Assembly: GCA_021234155.1 (NCBI GenBank)
Contig: JAJEKV010000543.1
Location: 87,911-151,910, forward strand
Origin: Isoetes taiwanensis
Lineage: Eukaryota; Streptophyta; Lycopodiopsida; Isoetales; Isoetaceae
Direction: 5' to 3'
Length of the DNA: 64,000 nucleotides
Part shown: positions 1-64,000 of the stretch, piece by piece
How the letters are laid out: every line of letters begins with the position of its first letter
Position numbering within the stretch: position 1 is the stretch's first letter
Notes under the pieces: model-generated
What the model saw: the letters and a program-made list of their open reading frames with translations, nothing else
Told to the model about the DNA's origin: nothing
Databases searched by the model: none
Program-made: the position numbers and the translations under genes

Positions 1-133
1 TAGCGATGAAGCTAAAAAATCCAGGAATTGAAGCGGATAATATCGATCTAAGTCCAATTTCAGAAAAGCAAATCTCCAATTTCAGGAGATCGTATGGATT
101 TGAGAGAGCCAATATGGGTTTCAGAGAGCCAAT

Positions 134-710
134 ATGGACTACTTATTAGGACGATTTGAGAAATTGAGGATGAGTGAAGCTCTTTTACAATTTGCAGATG
201 AGCTGCCAGATTGGCTGTTAGAGGAGGGTGTGGAATGGGGTGATATCGAAAGGGCTGAATGGGATGATGCGGAATGGAAAGCACTGATGAACTGCAGCAA
301 TGGATCAGATGATTCTAATAACCGGAAGGAAAAGAAAAAACGGAAAGAGGCCTCAAGAGAGGGACGGAAAAGTAACAGCAGCATGCCGCACAGAGATTGT
401 CCGCGATGCAACAGCAGCAAGACCAAGTTCTGTTATTTCAATAACCATAGCAAGAACCAGCCATGCTACCGCTGCTCGAGCTGCGGCCGGCGCTGGATTC
501 ACGGTGGCTTGCTCAGATCTAATTACAAGAAGAAACCTCAAGTGTATCTATTGTGAGGGGACCAACGCCTTTCCGGTTTATGGTAAAAAAGGCAGCCTTC
601 ATTACACTTGCCCAGATTGTCAGCAACAATGGAGCCTTGATACCCAGAATCCTCCTTCGCCTCCACGTAAGTCTTCCTCCAAATCCTTCAAAAGGAAAAA
701 CAGAACCTAA
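134..710 (+). pseudogene. Dof-like zinc-finger gene with a second CxxC finger, frameshifted
   Basis: The frame from 134 to 556 encodes an acidic N-terminus, then a basic stretch, then a zinc finger with the exact Dof spacing C-x2-C-x21-C-x2-C (starts [16 protein letters not shown]), followed by RRWIHGG, close to the RYWTKGG of Dof proteins. Dof proteins are plant transcription factors that bind AAAG. This frame stops at 554-556. The frame that starts upstream and ends at 710 continues with a second finger, C-x2-C-x18-C-x2-C ([11 protein letters not shown] to CPDCQQQW), and a Lys/Ser tail. A single-base shift near 530 would join the two. Either the gene is broken or the joining is by an unseen intron. 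The usual Dof finger is single, so the second finger is unusual. I see the motifs directly; the link to Dof is by family knowledge. A zinc-ribbon protein of transposon origin is an alternative. Confidence 0.6.
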
Positions 711-839
711 CCCATTTTTTCTTTATCAAATCCTTCAACACCAAAACAATAACCTCACACATTTTTTCTTTATCAAACTTATATTATATGTATGGAAAAT
801 ATGTATGTTCTGTGTATATATATCTGATATTGTATAACT

Positions 840-1260
840 ATCAATTCATTATTTGCACTCCCCCTATCCTTTGCTATTCGTTGCTTTTGTATTCCCACTT
901 GTTATATTTATTTATATTTATATTTATATTTATATTTACAAGAAATTTATCGCGGCGGCCTTGGTAGTTCTAACCCTATAAAGTTGGCCCGAGTCGAAGT
1001 TCTAGTGTTGTTTAGTAATGGATTTATCATAGTTCGCATTTGCGCAAAAGGCTTTCTTGAATATATGGGCGGCGCTTCCTCATCGTAATATAGACCAGAT
1101 AATTTTAGAATCTTGCTCAAAATTTAAATGCTACCTGCATGGTACTAAGTAGTTGATCCTCGTTAAATTTAAATGCTACATGCCATGCATTAGGTTGCAA
1201 TTGTCCATCTCTTTATGCTAATACTTATGAAGACAATGCCACAGCTCAAGTGAACGTAGC
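840..1260. other. AT-rich spacer with a TTTATA microsatellite
   Basis: No gene is visible. A short run based on TTTATA lies at about 905-941. The rest is single-copy-looking sequence. Confidence 0.5.
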
Positions 1261-1630
1261 TTCTGCATTGGTTTTGGCACATCCCGCAATGCATCTGCAA
1301 GTTTCACAAAACCTGTGTGCAAATATGACGAACTGCTATCTTCATCTTTTTATGGTATTTTTGGACTGCCAGCGATATTGCTAGGTGGATCTAATGCCCA
1401 CTGCATTGCCCTCCAATGTATGCCATGGCAGTATAGACTGCAGGTCATACAGCTCGAGCAAAATACAGCTCGAGCAAAGTCCATGTCACCAGTTGCAACA
1501 ACATCCCTATACACGTGCAAAACAAACTTGGAATTTAGATCCTTCCATCTACTATTATCGTGAATATTATAAGCATTTACTTCCACCCAGGGATCATGAA
1601 TTCCCAAATCATGAGGTACAGCACCTAAGA

Positions 1631-1720
1631 CCTTTTTTATTCCCCATTTTCCCCCGACCAAATATCTTACCAATAATACCTTTTTTATTCCCCATTTTCC
1701 CCCGACCAAATATCTTACCA
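1631..1720. repeat. 48-bp-period tandem duplication inside the GBA2 fragment
   Basis: A 42-bp block at 1631-1672 recurs at 1679-1720 without visible change. The period is 48 bp, so 16 codons are duplicated in frame on the minus strand. Confidence 0.9.
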
Positions 1721-1746
1721 ACTCTGGTGTATGTGAAAGGGTTGCA

Positions 1747-1794
1747 GAATACTGAGCTCAAGCTTGGGGAGAATACTGAGCTCAAGCTTGGGGA
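1747..1794. repeat. 24-bp perfect tandem duplication inside the GBA2 fragment
   Basis: The block starting GAATACTGAGCTCAAG is present twice in a row (1747-1770, 1771-1794). It duplicates the codons for PKLELSI on the minus strand. Confidence 0.92.
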
Positions 1795-2159
1795 AAAGGC
1801 TAATAAGTGCAAATGATGCATAAAAATGCACGCCATAAGTGCACCACATGACATACTCCACACTTTCCAAATAAAGGAACTGGCCAATGTTTTCCTCCCC
1901 TTCAAGAAGCAGAGAAGTTCCGTAAGGGAATTCCAAAGGATCTGAACTTATTTTCTCGTCCAAAATGGCAGCCTGCATTGCTTTCAATAATTTTTCTGCA
2001 ATCTCTTCTTCTGTCTCAGAAAGATAGCAATTGTTGGGATCCACGCCTTTAGAATTTCCATTACCATTACTCTTTTGATCGGCATAACTACCATTCAGTG
2101 GCATCATCTCAATTTGAAGAAGTCAATTTGAAGAAGCTGTTACAAAGGAAGTATCTGGA

Positions 2160-2341
2160 GCAGAAAGTCCCCCTTACCCTGTAGTGGGGGACCACCATCT
2201 GAAAAGCACAAAAAACAGGTCAATTAAGTGGCACCTAGCTCACAAGTTGAGCAGAAAGTCCCCCTTACCCTGTAGTGGGGGACCACCATCTGAAAAGCAC
2301 AAAAAACAGGTCAATTAAGTGGCACCTAGCTCACAAGTTGA
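2160..2341. repeat. 91-bp perfect tandem duplication
   Basis: Two adjacent, apparently identical 91-bp copies, 2160-2250 and 2251-2341, each starting GCAGAAAGTCCCCCTTACCC. They lie just upstream (minus-strand sense) of the GBA2 fragment, probably in a former intron. Confidence 0.93.
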
Positions 2342-2593
2342 GAGGCTATGGAGTGTTGACCCTCCCTGGCTAAAAGATCAACAGGGGCAAAGTTCAGGAC
2401 CTCCAAATTCCTTAAGGGGAATTACTCCTTGAATATTCTAGTATTGATAATCGGAACTAGCACACTTGTGCTTAAGGCATAGAATATTACACAAGTACCA
2501 GAAAAAAAAGAAAAGGGATGCACAATCAATTTTCTTATATTCCAAGAACAAGGCAAATTACATCATGTGATATGACGGAGACTTTTGAATTCA

Positions 2594-2835
2594 AACTTGA
2601 GATCCCCAACCAATAATGATTACTGCAAAATGTGTCTGAAAGGCAACTTCTCTTTTGGACTCAAAGTTGTGATCCCCAACAAATGATGTGTACTGCAAAT
2701 GCTGAAATGCAACTTGTAATTTTGAACACCAAGTTGAGATCCGAACCAAAACCAAAAAACCAACAGGAAATATTCTGTAACTTCTGGAATGCAACTTCTT
2801 CCTTCAAAACAAAGTCGAAATCCCCAACCAAATAA
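2594..2835. repeat. Degenerate tandem repeat, about 70-80 bp, four copies
   Basis: Copies begin near 2597, 2663, 2735 and 2811 with versions of AGTTGAGATCCCCAACC. They continue with related text (CTGCAAAATG, AATGCAACTT). Copies differ by many substitutions and indels. No coding gene is recognised here or in 2342-2590, nor in 2836-3600. Confidence 0.7.
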
Positions 2836-3659
2836 CAGATACAGCCACCTTGAAAAGCAATTCCTGAAATCAGTATAGTCTTTCCACAATATCTTTCTGT
2901 TGTTCTATCACCTAAACTGTTTAAATCCTTTCTATAAAACTCTTCAGAACAACATATTTTCAAGTTAACCTGTCTCTTCAAGCCAAGATAAGGAATTTTC
3001 TCTGCACAAATGTCTGCCAATAAACCTCTGCCATTGTATCTTTGCTCTAACAAAACTGAATTTTAAGACCAAAATGAAACATTTTTGTGTACATTTCTGC
3101 CATCAAATCGCATCTACAAATGAAACTGGAATCTCAGTTTATGAAAAGAAACCTGTTGTGAGAATCGAAGGAAATTTGTTTGATACGCTCATGAAGAAGC
3201 CGACCCATCTTTTTTTGAATTTTTTCCTTCTTCTAGCCTGTCGCTGCATCACAACCCTGTTTTCTGCATCAAATGGCGCCCTTCTTCCTCACCGTCTTCC
3301 AATTATCTCTCCTCTTATGTTGGGATATGTGACACGGGTAAGGGATCAGGAAATCGGCAGAACAAAGCCCAAAATCAGAGGCAAACATGACGGATTTTTG
3401 GGAGGAAGCGGTGGCAAATAAGTCGATTATGCACTTGATTATGCACTTTGAACTGGAAGGAAGGTTCTGCAACTGCTAATACGAAACAGGATGAGAATAC
3501 TGTAGTAATGCTGCACTTTGAACTTGGTAGGAAAAGAAGGCAACCGCTACTAAAACAGAAACAACTTCTTGAAATCTTCAGAAGTTATAAGAAATCCTTC
3601 AACGAGCAACAGCCTCCATGATTAAAAAACATGCCAAGGTATGCCAATTTGAAATTAAA

Positions 3660-4160
3660 ATCAAGGATGTGGATGCGGGAGACTGTCGTGGAGGGCGTGA
3701 GTGTTTCTTTCTTTTGCAAAACCGACCTTGTAACTTGCTCCCTATGGTAATTTCGCCATTCCGGACGATTTGGCAGGGTCGATTTGCCATTTCGAACCTC
3801 CCCGGTGCCCAAACGACAAGACACGTGGTTTCTACAAAGTAGACCCGGGGCGCCAGCGGTTTGACAAGTTCTCCCGGGACCGACGGAATCTTTTGGGCCT
3901 TCCAAGAGGGGCCCTGAGCGGAGGATCCAACGGTGGATAGGGGAACCGGGCTCGGGAGGGTGGTCATTAGTCTGCGGCCCAGGGAGCCGCCAGAAGGGCT
4001 GCCTCGAGGAACTTTTTGGATCCCGCCTCTTGGGTCCGGACTCTCCCCTCTTGTGAGGATCCCCGCAAGGTCTGGCCTCGTTTTTGACTTGGGGAAGGGT
4101 GCATTTCGGTTACCCCGCAGCGGGCTGCCCCGGCCGATTCTAATGCTAACCCTTTGACCT
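3660..4160. other. GC-rich segment of unknown origin
   Basis: The segment is clearly richer in G+C and CpG than its surroundings and has a long minus-strand open frame (3599-4225, 208 codons) that I do not recognise. The protein is low in hydrophobic residues and rich in Arg, Pro and Gly, so the frame may be an accident of composition. A transfer from an organelle genome is possible but not shown. Confidence 0.4.
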
Positions 4161-4363
4161 TGGCCTCGTGACCGTAATAACAGATTATCCTTAATCACAA
4201 GAAGAGAAAGAAGATAGTGCTGCACCTTACATATGTCTCCAAACTCATGGATGCAATCAGATTTAAGGAAATCCTGGAATAGGTAGTGCCTCTTTTCTGC
4301 GGAGATAAGGGTACTGAAGCATTAAACAATATTGTACTGGGGTGGAGATAACTTCCGAAGCTT

Positions 4364-5720
4364 GTGCAATTGGTTTATAAACCATTCAATATTTTCGTGA
4401 ACAAAAGGATGCCTAAATGGCCCAGTAAGAGGCATAACTTCAAAAAATTTATTGATCCCAAGTATGGACATGTACTTACTACGGATATTGGTATTGTGAT
4501 GAATAGCAATCTCAGAAACCTTTTTAAGAAAGGTCTTAATCATGTCCCGCATAGAAAACCTGACATGAATGAGTGTTTGAAAACCGTTATGGAAGGTTTA
4601 AGCAATTTTTTCTCGCTACACAGATTTAAAGTGGAACCTATTGACTCACGCAGATTTCAGTTCATTCAGACAGCTGCTAGGGAACAAGCGTATGGTATGA
4701 TGAAAGCATACCTTAATAGTGCTGATGGCAAACCTGGCAAGCTGAGACACTACATCCTAGACGATGATAAAAAGGCAACTGATGATCTAGAATGGATTAA
4801 GGAAAATTTATACATTGCAGGGGTAGACAAAGCTGCCAATAACCCCAATTTCATGTGTCCTCTTCTTGCTAAAAATCTAGCATTAGAAAGACTAAACAGT
4901 GCAGACTTTTGCCCATCTAAATCCTCCAGCAGCGAGATTCTTACCACGGTGGCTGAGAATATTCAAAATTTATGGGACTTTGAAACGGACAGTATTAGTG
5001 ATCTCCCTTTGCCATATTTACTCTGCATTTTTAAAAGCACACAAGAGTAGTTTCCGTTGGATAACCAATGCACATAACTCCATTTTCTCTGATATAGCAG
5101 AGATCATTTCACATGGCCTGCATGCCATCATTAAATTATGGCCTGAGATTTCTAATGGCTTATGTGCTGGCATCAATATGTTCTGCAGAAAGGAATTCAG
5201 CCCTAATTGGATGATTAATTCTATCTATGATGTCGTATTAAATCTCCCCAGCAAAATTTATAATGTCTTTGTGGCTGATATCTGCAAATGCTATGAATCC
5301 ATTCCTTTAGAAGGTGAAAATGGCTTATGCCAAATCATTGAGAAAATCATAATCCTGGCCTTTCAGTTCCAAAAGAAAGCCAATAAGAACTTTAAATTCT
5401 GGTTCAAAAGAGTGAGCAACTTTAACGGAGGCTTCGAAACAAAGTGGGATACAAAAAGTAAACAACCAGACTGTTGGAAGGAAATGACCTGCCAAAACTT
5501 GGTGGATATGAATGTGTGGTTAATTAAAAACTGCTGGTTATGCAATGATGGAAAAACTTGGAGACAAGTCTGTGGCATTCCCATGGGCTTCTCCTGCTCA
5601 CCCAGCTGGTGTAATATCTATTTAGCATGGTATAAAATCAATTTCATACTTAGACTAGCAGACGAAGGCAGATATACAGACATGATGTATGATGTTTGGC
5701 GAATTAGATGTTTTTGCATA
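4364..5720 (+). pseudogene. Penelope-like element reverse transcriptase, truncated and frameshifted
   Basis: A frame from 4364 to 5050 has KKGLNHVPHRKPDMNECL, then GVDKAANNPNF, blocks like those in the N-terminal part of Penelope-like reverse transcriptases. The other frame picks up at about 5020 and runs to about 5720 with SFRWITNAHNSIFSDIAEII, then motif A (VADICKCYESIPL, catalytic Asp) and motif B (CGIPMGFSCSPSWCNIYLAW). The YxDD motif C and everything after are missing: sequence beyond 5720 is unrelated AT-rich DNA. A single frameshift lies near 5020-5040. No GIY-YIG endonuclease is visible. Penelope elements are known from conifers, which fits a gymnosperm. Motif reading is direct; the family call is from memory of the family and could be wrong in detail. 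Confidence 0.68.
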
Positions 5721-5750
5721 CGCGAAAATCTTCCGACGCCGGAAATTTTT

Positions 5751-5782
5751 TTTGCCGTATTTTTTACGTTTTATACGGCAAA
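5751..5782. repeat. Small perfect inverted repeat at the end of the reverse transcriptase fragment
   Basis: TTTGCCGTAT (5751-5760) and ATACGGCAAA (5773-5782) form a 10-bp stem with a 12-nt loop. It lies just after the point where the reverse transcriptase homology stops. Confidence 0.75.
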
Positions 5783-5864
5783 TATGTGTCGTATCATACA
5801 ATTTATACGTATTCCATATAAAACGTACAACGTATTGAACCTATCCCTGCACTAAACCAAATAA

Positions 5865-6901
5865 ATCTAAGCTCGAACAACTCCTTCAACTGCTTCTTGA
5901 GCTCTGCTAGCTCGAAAGTGCTCATTTTATAACGAGCTTTACTGGTCAGCTTTATGTCTACGATGCAAGAGTGATTTCACACTCTACGCCTCTATAGGGC
6001 AGAAGCTCTCAAATTTCATCCAAAAATATGTCATAGAACTCCCTGATCAACTTAGCAATTGGCCTCAACAACTGTTTTGACTTAGCATCCTTCTTCTTAC
6101 GACGGCCATCGGCATCAACGGCCTCCAAGAATGTAATCAACCTCATCCTTCATGATGCACTTAAGTAGCTGTTCTACTGACATGCATTACATTATAGAAA
6201 CAATTTTCTTATCTTTGACCATGAAATGCTTGCCATCCAGAGCCATAATTAAAATTCATACTTGTCGCAGTCGATCATTGCTTTAGCTGGCTTCAAGAAC
6301 TCCATACTCACTATAAGGTCATACTTCCTGATATCCATGATAATCCTGATGTGAAGATAATCAATGAGCTCCTTAATGGTGTGATTCACAAAATGAACAC
6401 CACGGTCACTAACAAATTCCACTGGATAATCGAAGTGAGTGATAATATACGTGTACAGAACCCTAACCGTACTACTTGCAGTGTTATCTGGGAGGGCGCG
6501 GACTTCTGCCTACTTAGTGGCATAGTTCGTGAAGACAATAATATAGTGTGCCTGGCTTTGTGTAGCTAGCGGATCCACGTGAGCAATAAAATCCATTCCC
6601 CATTTACTGAAGAGAAGTGTCGTGACTACTGGGGTTAGCCGTAAGGCATCATGGCAGTGGGTCGACTCAGGCGTTGACAGACATCACAAGTGCATGCATG
6701 AGCGTGAGCATCTTTGAAGAGCGTGGGCCAAAAATAGCTAGCCAAGAGTATTTTTTGTGCCGTGGCATCGCTGCTAAAATGGCCACTCCCCAAGCCTTCG
6801 TGGGCTTGCTGAACAATGCGTGGGATTTCATGGAGAATTCGAAGAACATACCTTCTAAGAATCATATCTTTGTCTCTTTTGTATAAGTGGCCAGGGACCA
6901 T
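5865..6901 (-). mobile_element. Ty3/Gypsy fragment: integrase joined to protease/RT remnants
   Basis: On the minus strand, 6901-6635 encodes the integrase zinc-binding region (HEGLGSGHFS, then WPTLFKDAHAHACTCDVCQR). From about 6620 to 6350 comes the integrase core (WGMDFIAHVDPLA, then FTNYATK, then HFDYPVEFVSDRGVHF with the second catalytic Asp). At about 6350 the same frame runs into KYDLIVSMEFLKPAKAMIDC, the C-terminal end of a Gypsy aspartic protease. Further on, near 5960-5870, comes YKMSTFELAELKKQLKELFE, the start of a Gypsy reverse transcriptase. The normal order is protease, RT, RNase H, integrase, so this is rearranged or a join of two copies. Several frameshifts and stops are present. 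No LTR was recognised. Confidence 0.8.
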
Positions 6902-6997
6902 GGTATAGTCACGAGCTTCTTAAAGGAACTGATGTTAAGGAATGACATTATTTGTAATATGAGGGATTGCATGAAGCCGACCCTTCAAGACACACCC

Positions 6998-7720
6998 AGC
7001 GTGAAAGATTCCCCTAGATTTTTGAAGATGAGCCCAAGGTTCCTTTAGATTCTGCAATATTCTATGTAGATTCTCCTAGATTCTTGTAGATTCAACAAAG
7101 ATTCCCCTAGATTCTCTAAGATTCTATCAAGATACCTCTCGATTCTCAAAGATTTTCCTACATTTTCTAAGATTCTCTTGAGATTCCCCTAGGTTTTCAA
7201 AGATTATCCCAAGATTCCTCTTGATTTTTTCAAGATTCCATGTAGATTCTCTTAGATTTTCCAAGATTCTATAAAGATTCTCCTAGAATCCTAAGATTCT
7301 CTTCAGATTCCTCTAGATTCTCTAAGATCCTATCAAGATTCCCCTAAATTCCTTTAGGTTCTTAAAGAGTTTATCAAGATTCCCTCAGATTCCCTTACAT
7401 TCATCAAAGATTCTCTCTCGAACCATGTAGATTTTCTTAGATTTTCCAATATTCTATAAAGATTCTTCTAGAATACCAAAGATTCTCTTGAGATTCCTCT
7501 AGATTCTTTAAGGCCCTGTGAAGATTCCCCTAGATTTTCCAAAATTGCACCAGGATTTCCATTACATTCTCAAAGGTGCTCTCTTGAGATTCCCATAAAT
7601 TCTCTAAGATTCTCATGATATTCTTATGGATTTCCTAAGATACTATAAAGATTCTCCTAGATTCCCTCAACTTACCATAGATTGCTTGAAACTCGAAGAT
7701 TCCAAAAAGATTCTTAATGT
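6998..7720 (-). repeat. GAATCT degenerate array, left (reads AGATTC on plus)
   Basis: About 720 bp made almost wholly of AGATTC or close variants every 10-20 bp, with linkers such as CCCTAG, TCCTAG and CTATAA. It is not a regular tandem repeat: spacing and linkers vary. It is the inverted counterpart of 32790-33415, and parts align between them, for example the AAAAAGATTCTTAATGTTCA end at 7707-7726. Confidence 0.85.
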
Positions 7721-7877
7721 TCAATTATGTTGGCTCCGACTGCGACAAAATAGCATCAAAGCACCACTCATTGGAAAGCTCTCGACGAGAGGAATCCAAG
7801 GGCGTGGGCCCTACCTTCATTCGACCCCTCTATCGCAAGCTACGTGCTTTTGAAGGCAATTAAATGAAAGGAATCTT

Positions 7878-7895
7878 CCTAAACCCTAAACCCTA
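7878..7895. promoter_or_regulatory. Telo-box-like sequence, left arm
   Basis: CCTAAACCCTAAACCCTA holds two and a half plant telomere units. Short units like this (telo-boxes) are known promoter elements of plant housekeeping genes. The same sequence sits at the matching place in the right arm. Confidence 0.55.
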
Positions 7896-8030
7896 CATAA
7901 GGACAGGTCAGAGCAAAATTGGAATGCAGCTACTGAAGAAATGAACACAACTGAGGAGTTTTGTCTATATGAAGAATCAACCGATTTTAGCTGTCTATCG
8001 TGGATGGCCATTTTTTGCCATGTTGATTGG

Positions 8031-9465
8031 ATAGGCATATTCACCCCTTATTCCTTAATCTACACCGTACGTAAAGTTCCTCGTTTGTGGGGTATGCAAG
8101 TACAAAATTTGCTATACTGTATAACAAGATTCGCAAAATACTATAAGATTTCAAGCGGAATACTATATGGTATTGATTTTATCGTGCAAAAAATACAATT
8201 ATGAGGGCTCTCGCTGCCCTACGTGCCCCCCCCGCGGGTGAATATGCACCCAAACCAAAGGGGGTTTTAAGGGGTTTTAATTTAAATGTGTTGGACCCAA
8301 TGGTTGTGTTAATTAATGTCAATGGTAGTTATGGTTGTTATGTGTTGGTTGTTATGTGTTGGTCGTTATGTGTTGGGGATTTAATTTTTTTATATGTTGG
8401 ATGTTAATGGTTAGTGTTGCAAAAAAAATCCCAGTGTGACAAAAATTTTAGAATTCAAAACCGAAAAAAAAAAAACTAGAATTCATTTGAGGCTTTCATT
8501 CATCTGTAGCTTTTGAATTTCATCACAATAAAATAAATAGAACATAAGTAAAAGTTACCATAAAGATAGAGCAGATTGATCCCATTATTCTGAAAGTCAT
8601 AAAGTTTGCAACATCCATACACAAATATTTTTCAACTGGAATTTAACAGCAGCCTTTGGCCTCCATGGATTCTTGTGGTGAGAAACCAAAGTGGAAAACT
8701 TTTCTGCTTGTTAGCACAAGGATCTAGAAGCCTTGGAATTTGCTTAATAACTTCCTCAAAATCTAAAAATGCATTGTAATTTTTTGCAAGCTTCATTCGG
8801 AATGAGCCATAAAACAATATCCAATAGCGCAATCCTGTATTAATCAGCTGATAGGATGTGAAAGCCTACCAAACCCGGCCGAAAAATTGCTGTTTTAGCA
8901 TAGATAACTTAACCAAACATATCCATATCATACACTATCAAAACGATCTCGGAGAAAGCTTTCCAACGCAATAAAAATCATCTCAAACAGAGCTCTGGAT
9001 CAAAAGTTATGATAAGAAATGTGTTGCCTGGGCGGAAATCAAGACTATATGCGCCCTTCAAGCCCTTCATGTGCCCATTATGCACCACACACACAAAAAA
9101 GAGAGCTTTTGTTGTGAGCCATTGGTTGTTGACCATTATGCACCACACGCACAAAAAAAGGGCTTTTGTTGTGAGCCATTGGTTGTTGCCCATTATACAC
9201 CACACACACAAAAAGAGGGCTTTTGTTGTGAGCCATTGGTTGTTGACCATTATACACCACACGCACAAAAAAAAGGGCTTTGTTGTGAGCCATTGGTTGT
9301 TGACCATTGGAAAAAAAAAGGCTAAAATCAATGGCTCAGAAATGGTGCACTCTAGATGTACGCATTAGTACATCCATTTGAATACATCACGAAATCATAG
9401 GAAAACCTTAGTGAAAAGCGTACAAAAACACAAAGAAAACCCCCTGTTATTATGCTACATATTCT
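8031..9465. mobile_element. Insertion present only in the left arm
   Basis: The arms agree up to the text GCCATGTTGATTGG (left 8017-8030) and again from TCTGATCTGATTAG (left 9464 on). In the right arm only about 35 bp separate these points; in the left arm 1.4 kb do. The inserted DNA has no recognisable gene. It includes a run of GTTATGTGTTGG repeats (8335-8380) and a 58-bp minisatellite (9075-9306). Its type is unknown, and the short stretch replaced means it is not a clean insertion. Confidence 0.6.
9075..9306. repeat. Minisatellite, about 58 bp, four copies
   Basis: Copies start near 9075, 9133, 9191 and 9248, each with CATTATRCACCACACRCAC, an A-run, then GCTTTTGTTGTGAGCCATTG. Differences are mainly in A-run length. 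Confidence 0.93.
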
Positions 9466-11718
9466 GATCTGATTAGTTCTTTGTTTCAAAAATTTTGAAA
9501 ATTTATTCAGCCATCATTTTCTTAAGTTGACATGTTTGGTTTTATCATTGATCCACAATTTTGCAACTCTACTCATTGATCCTGAGAGATACGACCACAG
9601 TAGCATGAGGCAATCGAACCTTGAGGGCTACAATGAATGCGAAGTTTTTTAGATGTGCCAAATTAATTTCACCTGCACAAGCAACAACCCCGACTTGACT
9701 TTCCCAAGAAGTGGTTTGACCACATAAGATGTAGGTGAATATCAACTCCCCTATAGCTCTAAGTTTACAAACTTGGAAGTTTGAAAGTTCAGGTGTTGTT
9801 GTTCAACTGCATATGGAGTTCCCCTCGGGCCGAGGTATGCCATCTTGTGCATTATTTTTCTCTGTCATTGATTAAAAATTGTACCAATTATTTAAAACGA
9901 GTACTAAATCACTTAACTTTTTTGTAAGGCCTTTGCAAAAATTAGGATGCATTGTAGTGACTATCCCTAGATTATTTGAATTATTTTTCAACTGGTAAAA
10001 CCTTCCAAAGGTTTTTGTGCTAAGAAACTTCATTTTAATATCAATGTTTGCAACATTCTAGGATGTAGTTGTCATAAATCATACCAATAATTGTAAAATG
10101 TGAGATTTTAAGTTGACATCTACTAGTATAAGTTGAAAGATGTTGTAAACCATCGACCACAAACTGCAAAACACTTGCAAGCATTCTAGAAGGAGCCAAA
10201 TTTTGATATGTATAGTGGCTTTGCTTTAGATTTGTTGTTCACTCCATATGTGTGCAGAAGATACAACTCATATATGTGGTGTGGTTTGGAAAACTGACTT
10301 TCATGCTTTCTTCAACCTATTCTTATGTCAAAGCGCACTTTGTAGCTTTCGATTTCTTGGATCAAGTACACCAAGTCTAGTTCTCCATCACAGGCGGTGT
10401 TAAATTTCTCTACCAAGCTTACAAAGCGTGAGACTCGTCACACAATACATGGGCTTGCGGACATCTTCAAAGAGCTCGAGAAATTAAACAAATGGTAAAC
10501 TTCGAAATTAAATAAATGGTAAACTTTTTCTTCTGTTTTAGGCTTCATGAGAGTTAACGGAAAATTTATGCCATCGGCTTGGTCGGTATAATTCGGCTTG
10601 ATGCACTTGAGCCCACAATGTCTGCACTAGCAATGGCCCAAAGATCATGCATTTATTAAATGGGTTAGAACACATGTAGAGATGAGTATTGTATTTTAAC
10701 GAATATGTTGGCGACATTTGTTTGGGAAAAAACATATTGGCACAAAAGGCCATTACATTTTGCAAAAATCACCTAACTGCCCTTAAAAATGGGGTGATTG
10801 GCTATAACAATGCCTTTTTTGTGAATGATCAAATAAAAAAGTGCCCTTGACAAAACTTATAGATGAGAGTGGCATCTTCTTTAAATAAGTGTTGCAAATA
10901 ATATCTAAAAAGAGTTGTGAATCGCAAGTCCGATTTAAATGATTGATAAAATCTTATCGTAATCTACAATGTTTGTGAAGATGATTTTTGAAATTGATGA
11001 GCCACAAAAACTATAATATCACCAAAATGCTCTTTATTTTGGAGGGCATTTTGGTAATTTTAGCAAAAGTAAGGCGTTTTGGTACTTTCCCCTTGCTTTT
11101 AAATAGGAACAATTTTAGTTGATTTTTTAAGTTCATAAATCCAAGGCCAGTCAGCTCTGGCTTCCAAGCATTGGAGTGTTTTGTAGGTTTCTGGTTTCTC
11201 TATTGAAATTTGCTCAAATCATGATGTTATGGTGGCCACATGTGAAAAAATCCATTGTAGTCAAGTTTCTTTAAGATCTGGACTGCACAAAAATGATATG
11301 GCATTTGAATTGTGGTTGACCTATTTCTTTGAAAGGGATACATCACAGTTCCAACTTCATTATAATCGTATCCAATTTACCATCATAAGTTGTGCTATTC
11401 TATGAGCATCATACCCATGTGATGTTGCATCTTCTTCATTTATTAACCTTGTTTCTAGTGTTCTCCATTCTAGACCAATAGTCCGTCTAGGTGCCCCACC
11501 TACTAAACCCTGAAGTATTAATGATACCCCCCGCATTCACAAGCCATAAATCAAGTATTCCAAAGTTATAATTGGGAGAGTGAGAAAAATCATTTTCCGG
11601 CTTACATGGTCTCTAGATAATTGTCGATGATGTTTGTCCACCAAAGATAACAATTTCCTTCCCAAGCAAGCAGCCGAGAATGACCCACCCTTGCATCGGC
11701 TCAATTATACCCGCACAA

Positions 11719-12021
11719 TCAAGCATTAAGCTCACCAAGTTTGTTCGCGATTGTATCAAGTTTGACCTTACAATGTTTTCTCCCTCCATTACGGCTTCTT
11801 TGTTATGTTCGGACCTAACAATTCCTCGCGATGAAATTAATATCTTATATCCCCTTATTAAAGTATTGCTGATTATTTAATTTACCTTCAATTGCTCATA
11901 TGCTGTCGCAATATTGTCGTTAACTAGCACATAGTCAAACAAAGAAGAGTTCAGCCCAAATTCGAGCTCTTGTTTTGCATTGTTTAATCGCTTCTTTATC
12001 TATTCCTCAGTCTCATTGCCC
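11719..12021 (-). pseudogene. Guanylate kinase 3' exons, left arm copy
   Basis: On the minus strand an exon at 12021-11886, preceded by AG and followed by GT, reads ETEE, stop, IKKRLNNAKQELEFG, then SSLFDYVLVNDNIATAYEQLK. This is the C-terminal region of guanylate kinase (GMP to GDP, ATP-dependent). A second exon, 11824-11719, encodes the C-terminal tail and its stop. The in-frame TAG after ETEE and changes in the second exon show it is dead. No upstream kinase exons (P-loop) are present in the arm. The right-arm copy has different lesions, so the two decayed separately. Confidence 0.8.
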
Positions 12022-12453
12022 CTAAATGAAAAAGAACGTAAAGAAGTTAATTGGAAAAAATACCTCTTAAGTAAATCCGAAGAATGCATGGCAGGTTACA
12101 GGCAAAAAACAACTCAGAAAGCAGAGTACTGAGATTGATAATCGAGTTCAAAATCTGTTGATTCTGTTCATAAGCCTTCATTTTTGCTTCAAATTTTTGC
12201 TTCAGATAATAAATTTTTATCAAATTCTCTCAAATTCGCCCAAATCGATCATTTTTTGCTGAACATGTGTAGAATTGATTGGCCCTCATCCTATCTATAT
12301 AATCCAAACTGACAAAAGAAATGGCATTGGGCTCTTCTACCCTCTACCTAGGCATATCTGAGCTAGTAGATTGACAGGCTGGTCCTGTAATTTGGGCACA
12401 AAAATCCCCTATTTCTGCACTGAAATCCACAGTTTTGATCTGCAGACTGAACT

Positions 12454-13085
12454 CTACCTAGGCATATTGTGGATAAAACGATAGAACAGGAATCTGATAT
12501 AAACAATCTCTACCAATTGGTTTATAGGGAAAATTGCTCATTCTTTTTCATCGCCTAGCATGCTTCGAAATTTCTTGGTTTCTCATAAGCATCTATCCAG
12601 GTCCATTCCACCAATATTTCAAAATATTGTGGTTCTGCATCTAGAGCAGCTATGAGAAATCGAACATAAGTATTGTTTTTCATTTCTGTTAGAGGTTTTT
12701 TTTTTCCATTTCAACAAATATTCCAACTTGCAATTGGGGAATTTGAGCTTGACCTGGGCCCATATTCATATTTTGCCTTGGTCTGTGATAGAATCTAGAA
12801 AATGTCGTAATCTCTCTAATAATTTGTAGAACAAATTATTAGAAAAATTTGAATCAAAGTTTCTTTCGGGTGTAAAGCAGGGGTAGATTAGATGATGTAA
12901 CGCACATGCCTTTTGATGGGAAGTGTGATAGGGCATTTGGGGCTCGATCAAACAGACTGAATTCGGCCTAGTTTCTATATATTGCAGGTTGTAAATAAAT
13001 ACCTAATGTCTGTTGCATGAAATAGATGTCATATTCAGAGAAAGAAAGCCGTATTCAGCCCCTCAGAGGAAACCATGGTGCTGAT
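12454..13085. other. Spacer next to the inverted-repeat inner boundary
   Basis: No gene recognised. The text TACCTAGGCATAT just inside the boundary also occurs in the arm itself (near 12345), so the boundary may be a small local duplication. Confidence 0.4.
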
Positions 13086-13190
13086 ATTGGCTCCCTAAAT
13101 TGACTAGAGGTGTCAAGAGGATTCGCTTGAATCCAGAGGATTCACTCAAGCGAATCCTCTTGGCACCTCTAGTCAATTTAGGGAGCCAAT
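13086..13190. mobile_element. Foldback element or hairpin, 45-bp stem
   Basis: Arms 13086-13130 and 13146-13190 are reverse complements with one mismatch (T opposite G, which would pair as G-U in RNA), around a 15-nt loop. The arms begin ATTGGCTCCCTAAATTGACT. TA sits at each outer edge, as in a TA target duplication of Tc1/mariner-type MITEs. A transcript would fold like a small-RNA precursor. No second copy was seen in the window. Confidence 0.85.
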
Positions 13191-13250
13191 ACAGTGGGCG
13201 GAGGAAACCCATTTGAGGCCAGGAATTCAAGTTGCTTATTTTTTATGCAA

Positions 13251-13348
13251 TGTCCTCTGTTTCCTTACACATGCAACGGGAAGAATACCCATCATATGTA
13301 ACGTCCTCTGTGTCCTTACGCATGCTACGAGAAGAATACCCAGCATAT
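13251..13348. repeat. Diverged tandem duplication, about 51 bp
   Basis: TGTCCTCTGTTTCCTTACAC...GAAGAATACCCATCATAT is followed by CGTCCTCTGTGTCCTTACGC...GAAGAATACCCAGCATAT. A second small duplication (CATCCATGTATGGCATTTGT and CATCGATGTATAGCATTTGT) lies at about 13399-13460. Confidence 0.8.
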
Positions 13349-13459
13349 CCCCTACATAGCTAATAACTTAGAAGGACTATTTTTTTTTCCTTCAAACATC
13401 CATGTATGGCATTTGTAAATTTTGGCGCAAACATCGATGTATAGCATTTGTAAATTTTG

Positions 13460-15635
13460 CCTATAGAGAAGACCCCACTGCAAGTTATTCATAACATTGG
13501 GTCATCATTTGACGAGCTTCCTTGCGGGCCTCAGCCTTATACACCTAGCCTTAATTGCACATTTTTTACTACCGGCCTTGGGTAGATCAATAACCATAGG
13601 CTGGTAGCGATTCAAGCTTACAAAAATTGGTCATGATGGAAACCAAATTATGATGCTTCTCATTTACATAAGACATATAGCTTTTCCTTGATACATATAA
13701 GTTTTGCTAGATTATATGCTCTAATATTTGCTCTTTCACATGCAGGATTAAGCAAAGAGTTGAAGAATATTGCATCTAGAAGTATTATCCAAAATCAAAT
13801 TTGCTTGAATAAAGCCAAAATTGGAAGTACTAGCAACCGATCAACATGGCACCTAAGCGTCCCAAGTATAGATTGACTACTGCAACATTTTATACTCGTT
13901 AAACAATGCACTAAACTAATGTAATATTGTATGATTCTTTTAATAATCATTAATAGGGTTGAAGGATTGGAAAGTCATAATGTTGAAGACCAACAGGCTC
14001 AAAATCAGCCAGTACAAAAAAAAAAGGGGTACCCTAGTATCGCTCCTCTTGTACTTTCTCTATATTAATATTATTTAGTTTCATCCTTCAAAAAAAAAAA
14101 AAAAAAAAAAAAAAAAGGCCAAGGTCCAGGTTTTAATAGGCATTAGAATTAAACTTCATTTTTCTTTTTTGTACTTTTGATTTTCCTATACTTTCCTACG
14201 GTTGACGTTTAATAGGTTTTCATTTTTTATTTTGTTATTTCACTAGAATTTTTGACATTTAACTTCTAACAGATTGTCTCTGGTTAGTTCAAATAATACT
14301 GCAGCCAATGAGACCGCAAAAGTTTTAAGGCACCGTAAACAACAACAGAACTACCACGCTCGAAAAAAATTGAGGAAGACTCCTGAGTAAGCAATTATAC
14401 AATTTGATCTTTTAGAAACGTGGTAAATTAAAATGATATCTTCTCAGACCAAGTGCCATATTCTGGCCTGTTGCCTCATGGACTGGGATAAAAGTCAAGG
14501 TCCTTTTATTCGAACAACAAACTGCAGGAGTCCTCGATTTGTTATAACTTTTTGTGCTAGACATTCTCTAGACTAATGGAATGTAATGATATGCTTTTTG
14601 CATGAAAAGTTAAGGTGTATGGTATATCTAAGCTAGAAACAATGATAAATAAAATTAGATTTGTGTAACTCAATGGGCTAGAGTAGAATACACATTTTTA
14701 ATTCTACATGTTCAATACACAAAAATAAACTACCTAGCTAGACGCCTAAGACTTACATAACATAAAAAATAGCCGAAAAGATTATTACGTATTCACAAAG
14801 AAGGGTACGTCTTACTTCTATGTACTGGAATGAAAGTCAAAATTAAAAAAAGAATAATGATCGACACATGATCTTTTGAATTTTGTGGCCGTGAACAACT
14901 ACATGTTCTCAACAATAAACCGAACACGACCTAAGCTTTCTTGATGTATTCTCCTATACACTAGAAAATGTGTAACAACCAACATTCCGACGTTAAAAGT
15001 TCTATGATAGTTGATGGCTATTCTATTTACATGGGAAAGCATTTGTAAACTCATGAAGCGAAAAGGAAGATAGGACCTACATTAGATAAAATCTTCCAAG
15101 CAATTTATGGGAGCCTTAAGTACCAAATGTAACGAATTAGATAATGCATCAACTTCAAATTGAGTGGACAAAATTATGGCATTCAAGTATCACATTGGGA
15201 AAAAATGAGCAAATAGTCTGGGAAAGGCTAGGGGAAATCTTACTAAAGGGATCCATGTAGAATAGGAAGCAAAATTGTTTATATAATTTAACAGAATCTA
15301 GGATGATTTTCATTTGTCATTCTGGCAACACTAGGCTATCTCAAGCTCCTGGATTAATACTAATAGATGGTTTTAGTGATATACCACAAGCTTCACGACC
15401 AAGTTTAACAATCTTATACTATATATCATTTATTGCAAAATTGAATAATCATTTATATGTTATATCAATCCATCGTCTCATAAAATAACAAATCACAATA
15501 TATGTCTCAATGCACGTTGAAAGGTTGCACTGTCCATCAATATACCCAATTGCAATTAAACTCTATTACAATTGTTGTTTCTAGAACTCAATGTCACCTC
15601 GACAGCTTGAAAATATCTGCAGTGCCATCGCTTAG
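13460..15635. other. AT-rich sequence with a 27-bp poly-A run
   Basis: No gene recognised. A pure A-run lies at about 14090-14116, preceded by TTTAGTTTCATCCTTC; it could be the tail of a retroposed transcript or a simple repeat. A short open stretch at 14290-14390 (reading HRKQQQNYHARKKLRKTPE, followed by GTAAGC) looks exon-like but I cannot name it. Confidence 0.4.
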
Positions 15636-17700
15636 AAAATCTAGAGAGATCATGGGAAAAGCTTTGAAATTCTAGGGAAACCTCAAGAGTATCTTAGGAA
15701 TTTTGAAATCTAGGATAGTCTGGGGGAATCATCATAAAATCTCTAAGAATCTATGGGAATTTAGATGGAATCTTGGAAAATCTAAGGGAATCTTGATAAA
15801 ATCCGCGAGTCTAAACTCAAGAGAATCTAGGGTAATCTCAAAAGAATCTTAGTAAAATCTAAGGAAATTTAAGGAGATCTCAGAAGAGAAATCTTAGAGA
15901 ATCTAGGGAAATCTTCATATCTTTCACGCTGGACGTGTTTTGGAGGGTCGGCTTCATGGAGGGAATCTTTAGAGAATCTTAGGGAGTCTCAAATGTATCT
16001 TTGGGAATATAAAGGAATCTTCATAAAATCTTTAAGAATCTATGGTAATCTAGATGGAATTTTGGAGAATATTGGGGAATCTTAATAAAATCTAAGGGAA
16101 TCTCCGTAGAATCTTAAAAATCTAGAGGAATCTTTGTAGAACATTAAGAATCTAAGAGAATCTTTGGGAATATAGGAGAATCTACAGAATCTCAAGAGAA
16201 TCTTTGGGAATCTAGGGGAATCTTACTAAAATTTTTGGGAATCTAAGGGAATCTTGATGGAATCTTAGAGAATCTAAGAGAATCTTCATAGAATCTTGAG
16301 GAATCTAGGAGAATCTCATAGAATCTTTGGGAATCTAGAGGAATAATGGGATAATCTTTGGGAATCTAGGTAAGTCTTAGGGAATCTTAACAGAATCTAT
16401 GGAAATCTTGGAGAATCTACGGGAATCTTAATAAAATTTAGAATAATCTCCATAGAAACTTAAGAATCTAGGAGAATCTTTGTAGAAAATTAAGGACTCT
16501 AAGAGGAAATCTAACGGTATCTACAGGGATCTTGGTGCAATTTTGGAAAATCTAGGGGAATCTTCATAGAATCTTAGAGAATCTAGAGGAATCTCAAGAT
16601 AATCTTAGGTATTCTAGGGGAATCTTTATAAAATTTTGGGAAATCTAAGAGAATCTAGATGGTTCAAGAGAGAATCTTTGAGAATGTAAGGGAATCTAAG
16701 TGAATCTTGATAAAATCTTGAAGAATCTAGAGGAATCTAGGGGAATCTTCCTAGGATCTTAGAGAATCTAGAGGAATCTCAAGAGAATCTTAGAGATTCT
16801 AGAAGAATCTTTACAGAATCTTGAGAAACCTAAGAGAATTTACATGGAATCTTAGAAAATCTAGGGAAATATTTGAGAAACGAGAGGAATCTTGATAGAA
16901 CATTAGAGAATCTAGGGGAATCTTCGTAGAATCTGCAAGAATCTAGGGGAATCTACATAGAATATTGCAGAATCTAAAGGAAACTTGGGCTCATCTTATA
17001 AATCTAGGGGAATCTTTCACGCTGGGTGTGTTTTGAAGGGTCAGCTAAACCTTCATAAAATATTTGACAATTTAAGAGAATCTTGATGGAATCTTAGAGA
17101 ATCTAGAGGAATCTTTATAGGATCTTAAATAATCTAAGAGAATTTTACATAGAATATTTGAGAATCTAGGGAATCTTGGGAGAATCATTAAGAACTCAGG
17201 GCAATCTAAAGGAATCTCCATAAAATCTTTCAGAATTTAAGGGAATCTTGATAGAATCTTGAAGAATCTAGGGGAATCTACATAGAATCTATAGGAATCT
17301 TGGGAGAATCTTTGGAGATCTAGGGAAATCTAAGGGGATCTTAGTAAAATCTTTGAGATTCCAGGGGAATATTGATGGAATCTTGGAGAATCTAGGGTAA
17401 TCTTTATAGCATCTAAGGGAATCTAGGGGTAACCTACATAGAATCTTGACAAACCTAGAGGAATCTTGGAATAATCTTTGGGAATCTAGAAGAATCTCAA
17501 GAGAATCTTAGGGAACCTATGGAAAATTCTAGAAGAATATTTGAAAATCTAGGAGAATCTAAAGGAATGTCTATAGAATCTTATAGAACCTCGAGGATTA
17601 TCAAGGGAGCTTGTGGAATATAAGGGAGAATTGATGAAATCTTTACATTGCCTTAGAGAATCTAAGAGAGTCTTTATAGAATCTTCATTGGATGTCTTCC
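15636..17700 (+). repeat. GAATCT degenerate array, middle (longest)
   Basis: About 2 kb of GAATCT, or close variants such as AAATCT and GAATCC, every 10-20 bp, joined by linkers like AGGG, TTAGA, TTGATA and CATAGA. Two interruptions at about 15924-15958 and 17010-17044 carry nearly the same sequence (TTTCACGCTGG, then TGTGTTTTG, then AGGGTC). No open frame of note. Confidence 0.9.
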
Positions 17701-17759
17701 AAACCCGAAACTGTTTATGAGGGACATCTATAATCTGGCCTTGAAATATTCCACTAACA

Positions 17760-18050
17760 TTTGTGAACCTTGGTGCAGAACTTCCAGTTGAGGAGGTTCC
17801 TTTACTTCAGGTATCAATGTTCTCTAAAACATTTCTTCTACATACTTCTGTTTTCATGCTTTGATTTCTAGGAAGAAATTGTTAGATCATGCAGAAGCTT
17901 GGGGAAGCCCGTGATAGTAGCAACTAATATGTTGGAGAGCATGATTAACCGCCCAACCCCTACGCGCCCGGGCAGAAGTATCAGATATTGCAATTGCAGT
18001 CTGAGAAGGTGCAGATGGAATAATGCTTTCAGGAGATGTTTCTGTCAGAC
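17760..18050 (+). pseudogene. Pyruvate kinase exon pair
   Basis: The end of one exon reads NLGAELPVEEVPLLQ and stops at 17811 with GT following. After a 60-bp intron, the next exon starts at 17872 with EEIVRSCRSLGKPVIVATN, then MLESMINRPTPTR. This is the plastid-type pyruvate kinase block (phosphoenolpyruvate plus ADP to pyruvate plus ATP). After TPTR one extra base or so shifts the frame; past it AEVSDIAIAV, a TGA where Arg is expected, then EGADGIMLSGD can be read. So the copy is broken. A following stretch (18072-18182, reading SFKADIKDVRQRVERFATNL) looks like another exon end, which I cannot assign. The fragment abuts the CACTA end on one side and the GAATCT array on the other. Confidence 0.85.
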
Positions 18051-18429
18051 ATTTTTGTTTTCTGAAGACATTTTAAGTTCGTTGATTCAGAAGCCAGCTC
18101 CTTTAAAGCTGACATAAAAGATGTAAGGCAGAGAGTTGAAAGGTTTGCAACTAATTTGGAGTTGGTAAACAGTTTGAGCTGATTAGTTGAGTGAAGTTGC
18201 CTAAAACATTCAAAGAAGTTTCTTATTGGCATTGTAAAAACTGTTCATTCTTGTTATGTAACTATTACCTTTAAATAAAGGAGTTCTTGTTTTATACACT
18301 CTTATTTCCTTGTAAATTCACATTAAATTCAAGCAGCCCTAATCTGCTAAGATCGAATAGGATTTGGAGTTAAAAATTCAGCAAAAGGAGCAGATAAAGT
18401 GAGAATATTGCTCCTTAAAAACGAAAATG

Positions 18430-18851
18430 GCGAAAAAGAGGATGATTTTTTAAATGAAGTTGCTGACGAATTTTGTGACGCTGCTCCTGACGTTTTTGCT
18501 GACGCAATAGCTGGCGCTATATCTGATGGTAATGCTGACGATATTGCTGACGACTGCTCTGACGCTATTCCTGACGCTTCTACTTGACGGGTTTGCTGAC
18601 ATTACCTGTGACGAAGATGCTGACGGTTCAGTTGACGTTATATACGACGAAAAGGCTGACGAACAATGTGATGCTGTTCTGACGTTATATCGTCAGAAAA
18701 ACTGACGATTAAACTGACGTATAATCTGACGTTCATGCGTCAGGTAACATTCGTCAGACAATTCGTCATCCAGAAGACTACAGACAGTTGCCTATTTTGT
18801 GAAGACTATCGGACGATTTTCTTGACGTCTAACAATCATTCTCTTGTAGTG
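18430..18851. mobile_element. CACTA (En/Spm-type) transposon terminus, interior to the left
   Basis: The sequence ends CATTCTCTTGTAGTG at 18837-18851, the reverse complement of CACTACAAGAGAATG, a typical plant CACTA terminal inverted repeat. Inside it, 18440-18780 holds about a dozen copies of CTGACG, turning to CGTCAG near the tip. This is the expected form of subterminal transposase-binding repeats in this superfamily. The first 75 bp or so from the tip resemble, in reverse complement, the terminus at 25739 (both share CTTCACAAAATAGG and ACTGTC). No transposase gene and no matching left end was found. Confidence 0.8.
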
Positions 18852-20160
18852 GAAGGGGAAGATTACTTAGACACTTATGCTCCAATAGCCAAAATGGAAA
18901 CAGTGAGATTAGCCATATCACTTGCAGCTCAATTTGGATGGAAGTTGTATCAACTTGATGTGAAAAGCGCTTTTTTGAACGGAGAGCTAAAGGAGTTGGC
19001 CTATTTTGGAGCAACCACCCGGATACAAGCACGAAGGTAACGATTTTGTTTGCAAATTGAACAAATATGGGCTAAAACAGGTCATCTCGGGCTTGATATT
19101 CCAAACTTGATAGTTACTTGTTGAGCAAAAACTTTGTAAGGAGCTAGTCTCTATATTAAACATGATGGTGATGACATTACTTTGACCGTAGTATATATAG
19201 ATGATCTCATTGTCATGGGCAGTTCTCTCAAGTTGATACAACATGAGATAAAACAATTTGGAAAGTTCTTTGACATGACAAATCTTGGAGAGTTACACTA
19301 CTTCTTGGGCATTGAAGTGCAGAAGGCTGTCGACGGAATCTTTATCTGTCAGAAAAAGTATGCAGCAGATTTACTAAGAAAATTTCATATGGGAACTGCT
19401 AAACCAGTTTCTACGCCAATGGAGGTTGGCATTAAACTTTCTGCTCATGAGAAAGGTACAAAATTATGCGATGCAACACTCTATAGGGCATTAATAGGAA
19501 GCTTGAACTATCTCACTGTGACCAGACCTGATATATCATTTGCTGTAGGAGTATTGAGTAGATTTTTGGCTAATGCTACGCAAACACATTGGATTGCGGC
19601 TAAAAGAATGCTGAGATACATCAAGGGAACACATGATTTTGGTATTTTGTATGAATCAAATAGTCAGCTTGATGTAGTTGGATACACAGACTCTGATATG
19701 GCTGGTTGTGTGGACACAAGAGGATCCACAAGTGATTATGCATTCTCAATTGGAAATGGTATTGTAACTTGGAAAAGTAAGAGACAAAGCACAGTTGAAA
19801 TCAGCACTACTGAAGCAGAATATAAAGGTTGTAGCATTGCAACATGTGAATCCGTTTGGATTCAAAAATTTATGGAAGAAATTGGGATCAATGACAGCAG
19901 ACCCACTTGCATTTTCACTGATAATATGAGCAGCATACGCATTGCAAACAATCTTGTTTTTCATGGCAGAACTAAGCACATTGAAACTACCTACCATTTT
20001 GTACGAGAAAAGGTTGAGAATGGAGAAATTGATATTCAATACTACAGGTCAAAAGATCAGATTGCAGATATTTTCACAAAGCCATTAGGAAAAGCCAAGT
20101 TTGAAGCTTTCAGGTTCGCTCTTGGCGTGAGGAAAAAGGAGTCTGGAATATCACATTAAG
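18852..20160 (+). mobile_element. Copia reverse transcriptase and RNase H, 3' half of an element
   Basis: Directly after the CACTA tip the frame reads DYLDTYAPIAKMETVR, then the RT motif LDVKSAFLNG. A frameshift near 18990-19010 and decay to about 19170 follow. From 19182 to 20159 one open frame of 325 codons has VVYIDDLIVMG (the catalytic YIDD), LGELHYFLGIEV, RPDISFAVGVLSRF, and the RNase H blocks GYTDSDMAG, TTEAEY and TKHIE. It ends at 20157-20159, followed at once by a G-run that serves as the polypurine tract. The first part of RT is missing, cut by the CACTA end. Order and motifs are standard Ty1/Copia. Confidence 0.92.
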
Positions 20161-20495
20161 GGGGGGTATTAGAATAATATAATGTGATATATGTTGGACA
20201 TGTTAAGTCATTGTAACTTAACGTTGTACCACATGGGACATTTTGTATTAGCCCATGGGGCCCCTCATTCATTTTTTATCTTTTACGCTAATTGCCACCC
20301 AACATGAGGACGTGGCACATATATATGTACATCTCATGAGTTAGTATAATATATAAGTTTCTTGCTCCTCCTTTGTTCCTTGCTGCGTCTCCTCCTCTCT
20401 CCATTGTGTTTTGTTGTCCAGATCACCTTCTCCACTCAACATCTCCGCTTGTGTTCTCCTCTTTCTTGGTCTATCTTGCTGCACTTGTTTTGCAT
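20160..20495 (+). repeat. Probable 3' LTR of the Copia half
   Basis: After the polypurine tract (about 20159-20167) comes TATTAGAATAATATAATGTG, likely an altered LTR start, then a low-complexity pyrimidine-rich end up to about 20495. It meets the opposite-strand Copia half directly. No partner LTR was found, so the ends are approximate. Confidence 0.55.
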
Positions 20496-20496
20496 G

Positions 20497-22459
20497 TTAT
20501 GAAACAATTTCATGTTCAATTGCCCTGTCACCTTCAGAAATTTCTTCATCATCAACTATAGGCACACTAGTAGGACTTGCCTTTCCACTATCATATTCTA
20601 CTTTTGCATCATCCTCATTAGAATCATAATTATCGTCTCCAATGTTTGTGTTTTCTGATTCTTGTTTTGCAGCACGTTTGTCACTGGGAGACTTACATTT
20701 ATTTGTCTGCACAAAGTCTTTGTACACGATGTTTTCATCAAACACCACATCCCTACTTACTATAATATTTCTTGTTCGAGGATCATATAACCTGTACTCC
20801 TTGCTTTCAAGATCATAGCCTACGAGAAAAGTGATAAGAGACTTATCATCAAATTTTTGCATGTCTTCATCTGGCACATGAGTATATGTTATACACCCAT
20901 ATACCTTTAGCAAGCTGTATATATTATCAACATGGCCTTGATCCCATATATTCTTAGGTGTTTCACCAAGCAAGCTTACAGAAGGTATTCCATTTTGAAT
21001 AAACACAGTAGATTTAAGTGCTTCGTCCCATAGAAATTTTGGCAAGCCTGCTTGTATCAACATTGATCTTGTAGCATTCAACAAGCAATTCTTACGTTCA
21101 GCAACACCATTTTGTTGTGGCATTGCTCTACTGCCTTTTTATACCTGTTTGTTTATAAAAAGATTCAAACACTTTGGCCACGTATTCTCCTCCTCTATCA
21201 CTTCTCAAACAAACAACTTTATTCCCTGTTTCTCTTTCACATTCTGCTACAAACATTTTGAATGCCTGTAGTGTCTCATTTTTTGTCCTTAAGCGATATA
21301 ATTTAGTCATTCTTGAATGATCATCAATGAAAGATACAAAGTATCTCTTACCTGTTCTTCCAATAATGTTTAGAGGACCACGCAGATCTGAATGAATGAG
21401 CTCCATTCTCTTACCTGCTCTTACACCATGTTAAATGGAAGTCTTGATTGTTTGCCAAACATACAACTTGGACACAACAACCCTTTTCATCATGTACTTC
21501 TCTGTCTTTTATCAGACCAAGTTTATATAACTGCTTCAAATATTGCCATACTCTAACAGCCTCCAAAGGTTTTACATTAAGACTAAAAAGATGTAGAAGG
21601 CAAACATTGTTCAGAGCACATTATATCAGCCCTAACTTCAACCTTTGCAGCCTTTGGACAATTAGATTTAAAATGCCCGTACTTCCTACATTTAAAAACA
21701 AGCACCAGCAAGTGCCCTATTCTCCGCACTGTAAAAGCTTTCTTGAAGTCTTTCCTTCCCTCTTTTAACCACAAGCAATTCAAAGGCTCACCTATCTCAG
21801 CTTATATAATCCTTTTTTGCTCCAGTTCAGTTCGAGCCATTCTCTCTATGTGATTTCTATCTCTTGCCACCTGTCTGATTAAAGTAGAGAGATTTTCCAT
21901 ATCCTGAAAGATCTTAGCTATATTATTTAGATGTGCCTCTTCAGATAAACCTGCACCGGCAGTCTTAAGATCTGCACACAAGCTATCAAATTTTTGAAAT
22001 AGATCAGTAAGGCTAATTATATCATCATATTTTAAGTTTCTTAATTTTGACTCGTCATCAATCTGGGAAGATGATTTCCTCTCATATTGGCCGACCATAT
22101 ATTTCCACATCTCCTTAGGAGTAAGACCTCTAATTTTAATTAAAAATGCCAGGACTTACTTTGCACATAATGATATCCTTTGCTTGCAGCACCTTGAGTA
22201 CATCAAACATCTTACCTTTAGCAGCACCATCACCTGTACTACTACCAGCTTCACCTTCAGATTTAACTGTAACTTTCATCTCACTTGTTGCAGATGTATT
22301 TACTATCTCCCAAAGTCCTTCAAACATGGAAAATTCCTGAATTTTTTCTTTCCAAATTTGAAATCCTCTTTCTCCTTTAAAAACATCTACTGTATTCAAT
22401 AACGATGCCCCAAATCTTGTAGCCATCCTGCTGAAGCCACTGACAGAAATAAAGCTCAA
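20497..22459 (-). mobile_element. Copia gag and integrase, 5' half of an element, reverse orientation
   Basis: Read on the minus strand: gag from 22459 (FKGERGFQIWKEKIQEFSMF, then MWKYMVGQYE and LSTLIRQVARDR); a zinc knuckle near 21690 (KCRKYGHFKSNCPK); integrase core at 21406-21128 (HSDLRGPLNI, FIDDHSRMTKLY, LRSDRGGEY) and 21123-20497 (PQQNGVAERKN with the catalytic Glu, then VDNIYSLLKVYGC). Frames are broken in several places. The reading ends just before the RT would start, and lower coordinates run into the LTR of the plus-strand half. So gag to integrase and RT to LTR lie back to back. No primer-binding site or 5' LTR was recognised beyond 22459. Confidence 0.9.
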
Positions 22460-22899
22460 TTCAAAATATCACTCTTTACTTACAGGTTTATCGGTCTTTA
22501 AAGGCGTATCCAAATTGACTCTGTATGCTTCTGCCAAATTCTCAGCACTAATCCAGCATCAATTTAGGTCACTCCTTGCTTCCCAACAGAGGATTTCAAT
22601 TGCTTTTAGTTTGTGTGTACACACAACATATACTTCAGCTTCTTACGCAAATGTTCAACAGCACCAGTATCCTGCCTTGTACTTCTCTATCCAAATCTGC
22701 AAGATCCGGCTCTACAAAAGCTGGTTCTGGCTCTGACCAGTTTAGGTCGCAACACAACACCCTTTTCCAGAAAAGAATTGTACGCGCCATTTTTTTCAGG
22801 TCCAAACCAACCTATACAAATTGACACATGTTGCCCTTTTTTTTCTAAATCATATCATACCATTATGATTAAACATAACCGTTTCTCAACAACCTCGAC

Positions 22900-24230
22900 T
22901 ATGACAAGTCAAAGCGCCATATCCGATGGCTCAGTGCATCTGATTCTGTGAAAGGCTCGCTCACCATCAACGAACTTTTGCATCTACGGACCGGCTTACA
23001 GTCGAAGAAAAGGTGTTCCTTGTGCGTTAATCAATTTTCAATTACAGAGTTTTGAAGATCCTGATTTCTTCATTCTTTGCACTGTTCAACCCATGGCCTA
23101 TGCCATGCATGATTTTTATCTCGCACACTCTCAAGACAATTTTTTTAAAGGCCATCCTTCTGTATTCAGTGGAAATGCGACAACCGTTTGGTTACTCCAG
23201 CAAGATAACAAATACCTATCTGATCCCATATGGGCCGCTGCTCTTAAGACAAAATACATGCCCGAACTTGTTTCACACTTGACTCTTTGGGTTCAGGAAA
23301 CTCTTCAAATTGCTCAAAAACACTTGCACGAAGATTATGAGATTGGCTATGCGCAACGTTTTTTGCCATATGTTGGTACCTTGAATATCCTCTGCTTATA
23401 TCTCGAGAATCAAGTGATGCCTCTTGACCAGGAACCTTCTCCTCAGGCTTAGGAAATACTTTGCAAATAGTTGGATCCATCCCTAGTTGCGGACTTCCGG
23501 GCAGAATCACAGAAAGATAGGATGCGTCTGCCTCCACATAATGATAGTTCCTATGCTTCCCTTGGTGCCCTTCCTCGCCATGAGTATCTCACTAAGGATT
23601 GACACTCCTCCTTCTAGACACACACCTTGGCAGCTCATGCAGATTGGACACCCACGCATATCACCATGGATCTTTGTTGGGATCCTCGTTTCGTGCGTCG
23701 TCATGCTTGGAGCGATGCTGACATCTTGGACAACACCACCAACTGGATCTAAATCCCTAACGAAAAGTCCTAGAAGACCACTACTAATCCTGTGTCTAGA
23801 TTGGCCCAGTTCTTGATCAAAGCTGCTCCTGATCCTTCTGTCCATCGCCAAGCTGGATTTTGTGCTGCTCTACATGTATTCTCCTGAGCTCCTTGAATGG
23901 ATGGCGACCTTTTATTTCTTGCAATCCAAATGCCAATATCAGTGCTTTTAAATTTGAAACACTTCTTCCTGGAAAATGCCAATTTGTACATGCGGCCACT
24001 CATCAAGCCTTGAAAGTAATGTTTCAATCCGGGTTTTTATTGATGCCACATCTGCTCTTGGGCAGGCCACGCCCGAAGCCCTTCAACAACACCAGCCCTT
24101 GATTGCCGGTTATCATAGCCAGGTCCATCCTCACAGCCACCAAGATGATGCTGGCCACCTCAAGAACTTCCCTTCCCCGAAATCGGTGCCCGCTTTTCTT
24201 TCCTCTGAGTGTTCTTTAGTTGAGGGGGAG
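22900..24230 (+). mobile_element. Unassigned coding part of an LTR element
   Basis: A frame from about 23050 to 23452 reads PDFFILCTVQPMAYAMHDFY, SVFSGNATTVWLLQQDNKYL, and VGTLNILCLYLENQVMPLD. Broken frames continue to 24230, where a Copia-like polypurine tract (GTTGAGGGGGAG, 24219-24230) precedes TGTTAACCCC. The protein is not a gag, integrase or RT that I recognise. Position before a polypurine tract suggests the inner part of an LTR element, possibly a non-autonomous one with a captured gene. Confidence 0.5.
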
Positions 24231-24790
24231 TGTTAACCCCGTGCCCAAAGGCACAGGATTATTTCTAAGGTAAACAAAGGAGCCTAAAGACAAGGGCCCT
24301 GCATCCACGTCAGGAGCCAAGACCACGCCATCAAAGAAGAAAAGACCAAGGGAACCCACGGTGTGAGGATGCCACGGCCTTGGAGCATGAGTCTCATGTA
24401 GCACGAATCATGGCAATCATAACTAAACCTCCAGATGTTATGGAAGATTCCCACGCATTGTCACAACAAAGATTTTGGGATTTACAACAGTCTTTTTGCT
24501 ATATTGGGCCAAGGCGATTGTACTATATATATCAGAAGCTTAGACAAGGCTTAGTATTTTCTTACTGTCTCGTCTCTGCGTTCTGCGAGAGACTTCATGT
24601 ATCTCAGTTTATCATTTCAAGGGATTCTTATCTTGCATATAATTTCTCTTGTTTGTTCTCTTCCATTGCTTGACGTTCTTAGTTCTCTTTTCTGCAGAAT
24701 TTCGCGCGACACTCTATATTCAGGATTTATCTATTTGATCCACGAGTCCTCACAAAGGGTTGTCTTGCAGATGATCCCGAACCCAGGTCC
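24231..24790 (+). repeat. Probable 3' LTR
   Basis: It begins TGTTAACCCC right after the polypurine tract. The 3' end is not fixed because no second LTR is in view. It contains a promoter-like TATATATAT at about 24523-24531. Confidence 0.45.
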
Positions 24791-25738
24791 AAAATAGGAG
24801 CCACTCCCAGTAAAAGGACCAAATATATCCATTTGTTTATGTCAACTGTTGGAAGAAGATGGAGGCCAATAATGGCCAGTAATCGCATTGACATAGAGGC
24901 CACTTTGTTTGGACTCCCTCCAATAAGAAGAAGCTTCCTAATACTATCAAAATTTCAGTGTTTGTAGCTAAGCATATTCAACACTTTATCGGGGATGGCA
25001 ATTAGTGTGAGAGAATTAAACCTCATCGATGCATGAATCTAGAAAATGGTCCGAAAATTCTAGTTTTATCCAAATATAATGAAACAATGTTTAGTAAGTG
25101 GCAAATTCAGACTTTATTCTAGCTATTGGAAGTTGCAAAATCAGAAAACCCATGCTAGAAATTTAGGGTTTTGACTACTTAAGAAAAAAAGCATCCTTCT
25201 TCATATAGTGTAATCCATCGCTGATTCAAGATGATTTTGCAAGCCCAAAAAGAATTAAGGACACCTTTTCAAATTTAATAGTCACAAGATTGCTTAGACA
25301 TGAGGAAGAATATTTGGGGCAAATTGTGAAGCTCATTAGAACCCTTCATCAAGGTCCTTCACTAGACTTCACTGCATATACCTGACTTCGTTACACCCAT
25401 ATGCCTTGTTGCCAGACTTCATTACACCTATACGGTTCTACTGGGCAAAACAAAATTGTGCTGGAAACAGGTGCTGAGGATGTGCTGGGAATTTGTTGTT
25501 TTGTATATTAGTATTAAATAGGACTCAATTACCCATCAGATTAGAACAATTACAATTTCTCTTCTAATCAAATATACGGATGCATGTTGTTCAATATGTG
25601 GTCCATAGAGTTTGGAACTTTCTGGCATGAAATGATCTTGGATCTTTGCATCGATATCTTAGATCTAACATAACAAATTATGGCTATGCCTTACACAGAA
25701 GAACATGACATTGGTGGTCCAGATACTTCGATAACTTC
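24791..25738. other. Spacer without recognisable gene
   Basis: AT-rich sequence with no motif that I can assign. It has a short near-repeat (ACTTCACTGCATATACCTGA and ACTTCATTACACCTATACGG) at 25367-25437. Confidence 0.4.
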
Positions 25739-26660
25739 CACTACAAGAGAATGTCTGTTTTACTCAGAAATTTCGTCAGATTCTCTTCACAAAATAGGTC
25801 ACTGTCCAGACCCATATAGCTGGCATATATTCCGACGAATATTTTTTGACCAATAATTGTTAGATTTTGCGTCAGACATTTTGAGGCAAATTCATCAGAA
25901 TTTTCGTCAGAGTTTGCGTCCAAATTTGCGTCACATTATTCGTCAGAACATTCGTCAGCATTTTCGTCACATTTATCGTCGGAAAATTGTCAACATTTTT
26001 GTCAATTTATTTGTTAGGTTTTTTGTCGTATATTTCATTGCAATTTTCGTCAACATAATCATTAGAATATGCATCGTCATCATCGTTTCATCACATTTGT
26101 CATCAGAAGTTTTGTCATTTTTGTCATAATTCCAGTATTAGGTTGCTAAGATGCAAGTTGAGTTATCTACGGTGGTTTAGAGTACAAGTTGATATCTTTG
26201 GAGTGGTTTTCAATACAAGTAGAGTTGTTTAAGCATATTCTGCAAGAGAAGCAATTGCCAGATGTAGTGAACCTTAAAACATAATACAACTTGCTAAGGT
26301 AAGTACCACTCAAATTGATTATAAGAAATGTACAATTCCTGAACAGTAGATTCCTACACAAACAAAATGAACCTCCATTCTTCCTTGGCTTCTTGCCTAC
26401 TAGATTTAGAAGAAAAAATTTGACAAAAAACTGACGCATAGATTTGATGACGAAAATTTGACATATAATTTGACAAAACTTGTGATGGAAAAACTAAAAA
26501 AAATGTGACGCAAAATCTGATGAATAATCTGACGAATAAAATGCCGAAAATTCTAACAAAATAAAGCTTTAATGATTTTTTTCCAGAGTATTCATCAGAA
26601 TATATGGCATGTTGAGAAAGTTTTGACGATTAGCAACTGTCCAATTCCAGATTCTAACAC
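25739..26660. mobile_element. CACTA transposon terminus, interior to the right
   Basis: It starts CACTACAAGAGAATG at 25739, identical in the first 15 bases to the reverse complement of the terminus at 18851. From 25772 to 26115 the motif CGTCAG and variants recur. From 26425 to 26640 the opposite form, CTGACG and variants, recurs. That pattern could be both subterminal regions of one short non-autonomous element of about 0.9 kb, with its right tip lost. The three bases before the tip (TTC) mirror the GAA after 18851. Confidence 0.75.
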
Positions 26661-26956
26661 ATATATAAAAGATCCAGGTTCGCAATCACGAAACTATATA
26701 TAAGACGAATGTTGAGAATGGAGAAGATAATTCGAATATACATTGTAAATTTAACAAGCATGAACAAAGGATGAACATTCAAGGTACCCAAAAACAAAAG
26801 AACGAAACAATACGATGAAGGGAACTATGATAGATGATAGCTCAAGGTGGACAAGAGAACAACAAAGGAGATTATAATTATGCAAATAATGTCATTATTA
26901 ATGAGGAGCAGAGGAAGGCAAGGCTGGGATCCAAGGAAGAAAGGGAAGGGCATGAT

Positions 26957-28002
26957 CTAGTAAGGAGGGGAAGGGGATTTAGGGGGGTAACCATAGGATG
27001 GAGGCATCTGATACACTGGAGGGAAGTATGAAGGATGGTTGTAAGAGGGAGGCTTGTAAGCAGGAGGGTTGTAAGAGGGAGTAGGGGACTTGTAAGAGGG
27101 GTAGGAGGAGTGAAGAGGCTTGTATGGGGGGTGGGAGGCTTGTAAGTGGGGGGGTGGGAGGTTTGTATGTTGGGGTGGGAGGCTTGTATGAAGGGGTAGG
27201 GGGCTTGTAAAGTGGGGGTGGGAGGTTTGTATGTTGGGTGGGAGGCTTGTATGAAGGGCAGGAGGCTTGTAAGTGGGGGTGGGAGGTTTGTATGTTGGAG
27301 TGGGGCTTGTACTGAAGGTGCGGGAGGCTTGTAAACGGGGGGGTGGGGAGGTTTGTATGGGGTGGGGAGCTTGTATGAGGGGCGTGGGAGAGCTTGTGGG
27401 TGTAGGGGTGGGAGGTTTGTAAGTTGGAGCAGGGGGGTAGGAGTGGGAGGTTCTATATACACAGGAGTAGGAGCAGGAGGTTTGTAAGTTTGCTCTGGAG
27501 TAGGAGGAGCCTGACACACAGGAGTAGGAGTGGGAGGTTTGTATTAAGTTAGGGGGTAAGGTAGGAGTAGGAGGAGCCTGATACACAGGAGCAGGAGGTT
27601 TGTATTCAGGAGAGGGGCATAAGTTGGAGTAGGAGGAGCCTGATACACAGGAGTAGGAGGTTTGTACTCAGGAGTAGGGGTATAAGTCGGAGCAGGAGGA
27701 GCCTGATACACAGGAGTAGGAGGTTTGTATTCAGGAGGAGCTTGGTATACAGGCTCAGGCGAATATGGAGGAGCCTGATACACGGGCTCAGGAGAATATG
27801 GAGGAGCCTGATACACAGGCTCAGGGGAGTATGGAGGCGCCTCTGAATAGTATGGTGGAGTCTTGAAGAAATCAGGAATTGGTGGCCAAAACTGGAACTT
27901 CTTATCTCCTGTTGGAGTGGCTGCAGATTGCAATTCTCTGCCTTGTATTAGCACAACAGCGATTGCCAATAGAACAAGCACTGTTGCCTCTGCCTTCGCC
28001 AT
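26957..28002 (-). pseudogene. Proline-rich, extensin-like cell-wall protein with frameshifts
   Basis: The minus-strand frame from 28002 starts MAKAEATVLVLLAIAVVLIQ, a clear signal peptide. Repeats of PPYSPEPVYQA and YKPPTPVYQAPP follow: hydroxyproline-rich structural protein of the plant cell wall. From about 27600 on, the repeats shift between frames (KPPAPTPVYIEPPTPTP in one, YKPPTPTYKPPA in another). The C-terminus PPVYQMPPSYGYPPKSPSPPY ends at 26957. At least two or three frame changes are needed to join start and end. Repeats make indels likely, so either the copy is decaying or the assembly has errors. The start is well supported. Its neighbour at higher coordinates (28003-29240) would hold the promoter. 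Confidence 0.75.
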
Positions 28003-29243
28003 GATTCTGCTTCTGATGCATCATGTTCCGCTTACTCTTATTTGTACCCTCTCCATTCTTATCATTCCAACCTGTCCTCCGTTAATTGTTTGGTGTAACT
28101 GTCCTCCCTTAATTGGTTGGTATAACCAGAGTGTTATTATAAGCTTGCAGCTGCTGGTTCTTTGCATCAATTGTATCAAGACAATTGGGTTTTTGGGTCC
28201 ACAAAAAGCAGATCTGTTTTTGGGTACTTTAGGCGGCCCCACGTCTTCATGTGCATTCGGTAATCGCTTTATTGCACCGAAAAGCATCGTAATCCATGAA
28301 TAGTGCAAATTACCACTTAAACTTTGACACCTGGCAGCTTCTTTCTTGCTCTGTTCCGGCCGATTTCTTGTGGATTATGAGGCTCCGGCTGTAAGACATC
28401 CTCACATGGCATATCAAAAGCATTTCCGGTGCTTTTTTCCTCCTCTTCTTTTGCTGGGATTCTGTTCTGGCTCCTTGCATTTTGTTTCTATTCCAAAATC
28501 CATCTTTTCGGACTTCTTTTTGATGCAGCATCAAGCAGACAATCAGTGGGCATAAAGGCTCCTAGAAGCAGTCGATCCATCATCCATAGTTTGGAGCCAT
28601 CATCCATATTTTGGAGCAGACGTGCCACAGAGCATCATGCAAATGCCCTAGAAGGGAAAAAAGCCGTTTTTTCCCCAACAAAACTTGGCACTTGCCATTC
28701 CTAGAAAAATGCCACTTTTTTGTTTTGGCATAGGGCGAACGAGAGAGAACTTCAGCATCTAGAACTTCTACGTTGTCGAGGTAAGTAGGTCTTCGTTCCT
28801 TTGTTTCTTGGATCACAAGAGATTCACAAGAGACTTCTACGTTGCATCATAAGAGATTCACAAGTGCTTTTATTTTTACGTGTTTTTCTCACTCTCGATG
28901 TGAATGTGTTGCGTCATCCAAGTGTGATTCTGCAGGTTATCCAGTGACGTTGTTTATGCTCTTCATTATCTTCTATTGACAAGTCATACCTATGCCTTTA
29001 TTGGCTGAGATAGCGATGCCCCATTAGATGCATTGGAGGCTGCTTAGTTGGAGACCCTGAAAGAGCAGGCATTGCAGGCTGGTAAGATGGCTGCAGGTGA
29101 GCAAGAAGACATAAGAATCTTTTTCTTCAGCATAGACAGACAGTTCATTGTTCTATGGCAGTAGCTTATGTTGTCAGTGTTTCAGTTCTAGCTATTGATG
29201 TTATAAGGTTTAGCTTCTCATTATGAATTCTCTTTTTAAACAG
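28003..29243. other. Spacer upstream of the proline-rich gene
   Basis: No gene recognised. CACAAGAGATTCACAAG-like text repeats at 28815-28866, and TTTGGAGCCATCATCCATAT repeats at 28580-28613. Confidence 0.4.
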
Positions 29244-29295
29244 GGGTTCAATGGTATTCTAGCAGATGAAATGGGGCTGGGTAAAACTATTTTGC
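29244..29295 (+). pseudogene. SNF2-family helicase exon scrap
   Basis: After an AG acceptor (29242-29243) the frame reads GFNGILADEMGLGKTI, the Walker A (motif I) block of SNF2 chromatin-remodelling ATPases. The next residues do not match the family and no further SNF2 motif follows, so only this exon part is present. It lies about 100 bp outside the right inverted arm. Confidence 0.75.
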
Positions 29296-29862
29296 CAACC
29301 TTTCAGAGGTTGGTTCTGTAGAATTAAGCCTCTCACAAGTGCACCTGCTTCAGTCTTGAGTAATTTGACAGCACAAGAGCACCTGCTTCAGTCTTGAGTT
29401 CAGTCTGCAGATCAAAACGGTGGATTTCAGTGCAGAAACAGGGGATTTTTGTGCCCAAACAGGACCAGTATGTCAATCTACTAGCTCAGATATGCCTAGG
29501 TAGAGGGAAGAAGAGCCCAATGCCATTTCTTTTGTCAGTTTGGAGTATGTAGATAGGATGAGGGCCAACCAATTCTACACATGTTCAGCAAAAAATGATC
29601 GATTTGGGCGAATTTGAGAGAATTTGATAAAACTTTATTATCTGAAGCAAAAATTTGAAGCAAAAATGAAGGCTTATGAACAGAATCAACAGATTTTGAA
29701 CTCGATTATTAATCTCAGTACTATGCTTTCTGAGTTGTTTTTTGCCTGTAACTTGCCAAAACAACTGAATTCTATGCAGGCTGTGCTCTAAAGCATGCAT
29801 TCTTCGGATTTACTTAAGAGGTATTTTATCCAATTAACTTCTTTATGTTCTTTTTCATTTAG

Positions 29863-30153
29863 GGGCACTGAGACTGAGGAACAGATAAAGAAGCGATTAG
29901 ACAATGCAAAACAAGGGGCTGAACTCTTTTTTGTTTGACTATGTGATGGTTAACGACAATATTGCGACAGCATATGAGCAATTGAAGGTAAATTAAATAA
30001 TCAGCAATACTTTAATAAGGGGATATAAGCTATTAATTTACTGTGCAGGAATTGTTAGGTCTGAACATAACAACAAGCCAGAATGGAGGGAGAAGACATT
30101 GTAAGGTCAAACTTGATACACTGCAGAACAAACTTGGTGAGCTTAATGCTTGA
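29863..30153 (+). pseudogene. Guanylate kinase 3' exons, right arm copy
   Basis: An exon at 29863-29987 (AG before, GT after) reads GTETEEQIKKRLDNAKQ, then, after a deletion that shifts the frame, FDYVMVNDNIATAYEQLK. The second exon, 30049-30153, reads ELLGLNITTSQNGGRRHCK and ends in TGA. Compared with the left copy it lacks about 11 bp in the first exon but keeps the Gln codon that is a stop there. After the stop, 30161-30250 reads DARVGHSAGLLGK, stop, IVIFGGQTS, which looks like a kelch repeat from another gene or from an N-terminal kelch-bearing relative. Confidence 0.82.
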
Positions 30154-31224
30154 TTGTGCAGGTATAATTGAGCCAGATGCAAGGGTGGGTCATTCTGCCG
30201 GTTTGCTTGGAAAGTAAATTGTTATCTTTGGTGGACAAACATCATTCAGGACAATTATCTAGAGACCTGTAAGCTGGAAAATGATTTTTCTTACTCTCCT
30301 CAATTATAACTTTCAGATACTGATTTATGGCTTGTGAATGCAGGGGTATCATTAATACTTCAGGTTTAGTAACGGACTATTGGTCCAGAATGGAGAACAC
30401 TAGAAACAAGGTTAATAAATGAAGAAGATGCAACATCACATGGGTATGATGCTCATAGAATAGCACAACTTGGTAATTCAGAAATTATAATAACCCGGCC
30501 TACTTATGATGGTAAATTGGATACGATTATAATGAAGTTGGAACTGTGATGTATCCCTTTCAAAGAAATAGGTCAACCACAATTCAAATGCCATATCATT
30601 TTTGTGCAGTCCAGATCTTTAAGGAAACTTGACTACAATGGATTTTTTCACATGTGGCCACCATAACATCATGATTTGAGCAAATTTCAATAGAGAAACT
30701 AGAAACCTACAAAACACTCCAATGCTTGGAAGCCAGAGCTGACTGGCCTTGGATTTATGAACTTAAAAAATCAACTAAAATTGTTCCTATAAAAGCAAGG
30801 GGAAAGTACCAAAACGCCTTACTTTTGCTAAAATTACCAAAATGCCCTCCAAAATAAAGAGCATTTTGGTGATATTATATTTTTGTGGCTCATCAATTTC
30901 AAGAATCATCTTCACAAACATTGTAGATTACGATAAGATTTTATCAATCATTTAAATCGAACTTGGGATTCACAACTCTTTTTAGATATTATTTGCAACA
31001 CTTATTTAAAGAAGATGCCACTCTTCTATAAGTTTTGTCAAGGGCACTTTTTTACTTGATCATTCACAAAAAAGGCATTGTTATAGCCAATCACCCTATT
31101 TTTAAGGGCAGTTAGGTGATTTTTGCAAAATGTAGTGGCCGTTTGTGCCAATATGTTTTCCCAAACAAATGTCGCCAACATATTCATTAAAATACAATAC
31201 TCATCTCTACATGTGTAAAATAAA

Positions 31225-31248
31225 CTTCCTTCCTTCCTTCCTTCCTTC
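31225..31248. repeat. CTTC microsatellite, right arm only
   Basis: A CTTC/TTCC run of about 24 bp replaces the short matching text in the left arm (near 10665). It postdates the arm duplication. Confidence 0.9.
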
Positions 31249-32610
31249 TAACCCATTTAATAAATGCATGATCTTTGGGCCATTGCTAGTGTAGACATTG
31301 TGGGCTCAAGTGCATCAAGCCGAATTATACCGACCAAGCAAGCCGATGGCATAAATTTTCCGTTAACTCTCAAGAAGCCTAAAACAGAAGAAAAAGTTTA
31401 CCATTTATTAATTTCGAAGTTTACCATTTGTTTAATTTCGGAGCTCTTTGAAGATGTTTGCAAGCCCATGTATTGTGTGACAGAGTCTACGTTTTGCAAG
31501 CTTGGTAGAGAAATTTAACACCGCCCAGATGAAGAACTAGACTTGGAGTACTGATCTAAGAAATCGAGCTACAGGTTGCGTTTGACATAAGAATAGGTTG
31601 AAGAAAGCATGAAAGTCAGTTTTCCAAACCACACCACATATATGAGTTGTATCTTCTGCACACATATGGAGTGAACAACAAATCTAAAGATATCAAAAGT
31701 GGGCTCCTTCTAGAATGCTTGCAAGTGTTTTGCAGTTTATGGTCGATGGTTTACAACATCTTTCAACTTATACTAGCAGATGTCAACTTAAAATCTCACA
31801 TTTTACAATTATTGGTATGATTTATGACAACTACATCATAGAATGTTGCAAACATTGATATTAAAATGAAGTTTCTTAGCACAAAAATATTTGGAAGGTT
31901 TTACCAGTTGAAAAATAATTCAAATCATCTAGGGATAGTCACTACAATGCATTCTAATTTTTGCAAAGGCCTTACAAAAAAGTTTAAGTGATTTAGTACT
32001 CGTTTTAAATAATTGGTAAAAATTTTAATCAATGACAGAGAAAAATAATGCACAAGATCGCATACCTCGGCCCGAGGGGAACTCCATGCGGTTGAAGAAG
32101 AACACCTGAACTTTCAAACTTCCAAGTTTGTAAACTTAGAGCTATAGGGGAATTGATATTCACCTACATCTTATGTGGTCAAACCACTTCTTGGGAAAGT
32201 CAAGTCGGGGTTGTTGCTTGTGCAGGTGAAATTAATTTGGCACATCTAAAAAACTTCGCATTCATTGTAGCCCTCAAGGTTCGATTGCCTCATGCTACTG
32301 TGCTCGTACCTCTCAGGATCCCTGTTCAGTGACTAGAGTTGCAAAATTGTGGATCAATGATAAAACCAAACATTTTAGCTTAAGAAAATGATGGCTGAAT
32401 AAATTTTCAAAATTTTTGAAACAAAGAACTAATCAGATCAGATTGATACAATGGATGAAGTTATTGAAGTTCTTACCAATCAACATGGCAAAAAATGGCC
32501 ATCCAAGATAGACTGCTAAAATCAGTTGATTCTTCATATAGACAAAACTCCTCAGTTGTGTTCATTTCTTCAGTAGCTGCATTCCAACTTTGCTCTGGCC
32601 TGTCCTTATG

Positions 32611-32628
32611 TAGGGTTTAGGGTTTAGG
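32611..32628. promoter_or_regulatory. Telo-box-like sequence, right arm
   Basis: TAGGGTTTAGGGTTTAGG, the reverse complement of 7878-7895. It is conserved between the arms while nearby bases differ. Confidence 0.55.
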
Positions 32629-32789
32629 AAGATTTCTTTCGTTTAATCGCCTTCAAAAGCACGTAGCTTGCGATAGAGGGGTCGAATGAAGGTAGGGCCC
32701 ACGTCCTTGGATTCCTCTCGTCAAGAGCTTTCCAATGAGTGGTGCTTTGACGCTATTTTGTTGCAGTCGGAGCCAACATGATTGAACAT

Positions 32790-33415
32790 TAAGAATCTTT
32801 TTGGAATCTTCGAGTTTCAAGGAATCTATGGTAAGTTGAGGGAATCTAGGAGAATCTTTATAGTATCTTAGAAAATCCAGAAGAATATCATGAGAATCTT
32901 AGAGAATTTATGGGAATCTCAAGAGAGCACCTTTGAGAGCGTAATGGAAATCCTGGTGCAATTTTAGAAAATCTAGGGGAATCTTCAAAGGGCCTTAAAG
33001 AATCTAGAGGAATCTCAAGAGAATCTTTGGTATTCTAGAAGAATCTTTATAGAATATTGGGTAATCTAAGAAAATCTACATGGTTCGAGAGAGAATCTTT
33101 GATGAATGTAAGGGAATCTGAGGGAATCTTGATAAACTCTTTAAGAACCTAAAGGAATTTGATAGGATCTTAGAGAATCTAGAGGAATCTGAAGAGAATC
33201 TTAGGATTCTAGGAGAATCTTTATAGAATCTTAGAAAATCTACGAGAATCTACATGGAATCTTGAAAAAATCAAGAGGAAATTTGGGATAATCTTTGAAA
33301 ACCTAGGGGAATCTCAAGAGAATCTTAGAAAATGTAGGAAAATCTTTGAGAATCGAAAGTTATCTTGATAGAATATTAGAGAATCTAGGGGAATCTTTGT
33401 AAACATTAATATTTT
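32790..33415 (+). repeat. GAATCT degenerate array, right
   Basis: About 620 bp of GAATCT-type units, the inverted counterpart of 6998-7720. Linker details such as GGAAATCCTGGTGCAATTTT (32946-32965) can be matched to the left array (about 7545-7562), so the array was there before the arms were duplicated. Confidence 0.88.
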
Positions 33416-33479
33416 ATTATACATACTGTAATACCATGGAGCTACTTGATTTTCATTACTACCATTTGGATTTGAACAG

Positions 33480-33740
33480 CAAATCCCCCCGGGGGATTCA
33501 CCTTTGACCAGCGTATAACCCATGAGAGTTCAACGGAGGGGTGTTTTTTGGACAATTTGCGTACGTATACTTAGGGGTTAGGGGTGTTTTTAGGCACTGA
33601 TTTAGAGCAATATCTATACACAGAGGGGTCAAATTGCCTTTTAAAATTGCGTATACAAGGGGGTTTTTTGCTACCCTCCGAACGCAGATGCCATACCCCC
33701 CTTATGTATAAGTGCATCCCCCGGGCAAATCCCTGACAAT
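33480..33740. other. C/G-run segment, possible small element
   Basis: It is bounded by ATCCCCCGGGGGAT (33482-33495) and ATCCCCCGGGC (33716-33726), with two diverged internal copies of a TTGCG...GTATAC stretch followed by a G-run. Type unknown. Confidence 0.35.
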
Positions 33741-33909
33741 AGTACAACCCACATAAATAAGAAGTTGGTCAGATTTTAATGGTAAAATCTTAGGCGGGAA
33801 GATTATTTGGAGATACATGATTTGCCTGGATATTTCACTTGAACTCCGTCAAAGAAAAACAGAGTTTACGGCACCGTTGTGATCACGCTGCTGTTTATCA
33901 TGCTTAACA

Positions 33910-34200
33910 AAAACATGGGACCAAAGCATGGCCCTGGATGACCTTCAGGAGCAAAGAACATTAGGGGAAGGAACATTCAGCTAGGGCCAAGACGTACTTC
34001 TCCCCCTGGCCAAAATAGAAATACACAAGCCGCCAGCATTATCAAGAGATGTTTGATACGAAATGCCAACATGCGTGCTACAAATTTAGAGAGTACAGAA
34101 CCTGTCTACAACAATCCAGCTGTTATTGACCTGGATGCAAATATGGATGCTGCCGCTAACTCTGGAGGCGATCAAACTGAGGCTTCACTTCATAGATGTC
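33910..34200 (+). other. Exon-like open stretch, unassigned
   Basis: After a TGA at about 33937-33939 the frame reads RRTSPPGQNRNTQAASIIKR, then ANMRATNLESTEPVYNNPAV, and IDLDANMDAAANSGGDQTEA. Codon use looks coding and the protein is low-complexity but not repetitive. I do not recognise it. It could be an upstream exon of the coding stretch at 36.4-37.8 kb. Confidence 0.4.
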
Positions 34201-34260
34201 TGATTAATGCTGTATTCTTACTTCCTTTTACTGTTAAAAATACTGTAAACCATTCATGAA

Positions 34261-36420
34261 GGCATGAATTAGGTGCTCTAATCCGACCTCACATCCTACA
34301 CTAAATTTCTTTTTCGTTTTCTCAGCTATGGGTTACCACTCTTACTCATGTTTCTACTGTAACACTTCGGTAGATTGGAAGGGTTTATTTTAGTTTGTTT
34401 ATTTGAACCGAGGTAACTACTGTACTGTTGTCTTATGATCCCAACTTCAGACAGAAATTGCTAATATTGTTGAAACATGCATGTAGTTTTAGCACTGTCA
34501 AATGTTTGTTCCTATGTTTGGCATATCTCTGTAACTATAAAGCATGCAGCCAATGTGAGCATACAGGAAGCAACCATTTCTGATAGTTTTTTCTCACTTC
34601 ACTTGTGCTGGATACAACCACTATAAGGCAGGATTTCTAGTCTCCTGTTGCTGAATGAAGTCATAATCCCTTCTATTGCGAATAAATGGTTAAAAAAGTG
34701 GTTGAGACTGACCTCTAACAGTCGTATTTAATTGCTTATTTGCTCATACTTTAAGGAAACGGATAATAACATGGTTTGTCTGTGCTTACCTGCTAGCTGC
34801 TTCATGCTTACCCTTTTCAGGCTAACATATGATTGGTTTGGCTGCAGGTAGCTTGGCAAGCCTACCTTTGAAGGTTTTTGGGCTACACAAGTCTTGGGAG
34901 TACTTCTGAAATGGAATGCAGATTTGACAATCTGCAACAAGAAACTATTCATCTTCTTATGCTGATAACATTAGTATCTTTTTCTCTTTTCCGAAAAAAC
35001 TAAAGGAAGCATTTTGATGTTTAGTAATGCACTCTATGAATACACTGCTACAGTTTGTCTTAAATGGCCATATTATTTGGAATCTGGCTTGCTTTTGTAG
35101 GATTGCTTTCTAGATCTATGGCTAGAAGGGAATGTATCAGAAAACAAAAAATTGAAAAATAATTTTGGAAACAAAGGTTATGTTCATCTGCACTGCTTAG
35201 GTTTCTACTTAGGGATCATCTTTAAAAGTCATAAACTGATTATAATGGCTTTACTGCTTATGGAATCATGATCCAATTCTAACCTTCTGAGTCTCCTTGT
35301 GCCAAAATTTACCAACTGCCTACACTAATAAGAGATAGTGCTAGTATACACTGCTGAACTACAGGTCTGATAACGAAACTTTAAAACAACATGTTTGGGA
35401 TCTGAATCCTCATCTCACTGCCTTAGGGTCACCTCTAGGGTTGTTAATATTCATATGTCCTTTTTCTATCACGGATACTAATAAATTTGGCTTATTGATT
35501 CCACTTGGTAAACAAGGTTTTGAGGCTATTTAACCTCCTTTTTCTTGGAACCATTGGGGGTCATGCCTTATGTTCAATGCTTGGTTGATTTATTTGTGAG
35601 TCATGAGTAGGTTTACTTAGTATTGGGGTTTGAAGATTCAGCTCCCTACTATGTGCTCCCACTACAGGACTTTAACTAGTAATTTACTTTGTAAAAACAC
35701 CTCTATTTATATTCTGACTCTAAATGTTCAATGCACTACAGTAGAGTCTATTTAAATGTTCAATGCTTTGTTGATATATCTGTGAGTCAAGAGTGGGGTT
35801 ACTTAGTATTGGGGTTTGAAGATTCAGCTCCCTATTGTGTGCTCCCACTACATGACTTTAACTAGTGATATATCTTGGAAATAACACCTCTATTTAAATT
35901 CTGACCGGGTTTGTGGTATGGGCCTGGTTATAACCAGGGCAGACCACCTCAATTTCTAACTAGGTTTAGTTTTTGGAGTAAGATGGTTTGCTAGATTAGA
36001 TCCTAGTGAACAGCTAGTATATATAATGAAGCTTCTGCTTATCTGTTCGAGGAGAGATAACCCATGCCCCTGGTTGCTACTGTCACTACCATTTGCATTA
36101 TTATAATTATTCTATTTTAACTATTCAGCTTTAATATTTCCATGCTTTTAATAATTCAGTTAATTTCTGGGAACATTTTTGTCTTGATTGACATATTCGG
36201 ATATGGGGCCAATTACTTGACCCTCATCCCTATATGCTGATCTGCTATTTGTTCCTTAAGCCTATAATAGCAGCTTGTGGATTTGTTGGTGAGACCACAT
36301 GTTGTGCAGTATCCTATTGATCTGAGGTAGATGAGAACTTTCACAAAATTCAGATTTTTTCTTCTTTTGATTGATTATTGAGATTTATAATGGATATACA
36401 TTATAATAAATTTGTCTGGA
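34261..36420. other. AT-rich, intron-like sequence
   Basis: Long T-rich sequence without a gene. It lies between two coding-looking blocks and might be an intron. Confidence 0.35.
35572..35907. repeat. Tandem duplication, period about 185 bp
   Basis: Copies at about 35572-35722 and 35757-35907. Both contain TTACTTAGTATTGGGGTTTG and AGATTCAGCTCCCTA. They are about 90 percent alike by eye. Confidence 0.88.
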
Positions 36421-36421
36421 G

Positions 36422-37784
36422 ACTAATTGTAGTCTGTTCCAGACTTATGCCAACTCTCCAGAACCAGGACTTGAAGATGCGACAAGTCCCTGGATTCCTG
36501 AAATCAAGATGCTGGGATTTGATGCCCTTAAATGCCAAGTCCCCAATAGGGCAGTGCAAACAATCATCTGTTGTTTAAACGATGATTTCATGTTCAAAAA
36601 AATTATTGAACTGGAAATGAATATCACTGATTACAGATTATCAGCGGTTGCCTTTCTCGGGTTTAATGATTGGCTTGAGGTGCTTATACTCAAGATGAAA
36701 AATCATCCCGTTAACTATGATAAAATCATTGAAGATGCTTATAAGAAAATGATGTACAAGATCAATGTCAGATCTGATATGGATATAGCCTTTGAAAATA
36801 TCTTTCCTAAAACAGAGGCATGGATGAAGAAATGCTATAAAGTTAAGAACGAAGAGGTGGAAGAAACTAGCAGACCAAAGAAAACCGCACAAAAAGCACC
36901 AAGTACTAAGAAAGGTGCTGCATTTGGCAACAGTGTTTTTAACTCCACTGCTATGTGCCTTGATGAACAAGTGGTTCCAAATACTGCTAGCAATCCCGTT
37001 GTGGAACCTAGCTCTCCTGCTGCTTTTAGAGGACAGTGAACAGAAAGGCAGGAGACAAGCCAGATTGGACCTTAGCAATACTTGCTATTTTCCCATGCTG
37101 TTACATAGTGCTGTGGAATCTTTGGCTCAAGAATATGACAAAATATTATGTGGAAATCTGGGCACCCTTGCTCCTATGTCAGTTACCTCATGGAAGTTCC
37201 TCTCTGATGTAGATGATACCAAATTAGAGAACTTCCATAAAATCATTAATAGAGCAGAATACTGTCTGGAAAAGACAAGGCTTAATGATGTACCTTTTGA
37301 TATGCAAACGTTCGAAAAAGAATGCCCATGCCCATTTGGCATCTACATCAATTAGAAAAATCATATGGCAGCAATGGGAAACTTACAAAAAGAATACAAC
37401 TTGAGGAAAATCTGGAGATGTTTCTGCCCTTACTTTAAGTGCGCTTGTGACACACAGAAAAACAACACTTGCAATGAGAATATTACGTGGTTTGACCAAG
37501 GCATCTGGTATATTCTCAATAATTTGAGCAAAGTCTATCCTAACATGGACTGTAAAAAAGCTTTTATGAAGGTTGTAAGCCTGCTATCTAATGATCTGCA
37601 AAAATTCGCATTGGTGTATATATCTTATATCAGATACAGATATTTGGCATATTGTGTTGCCACTGACATTAGTAAAAACCCCAAATGTAACATCCAGGAA
37701 AAATATGGGAACACTTACCTAGTTATGGTAACCGAGATGATGCTGAACCCAGAGGATTTTGTACTCAAAGATCCGGTGGTATAA
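36422..37784 (+). pseudogene. Unassigned coding stretch, about 450 codons with one frameshift and one stop
   Basis: Frame one (36422-37039) begins after a possible AG acceptor and reads YANSPEPGLEDATSPW, CCLNDDFMFKKIIELEM, then a Lys-rich linker (RPKKTAQKAPSTKKG). Near 37025 the reading shifts to another frame (to 37355) with LLHSAVESLAQEYDKIL, ENFHKIINRAEYCLEKTR and FEKECPCPFGIYIN. After one TAG the same frame goes on (to 37784) with IWRCFCPYFKCACDTQ, VYPNMDCKKAFMKVVSLLSN and YISYIRYRYLAYCVATDI. It is mostly helical by composition, with a Cys cluster. I do not recognise the family. Its single-copy look and AT-rich codon use resemble the Penelope-type fragment at 4.4-5.7 kb, so it may be part of a retroelement, but that is a guess. 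Confidence 0.55.
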
Positions 37785-39382
37785 AAACCCCCTAAAAGCG
37801 GTAGGAGGAGGGATTTCTAATACCGCTTCTTCAAGCGATGGGAGCATTAGCTTTCATCCTCCCGGATGACCTTATATGGGAGATAATTGTCGTTTAAAGC
37901 TAACTTCGATATCAAATATGTCTCACCGGTATTCGAATCATACTTTTGCTACTTTCTCTACTGGCGGAAACACGGGGCCTTCACTTATGGAGGAGCCATC
38001 TGTCACTAAAGCACGTCCTAATCTGGACAAAAGCATACATACAGACGTCAACGCTTTTGATATTTCGGCTGTATAAAGGTTAGTTACTACTCTCCTTTTT
38101 TTTGCAATGTAGGCCTCTCTATTTATGGCTTGCTTTTTCTCGTTTCTCCTTGCAAAGAATTTGACTTAATACTAATCTTAAGTATGATTTTGGTAATCCT
38201 GTATTAGCATTACTCGAATATACGGTCTTTACCTTTCAGTAAAGGCCGACTTATAAACCAATATTACCATCGATGTTTGTGCACCGGCAAGCGGGTGAGG
38301 TTTTGAAAATGAATAACATCTTGAAGGAAATCTTCTCAAAAAAGGTTGAAGATTTCTTGCAAGATCTCACCTTTTAATTTTGGATCGATATTTTAGACTG
38401 GCCTAAAAGGATCGACATACCTGAGCTTACAAATTATGCGAAAATTTGCTGATGCATTGGCTTGGAAGCTTTGCACAAGCTCTTCTGATCTTTGCAGTCC
38501 GGCTTCATCATCCCCCGATTCTAGAGAAAGTTGCAACCTTTTTGGCCAAATTAAATGTAAACCCGGTATGGTCACTCGGTGGTTTTCCGACATTGCAGCT
38601 TTACCTATGAATCAGGATCTGGACGTCGATGTTGGCCGTTGGTTTTGCTTAGGTGGCATTTATGTTGGATCCTAACCATACATATGATTTGATGTGACAT
38701 TCATTTATAAGATGGTGGGGTTGCAACTTTCAATCCTGACCGTTTATTGTTGAAGAAGCAATCTTGGCCATTCACGTGAGTGCATGGGGTCATGTATGGG
38801 TCATGTGGATGCATGAGGTGGCGAAAGCTAGATGTGACAATTTGTTTGGCGGGTTATGTTAGAGCATGGGGAGATAACGTGGCGTTGTTATAATGTGCCA
38901 AATTTATTGGTTATATTAAAAAAAGTAAAAAAAAAAGGAAAACCATTTACGATGGTTTTCGAGGTGTGTGCTTTGGCGATGGCGGCAACTGATAGGATTT
39001 TGCTTATTTTTGCATTTCTTAGTGTCTCTCAGAATGGCGGTGATGGTGGAGCTCCGCCGTGACGGTGGTTGCTTCGGGTAGAGTGATTTGTTTCCAGTGA
39101 ATCGTTGGCGCTCCCTCGCATAGCTTAGAAATTACTGTCTGTGGCCGGATCTTGCCAATATCTTTCTTTGTAATATTCATCAGCTTGCAAGAGGCATATG
39201 CGATTTCTTCTGTTGGTAATTTTTTTTCTATATTCATTTCTTCCTTTTTCTCCTCTGGAAACAAAACATCAGAGGCACAATTTTTCTGTTGGATCGGGTT
39301 CCTCGGGCGACACATGAGAAAAAAATACATGCAAACTAGGGAGGATCTAAGGTTTCTAGAAATTTCGTTTGCCTAATTTGTG
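37785..39382. other. Mixed sequence with small hairpins and short open frames
   Basis: AAGCGGTA (37796-37803) and TACCGCTT (37822-37829) can pair. Short frames at 37876-38076 (+), 38436-38675 (+) and 39019-39330 (-) look partly coding but match nothing I know. Confidence 0.35.
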
Positions 39383-39387
39383 TTTTG
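39383..39387. repeat. Target-site duplication TTTTG, left, of Copia element 1
   Basis: TTTTG here and at 44067-44071 flank the element exactly. Confidence 0.93.
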
Positions 39388-39654
39388 TGTTGATGATGTC
39401 TTCACTTGGTCAAAGCGGTCACCCATATTCCAGGAAGAGGTCACCTTCGTTCCGGGAATAATTGTGACTTAATCTAGGCAACCCGATATTTAGGCCTAAT
39501 CTAAGGCATGATTCCTTAGTTAGCTATTGTTCCTTTTCTATTTAAACTTTGAATGATAAACTTCCCAATTGCATTTCATTGTATGGTTTTTCTTCTTCTT
39601 ATTAATGAAATCACCTCCTTTGTGATTCCTCCCTTGGCATCCCGAAGTTCTTTA
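39388..39654 (+). repeat. 5' LTR of Copia element 1
   Basis: 267 bp, starts TGTTGATGATG and ends TTCTTTA. The A+T-rich region near 39535-39545 (TTTCTATTTAAAC) is a likely TATA region. Confidence 0.95.
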
Positions 39655-39667
39655 TGGTATCGAGCCG
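39655..39667 (+). promoter_or_regulatory. Primer-binding site of Copia element 1
   Basis: TGGTATCGAGCCG directly follows the LTR. It is one base off TGGTATCAGAGC-type sites complementary to initiator methionine tRNA. Confidence 0.8.
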
Positions 39668-40019
39668 TGTCCCTTTCCAAGGAGATGGAAATCAATTTCG
39701 CAACTTCCTCCATCCATGCGGTAATGTAGCATCGCCTGGATCCCCCGAAAACCTTCGAACCCAACCAAAGGATTAAAAGACTTTGGCATTGAAAGGTCCA
39801 GAGGTGATAACTTCCCCATGTGGAAGTACCGGATGCGTCGCATACTTTGAAGCGTTGGATTATGGGAGGTTATAACCGCAAATGGAGATCAAAACTGGTG
39901 GGAGATAAAAAAGCCTTAAAGAAATGGGCGGTGAAAGACTCTCGAGCTCATTCCCAGCCTTATTTCTTGCATTCACCATTCGCGCTTTAACAGCTGAAAG
40001 TATCTCATAATGCCCATGA

Positions 40020-40780
40020 ATGTTGGTCCAAATTGTTTGCGTTTATTTGAATCCAAAACATTGGCGTCTCAAGTCATGCCGAGGCATCGCCTTTATGCCG
40101 CTTAAAGTCCAAGAGGGAGAATCCATGAGTCTCCACATTGGCAAAATCCGCAATATCATGGATCAACTTGAAGAAGCCGGGAGATCAAGCTATGTGATAC
40201 GTCGCCGCTATATGGATCAACACAATTGCCTCACCTTACTCTCTAGTCCGCCTCCCGCATATGGGAATCTGGTGGTAGTACTTTCAAACAGTCCTTCCAC
40301 ATTGACATGGGAAGAAGTCGATTGCAAAAAAATCCGCAAGAAGAAGTCCGGTTGCGCCAGGGGATCTCGGATCCTCAAGTAGCCCCTGTTTACTCAAAAC
40401 AAAGGCCCGAGAGCAGATTATGGCACGAGGGAACATGATTCTAAGGAATCAAAAGGCCTCGATGCACTCATTGCCGGAAAAGAGGGCATATCAAAGAGAA
40501 ATGCTGGAAATTGCTTGGCGAAAGCAAGCTCGTAATGCAAAGGATTCAAATGGGAGTACCCATCCGCTCAAACTGGAAATTCCGGTTTCACTAATCTTGA
40601 ATCTCGGGATCAACCAACGGGGAGCCTTCATGACTGGGCAGTCCAATGCCCTTGAACACAACTTGGTTTGACAATGGTAAAAGATCTCATCACATGACCG
40701 AAGAGCAGCAGCTTTTTCGTTCAATTAAAAGTGCTTCATCCCCTTTGTCCATATCCACGAGCAATGGGAGCAAACCGATT
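40020..40780 (+). pseudogene. Copia 1 gag and protease remnant
   Basis: Gag helical part (SLHIGKIRNIMDQLEEAG, then LLSSPPPAYGNLVV) at 40110-40290. A zinc knuckle in another frame near 40460-40500 (CRKRGHIKEKCW). Protease start near 40668 (TTWFDNGK, where WxxDSG is usual; the Ser is Asn here). Frameshifts separate the parts. Confidence 0.8.
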
Positions 40781-41730
40781 GCAGCCCACACCGGAGAAGT
40801 CCGTGATCACTCTCAACAATGGTAAAAGTCTTTCCATTGCAAATGTACGTCTTGTACCGGGTTTGGATCAGAATCTCCTTTGCATGGCTCAACTCATCGA
40901 CCTTGGCTTCAACGTGGCTTTCTCACCAAATCATGCAATGCTCTTGGATGCAAATACCAAAAGGGTTATGGCCACATGCATCGGATATGGAAATCTCTAT
41001 AAGATGGATACTTTTCTCGAAGGTTTTGCACTTCATACTCACGTGATCGATGAGCTATGGCACCATAGGCTTGGTCATGCGGGCTTGGACAACGTTCGAG
41101 ACCACTATTGCATCCAAGGCGCCACCGGGTTTACCTTCACGGTTGTTGTTCTCTCGCTCTTGTGAAATTCGCACCATGGGCAAAGCAACGCAAGCATCCT
41201 TTTTCCAAATGAAGCAAATCGAAGCGCCTTCCGGGCCATCGAAAGTACATTACGATATTTAGGGGCGCATCCTCAATCACTTGGCGGATCTCTCTATTTC
41301 CTCGCATTTATAGATGATGCCTCCGGATACACTCGTGTATTCTTTATTCATCGAAATCTCGGAAACATTTCAATGCTTTCAGCAATATGTGTCTTTTGTG
41401 CACACTCAACTTGGGCGACCTCTTCAAAGTCTAATGAGTGACAACGGAGGGGAATATACTTCTAAACAGATGGCAAAATTCTGCCAAGACCATGGAATCG
41501 AAAGCACCGCTTAGGTGTTTGGAAACTCTGAACAGAATGGTCTTCAACGCATGAACCGAACCATCAAGGACATGGCCCGATGTTCGCTTATCCAAGCTCA
41601 CCTTCCACTCAAATTGGCCGAGGTTGTTCATACATCCGTCTATCTCGAAACAGGCTTGTCTCGTGATCTAGCTCCAAGCGCAGACCCCATTTCACATATG
41701 GACAGGAAATTCTCCGGATCTTAACCATCT
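40780..41730 (+). pseudogene. Copia 1 integrase remnant
   Basis: GAG-pre-integrase block at about 41050-41100 (LWHHRLGHAGLDN). Core domain with IDDASGYTRVFF at about 41310-41350, then SLMSDNGGEYTSKQM at 41431-41475 (second catalytic Asp) and the third block NGLQRMNRT at about 41535-41560, where the usual Glu of VERxNRT is lost. Several stops. Confidence 0.85.
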
Positions 41731-42339
41731 AAAAGTCTTTGGTTGTTTGGCTCATGCTCTCAATCTCCCGGCAACAATTTGGCGGTGCCTTTCAATCTCG
41801 AAGCATTCCAGCCATCTTAATTGGCTATTCCACCACCAAGAAAGGGTACAAAATTATATAATTATTCCAGCGGGGAAGATGTTTTCTGATCGAGATGTGC
41901 ACTTCTTTGAAGATAAATTGGGAGCCTCGTTACTTTCCCCGATGAAGGTCCAAATTTTATACTCCCCGCCCATGCCGGTTCAAGATCCGGCGTCTTCCCC
42001 GATGATCCCATGAGTGCAGAGACACTACCATTGATGCACTCTCAAGTGGTAATTGATCCGGCCAGATGATCCATTCATGGAATTCCAAGATGGACCACTG
42101 GAGATCCCTCGCTCTCCTCGCTACGTAACCTCCTCAAGTGCCTTCTGCTCCAAGACGTTCTAGCGAGGCCATGGAACCCCCACAGCCCATTTTGGAGTAC
42201 CATCAAGCCATGTTCAATGCACAAACAAAGGATTGCCTCCACAAATTTGCCGAGGCTCTCAAGACCCCATGTCGCTTGAATGGCAACATGCCATGGATCG
42301 AGAGATTGCTTCACTCCATCGCAATCAAACATGGACATT

Positions 42340-42950
42340 GGTCCCGCTTCCACGGACGTTGCCTCATCTCCTCCAAGTGGATCTATAAGATCAAATTCAA
42401 AATCGATGGCAGCCTCGATCGATTCAAAGCTCGCTTTGTAGCTCGAGGATTCTCACAAATAGCGTGAGTGGATTTTGGAGACACTTTCTCCCTCGTCATA
42501 AAAATGGCATCCATCGAGTCTTCGCTTGCTTTTGCAGCCCAGAATGATCTAGAAGTCCATCAAATGGACGTGGAGGGCGGCTTTCCTTTATCTGCAAACT
42601 CAAGAAAGCACTTTATGGCCTTAAACAGGCTCCAAGGGCATGGTACCAAAAGATGCATTGTTTTCTCTGGCGCACAAGGCTTCCGGAATGGAGATGTCGA
42701 CACCAACCTCTATATTCAGCTTTGCGGATCCACCTTTGTGCTATTAGGCTTATACATTGATGATACCAGGTTTGTAAGCAACTCTCTTGCTCATCTCCAA
42801 GACGTGAAGCAAGCTCTAGCTCACACTTTCTCCATGCATGATCTCGGTGATATTAGTAGCTGTTTGGGCCTCCGAATCACCCCCCAACCGAAGCTCAACA
42901 CCTCCTTTGCATTGATCAAGCACAATATGCCCATGATATCCTAGCCAAAT
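42340..42950 (+). pseudogene. Copia 1 reverse transcriptase remnant
   Basis: [20 protein letters not shown] at 42373-42430, then HQMDVEGGFPL (motif A, with Ala-Phe altered). A deletion follows, then LKKALYGLKQAPRAWY in another frame at about 42600-42645. LGLYIDDTRFVS (motif C, YIDD) lies at about 42748-42780. A TGA at 42464-42466 and frame changes break it. Confidence 0.85.
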
Positions 42951-43199
42951 TTTCGCATGCTTTCGGACTGCAATGGCTCTTCCATTCCCATGGAACACGG
43001 CTTGCTTGTTTCTTCACTGACGACCGCCCCAAATCCCCTTCACATGCTTTGGCTATGCAGGGGATATTCCATACCGCAACTTGCGGGTTGTCTCAATTAC
43101 ATCATGGTTTCCACCAGGTCGGATCTTGCATATTCAAGAAGCTTTCTTAGCGGTTTATGGCCAATCGGCATTGTCCATTGACAAGCACTCAAGCGGGTT

Positions 43200-43740
43200 C
43201 TTCGCTATCTCAAAGCGAGACTCAAGATTATGGCATCATATATGGGCTGATTCGGTTTTACTCCCAATCATTTCATTGGTTACAATTCGATTACGATCAT
43301 GCGGGGACCACGATGAGAGTAAGTCCACGAGGAGGTTACCGCTTTCTTCTTAATGGAGGTGCGGTCACATGAAGCTCAAAAAAGCGACAAGTCACGGCTC
43401 AATCCAAAGATCGCTTTGAATACATTGTCATTTGTTTGAAGCTGCCAAGGAAGCTGAATGGATTTTTTAAAATCACCAAGGATCTTCCACCGCAGCAGGA
43501 GCTTCCTCTCACACTCTTCTGCGACAATCAAAGCACCATTGCCCTTGGCAAGGATTCTAAATTCCATGCTTTCGAGCAAACACATTCGTCCGCTTTCACT
43601 TTCTTGGGATGAGGTCCAAGAAGGACGATCACCATGCCTTATTGTCCCTCCAATGATATGCTTGCGGACATCCTTACCAAGCCCCCGCCCAAAGCTAAGT
43701 TCGAGGGGCATCGCCTTCATCTTCGGACACCGGACGGCGG
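43200..43740 (+). pseudogene. Copia 1 RNase H remnant
   Basis: In mixed frames: TLFCDNQSTIALGKDSKFHA, and at the end PSNDMLADILTKPPP (43649-43693), the usual C-terminal block before the 3' LTR. Confidence 0.8.
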
Positions 43741-43799
43741 TTCAAGCGGGGAGAAGAGTATGGTGACCTCCGTCCTTGACCCATTGAAGTCAAGCAGAG

Positions 43800-44066
43800 T
43801 GTTGATGATGTCTTCACTTGGTCAAAGCGGTCACCCATATTCTAGGAAGAGGTCACCTTCGTTCCAGGAATAATTGACGCTTAATCTGGGCAACCTGATA
43901 TTTAGGCCTAATCTAAGGCATGATTCCTTAGTTAGCTATTGTTCTTTTTCTATTTAAACCTGCTGAATGATAATCTCGGCAGTGCATTTCATTGTATGGT
44001 TTTTCTTCTTCTTATTAATGAAATCACCTCCTTTGTGATTCCTCCCTTGGCATCCTGAGTTCTTTA
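43800..44066 (+). repeat. 3' LTR of Copia element 1
   Basis: 267 bp, same length as the 5' LTR. The target duplication TTTTG follows at 44067-44071. The tract before it (TTGAAGTCAAGCAGAG) is a weak polypurine tract. Confidence 0.95.
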
Positions 44067-44071
44067 TTTTG

Positions 44072-45110
44072 TCTGTCATTTCAAATCCCGCATCGACCAA
44101 AACGGAAGGGCAGTGAAGTGTTCCAACTCCTTTGCTGGAAGATTTTTTAAGATAGCGCTTCTTATAACATAGGTAGACTCTTGTGCGTGTATGGCTATAA
44201 AGCGAATTGAAACTGCAGTGGTTAGTAAGGCATTAGATTGGCATGTACCTGGAAAATAAGTTTTTAGCGTGCCCATGTTTCGCGGGCAATTTTTATTGTA
44301 CCAAATATGGCTTAACCATGTAAATCGGGCTCGAGACGTGTAAGGGATATGTTCTGGGCCGGATTCTCTTGCTTCGACAGTCTATTCTCTCTTGCAATTT
44401 TTATCTGAGCCAAATATGGCAACCCGTGATAATTGGGCTCTAGGATTCTATGTAGGATATGTTCTTGGGTCGGAATGATCCCAAAGCTTTAGCAGAGGTA
44501 TTCCTGTGTTGAAATAAAGCAAAGCTAGTTTTGGACCGGATTTACAGCCTCTACTATCGATAAATATCCAGTTCTAGGTTGCCTTTAATCGGATTCTCCG
44601 GTTTTAAAGCTGCATCTTCCATTTTCTTCAATGCAAAGCTTGCATTTGGAGCTCAGGCAAATATTCTTTGATTTACCTAGTTAGTAGCGGCACTTTAACT
44701 CTGTGCTTCTTTGTTGCAGAATGTGGAAGGTTGATATGTAAATAGTGGATGCCATAATCATCGAATTCCATGAATCAACAACTCGAGGTTTGAAGCTTTT
44801 AGTAAAAGATTGTCTCTGGTCATATATGGCAGAAGATTTGTGAGGCAAGATGCATGCACCCAGATAGAACCGCATCACTTGCCATGTTGATCAAGCCGCA
44901 GAGGCGGTGATGGATCTACGAGGATTACTTTGGAAATGCAGCATCCTTTACTGTTGCCAACACCACTGTAGGAGAACTAAATGTAAAGGGATGCCTTTTG
45001 CAACTAAGGTGCCTTTTGCCATTGATGAAAGCTTGATGAAGACTTAAAAGGTAGGCAGATTGATTATTGTATGCTCACAAACCAGACTTTACTCATTGAT
45101 GTTAACAACC
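44072..45110. other. Spacer with a diverged tandem repeat
   Basis: Copies at about 44287-44366 and 44394-44474 share GCAATTTTTAT, CAAATATGG and GGATATGTTCT. Otherwise no gene is recognised. Confidence 0.6.
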
Positions 45111-45262
45111 AATGATGCATGTTAAAGGGCAAATTACCTATAATGGCCATGGATTGCAAGAGTTTATTCCGCAGAAAACCTCTGCATATGTAAGCCAATT
45201 TGATTTGCATGTGGGTGACATGACTGTTAGAGGAACGTTAGAATTCTCTGCACGTTGTCAGG
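45111..45262 (+). pseudogene. ABCG/PDR transporter exon
   Basis: The frame reads [20 protein letters not shown], then [20 protein letters not shown] and SARCQG. This is the region just after Walker A in plant full-size ABCG (PDR) transporters, which pump lipids, terpenoids and hormones across the plasma membrane. The exon ends at SARCQG, the usual exon boundary, but the next bases (TAGAAT) are not a good donor. Arg-Gly replaces the usual Arg-Glu after MTV. No other ABC exon is near, so this is a single captured or left-over exon. Confidence 0.82.
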
Positions 45263-45361
45263 GTAGAATCACATCATTGTTTAGCGTTACTTTATGAATT
45301 GAGTGTAATCGGTACATTTTTTGTTTACCAACATGTAAAGTGATTGGTGTTCTTGAGATGT

Positions 45362-46240
45362 AGGATCATTGCAAGTGAAGTTTGACACGCAAAGATATTC
45401 TCCATGCCATGGAAAATTTGGAGAACTTAGAGATGGAATTAACAAAGTGAGAACAGGACGAAAGCACTTGGGGACATTGGCGCATCTTTGTGTCGGCAAG
45501 GTAATGTTCTAATCTCATTTCTATTGTGGCTAGAATAGCTTCCGCCAGAGCTGCTGCTTTCAATATTAGTTACGCATTTGAAGCATAGGCTTTGATTGTG
45601 TGCACTAGCTTTTGAGTCTCGGATCGTTACTCTAGAAGGTGCGTAGTGAGCATAACAATGCTTTGTGTGATATCTCTGTGTCTACTTTACTTAGTTCATG
45701 TGCTTATTGTCATGTATTTAATGTGCGTCCTTTTAGTGCTTGGCACGGTTTTGCAATTATTGCTTTTGTATTGCTGAATGTAGTCATTGTTCATTTTATC
45801 AGCCAACATCTATTGATGTAGTGGTGGCTCCAAATCCACCTACACCTGCATTCTATCCTTGGATCAATTCTAGGGGCTCAGGTTCTCCGCTCATCAATTG
45901 CCTGCTGCCGCCTCTGCCCTCCTCGGATCCTGCACGTAAGTAACAAAGTTTTTCTTCTTTTTCGTATCTGGTGAACACGAATAAAATCATTCAGCGAATA
46001 AAATCTTAGTCATTAATCTTAGTCATTGTAATTGTTCGTCTATTGAATCATGCTTTCTAACTCTGTTCACATAGGTTGATGAATCCTCTTTTCAAGATCA
46101 TTAGACTGTAATAATTTTCGCTTATGTTATGCAGGTTCTCATGATGTGTGGGTCAAGAAATCCACAAACATTTGCTGCTGCGTTTTGGTCCAGTTGAATC
46201 CTGATTGGAGAGAATGTTTTTATACAAGGTCCCATTGAAT
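45362..46240 (+). other. Three exon-like stretches of an unassigned gene
   Basis: A stretch at 45370-45500 (GKFGELRDGINKVRTGRKHL, followed by GTAATG), one at 45803-45935 (after CAG: PTSIDVVVAPNPPTPAFYPW, then INSRGSGSPLINCLLPPLPS, followed by GTAAG) and a last one from 46137 (after GCAG: SHDVWVKKSTNICC). Splice sites fit a plus-strand gene. I do not know the family, and phases were not proved. Confidence 0.4.
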
Positions 46241-47290
46241 TCTGCTTGGATTGAGTTTACACCTTGGTGATATGATTTTGTGTACCTTCATTCACTTGTG
46301 CAATGGAAACTTTGTTGTAAATTAAAGTGAACCTCCTGCAATTTGTTAATGAAGTACATGAGTGCACGTGATTTTGGATAAATGTTGGCTTCCCCGCACA
46401 TTATTATCAAGATTGTCTAGGAACATGCCAATGTCAAAAAGAAAAAAAGGGGAAAGATTATCCATCTCCAACATATATCCATTTTCAGCATATGTGCTAC
46501 CCAACATATGTGCTCCAACCTAGCATTTTTGCGCTTTGCCCCAGGTTAGCACTTTTACGCTGCAATAGTATATTAGTGACAGATCTTTGGATATGTACAA
46601 CAATGGAACCATATAACAAATGATGGATTGAACAAGCTTTTCCACGTAAAATACAGGTAAAAAGATGATGAAATAAGATTGCCTAATGTATATAAGTTAA
46701 CTATGCGAGAGTCACCCCAAGATGTGTGGATAGGAAGTACATGCTTGCTTGACTTTTTTTGTTAATAACTGGCTCTCTCAAGTGCTCAAATTCACGTGGA
46801 ACATGTTATAAACTATTTGTTTGAGTTGGTCGTTAACAACTGGCTCTCCCAAGTGCTCAAATTCCCGCGTTAATCGGCTCTCTCAAGTGCTCAAATTCTC
46901 GCTAGTTGTTTGTCGCTAAGTTTCGTTGTATGATTTTCTTTTCCATGACGTCAATACATTCATTAGTTAAATTACATTGATAAGTCAAACCTTGGACGAA
47001 TTAAAATGGTGATCCAGCACTTGATAGCTAAAGTTAGTATGCCACAAACTAAATGTACGACTAGTTGGGAAATAGACGGCAATGCCTTTGAAATTCATAA
47101 TGATGCAAACAGCTTACCAAATTGCTAGATCATGTCTCCTCGCATTTCAAATTAATTAGCTCGCTCTCTCAGGCCACATATAGCCCCCCTCTCATCACAG
47201 ACATGTCACTGCATATTACATATGTCTTAACACTCTTAAAGCCTGAACTACACACCATAGGAACTGCAGATTTATATGAATGTTGATGAA
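46241..47290. other. Spacer with a three-copy short repeat
   Basis: CTCAAGTGCTCAAATTC, preceded by GGCTCTC or a variant, occurs three times within 46770-46905. No gene recognised. Confidence 0.55.
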
Positions 47291-47925
47291 TGTTGGTGAA
47301 TGGGAATCTTGAAGGATCTTTATAGAGACTTGAATGATCTGAGGGAATGTTTAGATGCGGTGAGAGAATCTAACGACAATTGTGGAAAATTTTATCTCAA
47401 ACCTTAATTTTACTGGCTAGTCTCAACATTAGAAGTTGATGTCTTATTTCGTGAAATCTTTGAATAATCTCCGGGAATCTGGTGGAATCTTCAGAGAATC
47501 TTATAAAATCTAGAGAATCTCGAGAGATTCTTTTCAAAACTATAGGAATCTAAGGGAATCTTCATAAAAATATTTGAGAATCCAGAGGAATCTTGATGAT
47601 TGAAGAATTTAGAGGAATCTTTATGGAATCTAAAGGACTCCAAGAGAATCTGTATAGAACCTTGGAGAATCTAGAGGAATCTTGGGATAATCTTTATGGA
47701 TCTAAGGGAATCTTATTATACTCTTGGAATAATCTTTGAGAATCTAAGGAAATCTTATTATAATCTTGGGGAACCCTTATAGAACTAGGGGAATCTTAAG
47801 AAAATTCACGTGAATTCCTATAGAATATTGGAGATTCTAGGGAAATCTCTGCAAAATCCTAGGGAATCTAAAGGAATCTTCATGGAATCTTAGGGATTCT
47901 ATGGGGATTAGAGGGAATTTTAAAA
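47291..47925 (+). repeat. GAATCT degenerate array, far right
   Basis: Same type as the arrays at 7.0, 15.6 and 32.8 kb, but more decayed and outside the inverted structure. ACTTCATGCCGGGTCGACTT at 48013-48032 recalls the marker text of the other arrays. Confidence 0.82.
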
Positions 47926-49258
47926 AATTTAGTCCCAAACGTTACATTTCCTAGCTAATCTCAACTTTAGAACTTCATATTTTAATTTTTGAAGTTCAGA
48001 CTTCGATATAATACTTCATGCCGGGTCGACTTCATGCGGTCCTTCATAGTATAACCACTTGTAATATATATAAACGTATATCACATGCTGGGGCATCATG
48101 AACAGGTTATATATAAGTGTTGGTCTCGACCGTTCGTTTGAAAATAGGTGAGGTGGCGAATATGTAGCCACAAAATCTCCATGGGGCATGCATGGGCATG
48201 CACCACATGCATGGTCCGTGTCGGATAAGGGAAGGTTAGATCTTAACCGTTTATTTAAGGCTAAGGAAAGTGGCTTGAAATTGCGTAACATTTAATAAGG
48301 AGGGGTTAAGTGTCATTTAATTTAATATCGACGACATTTAATGTTCGTTGATGGTCATCAACATTAATAACATTAATGGTCTCCTCTTTCCCAAGATGGC
48401 AGAAGCATCAGAAGATGGTGCTTTATGCTTACTGTGCCTATGAAGAATATGAAGTGGAAGTGCTAATAGGTCAAAGAAATTCAACCTGAAGATAAGGTCT
48501 TGCAATCCAGGTAATTTTCCTTTCTTCACGGTAATTTGTTCTGCCAAAATATCAGGTAGTCATTTTAAAGTTTGTTTGCAAACTGTGAACAGTGGTCAAT
48601 GGAAGGCTATTGGACTCGAGTATTTTCCACGACTGTGTAATATGATTACCACCTCATTCTTCCTTTATAATTTGCAGGAGACTTTAGAGTAACAATTGCA
48701 ATACTTTCTTCTACATGATAAATCACAAGCTCCCATACAACCACAGTGGAGATGTAATATGCTGGACTTATTTTTCCTGCCCAGATTGTTGGCTTGCAAG
48801 TTCAGGCAGAACTGAGGGTGGAGATACAGATACTTATCAGATCAGATACTTATGAACTGTGTATCGGTTACTAGTCCAAGAAAGAGTTTCCATCCTCACA
48901 AAGATCCATTGGATTTTAACATGCTGGGTTTTGAAGGCCCTATAGTGCATAAGTTATGTATGTCTGGATATGCTACTCATACTAGTGCGTAGGTTATGTA
49001 CGTTTGGAGCATCTCTATGTCAGTGCTAAATTTTAAGGTGTACAATGTCGTTTCCTCTCAAATTGTTTTTCAATTGTCATTTACTCAATTGCACCTACAA
49101 ACATGGGTTGCAATTTCTTACTTCTGGAATTTTAGCAAGGATATGCTATCAGTGGGGTGATGATGTTGAGGTTCTTGCAAATAATGTGTCTTCATGCAGG
49201 AAAAATATGGCATGCTAAGCATGCAGCTCTTCTTTCCCATTAACACAGTTTATTAACA
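47926..49258. other. Spacer with one exon-like minus-strand stretch
   Basis: Minus strand 48521-48380 reads GLQDLIFRLNFFDLLALPLH, then ILHRHSKHKAPSSDASAILG; no family recognised. The rest shows no gene. Confidence 0.4.
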
Positions 49259-49263
49259 CAGTT

Positions 49264-49507
49264 TGTTGGAACATGCTGTAAAGGCGTAACAAACAGACAT
49301 TAAAAGACACAAAAAGTATGTGCTGTTATTAGCCTGATTAATGTTCAACCAAACCCTAATTTCAGCAGCCAAATTTGGCGTAGATTCTTCAATAGAAGAC
49401 ATCTTCTGAAATAGAAGACATCTCGGTGGCCGCTTTAGCCAACTCCTAAAAGCCAGGATGTCTTCTATTTATGCATATTTCTATGTAGAATAGCACTTAG
49501 TATTTCA
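49264..49507 (+). repeat. 5' LTR of Copia element 2
   Basis: Starts TGTTGGAACATG, ends TATTTCA. Contains a local duplication (AATAGAAGACATCT twice at about 49391-49422) that the 3' LTR lacks. Confidence 0.96.
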
Positions 49508-49519
49508 TGGTATCAGAGC
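49508..49519 (+). promoter_or_regulatory. Primer-binding site of Copia element 2
   Basis: TGGTATCAGAGC right after the LTR, the standard site complementary to initiator methionine tRNA. Confidence 0.93.
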
Positions 49520-49562
49520 GGGCACGAACCAAGGCCCGTCATAGCTAAAGATCGTAGCATCA

Positions 49563-50468
49563 ATGAGGATTGAACCTCTAAGCCACAGCAATGCATACTA
49601 TTGGTTTATCAAGGTACAAACCAAACTGTGTGAGAAGGGACTACGGGGAGTGGTTTCAGGTGCTGAACCAAAACCCACAGCCCAAGCAAAGGGGACAAAC
49701 GTGGTCCAAAGTGCAGCTCAAGTGGTGAAAGGAGAACCTGCTGCAGAAGATCCTGCAAAGGCAGAAGTTGAGAGACAAAGCTTGGCAAGATGGCTGCAAA
49801 AGGATTGGGCAGCCAAGAGCAGAATCCTAAAGTATCTGGATGATACTCTGATGCCTCAAATCGCTGAAGCAAATTCAGCTAAGGAAGCATGGGAGCAGTT
49901 AGAAAAGTCTTACAAGAGGAGGCATTTCTCAATCCAGGCAAATCTTTACAACACTGAATTCAGCACCAAGCTCAAGGACTGCGATTCAGTCAAAGAATAC
50001 ATGGGAATTATTCGCCAAGCTGCTAAATGATTCTGAGGGCATGAAAAAGGGCCTTGATGATGATGTAGTAGTGAACCTTTGCTACTTGGGCTGCCTTCCA
50101 GTTACAATAATGTCAAGAACATCATTGGTTCAGTAGAGAAGGTGGAATTTGAATGGGCATGTCAGCAGCTGATGCTTGAAGAACGGAATCAAGGAGGCAC
50201 CAAACGTTCTGGAGCCAAGGAGAATCAAGCATTCATGGAGAACAAACAAGAATCTCGAAAGTGCTTTAACTGCAACAAGATTGGACACATAGGAAAAAAT
50301 TGTCCAGAGCCCGACAGGAGAAAAAGGACCCAAAATCAGAAAGGAAAAGATAATTATGGCAAAGGGAATCACAAAAGGCCAAAGGAAGATCCGAAGGCAC
50401 ATAAGGCTAGCAAGAGTAGTTCATTCGAAGAAGAGGAAGGTACAGAATCTGATCAGATGATTCCATAG
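49563..50468 (+). pseudogene. Copia 2 gag, two frames
   Basis: The first frame (49563-50030) has AYYWFIKVQTKLCEKGLRGV, and SAKEAWEQLEKSYKRRHFSI. A frameshift near 50005-50020 follows. The second frame (to 50468) has LLGLPSSYNNVKNIIGSVEK and the zinc knuckle CFNCNKIGHIGKNCPEP (CX2CX4HX4C, about 50261-50311). This nucleocapsid packs element RNA into virus-like particles. Confidence 0.9.
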
Positions 50469-50649
50469 TGTCTGTCAGCAAAGCATTCTTCGCTTCAGCT
50501 AAACCTGAGCCTGCATCACGCATCATTGATAAGGTTAAGGCTTGCATTTCACCTCTGCTCAAATTTTTTCAGATTATAATATCATTCATGATGATGTGGA
50601 AATCCAATGACGCTATGGCTTCCTGTTTCATAGCATCTAACATAGTCAA

Positions 50650-51020
50650 AGGGGCATGGTACTTGGATTCAGGGGCAAGTGATCACAACAAAAGGCACTA
50701 TTTAAAAGCTACTGTCCAAACACATCCGAGAGAAAAGTGAGGATAGGCAAAGGAAAGCTCAGCATTGCATGGATTGGCAGTGTGACTCTTAAGCTGCCAC
50801 AAGGAACACTTGACTTGAAGAATGTCTTGCACGTTCCAGATCTTGAGGCCAACCTCCTTTCCATATCTAAAATGGATGGCGCAAAGCTCTTTGTGAATTT
50901 TGGCAACGGTAAATGCATTGTCAAGGATAGAAAGGAGGAGATTATTGCCAAAGGAGAGAGAGTCGGCAATATATATCACCGAGTTGGTCGTCCACTCCCA
51001 ACACGCCCCCTAGCTTTGTT
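50650..51020 (+). pseudogene. Copia 2 protease
   Basis: WYLDSGASDH at about 50660-50690 carries the catalytic Asp-Ser-Gly. The following part (LDLKNVLHVPDLEANLLSIS, 50812-50870) is in a different frame, so a shift lies near 50700-50740. Confidence 0.85.
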
Positions 51021-51023
51021 GAA

Positions 51024-52904
51024 ATGCTCGCCGCCGTAACATGGCACGAAAGGCTAGGGCACGCCAATTATCCATTGTTGAAGGAGATGCAAGCACATAA
51101 TCTTGTAACGGGCCTGCCTAAAGTTTCTAAGCCACAATCCCTTTGTAAAGGATGTGTGCTAGGCAAATTGAGAAGGAAATCGTACAGGAAGGAGAAAACC
51201 AAACGAGCATCCAAACAACTAGAGCTGCTGCATTTGGATTTGTGGGGGCCAGCGAGCATAAAATCACTTGGGGGCTCAAAGTATTTCATGCTGATTATTG
51301 ACGATTTCAGTACGAAGAATTGGGTTTTCTTCCTTAAACACAAATCTGAGGTATTTGATGAATTCACTAGATGGAAAACAATGGTCGAAAAACAGGTTGA
51401 ATGTGTTATAAAAACCATTCAAACAGACCAAGATAGGGAATTTGTCAATCATAGACTCAGCCACTTCTTGCAGCAATCTGGCATACATCATCAGAGATCA
51501 GTAGCATATGAACATCAACAAAATGGCGTGGTGGAAAGAAAAAATCGTACCATGCTTGAATGTGCTCGAGCTATGATATATGGCAGGGGACTTGATCCAA
51601 TTTTTTGGGCAGAAGCAGTGCATACGGCCTGTTACATTCTCGACAGAGTGCCTACCAAGGCAAATCCCAACAGTGTACCAGAGGAAGTTTGGTCTGGTCA
51701 CAAACCAGATGTGCAAGATTTCAAGATCTTTGGCTGCAAGGCATATGCGCATCTCAGTCCCCAAGAGCGTCCTCGAGGTAAGTTATCTACCTGTGCTTTG
51801 GCTTGCATGTTTGTTGGATATGATGAACATGTCAAAGGGTATAGGCTTTATGTGCCTTCCAGCAGAAAGATCATTGTAAGACGAAGTGTCCAATTTGATG
51901 AAAGTGTATTCTCAATTGGCAAAAAGGAGAAATCTTCCATGGTTGAGTGGCATGAAAGTGACGATGATGATGAACATGAAAATTGCCCTGAAAAAACACA
52001 TGTTGACGATAATGAGGACCCTTCATACGTAGATCCAGAACCTCTTCCTTCAGAACCAGAAGAAACTGACCTTGAAGATGACGAGGAGTTCTCTGCTGTC
52101 CCCATCAGACGGTCAAGCCGGAACAGAAAGCTCATTGATAGGATGCAGTCCTACCTCGAGTCTAAATCAGGAAAAACATCATCTTACATCACATTTCATA
52201 CCACAGTCGCAATGGATGAGCCCCTCAGCTTTCAAGAAGCAATTAGCAGCCCTCACTGTAAAGCATGGCAGCAGGCAATGCGTGATGAATATCAGTCCTT
52301 ATTGGACAATGATACTTGGACCTTATGCTCCCTTCCTCCAAACAGAAAAGCAGTGTCGTGCAAATGGGTTTACAAAGTCAAGTATGATGAAGAAGGACAC
52401 ATTGATAGATACAAAGCATGCCTCGTAGCAAAGGGGTATTTCCAAATACCCGGAGTTGATTTCCATGAAACATTTGCACCTGTGGCACGCTTGACATCTG
52501 TTAGATTGGTCATTGCTATGGCAGTTGCATATAATTTGGATCTTCAACAAATGGATGTAAAAACAGCATTCCTCCATGGCCACTTAAAGGAGGAAGTTTA
52601 CATGAAGATGAAGCAGGCTCCTGGCTTCACAAAAAAGGGACAAAAGAACTTGGTATATAAGCTGAAACGTGCCCTTTATGGCTTGAAGCAGTCCTCCCGG
52701 CAATGGTATCACACTATACACCAATTCTTTTCAGACAAGGGGTTCTCATGCAGCCAAGCTGATTGGAACATATATTACCAGATCCACGACTCTAAAATGA
52801 TCATCATCCATTACTACGTAGATGATCCGATCTTAAGTAACCGCCCATTGCCCATGAACAAAGACCAAAGCAAAGCGACCCTCAATACGCTTCCACATGA
52901 CTGA
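51024..52904 (+). CDS. Copia 2 integrase and reverse transcriptase, 626 codons open
   Basis: Pre-integrase zinc-binding block (WHERLGHANY, then LCKGCVLGK), then the integrase core: LLHLDLWGP, TIQTDQDREF, NGVVERKNRTM with the Asp, Asp and Glu triad. A long acidic linker follows (SDDDDEHENCPEK to LEDDEEFSAVP). The RT has KWVYKVKYDEEGHIDRYKA, DLQQMDVKTAFLHGHLKEEV (motif A), ALYGLKQSSRQWY and HYYVDDPILSN (motif C, with Pro where Leu is usual). It ends 52904; RNase H continues in the next frame from about 52897, so one frameshift disrupts the polyprotein. The start codon is only the first Met after the upstream shift. The enzyme copies element RNA and inserts the DNA. Confidence 0.95.
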   Translation: MLAAVTWHERLGHANYPLLKEMQAHNLVTGLPKVSKPQSLCKGCVLGKLRRKSYRKEKTKRASKQLELLHLDLWGPASIKSLGGSKYFMLIIDDFSTKNWVFFLKHKSEVFDEFTRWKTMVEKQVECVIKTIQTDQDREFVNHRLSHFLQQSGIHHQRSVAYEHQQNGVVERKNRTMLECARAMIYGRGLDPIFWAEAVHTACYILDRVPTKANPNSVPEEVWSGHKPDVQDFKIFGCKAYAHLSPQERPRGKLSTCALACMFVGYDEHVKGYRLYVPSSRKIIVRRSVQFDESVFSIGKKEKSSMVEWHESDDDDEHENCPEKTHVDDNEDPSYVDPEPLPSEPEETDLEDDEEFSAVPIRRSSRNRKLIDRMQSYLESKSGKTSSYITFHTTVAMDEPLSFQEAISSPHCKAWQQAMRDEYQSLLDNDTWTLCSLPPNRKAVSCKWVYKVKYDEEGHIDRYKACLVAKGYFQIPGVDFHETFAPVARLTSVRLVIAMAVAYNLDLQQMDVKTAFLHGHLKEEVYMKMKQAPGFTKKGQKNLVYKLKRALYGLKQSSRQWYHTIHQFFSDKGFSCSQADWNIYYQIHDSKMIIIHYYVDDPILSNRPLPMNKDQSKATLNTLPHD

Positions 52905-53649
52905 TCTTGGAGCATTGCGCTATTTCCTTGGCATTCAAGTGTTGAAAGATGCGGACAGTGGCAACATCACCCTCCATCAGACTAAAGCGATCCAATCTCT
53001 CCTCAACAGATGTAACATAGAGGACAATAAGCCCATCGTCACCCCTGCTACCACTCAGCATTCTCATTCCCTTAAAAGAATTGACTCTGAATTACGAGCG
53101 ATAGGCTATAGAAGCATTGTTGGCTCCCTGATGCACTTCATGGTGTCCCAGACGCCTTTTGGATATTTCTCAGGTGTGATCACCCTCACCCGTTTCGCCG
53201 AGAAGCCGGAGACTCAACATTGGCAGGGCCTTAAGCGATTGCTCAGATACCTACAAGGCACTAAGAACCTTGGCATCACCTTTCATGCTGGTAGCTCACT
53301 CACTCTTGTAGGGTATGTTGACGCCGATTATGCAGGAGATTCTATAGATCGGAAATCTCAAAGTGGCTTTTGTTTTATGCTGCAAGGGGGAGCAGTGAGC
53401 TGGTCTAGTAAAAAACAAAAGGCAAATGCTGCATCAAGTTGCGAGTCCGAATATATGGCACTTGCTTCTACTGCCAAAGAGGCCATTTGGTTGAGAAGAA
53501 TGCTAAAAGAGCTCAATACAGCTCAGGAACAGGGCACTATCATCTTCAATGACAACAAAGCAGCGTTGTCATTTGCTAAAAATCCCACCAATTTTTCAAA
53601 AGCCAAACATATACAGTGCGATATCATTTCACAAGAGAGAAAATCATAG
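52897..53649 (+). pseudogene. Copia 2 RT end and RNase H
   Basis: MTDLGALRYFLGIQVLKDAD, then PFGYFSGVITLTRFAEKPET, LGITFHAGSSLTLVGYVDAD, YAGDSIDRKSQSGF, CESEYMALASTAKEA and FNDNKAALSFAKNP. These are the RT thumb and RNase H blocks. After KHIQCD a frameshift ends the reading; IDVRDLVTR follows in another frame up to about 53690. Confidence 0.93.
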
Positions 53650-53893
53650 AGGGCAAAATTGATGTGCGTGATCTCGTGACCCGGATAAAATGCCGGTGAT
53701 GTATTCACAAAACCTTTGGGTAGAAAACCATTCTGCAGGTGCATCAATGAGTTAGGGATGACTATTACATGAGTATCATCGGCTGCAATCCATTTCCATT
53801 CTGAGGGGGAGCAGTTAAAGGGAGCATCCAATATCTGAAATAGCTAAGTTGAGTAGTTAATTTCTTCATTTTAGTTGTCTTGTTAAGTCTGAT

Positions 53894-53904
53894 TTGAGGG
53901 GGAG
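53894..53904 (+). promoter_or_regulatory. Polypurine tract of Copia element 2
   Basis: TTGAGGGGGAG directly before the 3' LTR; primes plus-strand DNA synthesis. Confidence 0.92.
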
Positions 53905-54149
53905 TGTTGGAACATGCTGTAAAGGCGTAACAAACAGACATTAAAAGACACAAAAAGTCTGTGATGTTATTAGCCTGATTAATGTTCAACCAAACCCTAA
54001 ATTCCAGCAGCCAATTTTGGCATAGATTCTGAAATAGAAGACATCTCGGTGGCCGCTTTAGCCAACTCTTAAAAGCCAGGATGTCTTCTATTTATGCATA
54101 TTTCTATGTAGATTTCGTGTTCTTTTGGAATTAAGCACTCAGTATTTCA
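53905..54149 (+). repeat. 3' LTR of Copia element 2
   Basis: 245 bp, starts TGTTGGAACATG, ends TATTTCA; CAGTT follows. It has an extra stretch (TTTCGTGTTCTTTTGGAAT) near its end not in the 5' LTR. Confidence 0.96.
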
Positions 54150-54154
54150 CAGTT

Positions 54155-55685
54155 GGCTTTAGGTGATTTGCATATAGCTTTGGGTGACTCGCATATTGCA
54201 CATCGTGAACCAGATTTTCCTTCAAAGCAGATTCTACTTCTAATATACACCAAAACATTTTAATAATGTTGGCTATGGCAGATTAAGGTCAAACCTTTTT
54301 CTTGGCTACATTACCTGATGCATTTCTTTGCTCCAATCGCTGGCTTTTTGGAAGAAAAAAACGGTGGTGTCCATGGGCTAAATGTACGCTTTAGTTTGGG
54401 ATGAAGAAAATAATGGCTTTTTGCAAAACTTATTTTCTTTCCTGCTTTTGTGTTGAATGTGTTAGTGCGCCAACAACAATCTGGCAAGTTTATATCTAAG
54501 CTCTGTGCATACTTGATGTATATACGAGCAAGACAAATTCTTAACTTATTCCTAGCGTTTTCAAGCAGACATGGTTTTTTATTGGAACAAATGTAACATT
54601 ATTTAGCATTGTGGTCTTGTGTTAAATACGTTTCTTTCATGAATGTCAATTAACCATCATAAATGTGTTTCTGGATTTGTCGACTAGAAGGGCAAGGCTA
54701 TGAATGTGTAAAGTGTAAGTGTTGTTTCGTCGTAGAGGTATAAAAGTAATGAGGGGAATTGTAAAAATACCCCTGAACATGTAATGAGGGCAAATTGTAA
54801 AAATACCCCTGAACATGTAAACATGCAAAGATAGGGCATTCTCATGCAAAGACGGGGCATTTTCATATGAATTGCACATCTGGGTATTCTATGCAAATTG
54901 TAAAAATACCTTGGTAATTTTGGCAAATATTACAAGGTGGTCATGGTGCCACATGGTTAAAATAATATGCACAAGAAGGATGTGTGCGGCTTCATATATA
55001 TATATATATGCATAAAGTACCAAGTAGAAGCTCAGGGTTACGGGACAAATACACTACCATTCAATTGTAAGGTCTGTATTCTCTTCCGCCATGCTTTACA
55101 AATGTTGGCTCTTTTCTTTCACAATATGAAATTGCAATGGAGGCCCCATTCCCATACCAAACATTAAGTTATCTAGCGGGGAAAGTACCTAAGAAGGCAG
55201 ATGCTTACAGTTGCTGAATTTGGAGGTGAAGCAAAATGAAACTGATGCCGTCCTTGGGGCATAATTGTTAACTTCCAAATATGTGTTCTTGAACTATTTA
55301 TGAATGTCCAAGGAGGATCATTATGATTTTGTGCAAATCTTCGATAATGGAGGTCACCGAATGGCTAGAGTGTATTTAAAAATAAAAGCTCGTGTGTAAA
55401 TAAAAAGTCGTATTTAATTAAAGTGGGACTCATTCCATTCCCATTTTTTTTGACCCCAGGTTAATTTATATAAAAAAGTAGCACCCCAGGCAGAAAACTA
55501 TCCTTAATTGAATTTTTGAATAAAACTCTGAATCCAGAAATTTGTAGTTTTTGTGTTCGCGAGTCGAGAACAAAAACAATGCAAATCAAAACAAAGGAAA
55601 TTCATTAAAGTTTGAAACCAAAGATCTAGTTGAAAATGAATTTTTATTAATAAATTTGAACGGATACAATGTATTTTACATGGGG
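54155..55685. other. Spacer with short tandem repeats
   Basis: AATTGTAAAAATACCCCTGA occurs twice (about 54756 and 54795) and ATGCAAAGAYRGGGCATTYTC twice (about 54823 and 54844). A TA microsatellite lies at about 54995-55008. No gene recognised. Confidence 0.55.
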
Positions 55686-56230
55686 CCTTGAGAGACCATG
55701 GCGGTCTTGTTGTCACTACTGATTACATCATCTTGGTAGGTGGTCCACCTTGGGGATTAACTTGTGGGCTTCTTCATGCCGCGTCTGTAAGCCTTTGGGG
55801 CAACCTGAAGAGTGTGGAATGCCTCAAGTGGAGGTGCCTCTGGAGCTACCACAGCCGACTCCCGTCCACCGACTTCTCCACTCGCCTCCCTTGACCTTTC
55901 ATCGAATATGCTCCTTCCCCAACCTCAGGTGGATGTTATGCAATGCTTGCAAGATGCCTTGAGATTCCCTGGACTTTCTCTTTGTTCTTAGCTTCATTTC
56001 TTTATCCCCGTGGTATAGCGAGCAACCTTGTCCCAAAGTAGGGCAAGAGTGTAGCGTGTAGGGATGCGTGCTTGAACGGTATTTCTTCCGCCTTTGAGCT
56101 GGATCGTGTCACCCGGAGCGGTCTCTCGTGATGCCCGCGGGATCAATGTGGCGGTGTCGGATCTCGTGCCTAAACCACACGGAGCAAGGAGAGTATGATT
56201 AACAATTACGGTGCCATTAGTCAAAACGAA
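55686..56230. other. Start of a more GC-rich tract, no gene assigned
   Basis: Short open frames on both strands (for example 55688-55894 and 56224-55994) but no motif I know. Confidence 0.35.
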
Positions 56231-56259
56231 GAAAAGAATGTTGAAATCAAATTACAACG

Positions 56260-56630
56260 GAGAGCATTCATTCCATACAACCGCATCCAATGGCGTGGGA
56301 AGTAGTGTCTTTCTCGACTCGCCCGAGTCGAGAAAGGCCCATAAAGTCAAAGTACAACCATTCTCATTAGAATATGGTTGCATCCAATCACACACCGGAA
56401 GCATACAAATGCTTTTGTCAACGAGACAACTTAAAGCATGCCTTTCGACTCGCGAGTCGAAAGGCCTGTGAAACCCAATGTACAAGCATTATCATAATAG
56501 ATTGTGGCTGCATCCGGTCACACAATCAAACATACAAATGGTTTCATCAACACGACACAAGCATGCCTTTCGACTCGTGAGTCGAAAGGCATCGAAAACT
56601 CAATATACAAGTATATTCATTACAAAATGG
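56260..56630. repeat. Three tandem copies, about 125 bp, each with a long palindrome
   Basis: Each copy has GCATCCRRTCACACA-like text, CATACAAATG, then a palindrome: 56309-56335, 56441-56464 and 56563-56592, then AATRTACAA. The palindromes are versions of CCTTTCGACTCGCGAGTCGA and its mirror. Nearby bases have diverged more than the palindromes. Confidence 0.88.
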
Positions 56631-56699
56631 TCAATACATGTGTTCACGTTCGATTACAATATTCACACAATTTGACTATCCAAAGGTGGGTCACTCTTC

Positions 56700-57410
56700 T
56701 TGTTCATCAAAGTATTTGTCGTCCATAGCTTTCATGATCGGCTTGCTCTCCGGATCGGGTTCCGTGGAGGCTCGGATAGTTCGTAAGCACATCGGCGACA
56801 AGAATGGCAAAGAGGGATTCCGCCAAGAGGGGCCGTAGTCCGAAGGACAACCACCTATCCGTCTCATATTCTTGGTCGATATGGCTTAGCAATGATTGTA
56901 TTTGCGCTGTTATGATAGCACTTGTAGGCGGAGTCGTCTATGATCAGTTGTTGTGTTTGCCATAGTCCCGAATTGCTCATAAACCCCCGGGCCCGACCTT
57001 TTCACCATTATAGGCTTCCCCTTTGTGATGGTGGATCGGGGTCCTTCACATGCTCGACCCTTCGTTTCCCCAAACGAACTTGAACTTCAAAACTGAAATG
57101 CCGAGAACACCAAGAACATTGACAATATTTTTCTTTGCCATACAAGACCATATGCCCACTTGAATCGGGTTCGGGCACCATTCAATAATTTCCTTAGCTC
57201 TAGGCCTCGGATACACTATTTTATGCTACTGTTTTCATTGGGATCTCGCGAGGTGTTAATCTCGGGACGTCTTTGTCGTGGTATAACGCAGCTAATACTC
57301 CATTGACGTCAAATATTACAAGCTTGGTGGGACCCGAATTTGGATCCCGTTTGAGTTTGGCTCGACCATATTTCCGTTCATCGGGATCCAAATGCGGGAT
57401 CATTATCTTC
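56700..57410 (-). pseudogene. FCP1/NIF-like phosphatase (HAD family) fragment
   Basis: Minus strand, 57403-57221: GPTKLVIFDVNGVLAALYH, where DVNGV stands at the DxDxT/V catalytic motif I of FCP1-like phosphatases (second Asp is Asn). Then about 57210-57090: RAKEIIEWCPNPIQVGIWSC, MAKKNIVNVLGV; FVWGNEGS near 57070; and QLIIDDSAYKCYHNSANTII at about 56952-56893, the late Asp-Asp motif. Frames change several times, and introns may account for part of this. Plant proteins of this family often have the Asn form and may be inactive or act in RNA polymerase II and miRNA regulation. The copy is broken or multi-exon; I cannot tell fully. Confidence 0.72.
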
Positions 57411-57428
57411 TTGGTCCTTTCTCGGCTG

Positions 57429-60400
57429 TTAGCGGTGTCTCATTGTGGATTGTCTTTGGGAATTGCATTCTCCTCCTCGTGAAGTGAACCGATGCTTTCC
57501 AATGACAATGGTGCGGAGTCGTTGACAAGGAATTCCACTGAAATGATGACATCCGCCGAAGGAATGAGTTTTCTCGACCGCGAATCGAGAATGAAAAGAA
57601 AAGGTATTGAAAGGAACGCGTTTTTTCGACTTCGCGAGTCGAGAAACACCGACAGAGCAAAGTAAACTCACCTCGCTCTCCGGGTTTTCAATAATGTTTT
57701 CGCAGCATTCTGGTCCAAACCTTCGATATCCTCGTCTCCGTCGGCTTTGTCTCCCTCGTCCTCGTCGTCTTTTATCGCTTCCATTTGTCTTCCTCCCCTT
57801 TGAAATGCTCATGAAGCAGCATCCGGTATGATGAATGGTTTCAACCATGTCCTTATTTCCAACCACGGATATAGGTTTCATTCCAAAAAAGCATAGCCCC
57901 CGAGAGAACAGGCCATTCATGTACCACTCGATACAATTTGATCTTCCTCGACCAAGCTGGTTATGAAGTACTTGATAACTCTTGGCGGATAGGAATTCTA
58001 TGTATAGGGGACCGGTCGCACCATCTTTGCCGACCTTGTCCATCGATGGAACGCCCTCTATAAACCTGCCCCCTTCCGGGGTTCCATCCGCTCTTGAGAG
58101 ATCATGAACTTGTCGAGATAATGATGCTCGCTAGACCACCACTTATCCAGTCGACCGCCGATCTTGAAATCAAAACCAAAACTATGTTGGCAAAGGTTGG
58201 TGCCTTGGCAAGCCAAGTCTCCGCACTCATGATCAAGTTCGTTATATGGAGTGCATGATCTTGTTGGTGAAGTTAATATCAGGTGCCCATTGGGAGATAG
58301 CGATTGTTTGATTGCCCGGCATGCAAAAAGACAAGGCGAAAGTATCCGTGTCGGTCATGTCCGCATTAACGCCTTGTACCACTGCTCTATGTCGACTTTG
58401 TCATAAAAGGGTGGGGTCTTGATCATATTGATGGCAAAATAGTGCCACGGGTCCAGTGCAGTTCGCACCACCAAATCCCTTGTGTCCCAAAGTAACCGTA
58501 AATGGGGGGAGCTATCGTGCCTTTAAATGGGACCACCCGAATCCAAGCTTCCTTTTCAGAATTGCCATAGCACGTTCAGGGAAAGGAAAGGTTTTGACGT
58601 TACGCTTTCAGCTTGGTGTTGATGTAGGGTTGACATAGGCGGTTCAATTCCTTCATGTCTTCCTCATCAAGGGCAGCCTTTTCCTTGTAATAATCAAAAT
58701 CATGGTGTTCATTAGATGCAACGTTGTAGAACTCCTCGTGATGCCTTCTTCTAACGCAGACGCCGCCTTTAGGACTGTGGCATAATCCTTTGCGCCCCGT
58801 GCATTTTAGAACTCCCGGTCTTCCTTAGCGGGATTGTTCCCTCCAAGATTTTGCCTTGTAGGTCAAGTTTCTTTGTCCAGGTGAGGCCCTCAGATCCCTC
58901 TTCATGAACTGCTTGTCAAACAACTTGGGGTCCGCCTGCTTGGAAATTCTCCATTGCTGTCCTCCTTGACTTGCCTCTTGTCCATTGAGCCCATATGTCG
59001 GTCCATTTCTCCCGGGGCCTTCGGTGCTAAGAATGAGGTCATATTGGTCCGAGAGACTCCCCGCCTTTCCTTGGTGTTCTCTTCTTCTTCTCCTCTTCTT
59101 CCTCTCCCTCGTCATCTTCCTGTCCCTCCAGCGGAGAACATATCTACATAGTTTCTCAAAGGTCTTCCACTTATCCCAGGGAGCCCTGTTTCCTTTAGGG
59201 GCGTGAGGACAACCCAATGCTTTCCAATTGTTGCCTAGCGTGTATGATCCGGGTCGGGGATAAGGGGCGCATTCGGACAATGTACCAATGTCGGAACATG
59301 AAAGTATCTACAAACACCGGAATAAACGGTAAATAGTAGTTCGGGTTTTCGACTCGCGAAGTCGAGAAAGTCCCTTTGAATGTCTAATTTTCTTTTTACT
59401 TCTACGGGTTTTCGACTTACAGTCGAGAAAGCTCTCAGATCCTTTGATTTTACGTGTTACCCTGGCTTTCGACTCGCGAGTCGAAACCCCCCTGATAATG
59501 TCGGCAAATGTTAGGATGGCGGGGCTTTCGACTCGCGAGACGAAAGTCCCTTTGAATGTCTAATTTTCTTTTCTTGGCTAAGGGTTTTCGACTCGCGAGT
59601 CGAAAGCTCCGAGATCCTTTGATTTTACGTGTTACCACGGCTTTTCGACTTCGCCAAGTCGAAACCCTAGTGATGTCGGCAAATGTTAGGGCGCGGGGCT
59701 TTCGACTTCTCGCTGGTGAGAATGGAAAAGAGAGAGAGTTATTTACCTTTACGTAGGCGGCACTCGCTGCTATTGTGTTACAGCGTTGGCTAATCTTTGG
59801 CGGTTCGGTTCTTTGGCGTCTCCGTAGAAAAAGAACTCTGCACTCTGCGCTTGGCATATCTATCCTTGATCCTTGCGGCACCTCCTTCCTCGTGCGCAAT
59901 ACTTGGGCGCCCTCGAGGCGCGGCCGTCTACAACCCGAGCCGGACGTCTTTTCCTTCGGATCTTCCTCGGACTTCCATTTGAACAACTCACCTGTCGATC
60001 TGCTAAAAGGTATGACATCCGCGGGCATTGGATGCAGCGGGATGTCGCACCATCAGGGTTGAGAATCTCGGCGTGTGTCTTTGGATTAAATTCCCAATGG
60101 TTGAACAAGGCGGCATCTCCCGTGCAAACCTTCTAAATGATCTAATGTCCAAGAAGAAAGCTTGTGTGATATTCCCAGCGGATATCTTGAGTTAGGCGCT
60201 CCATTTTTACGTGCCCCTCTACGTGAAATCCTGATCGATCATCCGGATCGAGGTTTGGGACTCGACCATATCTTCGTCTCCTTCGTCATCCGATTCCTCC
60301 CGTGTGGTGTCATCATTACCATCTTTGTTTTTGGTGGACTTTTTGTGTATGAACCACAACTTCATTCCTCACTTTAGAGTGTTGTAGAGTCTTCAAGACA

Positions 60401-60540
60401 AGAGAAGTGAAGCTCCCCCGTATTGAGCAGTTTTTCCCGACTGGAAATCTCCATACCAAGCTCCCGGATGTTAGGGTTCGGCCTCCTTCATCCCTTCGAG
60501 ATCCTTCCACCCAAGGTTCTCGGACAATTTAAAGGTAGCC
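57429..60540 (-). other. Minus-strand coding-like tract with palindromes, unassigned
   Basis: Several minus-strand frames look like exons upstream of the phosphatase fragment: 58043-57429 (GPLYIEFLSAKSYQVLHNQL, then Arg-rich), 59280-58825 (APWDKWKTFEKLCRYVLRWR, then a Lys/Arg run), and about 60540-60430 (LSENLGWKDLEGMKEAEP). None is recognised. Palindromes with TCGACTCGCGAGTCGA core interrupt or lie between them, at about 57570, 57624, 59346, 59409, 59467, 59526, 59586, 59641 and 59700. This may be one long transposon gene or a host gene with introns full of repeats. Confidence 0.4.
59367..59715. repeat. Tandem duplication, period 176 bp, with palindromes
   Basis: Unit 1 starts at about 59367 and unit 2 at about 59543; both open with AAGTCCCTTTGAATGTCTAA. 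Each unit holds two or three copies of the palindrome (TTTTCGACT...AGTCGA...), so the palindromes multiplied partly through tandem duplication. Confidence 0.92.
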
Positions 60541-61940
60541 TTTTTCCCGGTGCCCTTAGCCTTGCTCATGGAAGAGTGAGAATAATTTGAAAGCGCTAAT
60601 TTTTGGTGTGATAGAACTTACTCTTCCTCGGCAGTCCCTCGACATGTAGTGTTAAATGCTTTGAATCAAGCAGAGGCGGAGAGCACAATACCGATTTTCT
60701 TGTACTTGTCTCTGGAGCTCTTCTTGTCCCTTTGGTGTAGAAACAGATCTTTCTCCTTCCCACTTGTCGATACCTCGACATACCACCAAGAATCGCCGCT
60801 ATTTCAAGAAGCTCATCTCTCAGTTCCTCGATGTGAAGAATGGAGTTCGCCGGTGATCACCGGTGAGTCCGCGGTGAATGCCGCAAGATGAAAGGATGGA
60901 TCAGTTAAGGTATTAGACAAAGAAAAACCTCGAGAGCTCACCCGGGTGTTTGTCTTCTTCTTCTTCTTCTTTGCCCGGTAGAAGCATCCCCTCCCGGCCT
61001 CGCTTCTTGGACGGAGTCATGTCGAGATGCCCTCTCATCCTCTTGGACCCCTCTGTAAATTAAGTCTCCTCCCGCGTTGTGAGTTTTAGGACCGCATGTA
61101 AAAAGATCGGGCGTGTTCTTTAATTTGAAGTTAAGGACATGCAATCATTTATGAAAAGAAGCGGGCTAAAGTGCAAAGACGGCGGGCGGGTTTTAGCCCG
61201 CCCAAACACTATTTCGAAATTTAATCACATCAAAGGGACTAAGTGAGCGGGCGTGAAGTTTATCTTCCCCGCATTGGGGACCTCGAAGTTGGAGGGGAGC
61301 ATCGGCATAGCGACTTAGGAATGGCGCCATGACGCGGTAAGCCGCTACTTGGCGCCTTGCATATGTGTTTTTCCCTGACCGCGCCCTATTGCAAGCAGTT
61401 GATTTGATCGATGAGCACCGGAGCTAAGGTAGGAAGCGGAAAGGAGCTGCCGTGACACGGGAACTCTACATCAGCGGCGCCATGGAGCCGGATCGCGAGA
61501 ATCGCAGATGGATACAAGTATTAGATGCGAATACACTCTTGAAGAGACCGCACTTAAGAAGCAAAGACTCTAGGTGAGGCTGCGGGGATCCGTGATCTGA
61601 TGGCCAAGGAATTACTGGCGTGAAGAGGTGAGTTTCAGAGATGCCTATGTTATCTCGGCTTGTAGAACATGCCGTGATGTGTTTAAATAATGGAGCTGCC
61701 GATAAGCTCGACAGTTCATCGTTTCCTTGTCCAAAGATTTTTCAGCTTCGAGAGATGATTTACTCTACGGGTTGAGAGATGCTCGGCAAAGGAAACAATG
61801 GATCGGGGTAAAGACGATTCCGCTTTTTAGGTGTTTTTTCATGGACCATTTACTTGGAATGTTGTACATAGATCAGGCTAGGACTAAGGCCCGGGAGATG
61901 CGGTTCAAATGCATCCTCTTCTTCCGCCTGTCCAAAACCC
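60541..61940. other. GC-rich spacer, no gene assigned
   Basis: Includes a CTTCTT microsatellite at about 60954-60971. No motif recognised. Confidence 0.35.
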
Positions 61941-62990
61941 TCCTCTCGCAATATTCGAGGGAAGATGGTTCAAGGAGAGTGGCTTTTAGGCAGGCTAGAG
62001 GCACTTGGGACTAAAAACAGAGAATAGAAAGTGCGTACTTGTAGAGAATGCAAGCCTTGGCTTCCCTCGCGGGTTTCCACGTGGTTGGTTGTAGAGGCCT
62101 CCACCCAGTCAGGAGCCCCTCCCCTTCGCAATACTCAATTAAGATGGTTAGAAGGAGAGTGACTCGCTTGGGTCGAGGCCACCGCTACCATACGGGAGAA
62201 TTGGTCGGCTAAGGGATTCTCGACTCTGGCAGAAATGAATGCGGAAGAAGCTTCCTATGGTTAATCGGTAGCGACAAGAAGCTTCATCGCGACCGCGAGG
62301 CGAAATGCACGCTCTATGGCTATTTCCCCGCAGAGTTAATTTTCAGAAACGATACTCACCGCAAGTCGAATGCCTTAGCCACGAACTCGATGGTACGGAG
62401 CGGTAAGGCATTCCCGACTACAGCCGAGAATGCATACAAAGAAGCCTGCGGTTTCCCCGGTGGTTAATATTGGCTCCAGCATGTTGCTCAACTTCGCAAT
62501 GTCCGCAGGAAGATGAAGCAGAGTTGTTAAGACCGCTCCGCAGCTAGCCTTAGAGTATCGCCGCTTCGAATTCCGGGCCGAAAGCGAAGAAAATTCCCGC
62601 AAGTTATCGCCAGCCTACCTCCGATCAATGAGCCCATCCCCTTCGCAATATTCCACGAAGATGGTTGAAGGGAGACGGTCTTTGATTGGGTAGAGGCCAC
62701 AGCGACCACAATAATGTGAGAATTGTTGTTAAGAGTTGGCTGCGGGACGGTGAAAACCACTTCTTCTCTCGCAATGTCCCAGGAAGATAGAAGGAGAGTG
62801 GTTAAGACTATCTGCAGCCAGCTCTAGAGTGCACTAGAGCCTCGTTTTCTTTCGACTCACGAAGTCGAAAGCGCCAGCAACCCGTGGTTGTCGCCGAGGC
62901 CTCCACCCGCCGTGAGCCACCCCTCTTCGCAATATTCGATGAGCATGGTTCGAAGGAGAGTGGCTCAGACTGGGTGGAGGCACCTGCGAC
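61940..62990. repeat. Dispersed degenerate repeat, about six copies
   Basis: CGCAATATTCGAGGAAGATG-type text followed by GGTT, AAGGAGAGTGGCT recurs near 61947, 62126, 62492, 62640, 62769 and 62927, usually followed by GGGT(A/G)GAGGC. Spacing is irregular (about 130-370 bp). Confidence 0.8.
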
Positions 62991-63200
62991 TGCACAAAGA
63001 GCCATTGGCAGGGTATCACATTCTCGACTCACGAGTCGAGAAGGCTGCAGCAGGGTTCTAAAGAATATGAAGACATTGGGTAGTCAGTAATTCGACCGCG
63101 AAGTCGAGAATCCCAACGCCAACAGTCCGGAGTGTACACTCCCTCTTCTCGGCCTCGCTGAAGTCGGGAAGTTCTCGACTGGGCGAGTCGGAGAAGAAGG
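62845..63200. repeat. Cluster of TCGACTCNCGAGTCGA-type palindromes
   Basis: Copies near 62849-62872, 63022-63042, 63092-63110 and 63172-63196, with spacer changes at the centre (CACGA, CGCGA, GGGCG). Confidence 0.85.
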
Positions 63201-63831
63201 CCCGCATTTCCTCGGCTGGTAAGTAAGCAAGTATTCCCAACTCGCCACTCCCTTCGCATGTCTCCGCAGCGGGATTTCTTGTGAGTTAGAAATGGAGATT
63301 CCGTGAAGCAATTCCTATTCTTAGTTCTCTTTGGGAGAAAGACATTCCTAGTTATGTTTCATTAATGCTCGTAATATCTTAGTTCCTAACATAATCTCTC
63401 CGATGATTTCTATCCCTTTCGCTGTTTGCTACTACTCTAACCACTTATTCTCACTTGTGCCTCGTATAAATGTATTCAATTCAACCACAAGCAAAAAAGA
63501 TAATAAAAACAAAACGGTGGAGATCAATGAGAAAACAGAGAACAAGTGGAGAAGACTACAGAGAACACGTTGGAGAACAAAGACAGAAATGATTAAAAAG
63601 GTATGATATTAAAAAACATACCCGAAGATTTGCCGATGATGAGGAGGAGGCTTCCGAAGTTCGCCTCCATGTGGGTATAGTCATGGCAAAGCGTGAATAA
63701 GGATTTCTGGTGTAAATTGTAATGGATCAATAAAGCCTCAACAAATAATATATAAGTAAAAAATGCACCAAAGGACTTACGTGAAAATCAAAAGCAGGAC
63801 TAAAAGCAGCTTTCTCACTTCGTAAGCAGAA
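63201..63831. other. Spacer without recognisable gene
   Basis: AT-rich, with short open frames only. Confidence 0.4.
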
Positions 63832-64000
63832 CTACGAATAATGAATTCCGCGCTGAACTTCATACCGAAGCTGCCCTGATCCGGCTTCAATTGCCGCTAA
63901 TAAGATTTTTAGTCTTTGAATCAGCTCTTCTACCGACTGATCACCGGACGCAAAGCGGCTTCTAAGGAAACAGGGAGATTGAGGATCAGAGAAAACAGGG
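63832..64000 (-). CDS. Partial open frame at the window edge, unassigned
   Basis: The minus strand stays open from the window edge to a stop at 63832-63834. It reads RFASGDQSVEELIQRLKILL, then AAIEAGSGQLRYEVQRGIHY. The composition is that of a helical protein end. I do not recognise it. Confidence 0.4.
   Translation of the reverse strand, partial: PVFSDPQSPCFLRSRFASGDQSVEELIQRLKILLAAIEAGSGQLRYEVQRGIHYS

Follow-up and report, generated by a model that had tools for sequence, protein, structure and literature searches.

CpG-containing palindromes arrayed in a high-copy DNA transposon of Isoetes taiwanensis as putative protein-binding sites

The host transposon and its closest described counterparts

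Among plant DNA transposons, VANDALs are MULEs with a 9-bp TSD and CACTA / En-Spm elements have CACTA ends and a 3-bp TSD, and a TSD of 4 bp is found outside Sola as well. The VANDAL elements of Arabidopsis carry many repeats of a short VANC motif, often in tandem, in introns and upstream regions, and related copies differ by gains and losses of these repeats; for VANC21 the motif is the 9-bp YAGTATTAY (passages of PMC5735166). In the LTRs of Sireviruses, clustered high-copy palindromes that form CpG islands in non-coding parts have been described (passages of PMC2829016). Sola elements have TIRs and a 4-bp TSD (passages of PMC10741241 and PMC3627910), the TIRs being 11-1124 bp long and the elements mostly 2-9 kb in size, with some over 15 kb (PMC10741241, same passages).

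We analyzed 64,000 nucleotides of Isoetes taiwanensis DNA (the window) and searched the nanopore assembly of this species for related sequences. The palindromes described below are enclosed by a transposon that starts at window position 55405 and is partial, since the contig (C267) stops at position 64000 (Table 1); the length of intact copies is some 12.4 kb. The ends read AAGTCGTATT, a 23-mer of the TIR occurs 1128 times in forward and 1136 times in reverse orientation in the genome (control: 0), and an exact 4-bp TSD was found for 17 out of 21 elements. Thus, we are dealing with a high-copy DNA transposon with a 25-bp TIR and a 4-bp TSD. The window regions 38-48 kb and 50-53.7 kb were also considered as parts of it and rejected, because their matches lie elsewhere in the genome than those of 55.5-64 kb.

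The predicted transposase is a relative of DUF7869 proteins. Members of this family from the same genome are collinear with the autonomous copies A, B and C (best E 4e-13); the direct Pfam match to DUF7869 is weak and under the cut-off (E 0.0047), a search of PDB sequences with the DUF7869 piece gave no match at E up to 1, and the family is named nowhere in the literature searched. The copy in the window is without the transposase part. Considering the 25-bp TIR, the 4-bp TSD and the DUF7869-type transposase together, the transposon probably moves by cut-and-paste. Two leftward coding-like pieces lie in the window copy. An open piece of copy A corresponding to the first matches Pfam NIF at E 0.00099, under the curated cut-off; the open piece of copy C that corresponds to the second had no Pfam match above the cut-off, nor did family searches with seven frames of the window give anything above it.

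A comparison with the described systems reveals partial likenesses. The 4-bp TSD, the 25-bp TIR and the 12.4-kb size agree with what the passages on Sola report, and on these three features Sola is a candidate superfamily; a Sola-type DDD transposase is a further trait of Sola, and the transposase of the element described here is DUF7869-related. The ends and the 4-bp TSD set it apart from CACTA / En-Spm, and the TSD length, 4 rather than 9 bp, from the VANDALs. With the latter it shares, as far as the passages concerned go, a short motif that is multiply repeated, often in tandem, in a plant DNA transposon and that is gained and lost between copies. However, the 9-bp VANC21 motif YAGTATTAY differs from the CpG palindrome. 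The VANC motif is bound by an element-encoded anti-silencing protein, and the palindrome is a putative protein-binding site like it. The Sireviruses are plant transposable elements that likewise have high-copy, clustered palindromes forming CpG islands in their non-coding parts, but they are copia LTR retrotransposons with a mostly CGG-CCG core, as opposed to a TIR DNA transposon with the core CGACTCGCGAGTCG. Moreover, the Sirevirus palindromes lie in LTRs, whereas the present element ends in TIRs of 25 bp and is flanked by TSDs of 4 bp.

Table 1. Transposon features and palindromes in the window
Feature	Position	Strand	Basis
DNA transposon, window copy	55405..64000	.	alignment to copies A, B, C from common left end
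Left TIR AAGTCGTATTTAATTAAAGTGGGAC	55405..55429	+	25 bp
Palindrome P1	56308..56337	.	hairpin scan, half-sites, copy alignment
Palindrome P2	56439..56466	.	mismatch search, hairpin scan, half-sites, copy alignment
Palindrome P3	56564..56591	.	half-sites, copy alignment, genomic pattern search
Leftward gene remnant, NIF/HAD-phosphatase-like domain	57017..57667	-	tblastn 4e-46, open piece of copy A as query
Palindrome P4, imperfect in window copy	57568..57594	.	half-sites, copy alignment
Palindrome P5	57620..57648	.	half-sites, copy alignment
Second leftward coding-like piece, no family	58579..59223	-	tblastn 1e-45, open piece of copy C as query
Array P6-P11, then degraded P12 at 59692	59343..59720	.	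half-sites, copy alignment
Weak palindrome	62408..62433	.	half-sites, 2 mismatches
Palindrome	62846..62874	.	hairpin scan, half-sites
Palindrome	63018..63045	.	mismatch search, hairpin scan, half-sites
Palindrome, 1 mismatch	63086..63113	.	half-sites
Palindrome, 1 mismatch	63169..63197	.	half-sites

Palindrome arrays in the window and in other copies

The full form of the palindrome is GGCCTTTCTCGACTCGCGAGTCGAGAAAGGCC, which is dyad-symmetric over up to 32 bp. At most three mismatches being allowed, TCGACTCGCGAGTCGA occurs six times in the window, always between 56445 and 63039, whereas 100 shuffles gave 0.02 occurrences on average, and nine of the 18 strong hairpins in the whole 64 kb lie between 56309 and 63042. 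A search for the half-sites TCGACT/AGTCGA, with no more than 2 mismatches altogether, yielded 16 palindromes in the window copy of the transposon and one more, degraded, at 59692-59720. The sequence-only reading had counted at least 15 palindromes over 7 kb, and these are indeed real and above chance. The genome search for the core that it had called for placed the 20-mer TTTCGACTCGCGAGTCGAAA at 141 genomic sites (reversed control: 0). A pattern built on the P3 site gave 199 + 217 matches, and 91 of 100 among the matches listed belong to this repeat.

The palindromes P6-P11 start at 59343, 59406, 59463, 59522, 59582 and 59639, a pitch of 57-62 bp, within an array that has a 175-bp higher-order repeat. 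In general, the pitch of the arrays is about 60 bp (mostly 52-73). Palindromes were found in 16 out of 17 elements, the partial window copy among them; the remaining element, L052, is derived by deletion, has P1 and P2 in scrambled form and retains half of P3. In the autonomous element the palindrome recurs at 0.92-1.2, 2.2, 3.9-4.35 and 6.8-7.9 kb, and none was detected in the last 4.4 kb of copies A, B and C, so that the palindromes do not form subterminal arrays placed symmetrically at both ends. In the non-autonomous copies the distance of the palindromes from the left end is roughly 0.57-1.27 kb. Eleven of these copies were compared with copy C by blastn, and the left ~165-240 bp are common to them, as are 60-105 bp at the right end in nine of the 11; the same palindrome is present in all 11 despite similarity that is detectable at the ends only. 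Miscall noise, treated below, may also mask homology between the interiors of the elements. Most palindromes lie outside the recognised coding pieces, but not all of them do, as P4 and P5 share bases with the last part of an open frame.

Within each of the 16 arrays the unit-to-unit identity is higher for the palindromes (0.70-0.89) than for the spacers (0.38-0.79), a difference that is partly forced by the way the palindromes were detected. A neutral explanation, in which the palindrome is merely part of a functionless tandem unit that slips and spreads in the transposon as a minisatellite, is somewhat unlikely. It agrees with the tandem units, with a spacer identity exceeding that of shuffled spacers in 15 of the 16 arrays, with palindrome numbers that differ between elements, and with the fact that extra conservation of the palindrome letters is not measurable. 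However, it leaves aside that the palindrome recurs at four separate places of the autonomous element, and that non-autonomous arrays with other spacers show it at a similar pitch (the spacers of the autonomous 4-kb array look unlike these when compared between elements by eye). Tandem duplication, which the sequence-only reading had named as a possible sufficient cause, accounts for the copy number inside an array but does not explain why separate arrays share the motif.

The same presence in differing spacers might be expected of tiny foldback units that insert by themselves, a suggestion of the earlier reading that we regard as the least probable of all. Neither clean empty sites nor TSDs of their own were seen for such units at 12 sites inspected by eye in the 17-copy alignment, and many palindromes belong to regular tandem units and travel with them.

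CpG content and letter errors

The CpG content of the palindromes had been considered odd for plant repeat DNA. In fact, the CpG o/e is 0.7-1.2 in every bin from 56 to 64 kb, and not in the palindromes alone, and it is 0.87-1.08 across the 17 copies. Special protection of the palindromic CpG is not shown, since its decay to TG/CA (8%, versus 11% for the other CpG of the transposon) is no less than elsewhere in the element at p = 0.12. Non-CpG C/G transitions are commoner in the palindromes (47/889 versus 295/16365 elsewhere), as are indel cells (49% versus 33%); miscalls may be the cause of both, but the figures do not point to constraint.

The transposon is probably riddled with nanopore miscalls. 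CWG is depleted, with CAG/CTG densities of 5-26 per kb across eight bins that cover 56-64 kb, and the scrambled spots of the 17-copy alignment fall at CAG/CTG. Of 171 CAG/CTG scored in a sister copy with a long frame, a copia copy in the window retains 19%. Part of the high CpG o/e probably represents miscalled CAG/CTG. At a further spot close to the left end, the window has AGGCAG in place of the GACCCG of most copies among the matches listed, and therefore miscalls may also run from CG to CAG. Methylation likely impairs basecalling or makes it harder, according to passages of PMC9749173 and PMC7501810, in which a CAG/CTG loss of the kind seen here is not described; a literature search on systematic nanopore basecalling error with plant CHG methylation gave nothing relevant. 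We infer that CHG methylation causes the loss. The pattern suggests that some repeats of the assembly carry systematic letter errors, and consequently assembly-based claims on CpG content, broken frames, repeat age and compensating changes need checking.

The CpG core itself could then be a miscalled CAG/CTG palindrome, which we consider very improbable. Besides the CAG/CTG depletion in both the transposon and the copia copy, there are half-called forms: N is A in 62, C in 22, G in 15 and T in 1 for TCGACTCNGCGAGTCGA (100 of 246 matches listed), and T in 20, C in 12, G in 3 and A in 0 for CTTTCNGACTC...GAGTCGA (35 sites), although these letters were counted by eye and fit either direction of miscalling. 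On the other hand, the full CAG/CTG form was found 0 times genome-wide with up to 2 mismatches, and palindromes with both outer arms in CAG/CTG form were likewise found 0 times. Moreover, the well-called 703-bp copy L015 (contig C101, within 492220-493080), with 29.9 CWG per kb, carries the perfect CpG form over 32 bp. A CAG/CTG origin of the core was rejected on these zero counts and chiefly on this one copy.

Arm changes and the binding-site reading

Matched substitutions in the two arms had been taken as a sign that the palindrome is preserved. This argument is not confirmed at P3: among the matches listed, the short form is present in both arms at three of the 91 sites (the window copy being one of them) and in a single arm at 19, so that the shortening is mostly one-armed, and it concerns unreliable letters. 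Nevertheless, there is some dependence between the arms. If all deviations from the majority arm are counted, both arms deviate at 17 and one arm at 32 of these 91 sites (odds ratio 3.2, p = 0.02, among the matches listed). In addition, the outer positions 2 and 4-8 of 94 pooled palindromes are complementary above the expectation of independence, with the largest excess at positions 2 (61 observed versus 50.7 expected), 5 (55 versus 36.1) and 7 (46 versus 29.5), where it must be considered that the pooled rows are related by descent and that letters at outer positions are unreliable. Arms that vary independently, which would have spoken against a preserved palindrome, are therefore found to a large extent but not wholly.

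The one-sided shortening at P3 (matches listed) also speaks against RNA hairpins, a reading in which the palindromes of read-through transcripts would fold and thereby supply small-RNA silencing or RNA processing. The array at 59330-59720 does fold strongly (z -6.2 versus 100 shuffles), which is in line with this suggestion of the sequence-only reading, but any palindrome array would score such folding, and the short stems enclose hardly any loop or none. We consider such a role quite unlikely.

Our preferred reading, to which we give a little less than an even chance, is that the palindromes are cis-modules of the transposon that serve as sites for a dimeric DNA-binding protein. A putative protein of this kind, from the transposon or from the host, would bind the palindromes and, once bound, would regulate transposition or counter silencing, while the arrays would grow and turn over by tandem duplication with the palindrome and the spacing retained. 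Protein-binding sites had been suggested before on account of the matched arm changes; that reason is not borne out, and the preference derives from arrays whose spacers differ while the palindrome is the same and its pitch similar. A more specific version, which we regard as unlikely, is an element-encoded dimeric protein that would have evolved independently of VANDAL/VANC as a sequence-specific regulator or anti-silencing system. It would read CpG palindromes spaced at a more or less constant pitch, its reading might be sensitive to methylation, and the phosphatase-like leftward gene would be its partner. To our knowledge, transposon regulator systems have been little studied in lycophytes, and if they are binding sites, the palindromes point to such a regulator in a lycophyte. 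The perfect 32-bp palindrome provides a ready bait for finding the putative regulator.

The palindromes and their host element

CpG-rich palindromes had been placed at 56300-63200 by the sequence-only reading, and they are indeed present there well above chance: TCGACTCGCGAGTCGA, at up to 3 mismatches, gives 6 matches in the window, where 100 shuffles average 0.02. The 64-kb window has 18 strong hairpins, of which 9 fall between 56309 and 63042. In the genome searched (1,658,258,908 bases in 1110 pieces) there are 141 sites with the 20-mer TTTCGACTCGCGAGTCGAAA and none with its reversed control.

The stretch 55500-64000 matches many genomic places, with stretches of more than 2 kb being 83-90% identical (17 scored of 2579 candidates). 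Three autonomous copies, A, B and C (contigs C907, C919 and C1045), align across 12.3-12.4 kb and have their ends, inverted repeats GTCGTATTTAATTAAAGTGGGAC, in common. Genomic counts of the terminal 23-mer are 1128 in forward and 1136 in reverse orientation (control 0), and the terminal inverted repeat (TIR) measures 25 bp once the flanking AA/TT is counted. Considering the common ends, the inverted repeats and a 4-bp host duplication (TSD), the host of the palindromes is a TIR DNA transposon. Of 21 elements 17 have an exact TSD, the exceptions being copy C, loci L009 and L015, and the element on contig C16 (L018/L019), the flanks of which would suit 5 bp. In its TSD the element agrees with the published description of Sola transposons. 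The window copy, W, begins at 55405, is cut off by the end of contig C267 and holds 16 palindromes when the half-sites TCGACT and AGTCGA are together allowed up to 2 mismatches.

The 9.8-11.4 kb portion of A, B and C, read on the right strand, is related to DUF7869 proteins of the same genome (tblastn down to 4e-13, collinear), more weakly in C than in A and B; the Pfam DUF7869 model gave E 0.0047, below the cut-off. This transposase part is absent from W, which stops short of that region. DUF7869 reading frames are very common in the genome (150 scored of 9907 candidates) and numbered 0 in 14 control genomes; many among the 150 scored are open over 250-987 aa. One leftward piece is NIF/HAD-phosphatase-like (E 0.00099, also below the cut-off), a gene that the element carries alongside the transposase. 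The majority of palindromes lie outside the coding pieces; the exceptions are P4 and P5, which extend into the phosphatase-like open frame at its upstream end.

Features of the window (nucleotide positions)
Feature	Position	Strand	Remark
Palindromes P1, P2, P3	56308-56337, 56439-56466, 56564-56591
Palindromes P4, P5	57568-57594, 57620-57648
Palindromes P6-P11	from 59343		57-62 bp pitch
Degraded palindrome	59692-59720		in addition to the 16 of W
Leftward coding trace	57017-57667	minus	NIF/HAD-phosphatase-like
Leftward coding trace	58579-59223	minus
Window copia	39388-44067		compared with L039
Second copia	50000-53700		normal CWG
AGAATCT-like arrays	7004-7663, 15997-17560, 32882-33396, 47484-47798	both
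Hairpin pair	11014-11062, 30829-30877	opposite	TAATATCACCAAAATGC...GCATTTTGGTAATTTTA

Arrangement of the palindromes and a candidate role

In W, A, B and C palindrome centres lie near 0.92-0.94, 1.05-1.07 and 1.15-1.20 kb, followed by one or two further palindromes at 2.16-2.23 kb, an array at 3.9-4.35 kb (spacings mostly 55-63 bp) and others at 6.87-7.9 kb; none was detected in the last 4.4 kb of A, B and C. Ten of the 11 non-autonomous copies first sampled measure 3.5-4.6 kb; each carries 3-7 palindromes at a distance of 0.57-1.27 kb from the left end, and in seven of the ten a further one or two lie 0.55-0.94 kb away from the right end. The single palindrome of L015, a non-autonomous copy of 703 bp, is situated 144 bp short of the right end. 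According to blastn the 11 copies have no more in common with copy C than about 165-240 bp on the left and, in 9 of 11, 60-105 bp on the right, so far as the noise allows similarity to be seen.

Within arrays most spacings fall in the range of 52-73 bp; there are single cases of 44, 84 and 87 bp and some of about 100-140 bp, where one unit probably went undetected. Unit-to-unit identity in 16 arrays was 0.70-0.89 for palindromes and 0.38-0.79 for spacers, the palindromes ranking higher in every array, an outcome that the detection procedure favours. By eye, the spacers of the non-autonomous arrays are alike among themselves and unlike the spacers in the 4-kb array of the autonomous copies, where a separate three-unit pattern is seen. 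The motif and its approximate pitch are thus retained in arrays with different spacers. Palindromes were found in 16 of 17 elements, a tally that counts the partial W and leaves out an element on contig C26 sampled at both ends only; the sole element without one, L052, is a deletion derivative with P1 and P2 scrambled and P3 halved. Deletion endpoints were seen by eye at or near a palindrome centre in L034 and L052 (P3), L035 (between P6 and P7) and copy B (P5), as if the palindromes were points of breakage or recombination.

The dyad symmetry, the similar pitch, the mostly non-coding position and the persistence within differing spacers would fit predicted binding sites of a protein that contacts DNA as a dimer. 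The closest model in the literature is VANC: PMC5735166 describes motif arrays of VANDAL elements, often as tandem repeats within introns and in upstream regions, to which an anti-silencing protein encoded by the element binds. Sirevirus LTRs likewise have clusters of CpG-rich palindromes (PMC2829016). The present element is neither a VANDAL member nor a Sirevirus.

Probable miscalling, the CpG core and the arms

In the alignment of 17 copies long identical runs alternate with spots that vary in length and letters. Deviation by majority triplet was highest at CAG and CTG (0.50), followed by CGG, CCG, CGC and GCG (0.42-0.47), and low at TAT, TAG, CAA and ATG (0.05-0.07). Of 371 tiles 110 were scrambled: 85 with CAG/CTG (CWG) in at least one copy, 23 with CG only and 2 with neither. 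An unrelated copia served as calibration, with L039 chosen as reference for its long frame. L039 has a 1403-aa open stretch, and its CWG and CG densities are 42 and 21 per kb; in the window copia no stretch on the corresponding strand exceeds 158 aa, and the densities are 13.5 and 39.5. Among 171 scored CAG/CTG sites of L039 (a further 30 lacked an anchor) the window copia retains 19%, and 53% gain CG; control triplets are kept at 73% (CAT/ATG), 58% (CWC/GWG), 51% (CG triplets), 44% (GAC/GTC) and 42% (CCG/CGG). Indels affect 1.9% of CWG cells in the second copia versus 21.6% in the palindrome element. The copia contrast resembles what nanopore miscalling of some repeats would give, and the noise pattern fits miscalls at sites that we infer to be CHG-methylated. 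Published work reports that methylation differences likely reduce basecalling accuracy (PMC9749173) and that the Isoetes taiwanensis assembly (1658.30 Mb, 204 scaffolds and 909 unscaffolded contigs) was built from nanopore reads called by Guppy 3.1 and polished by racon and pilon (PMC8566536). Such miscalling, if widespread, would bias the CpG statistics, the ages of repeats and the gene calls drawn from this assembly.

A hidden CAG/CTG palindrome behind the CpG core was rejected: genome-wide there was no full CAG/CTG form at up to 2 mismatches and no palindrome with both outer arms spelled CAG/CTG, and in L015, where CWG stands at 29.9 per kb, the sequence is GGCCTTTCTCGACTCGCGAGTCGAGAAAGGCC, a perfect palindrome across 32 bp. 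We take the CpG core to be real, L015 being the single copy that gives positive evidence. Special preservation of palindromic CpG was not shown: in clean cells CG stands at 83% and TG/CA at 8% inside palindromes, and at 83% and 11% elsewhere in the element, no significant difference (p = 0.12). Moreover, non-CpG C/G transitions (47 of 889 cells versus 295 of 16365) and indel cells (49% versus 33%) are commoner in palindromes, which speaks against constraint; miscalls may be the cause.

Substitutions on one arm had also been said to be often matched on the other, which was not confirmed. The P3 pattern has 199+217 genomic matches; 91 of the 100 listed are this repeat, and among these 30 read exactly GCATGCCTTTCTCGACTCGTGAGTCGAGAAAGGCAT. 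The short form occupies both arms in 3 of the 91 (the window among them) and a single arm in 19, against the claim. Any departure from the majority arm affected both arms in 17, one in 32 and neither in 42 (odds ratio 3.2, p = 0.02). In 94 pooled palindromes the arms complemented each other more than expected under independence at outer positions 2 and 4-8, above all at positions 2 (61 observed, 50.7 expected), 5 (55, 36.1) and 7 (46, 29.5); positions 1 and 3 showed no such excess. The C/T association at position 2 is pronounced in W, A, B and C (p = 0.0005), has p = 0.02 in all palindromes and is absent in non-autonomous copies (p = 0.72). As the pooled rows share common descent and probably contain miscalls, we conclude that compensating evolution of the arms is not established, yet some arm association exists.

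Other repeats of the window

The window also holds degenerate arrays of AGAATCT-like 10/31-bp units in both orientations. Finally, a pair of similar hairpins in opposite orientation perhaps represents the ends of a small inverted-repeat element.
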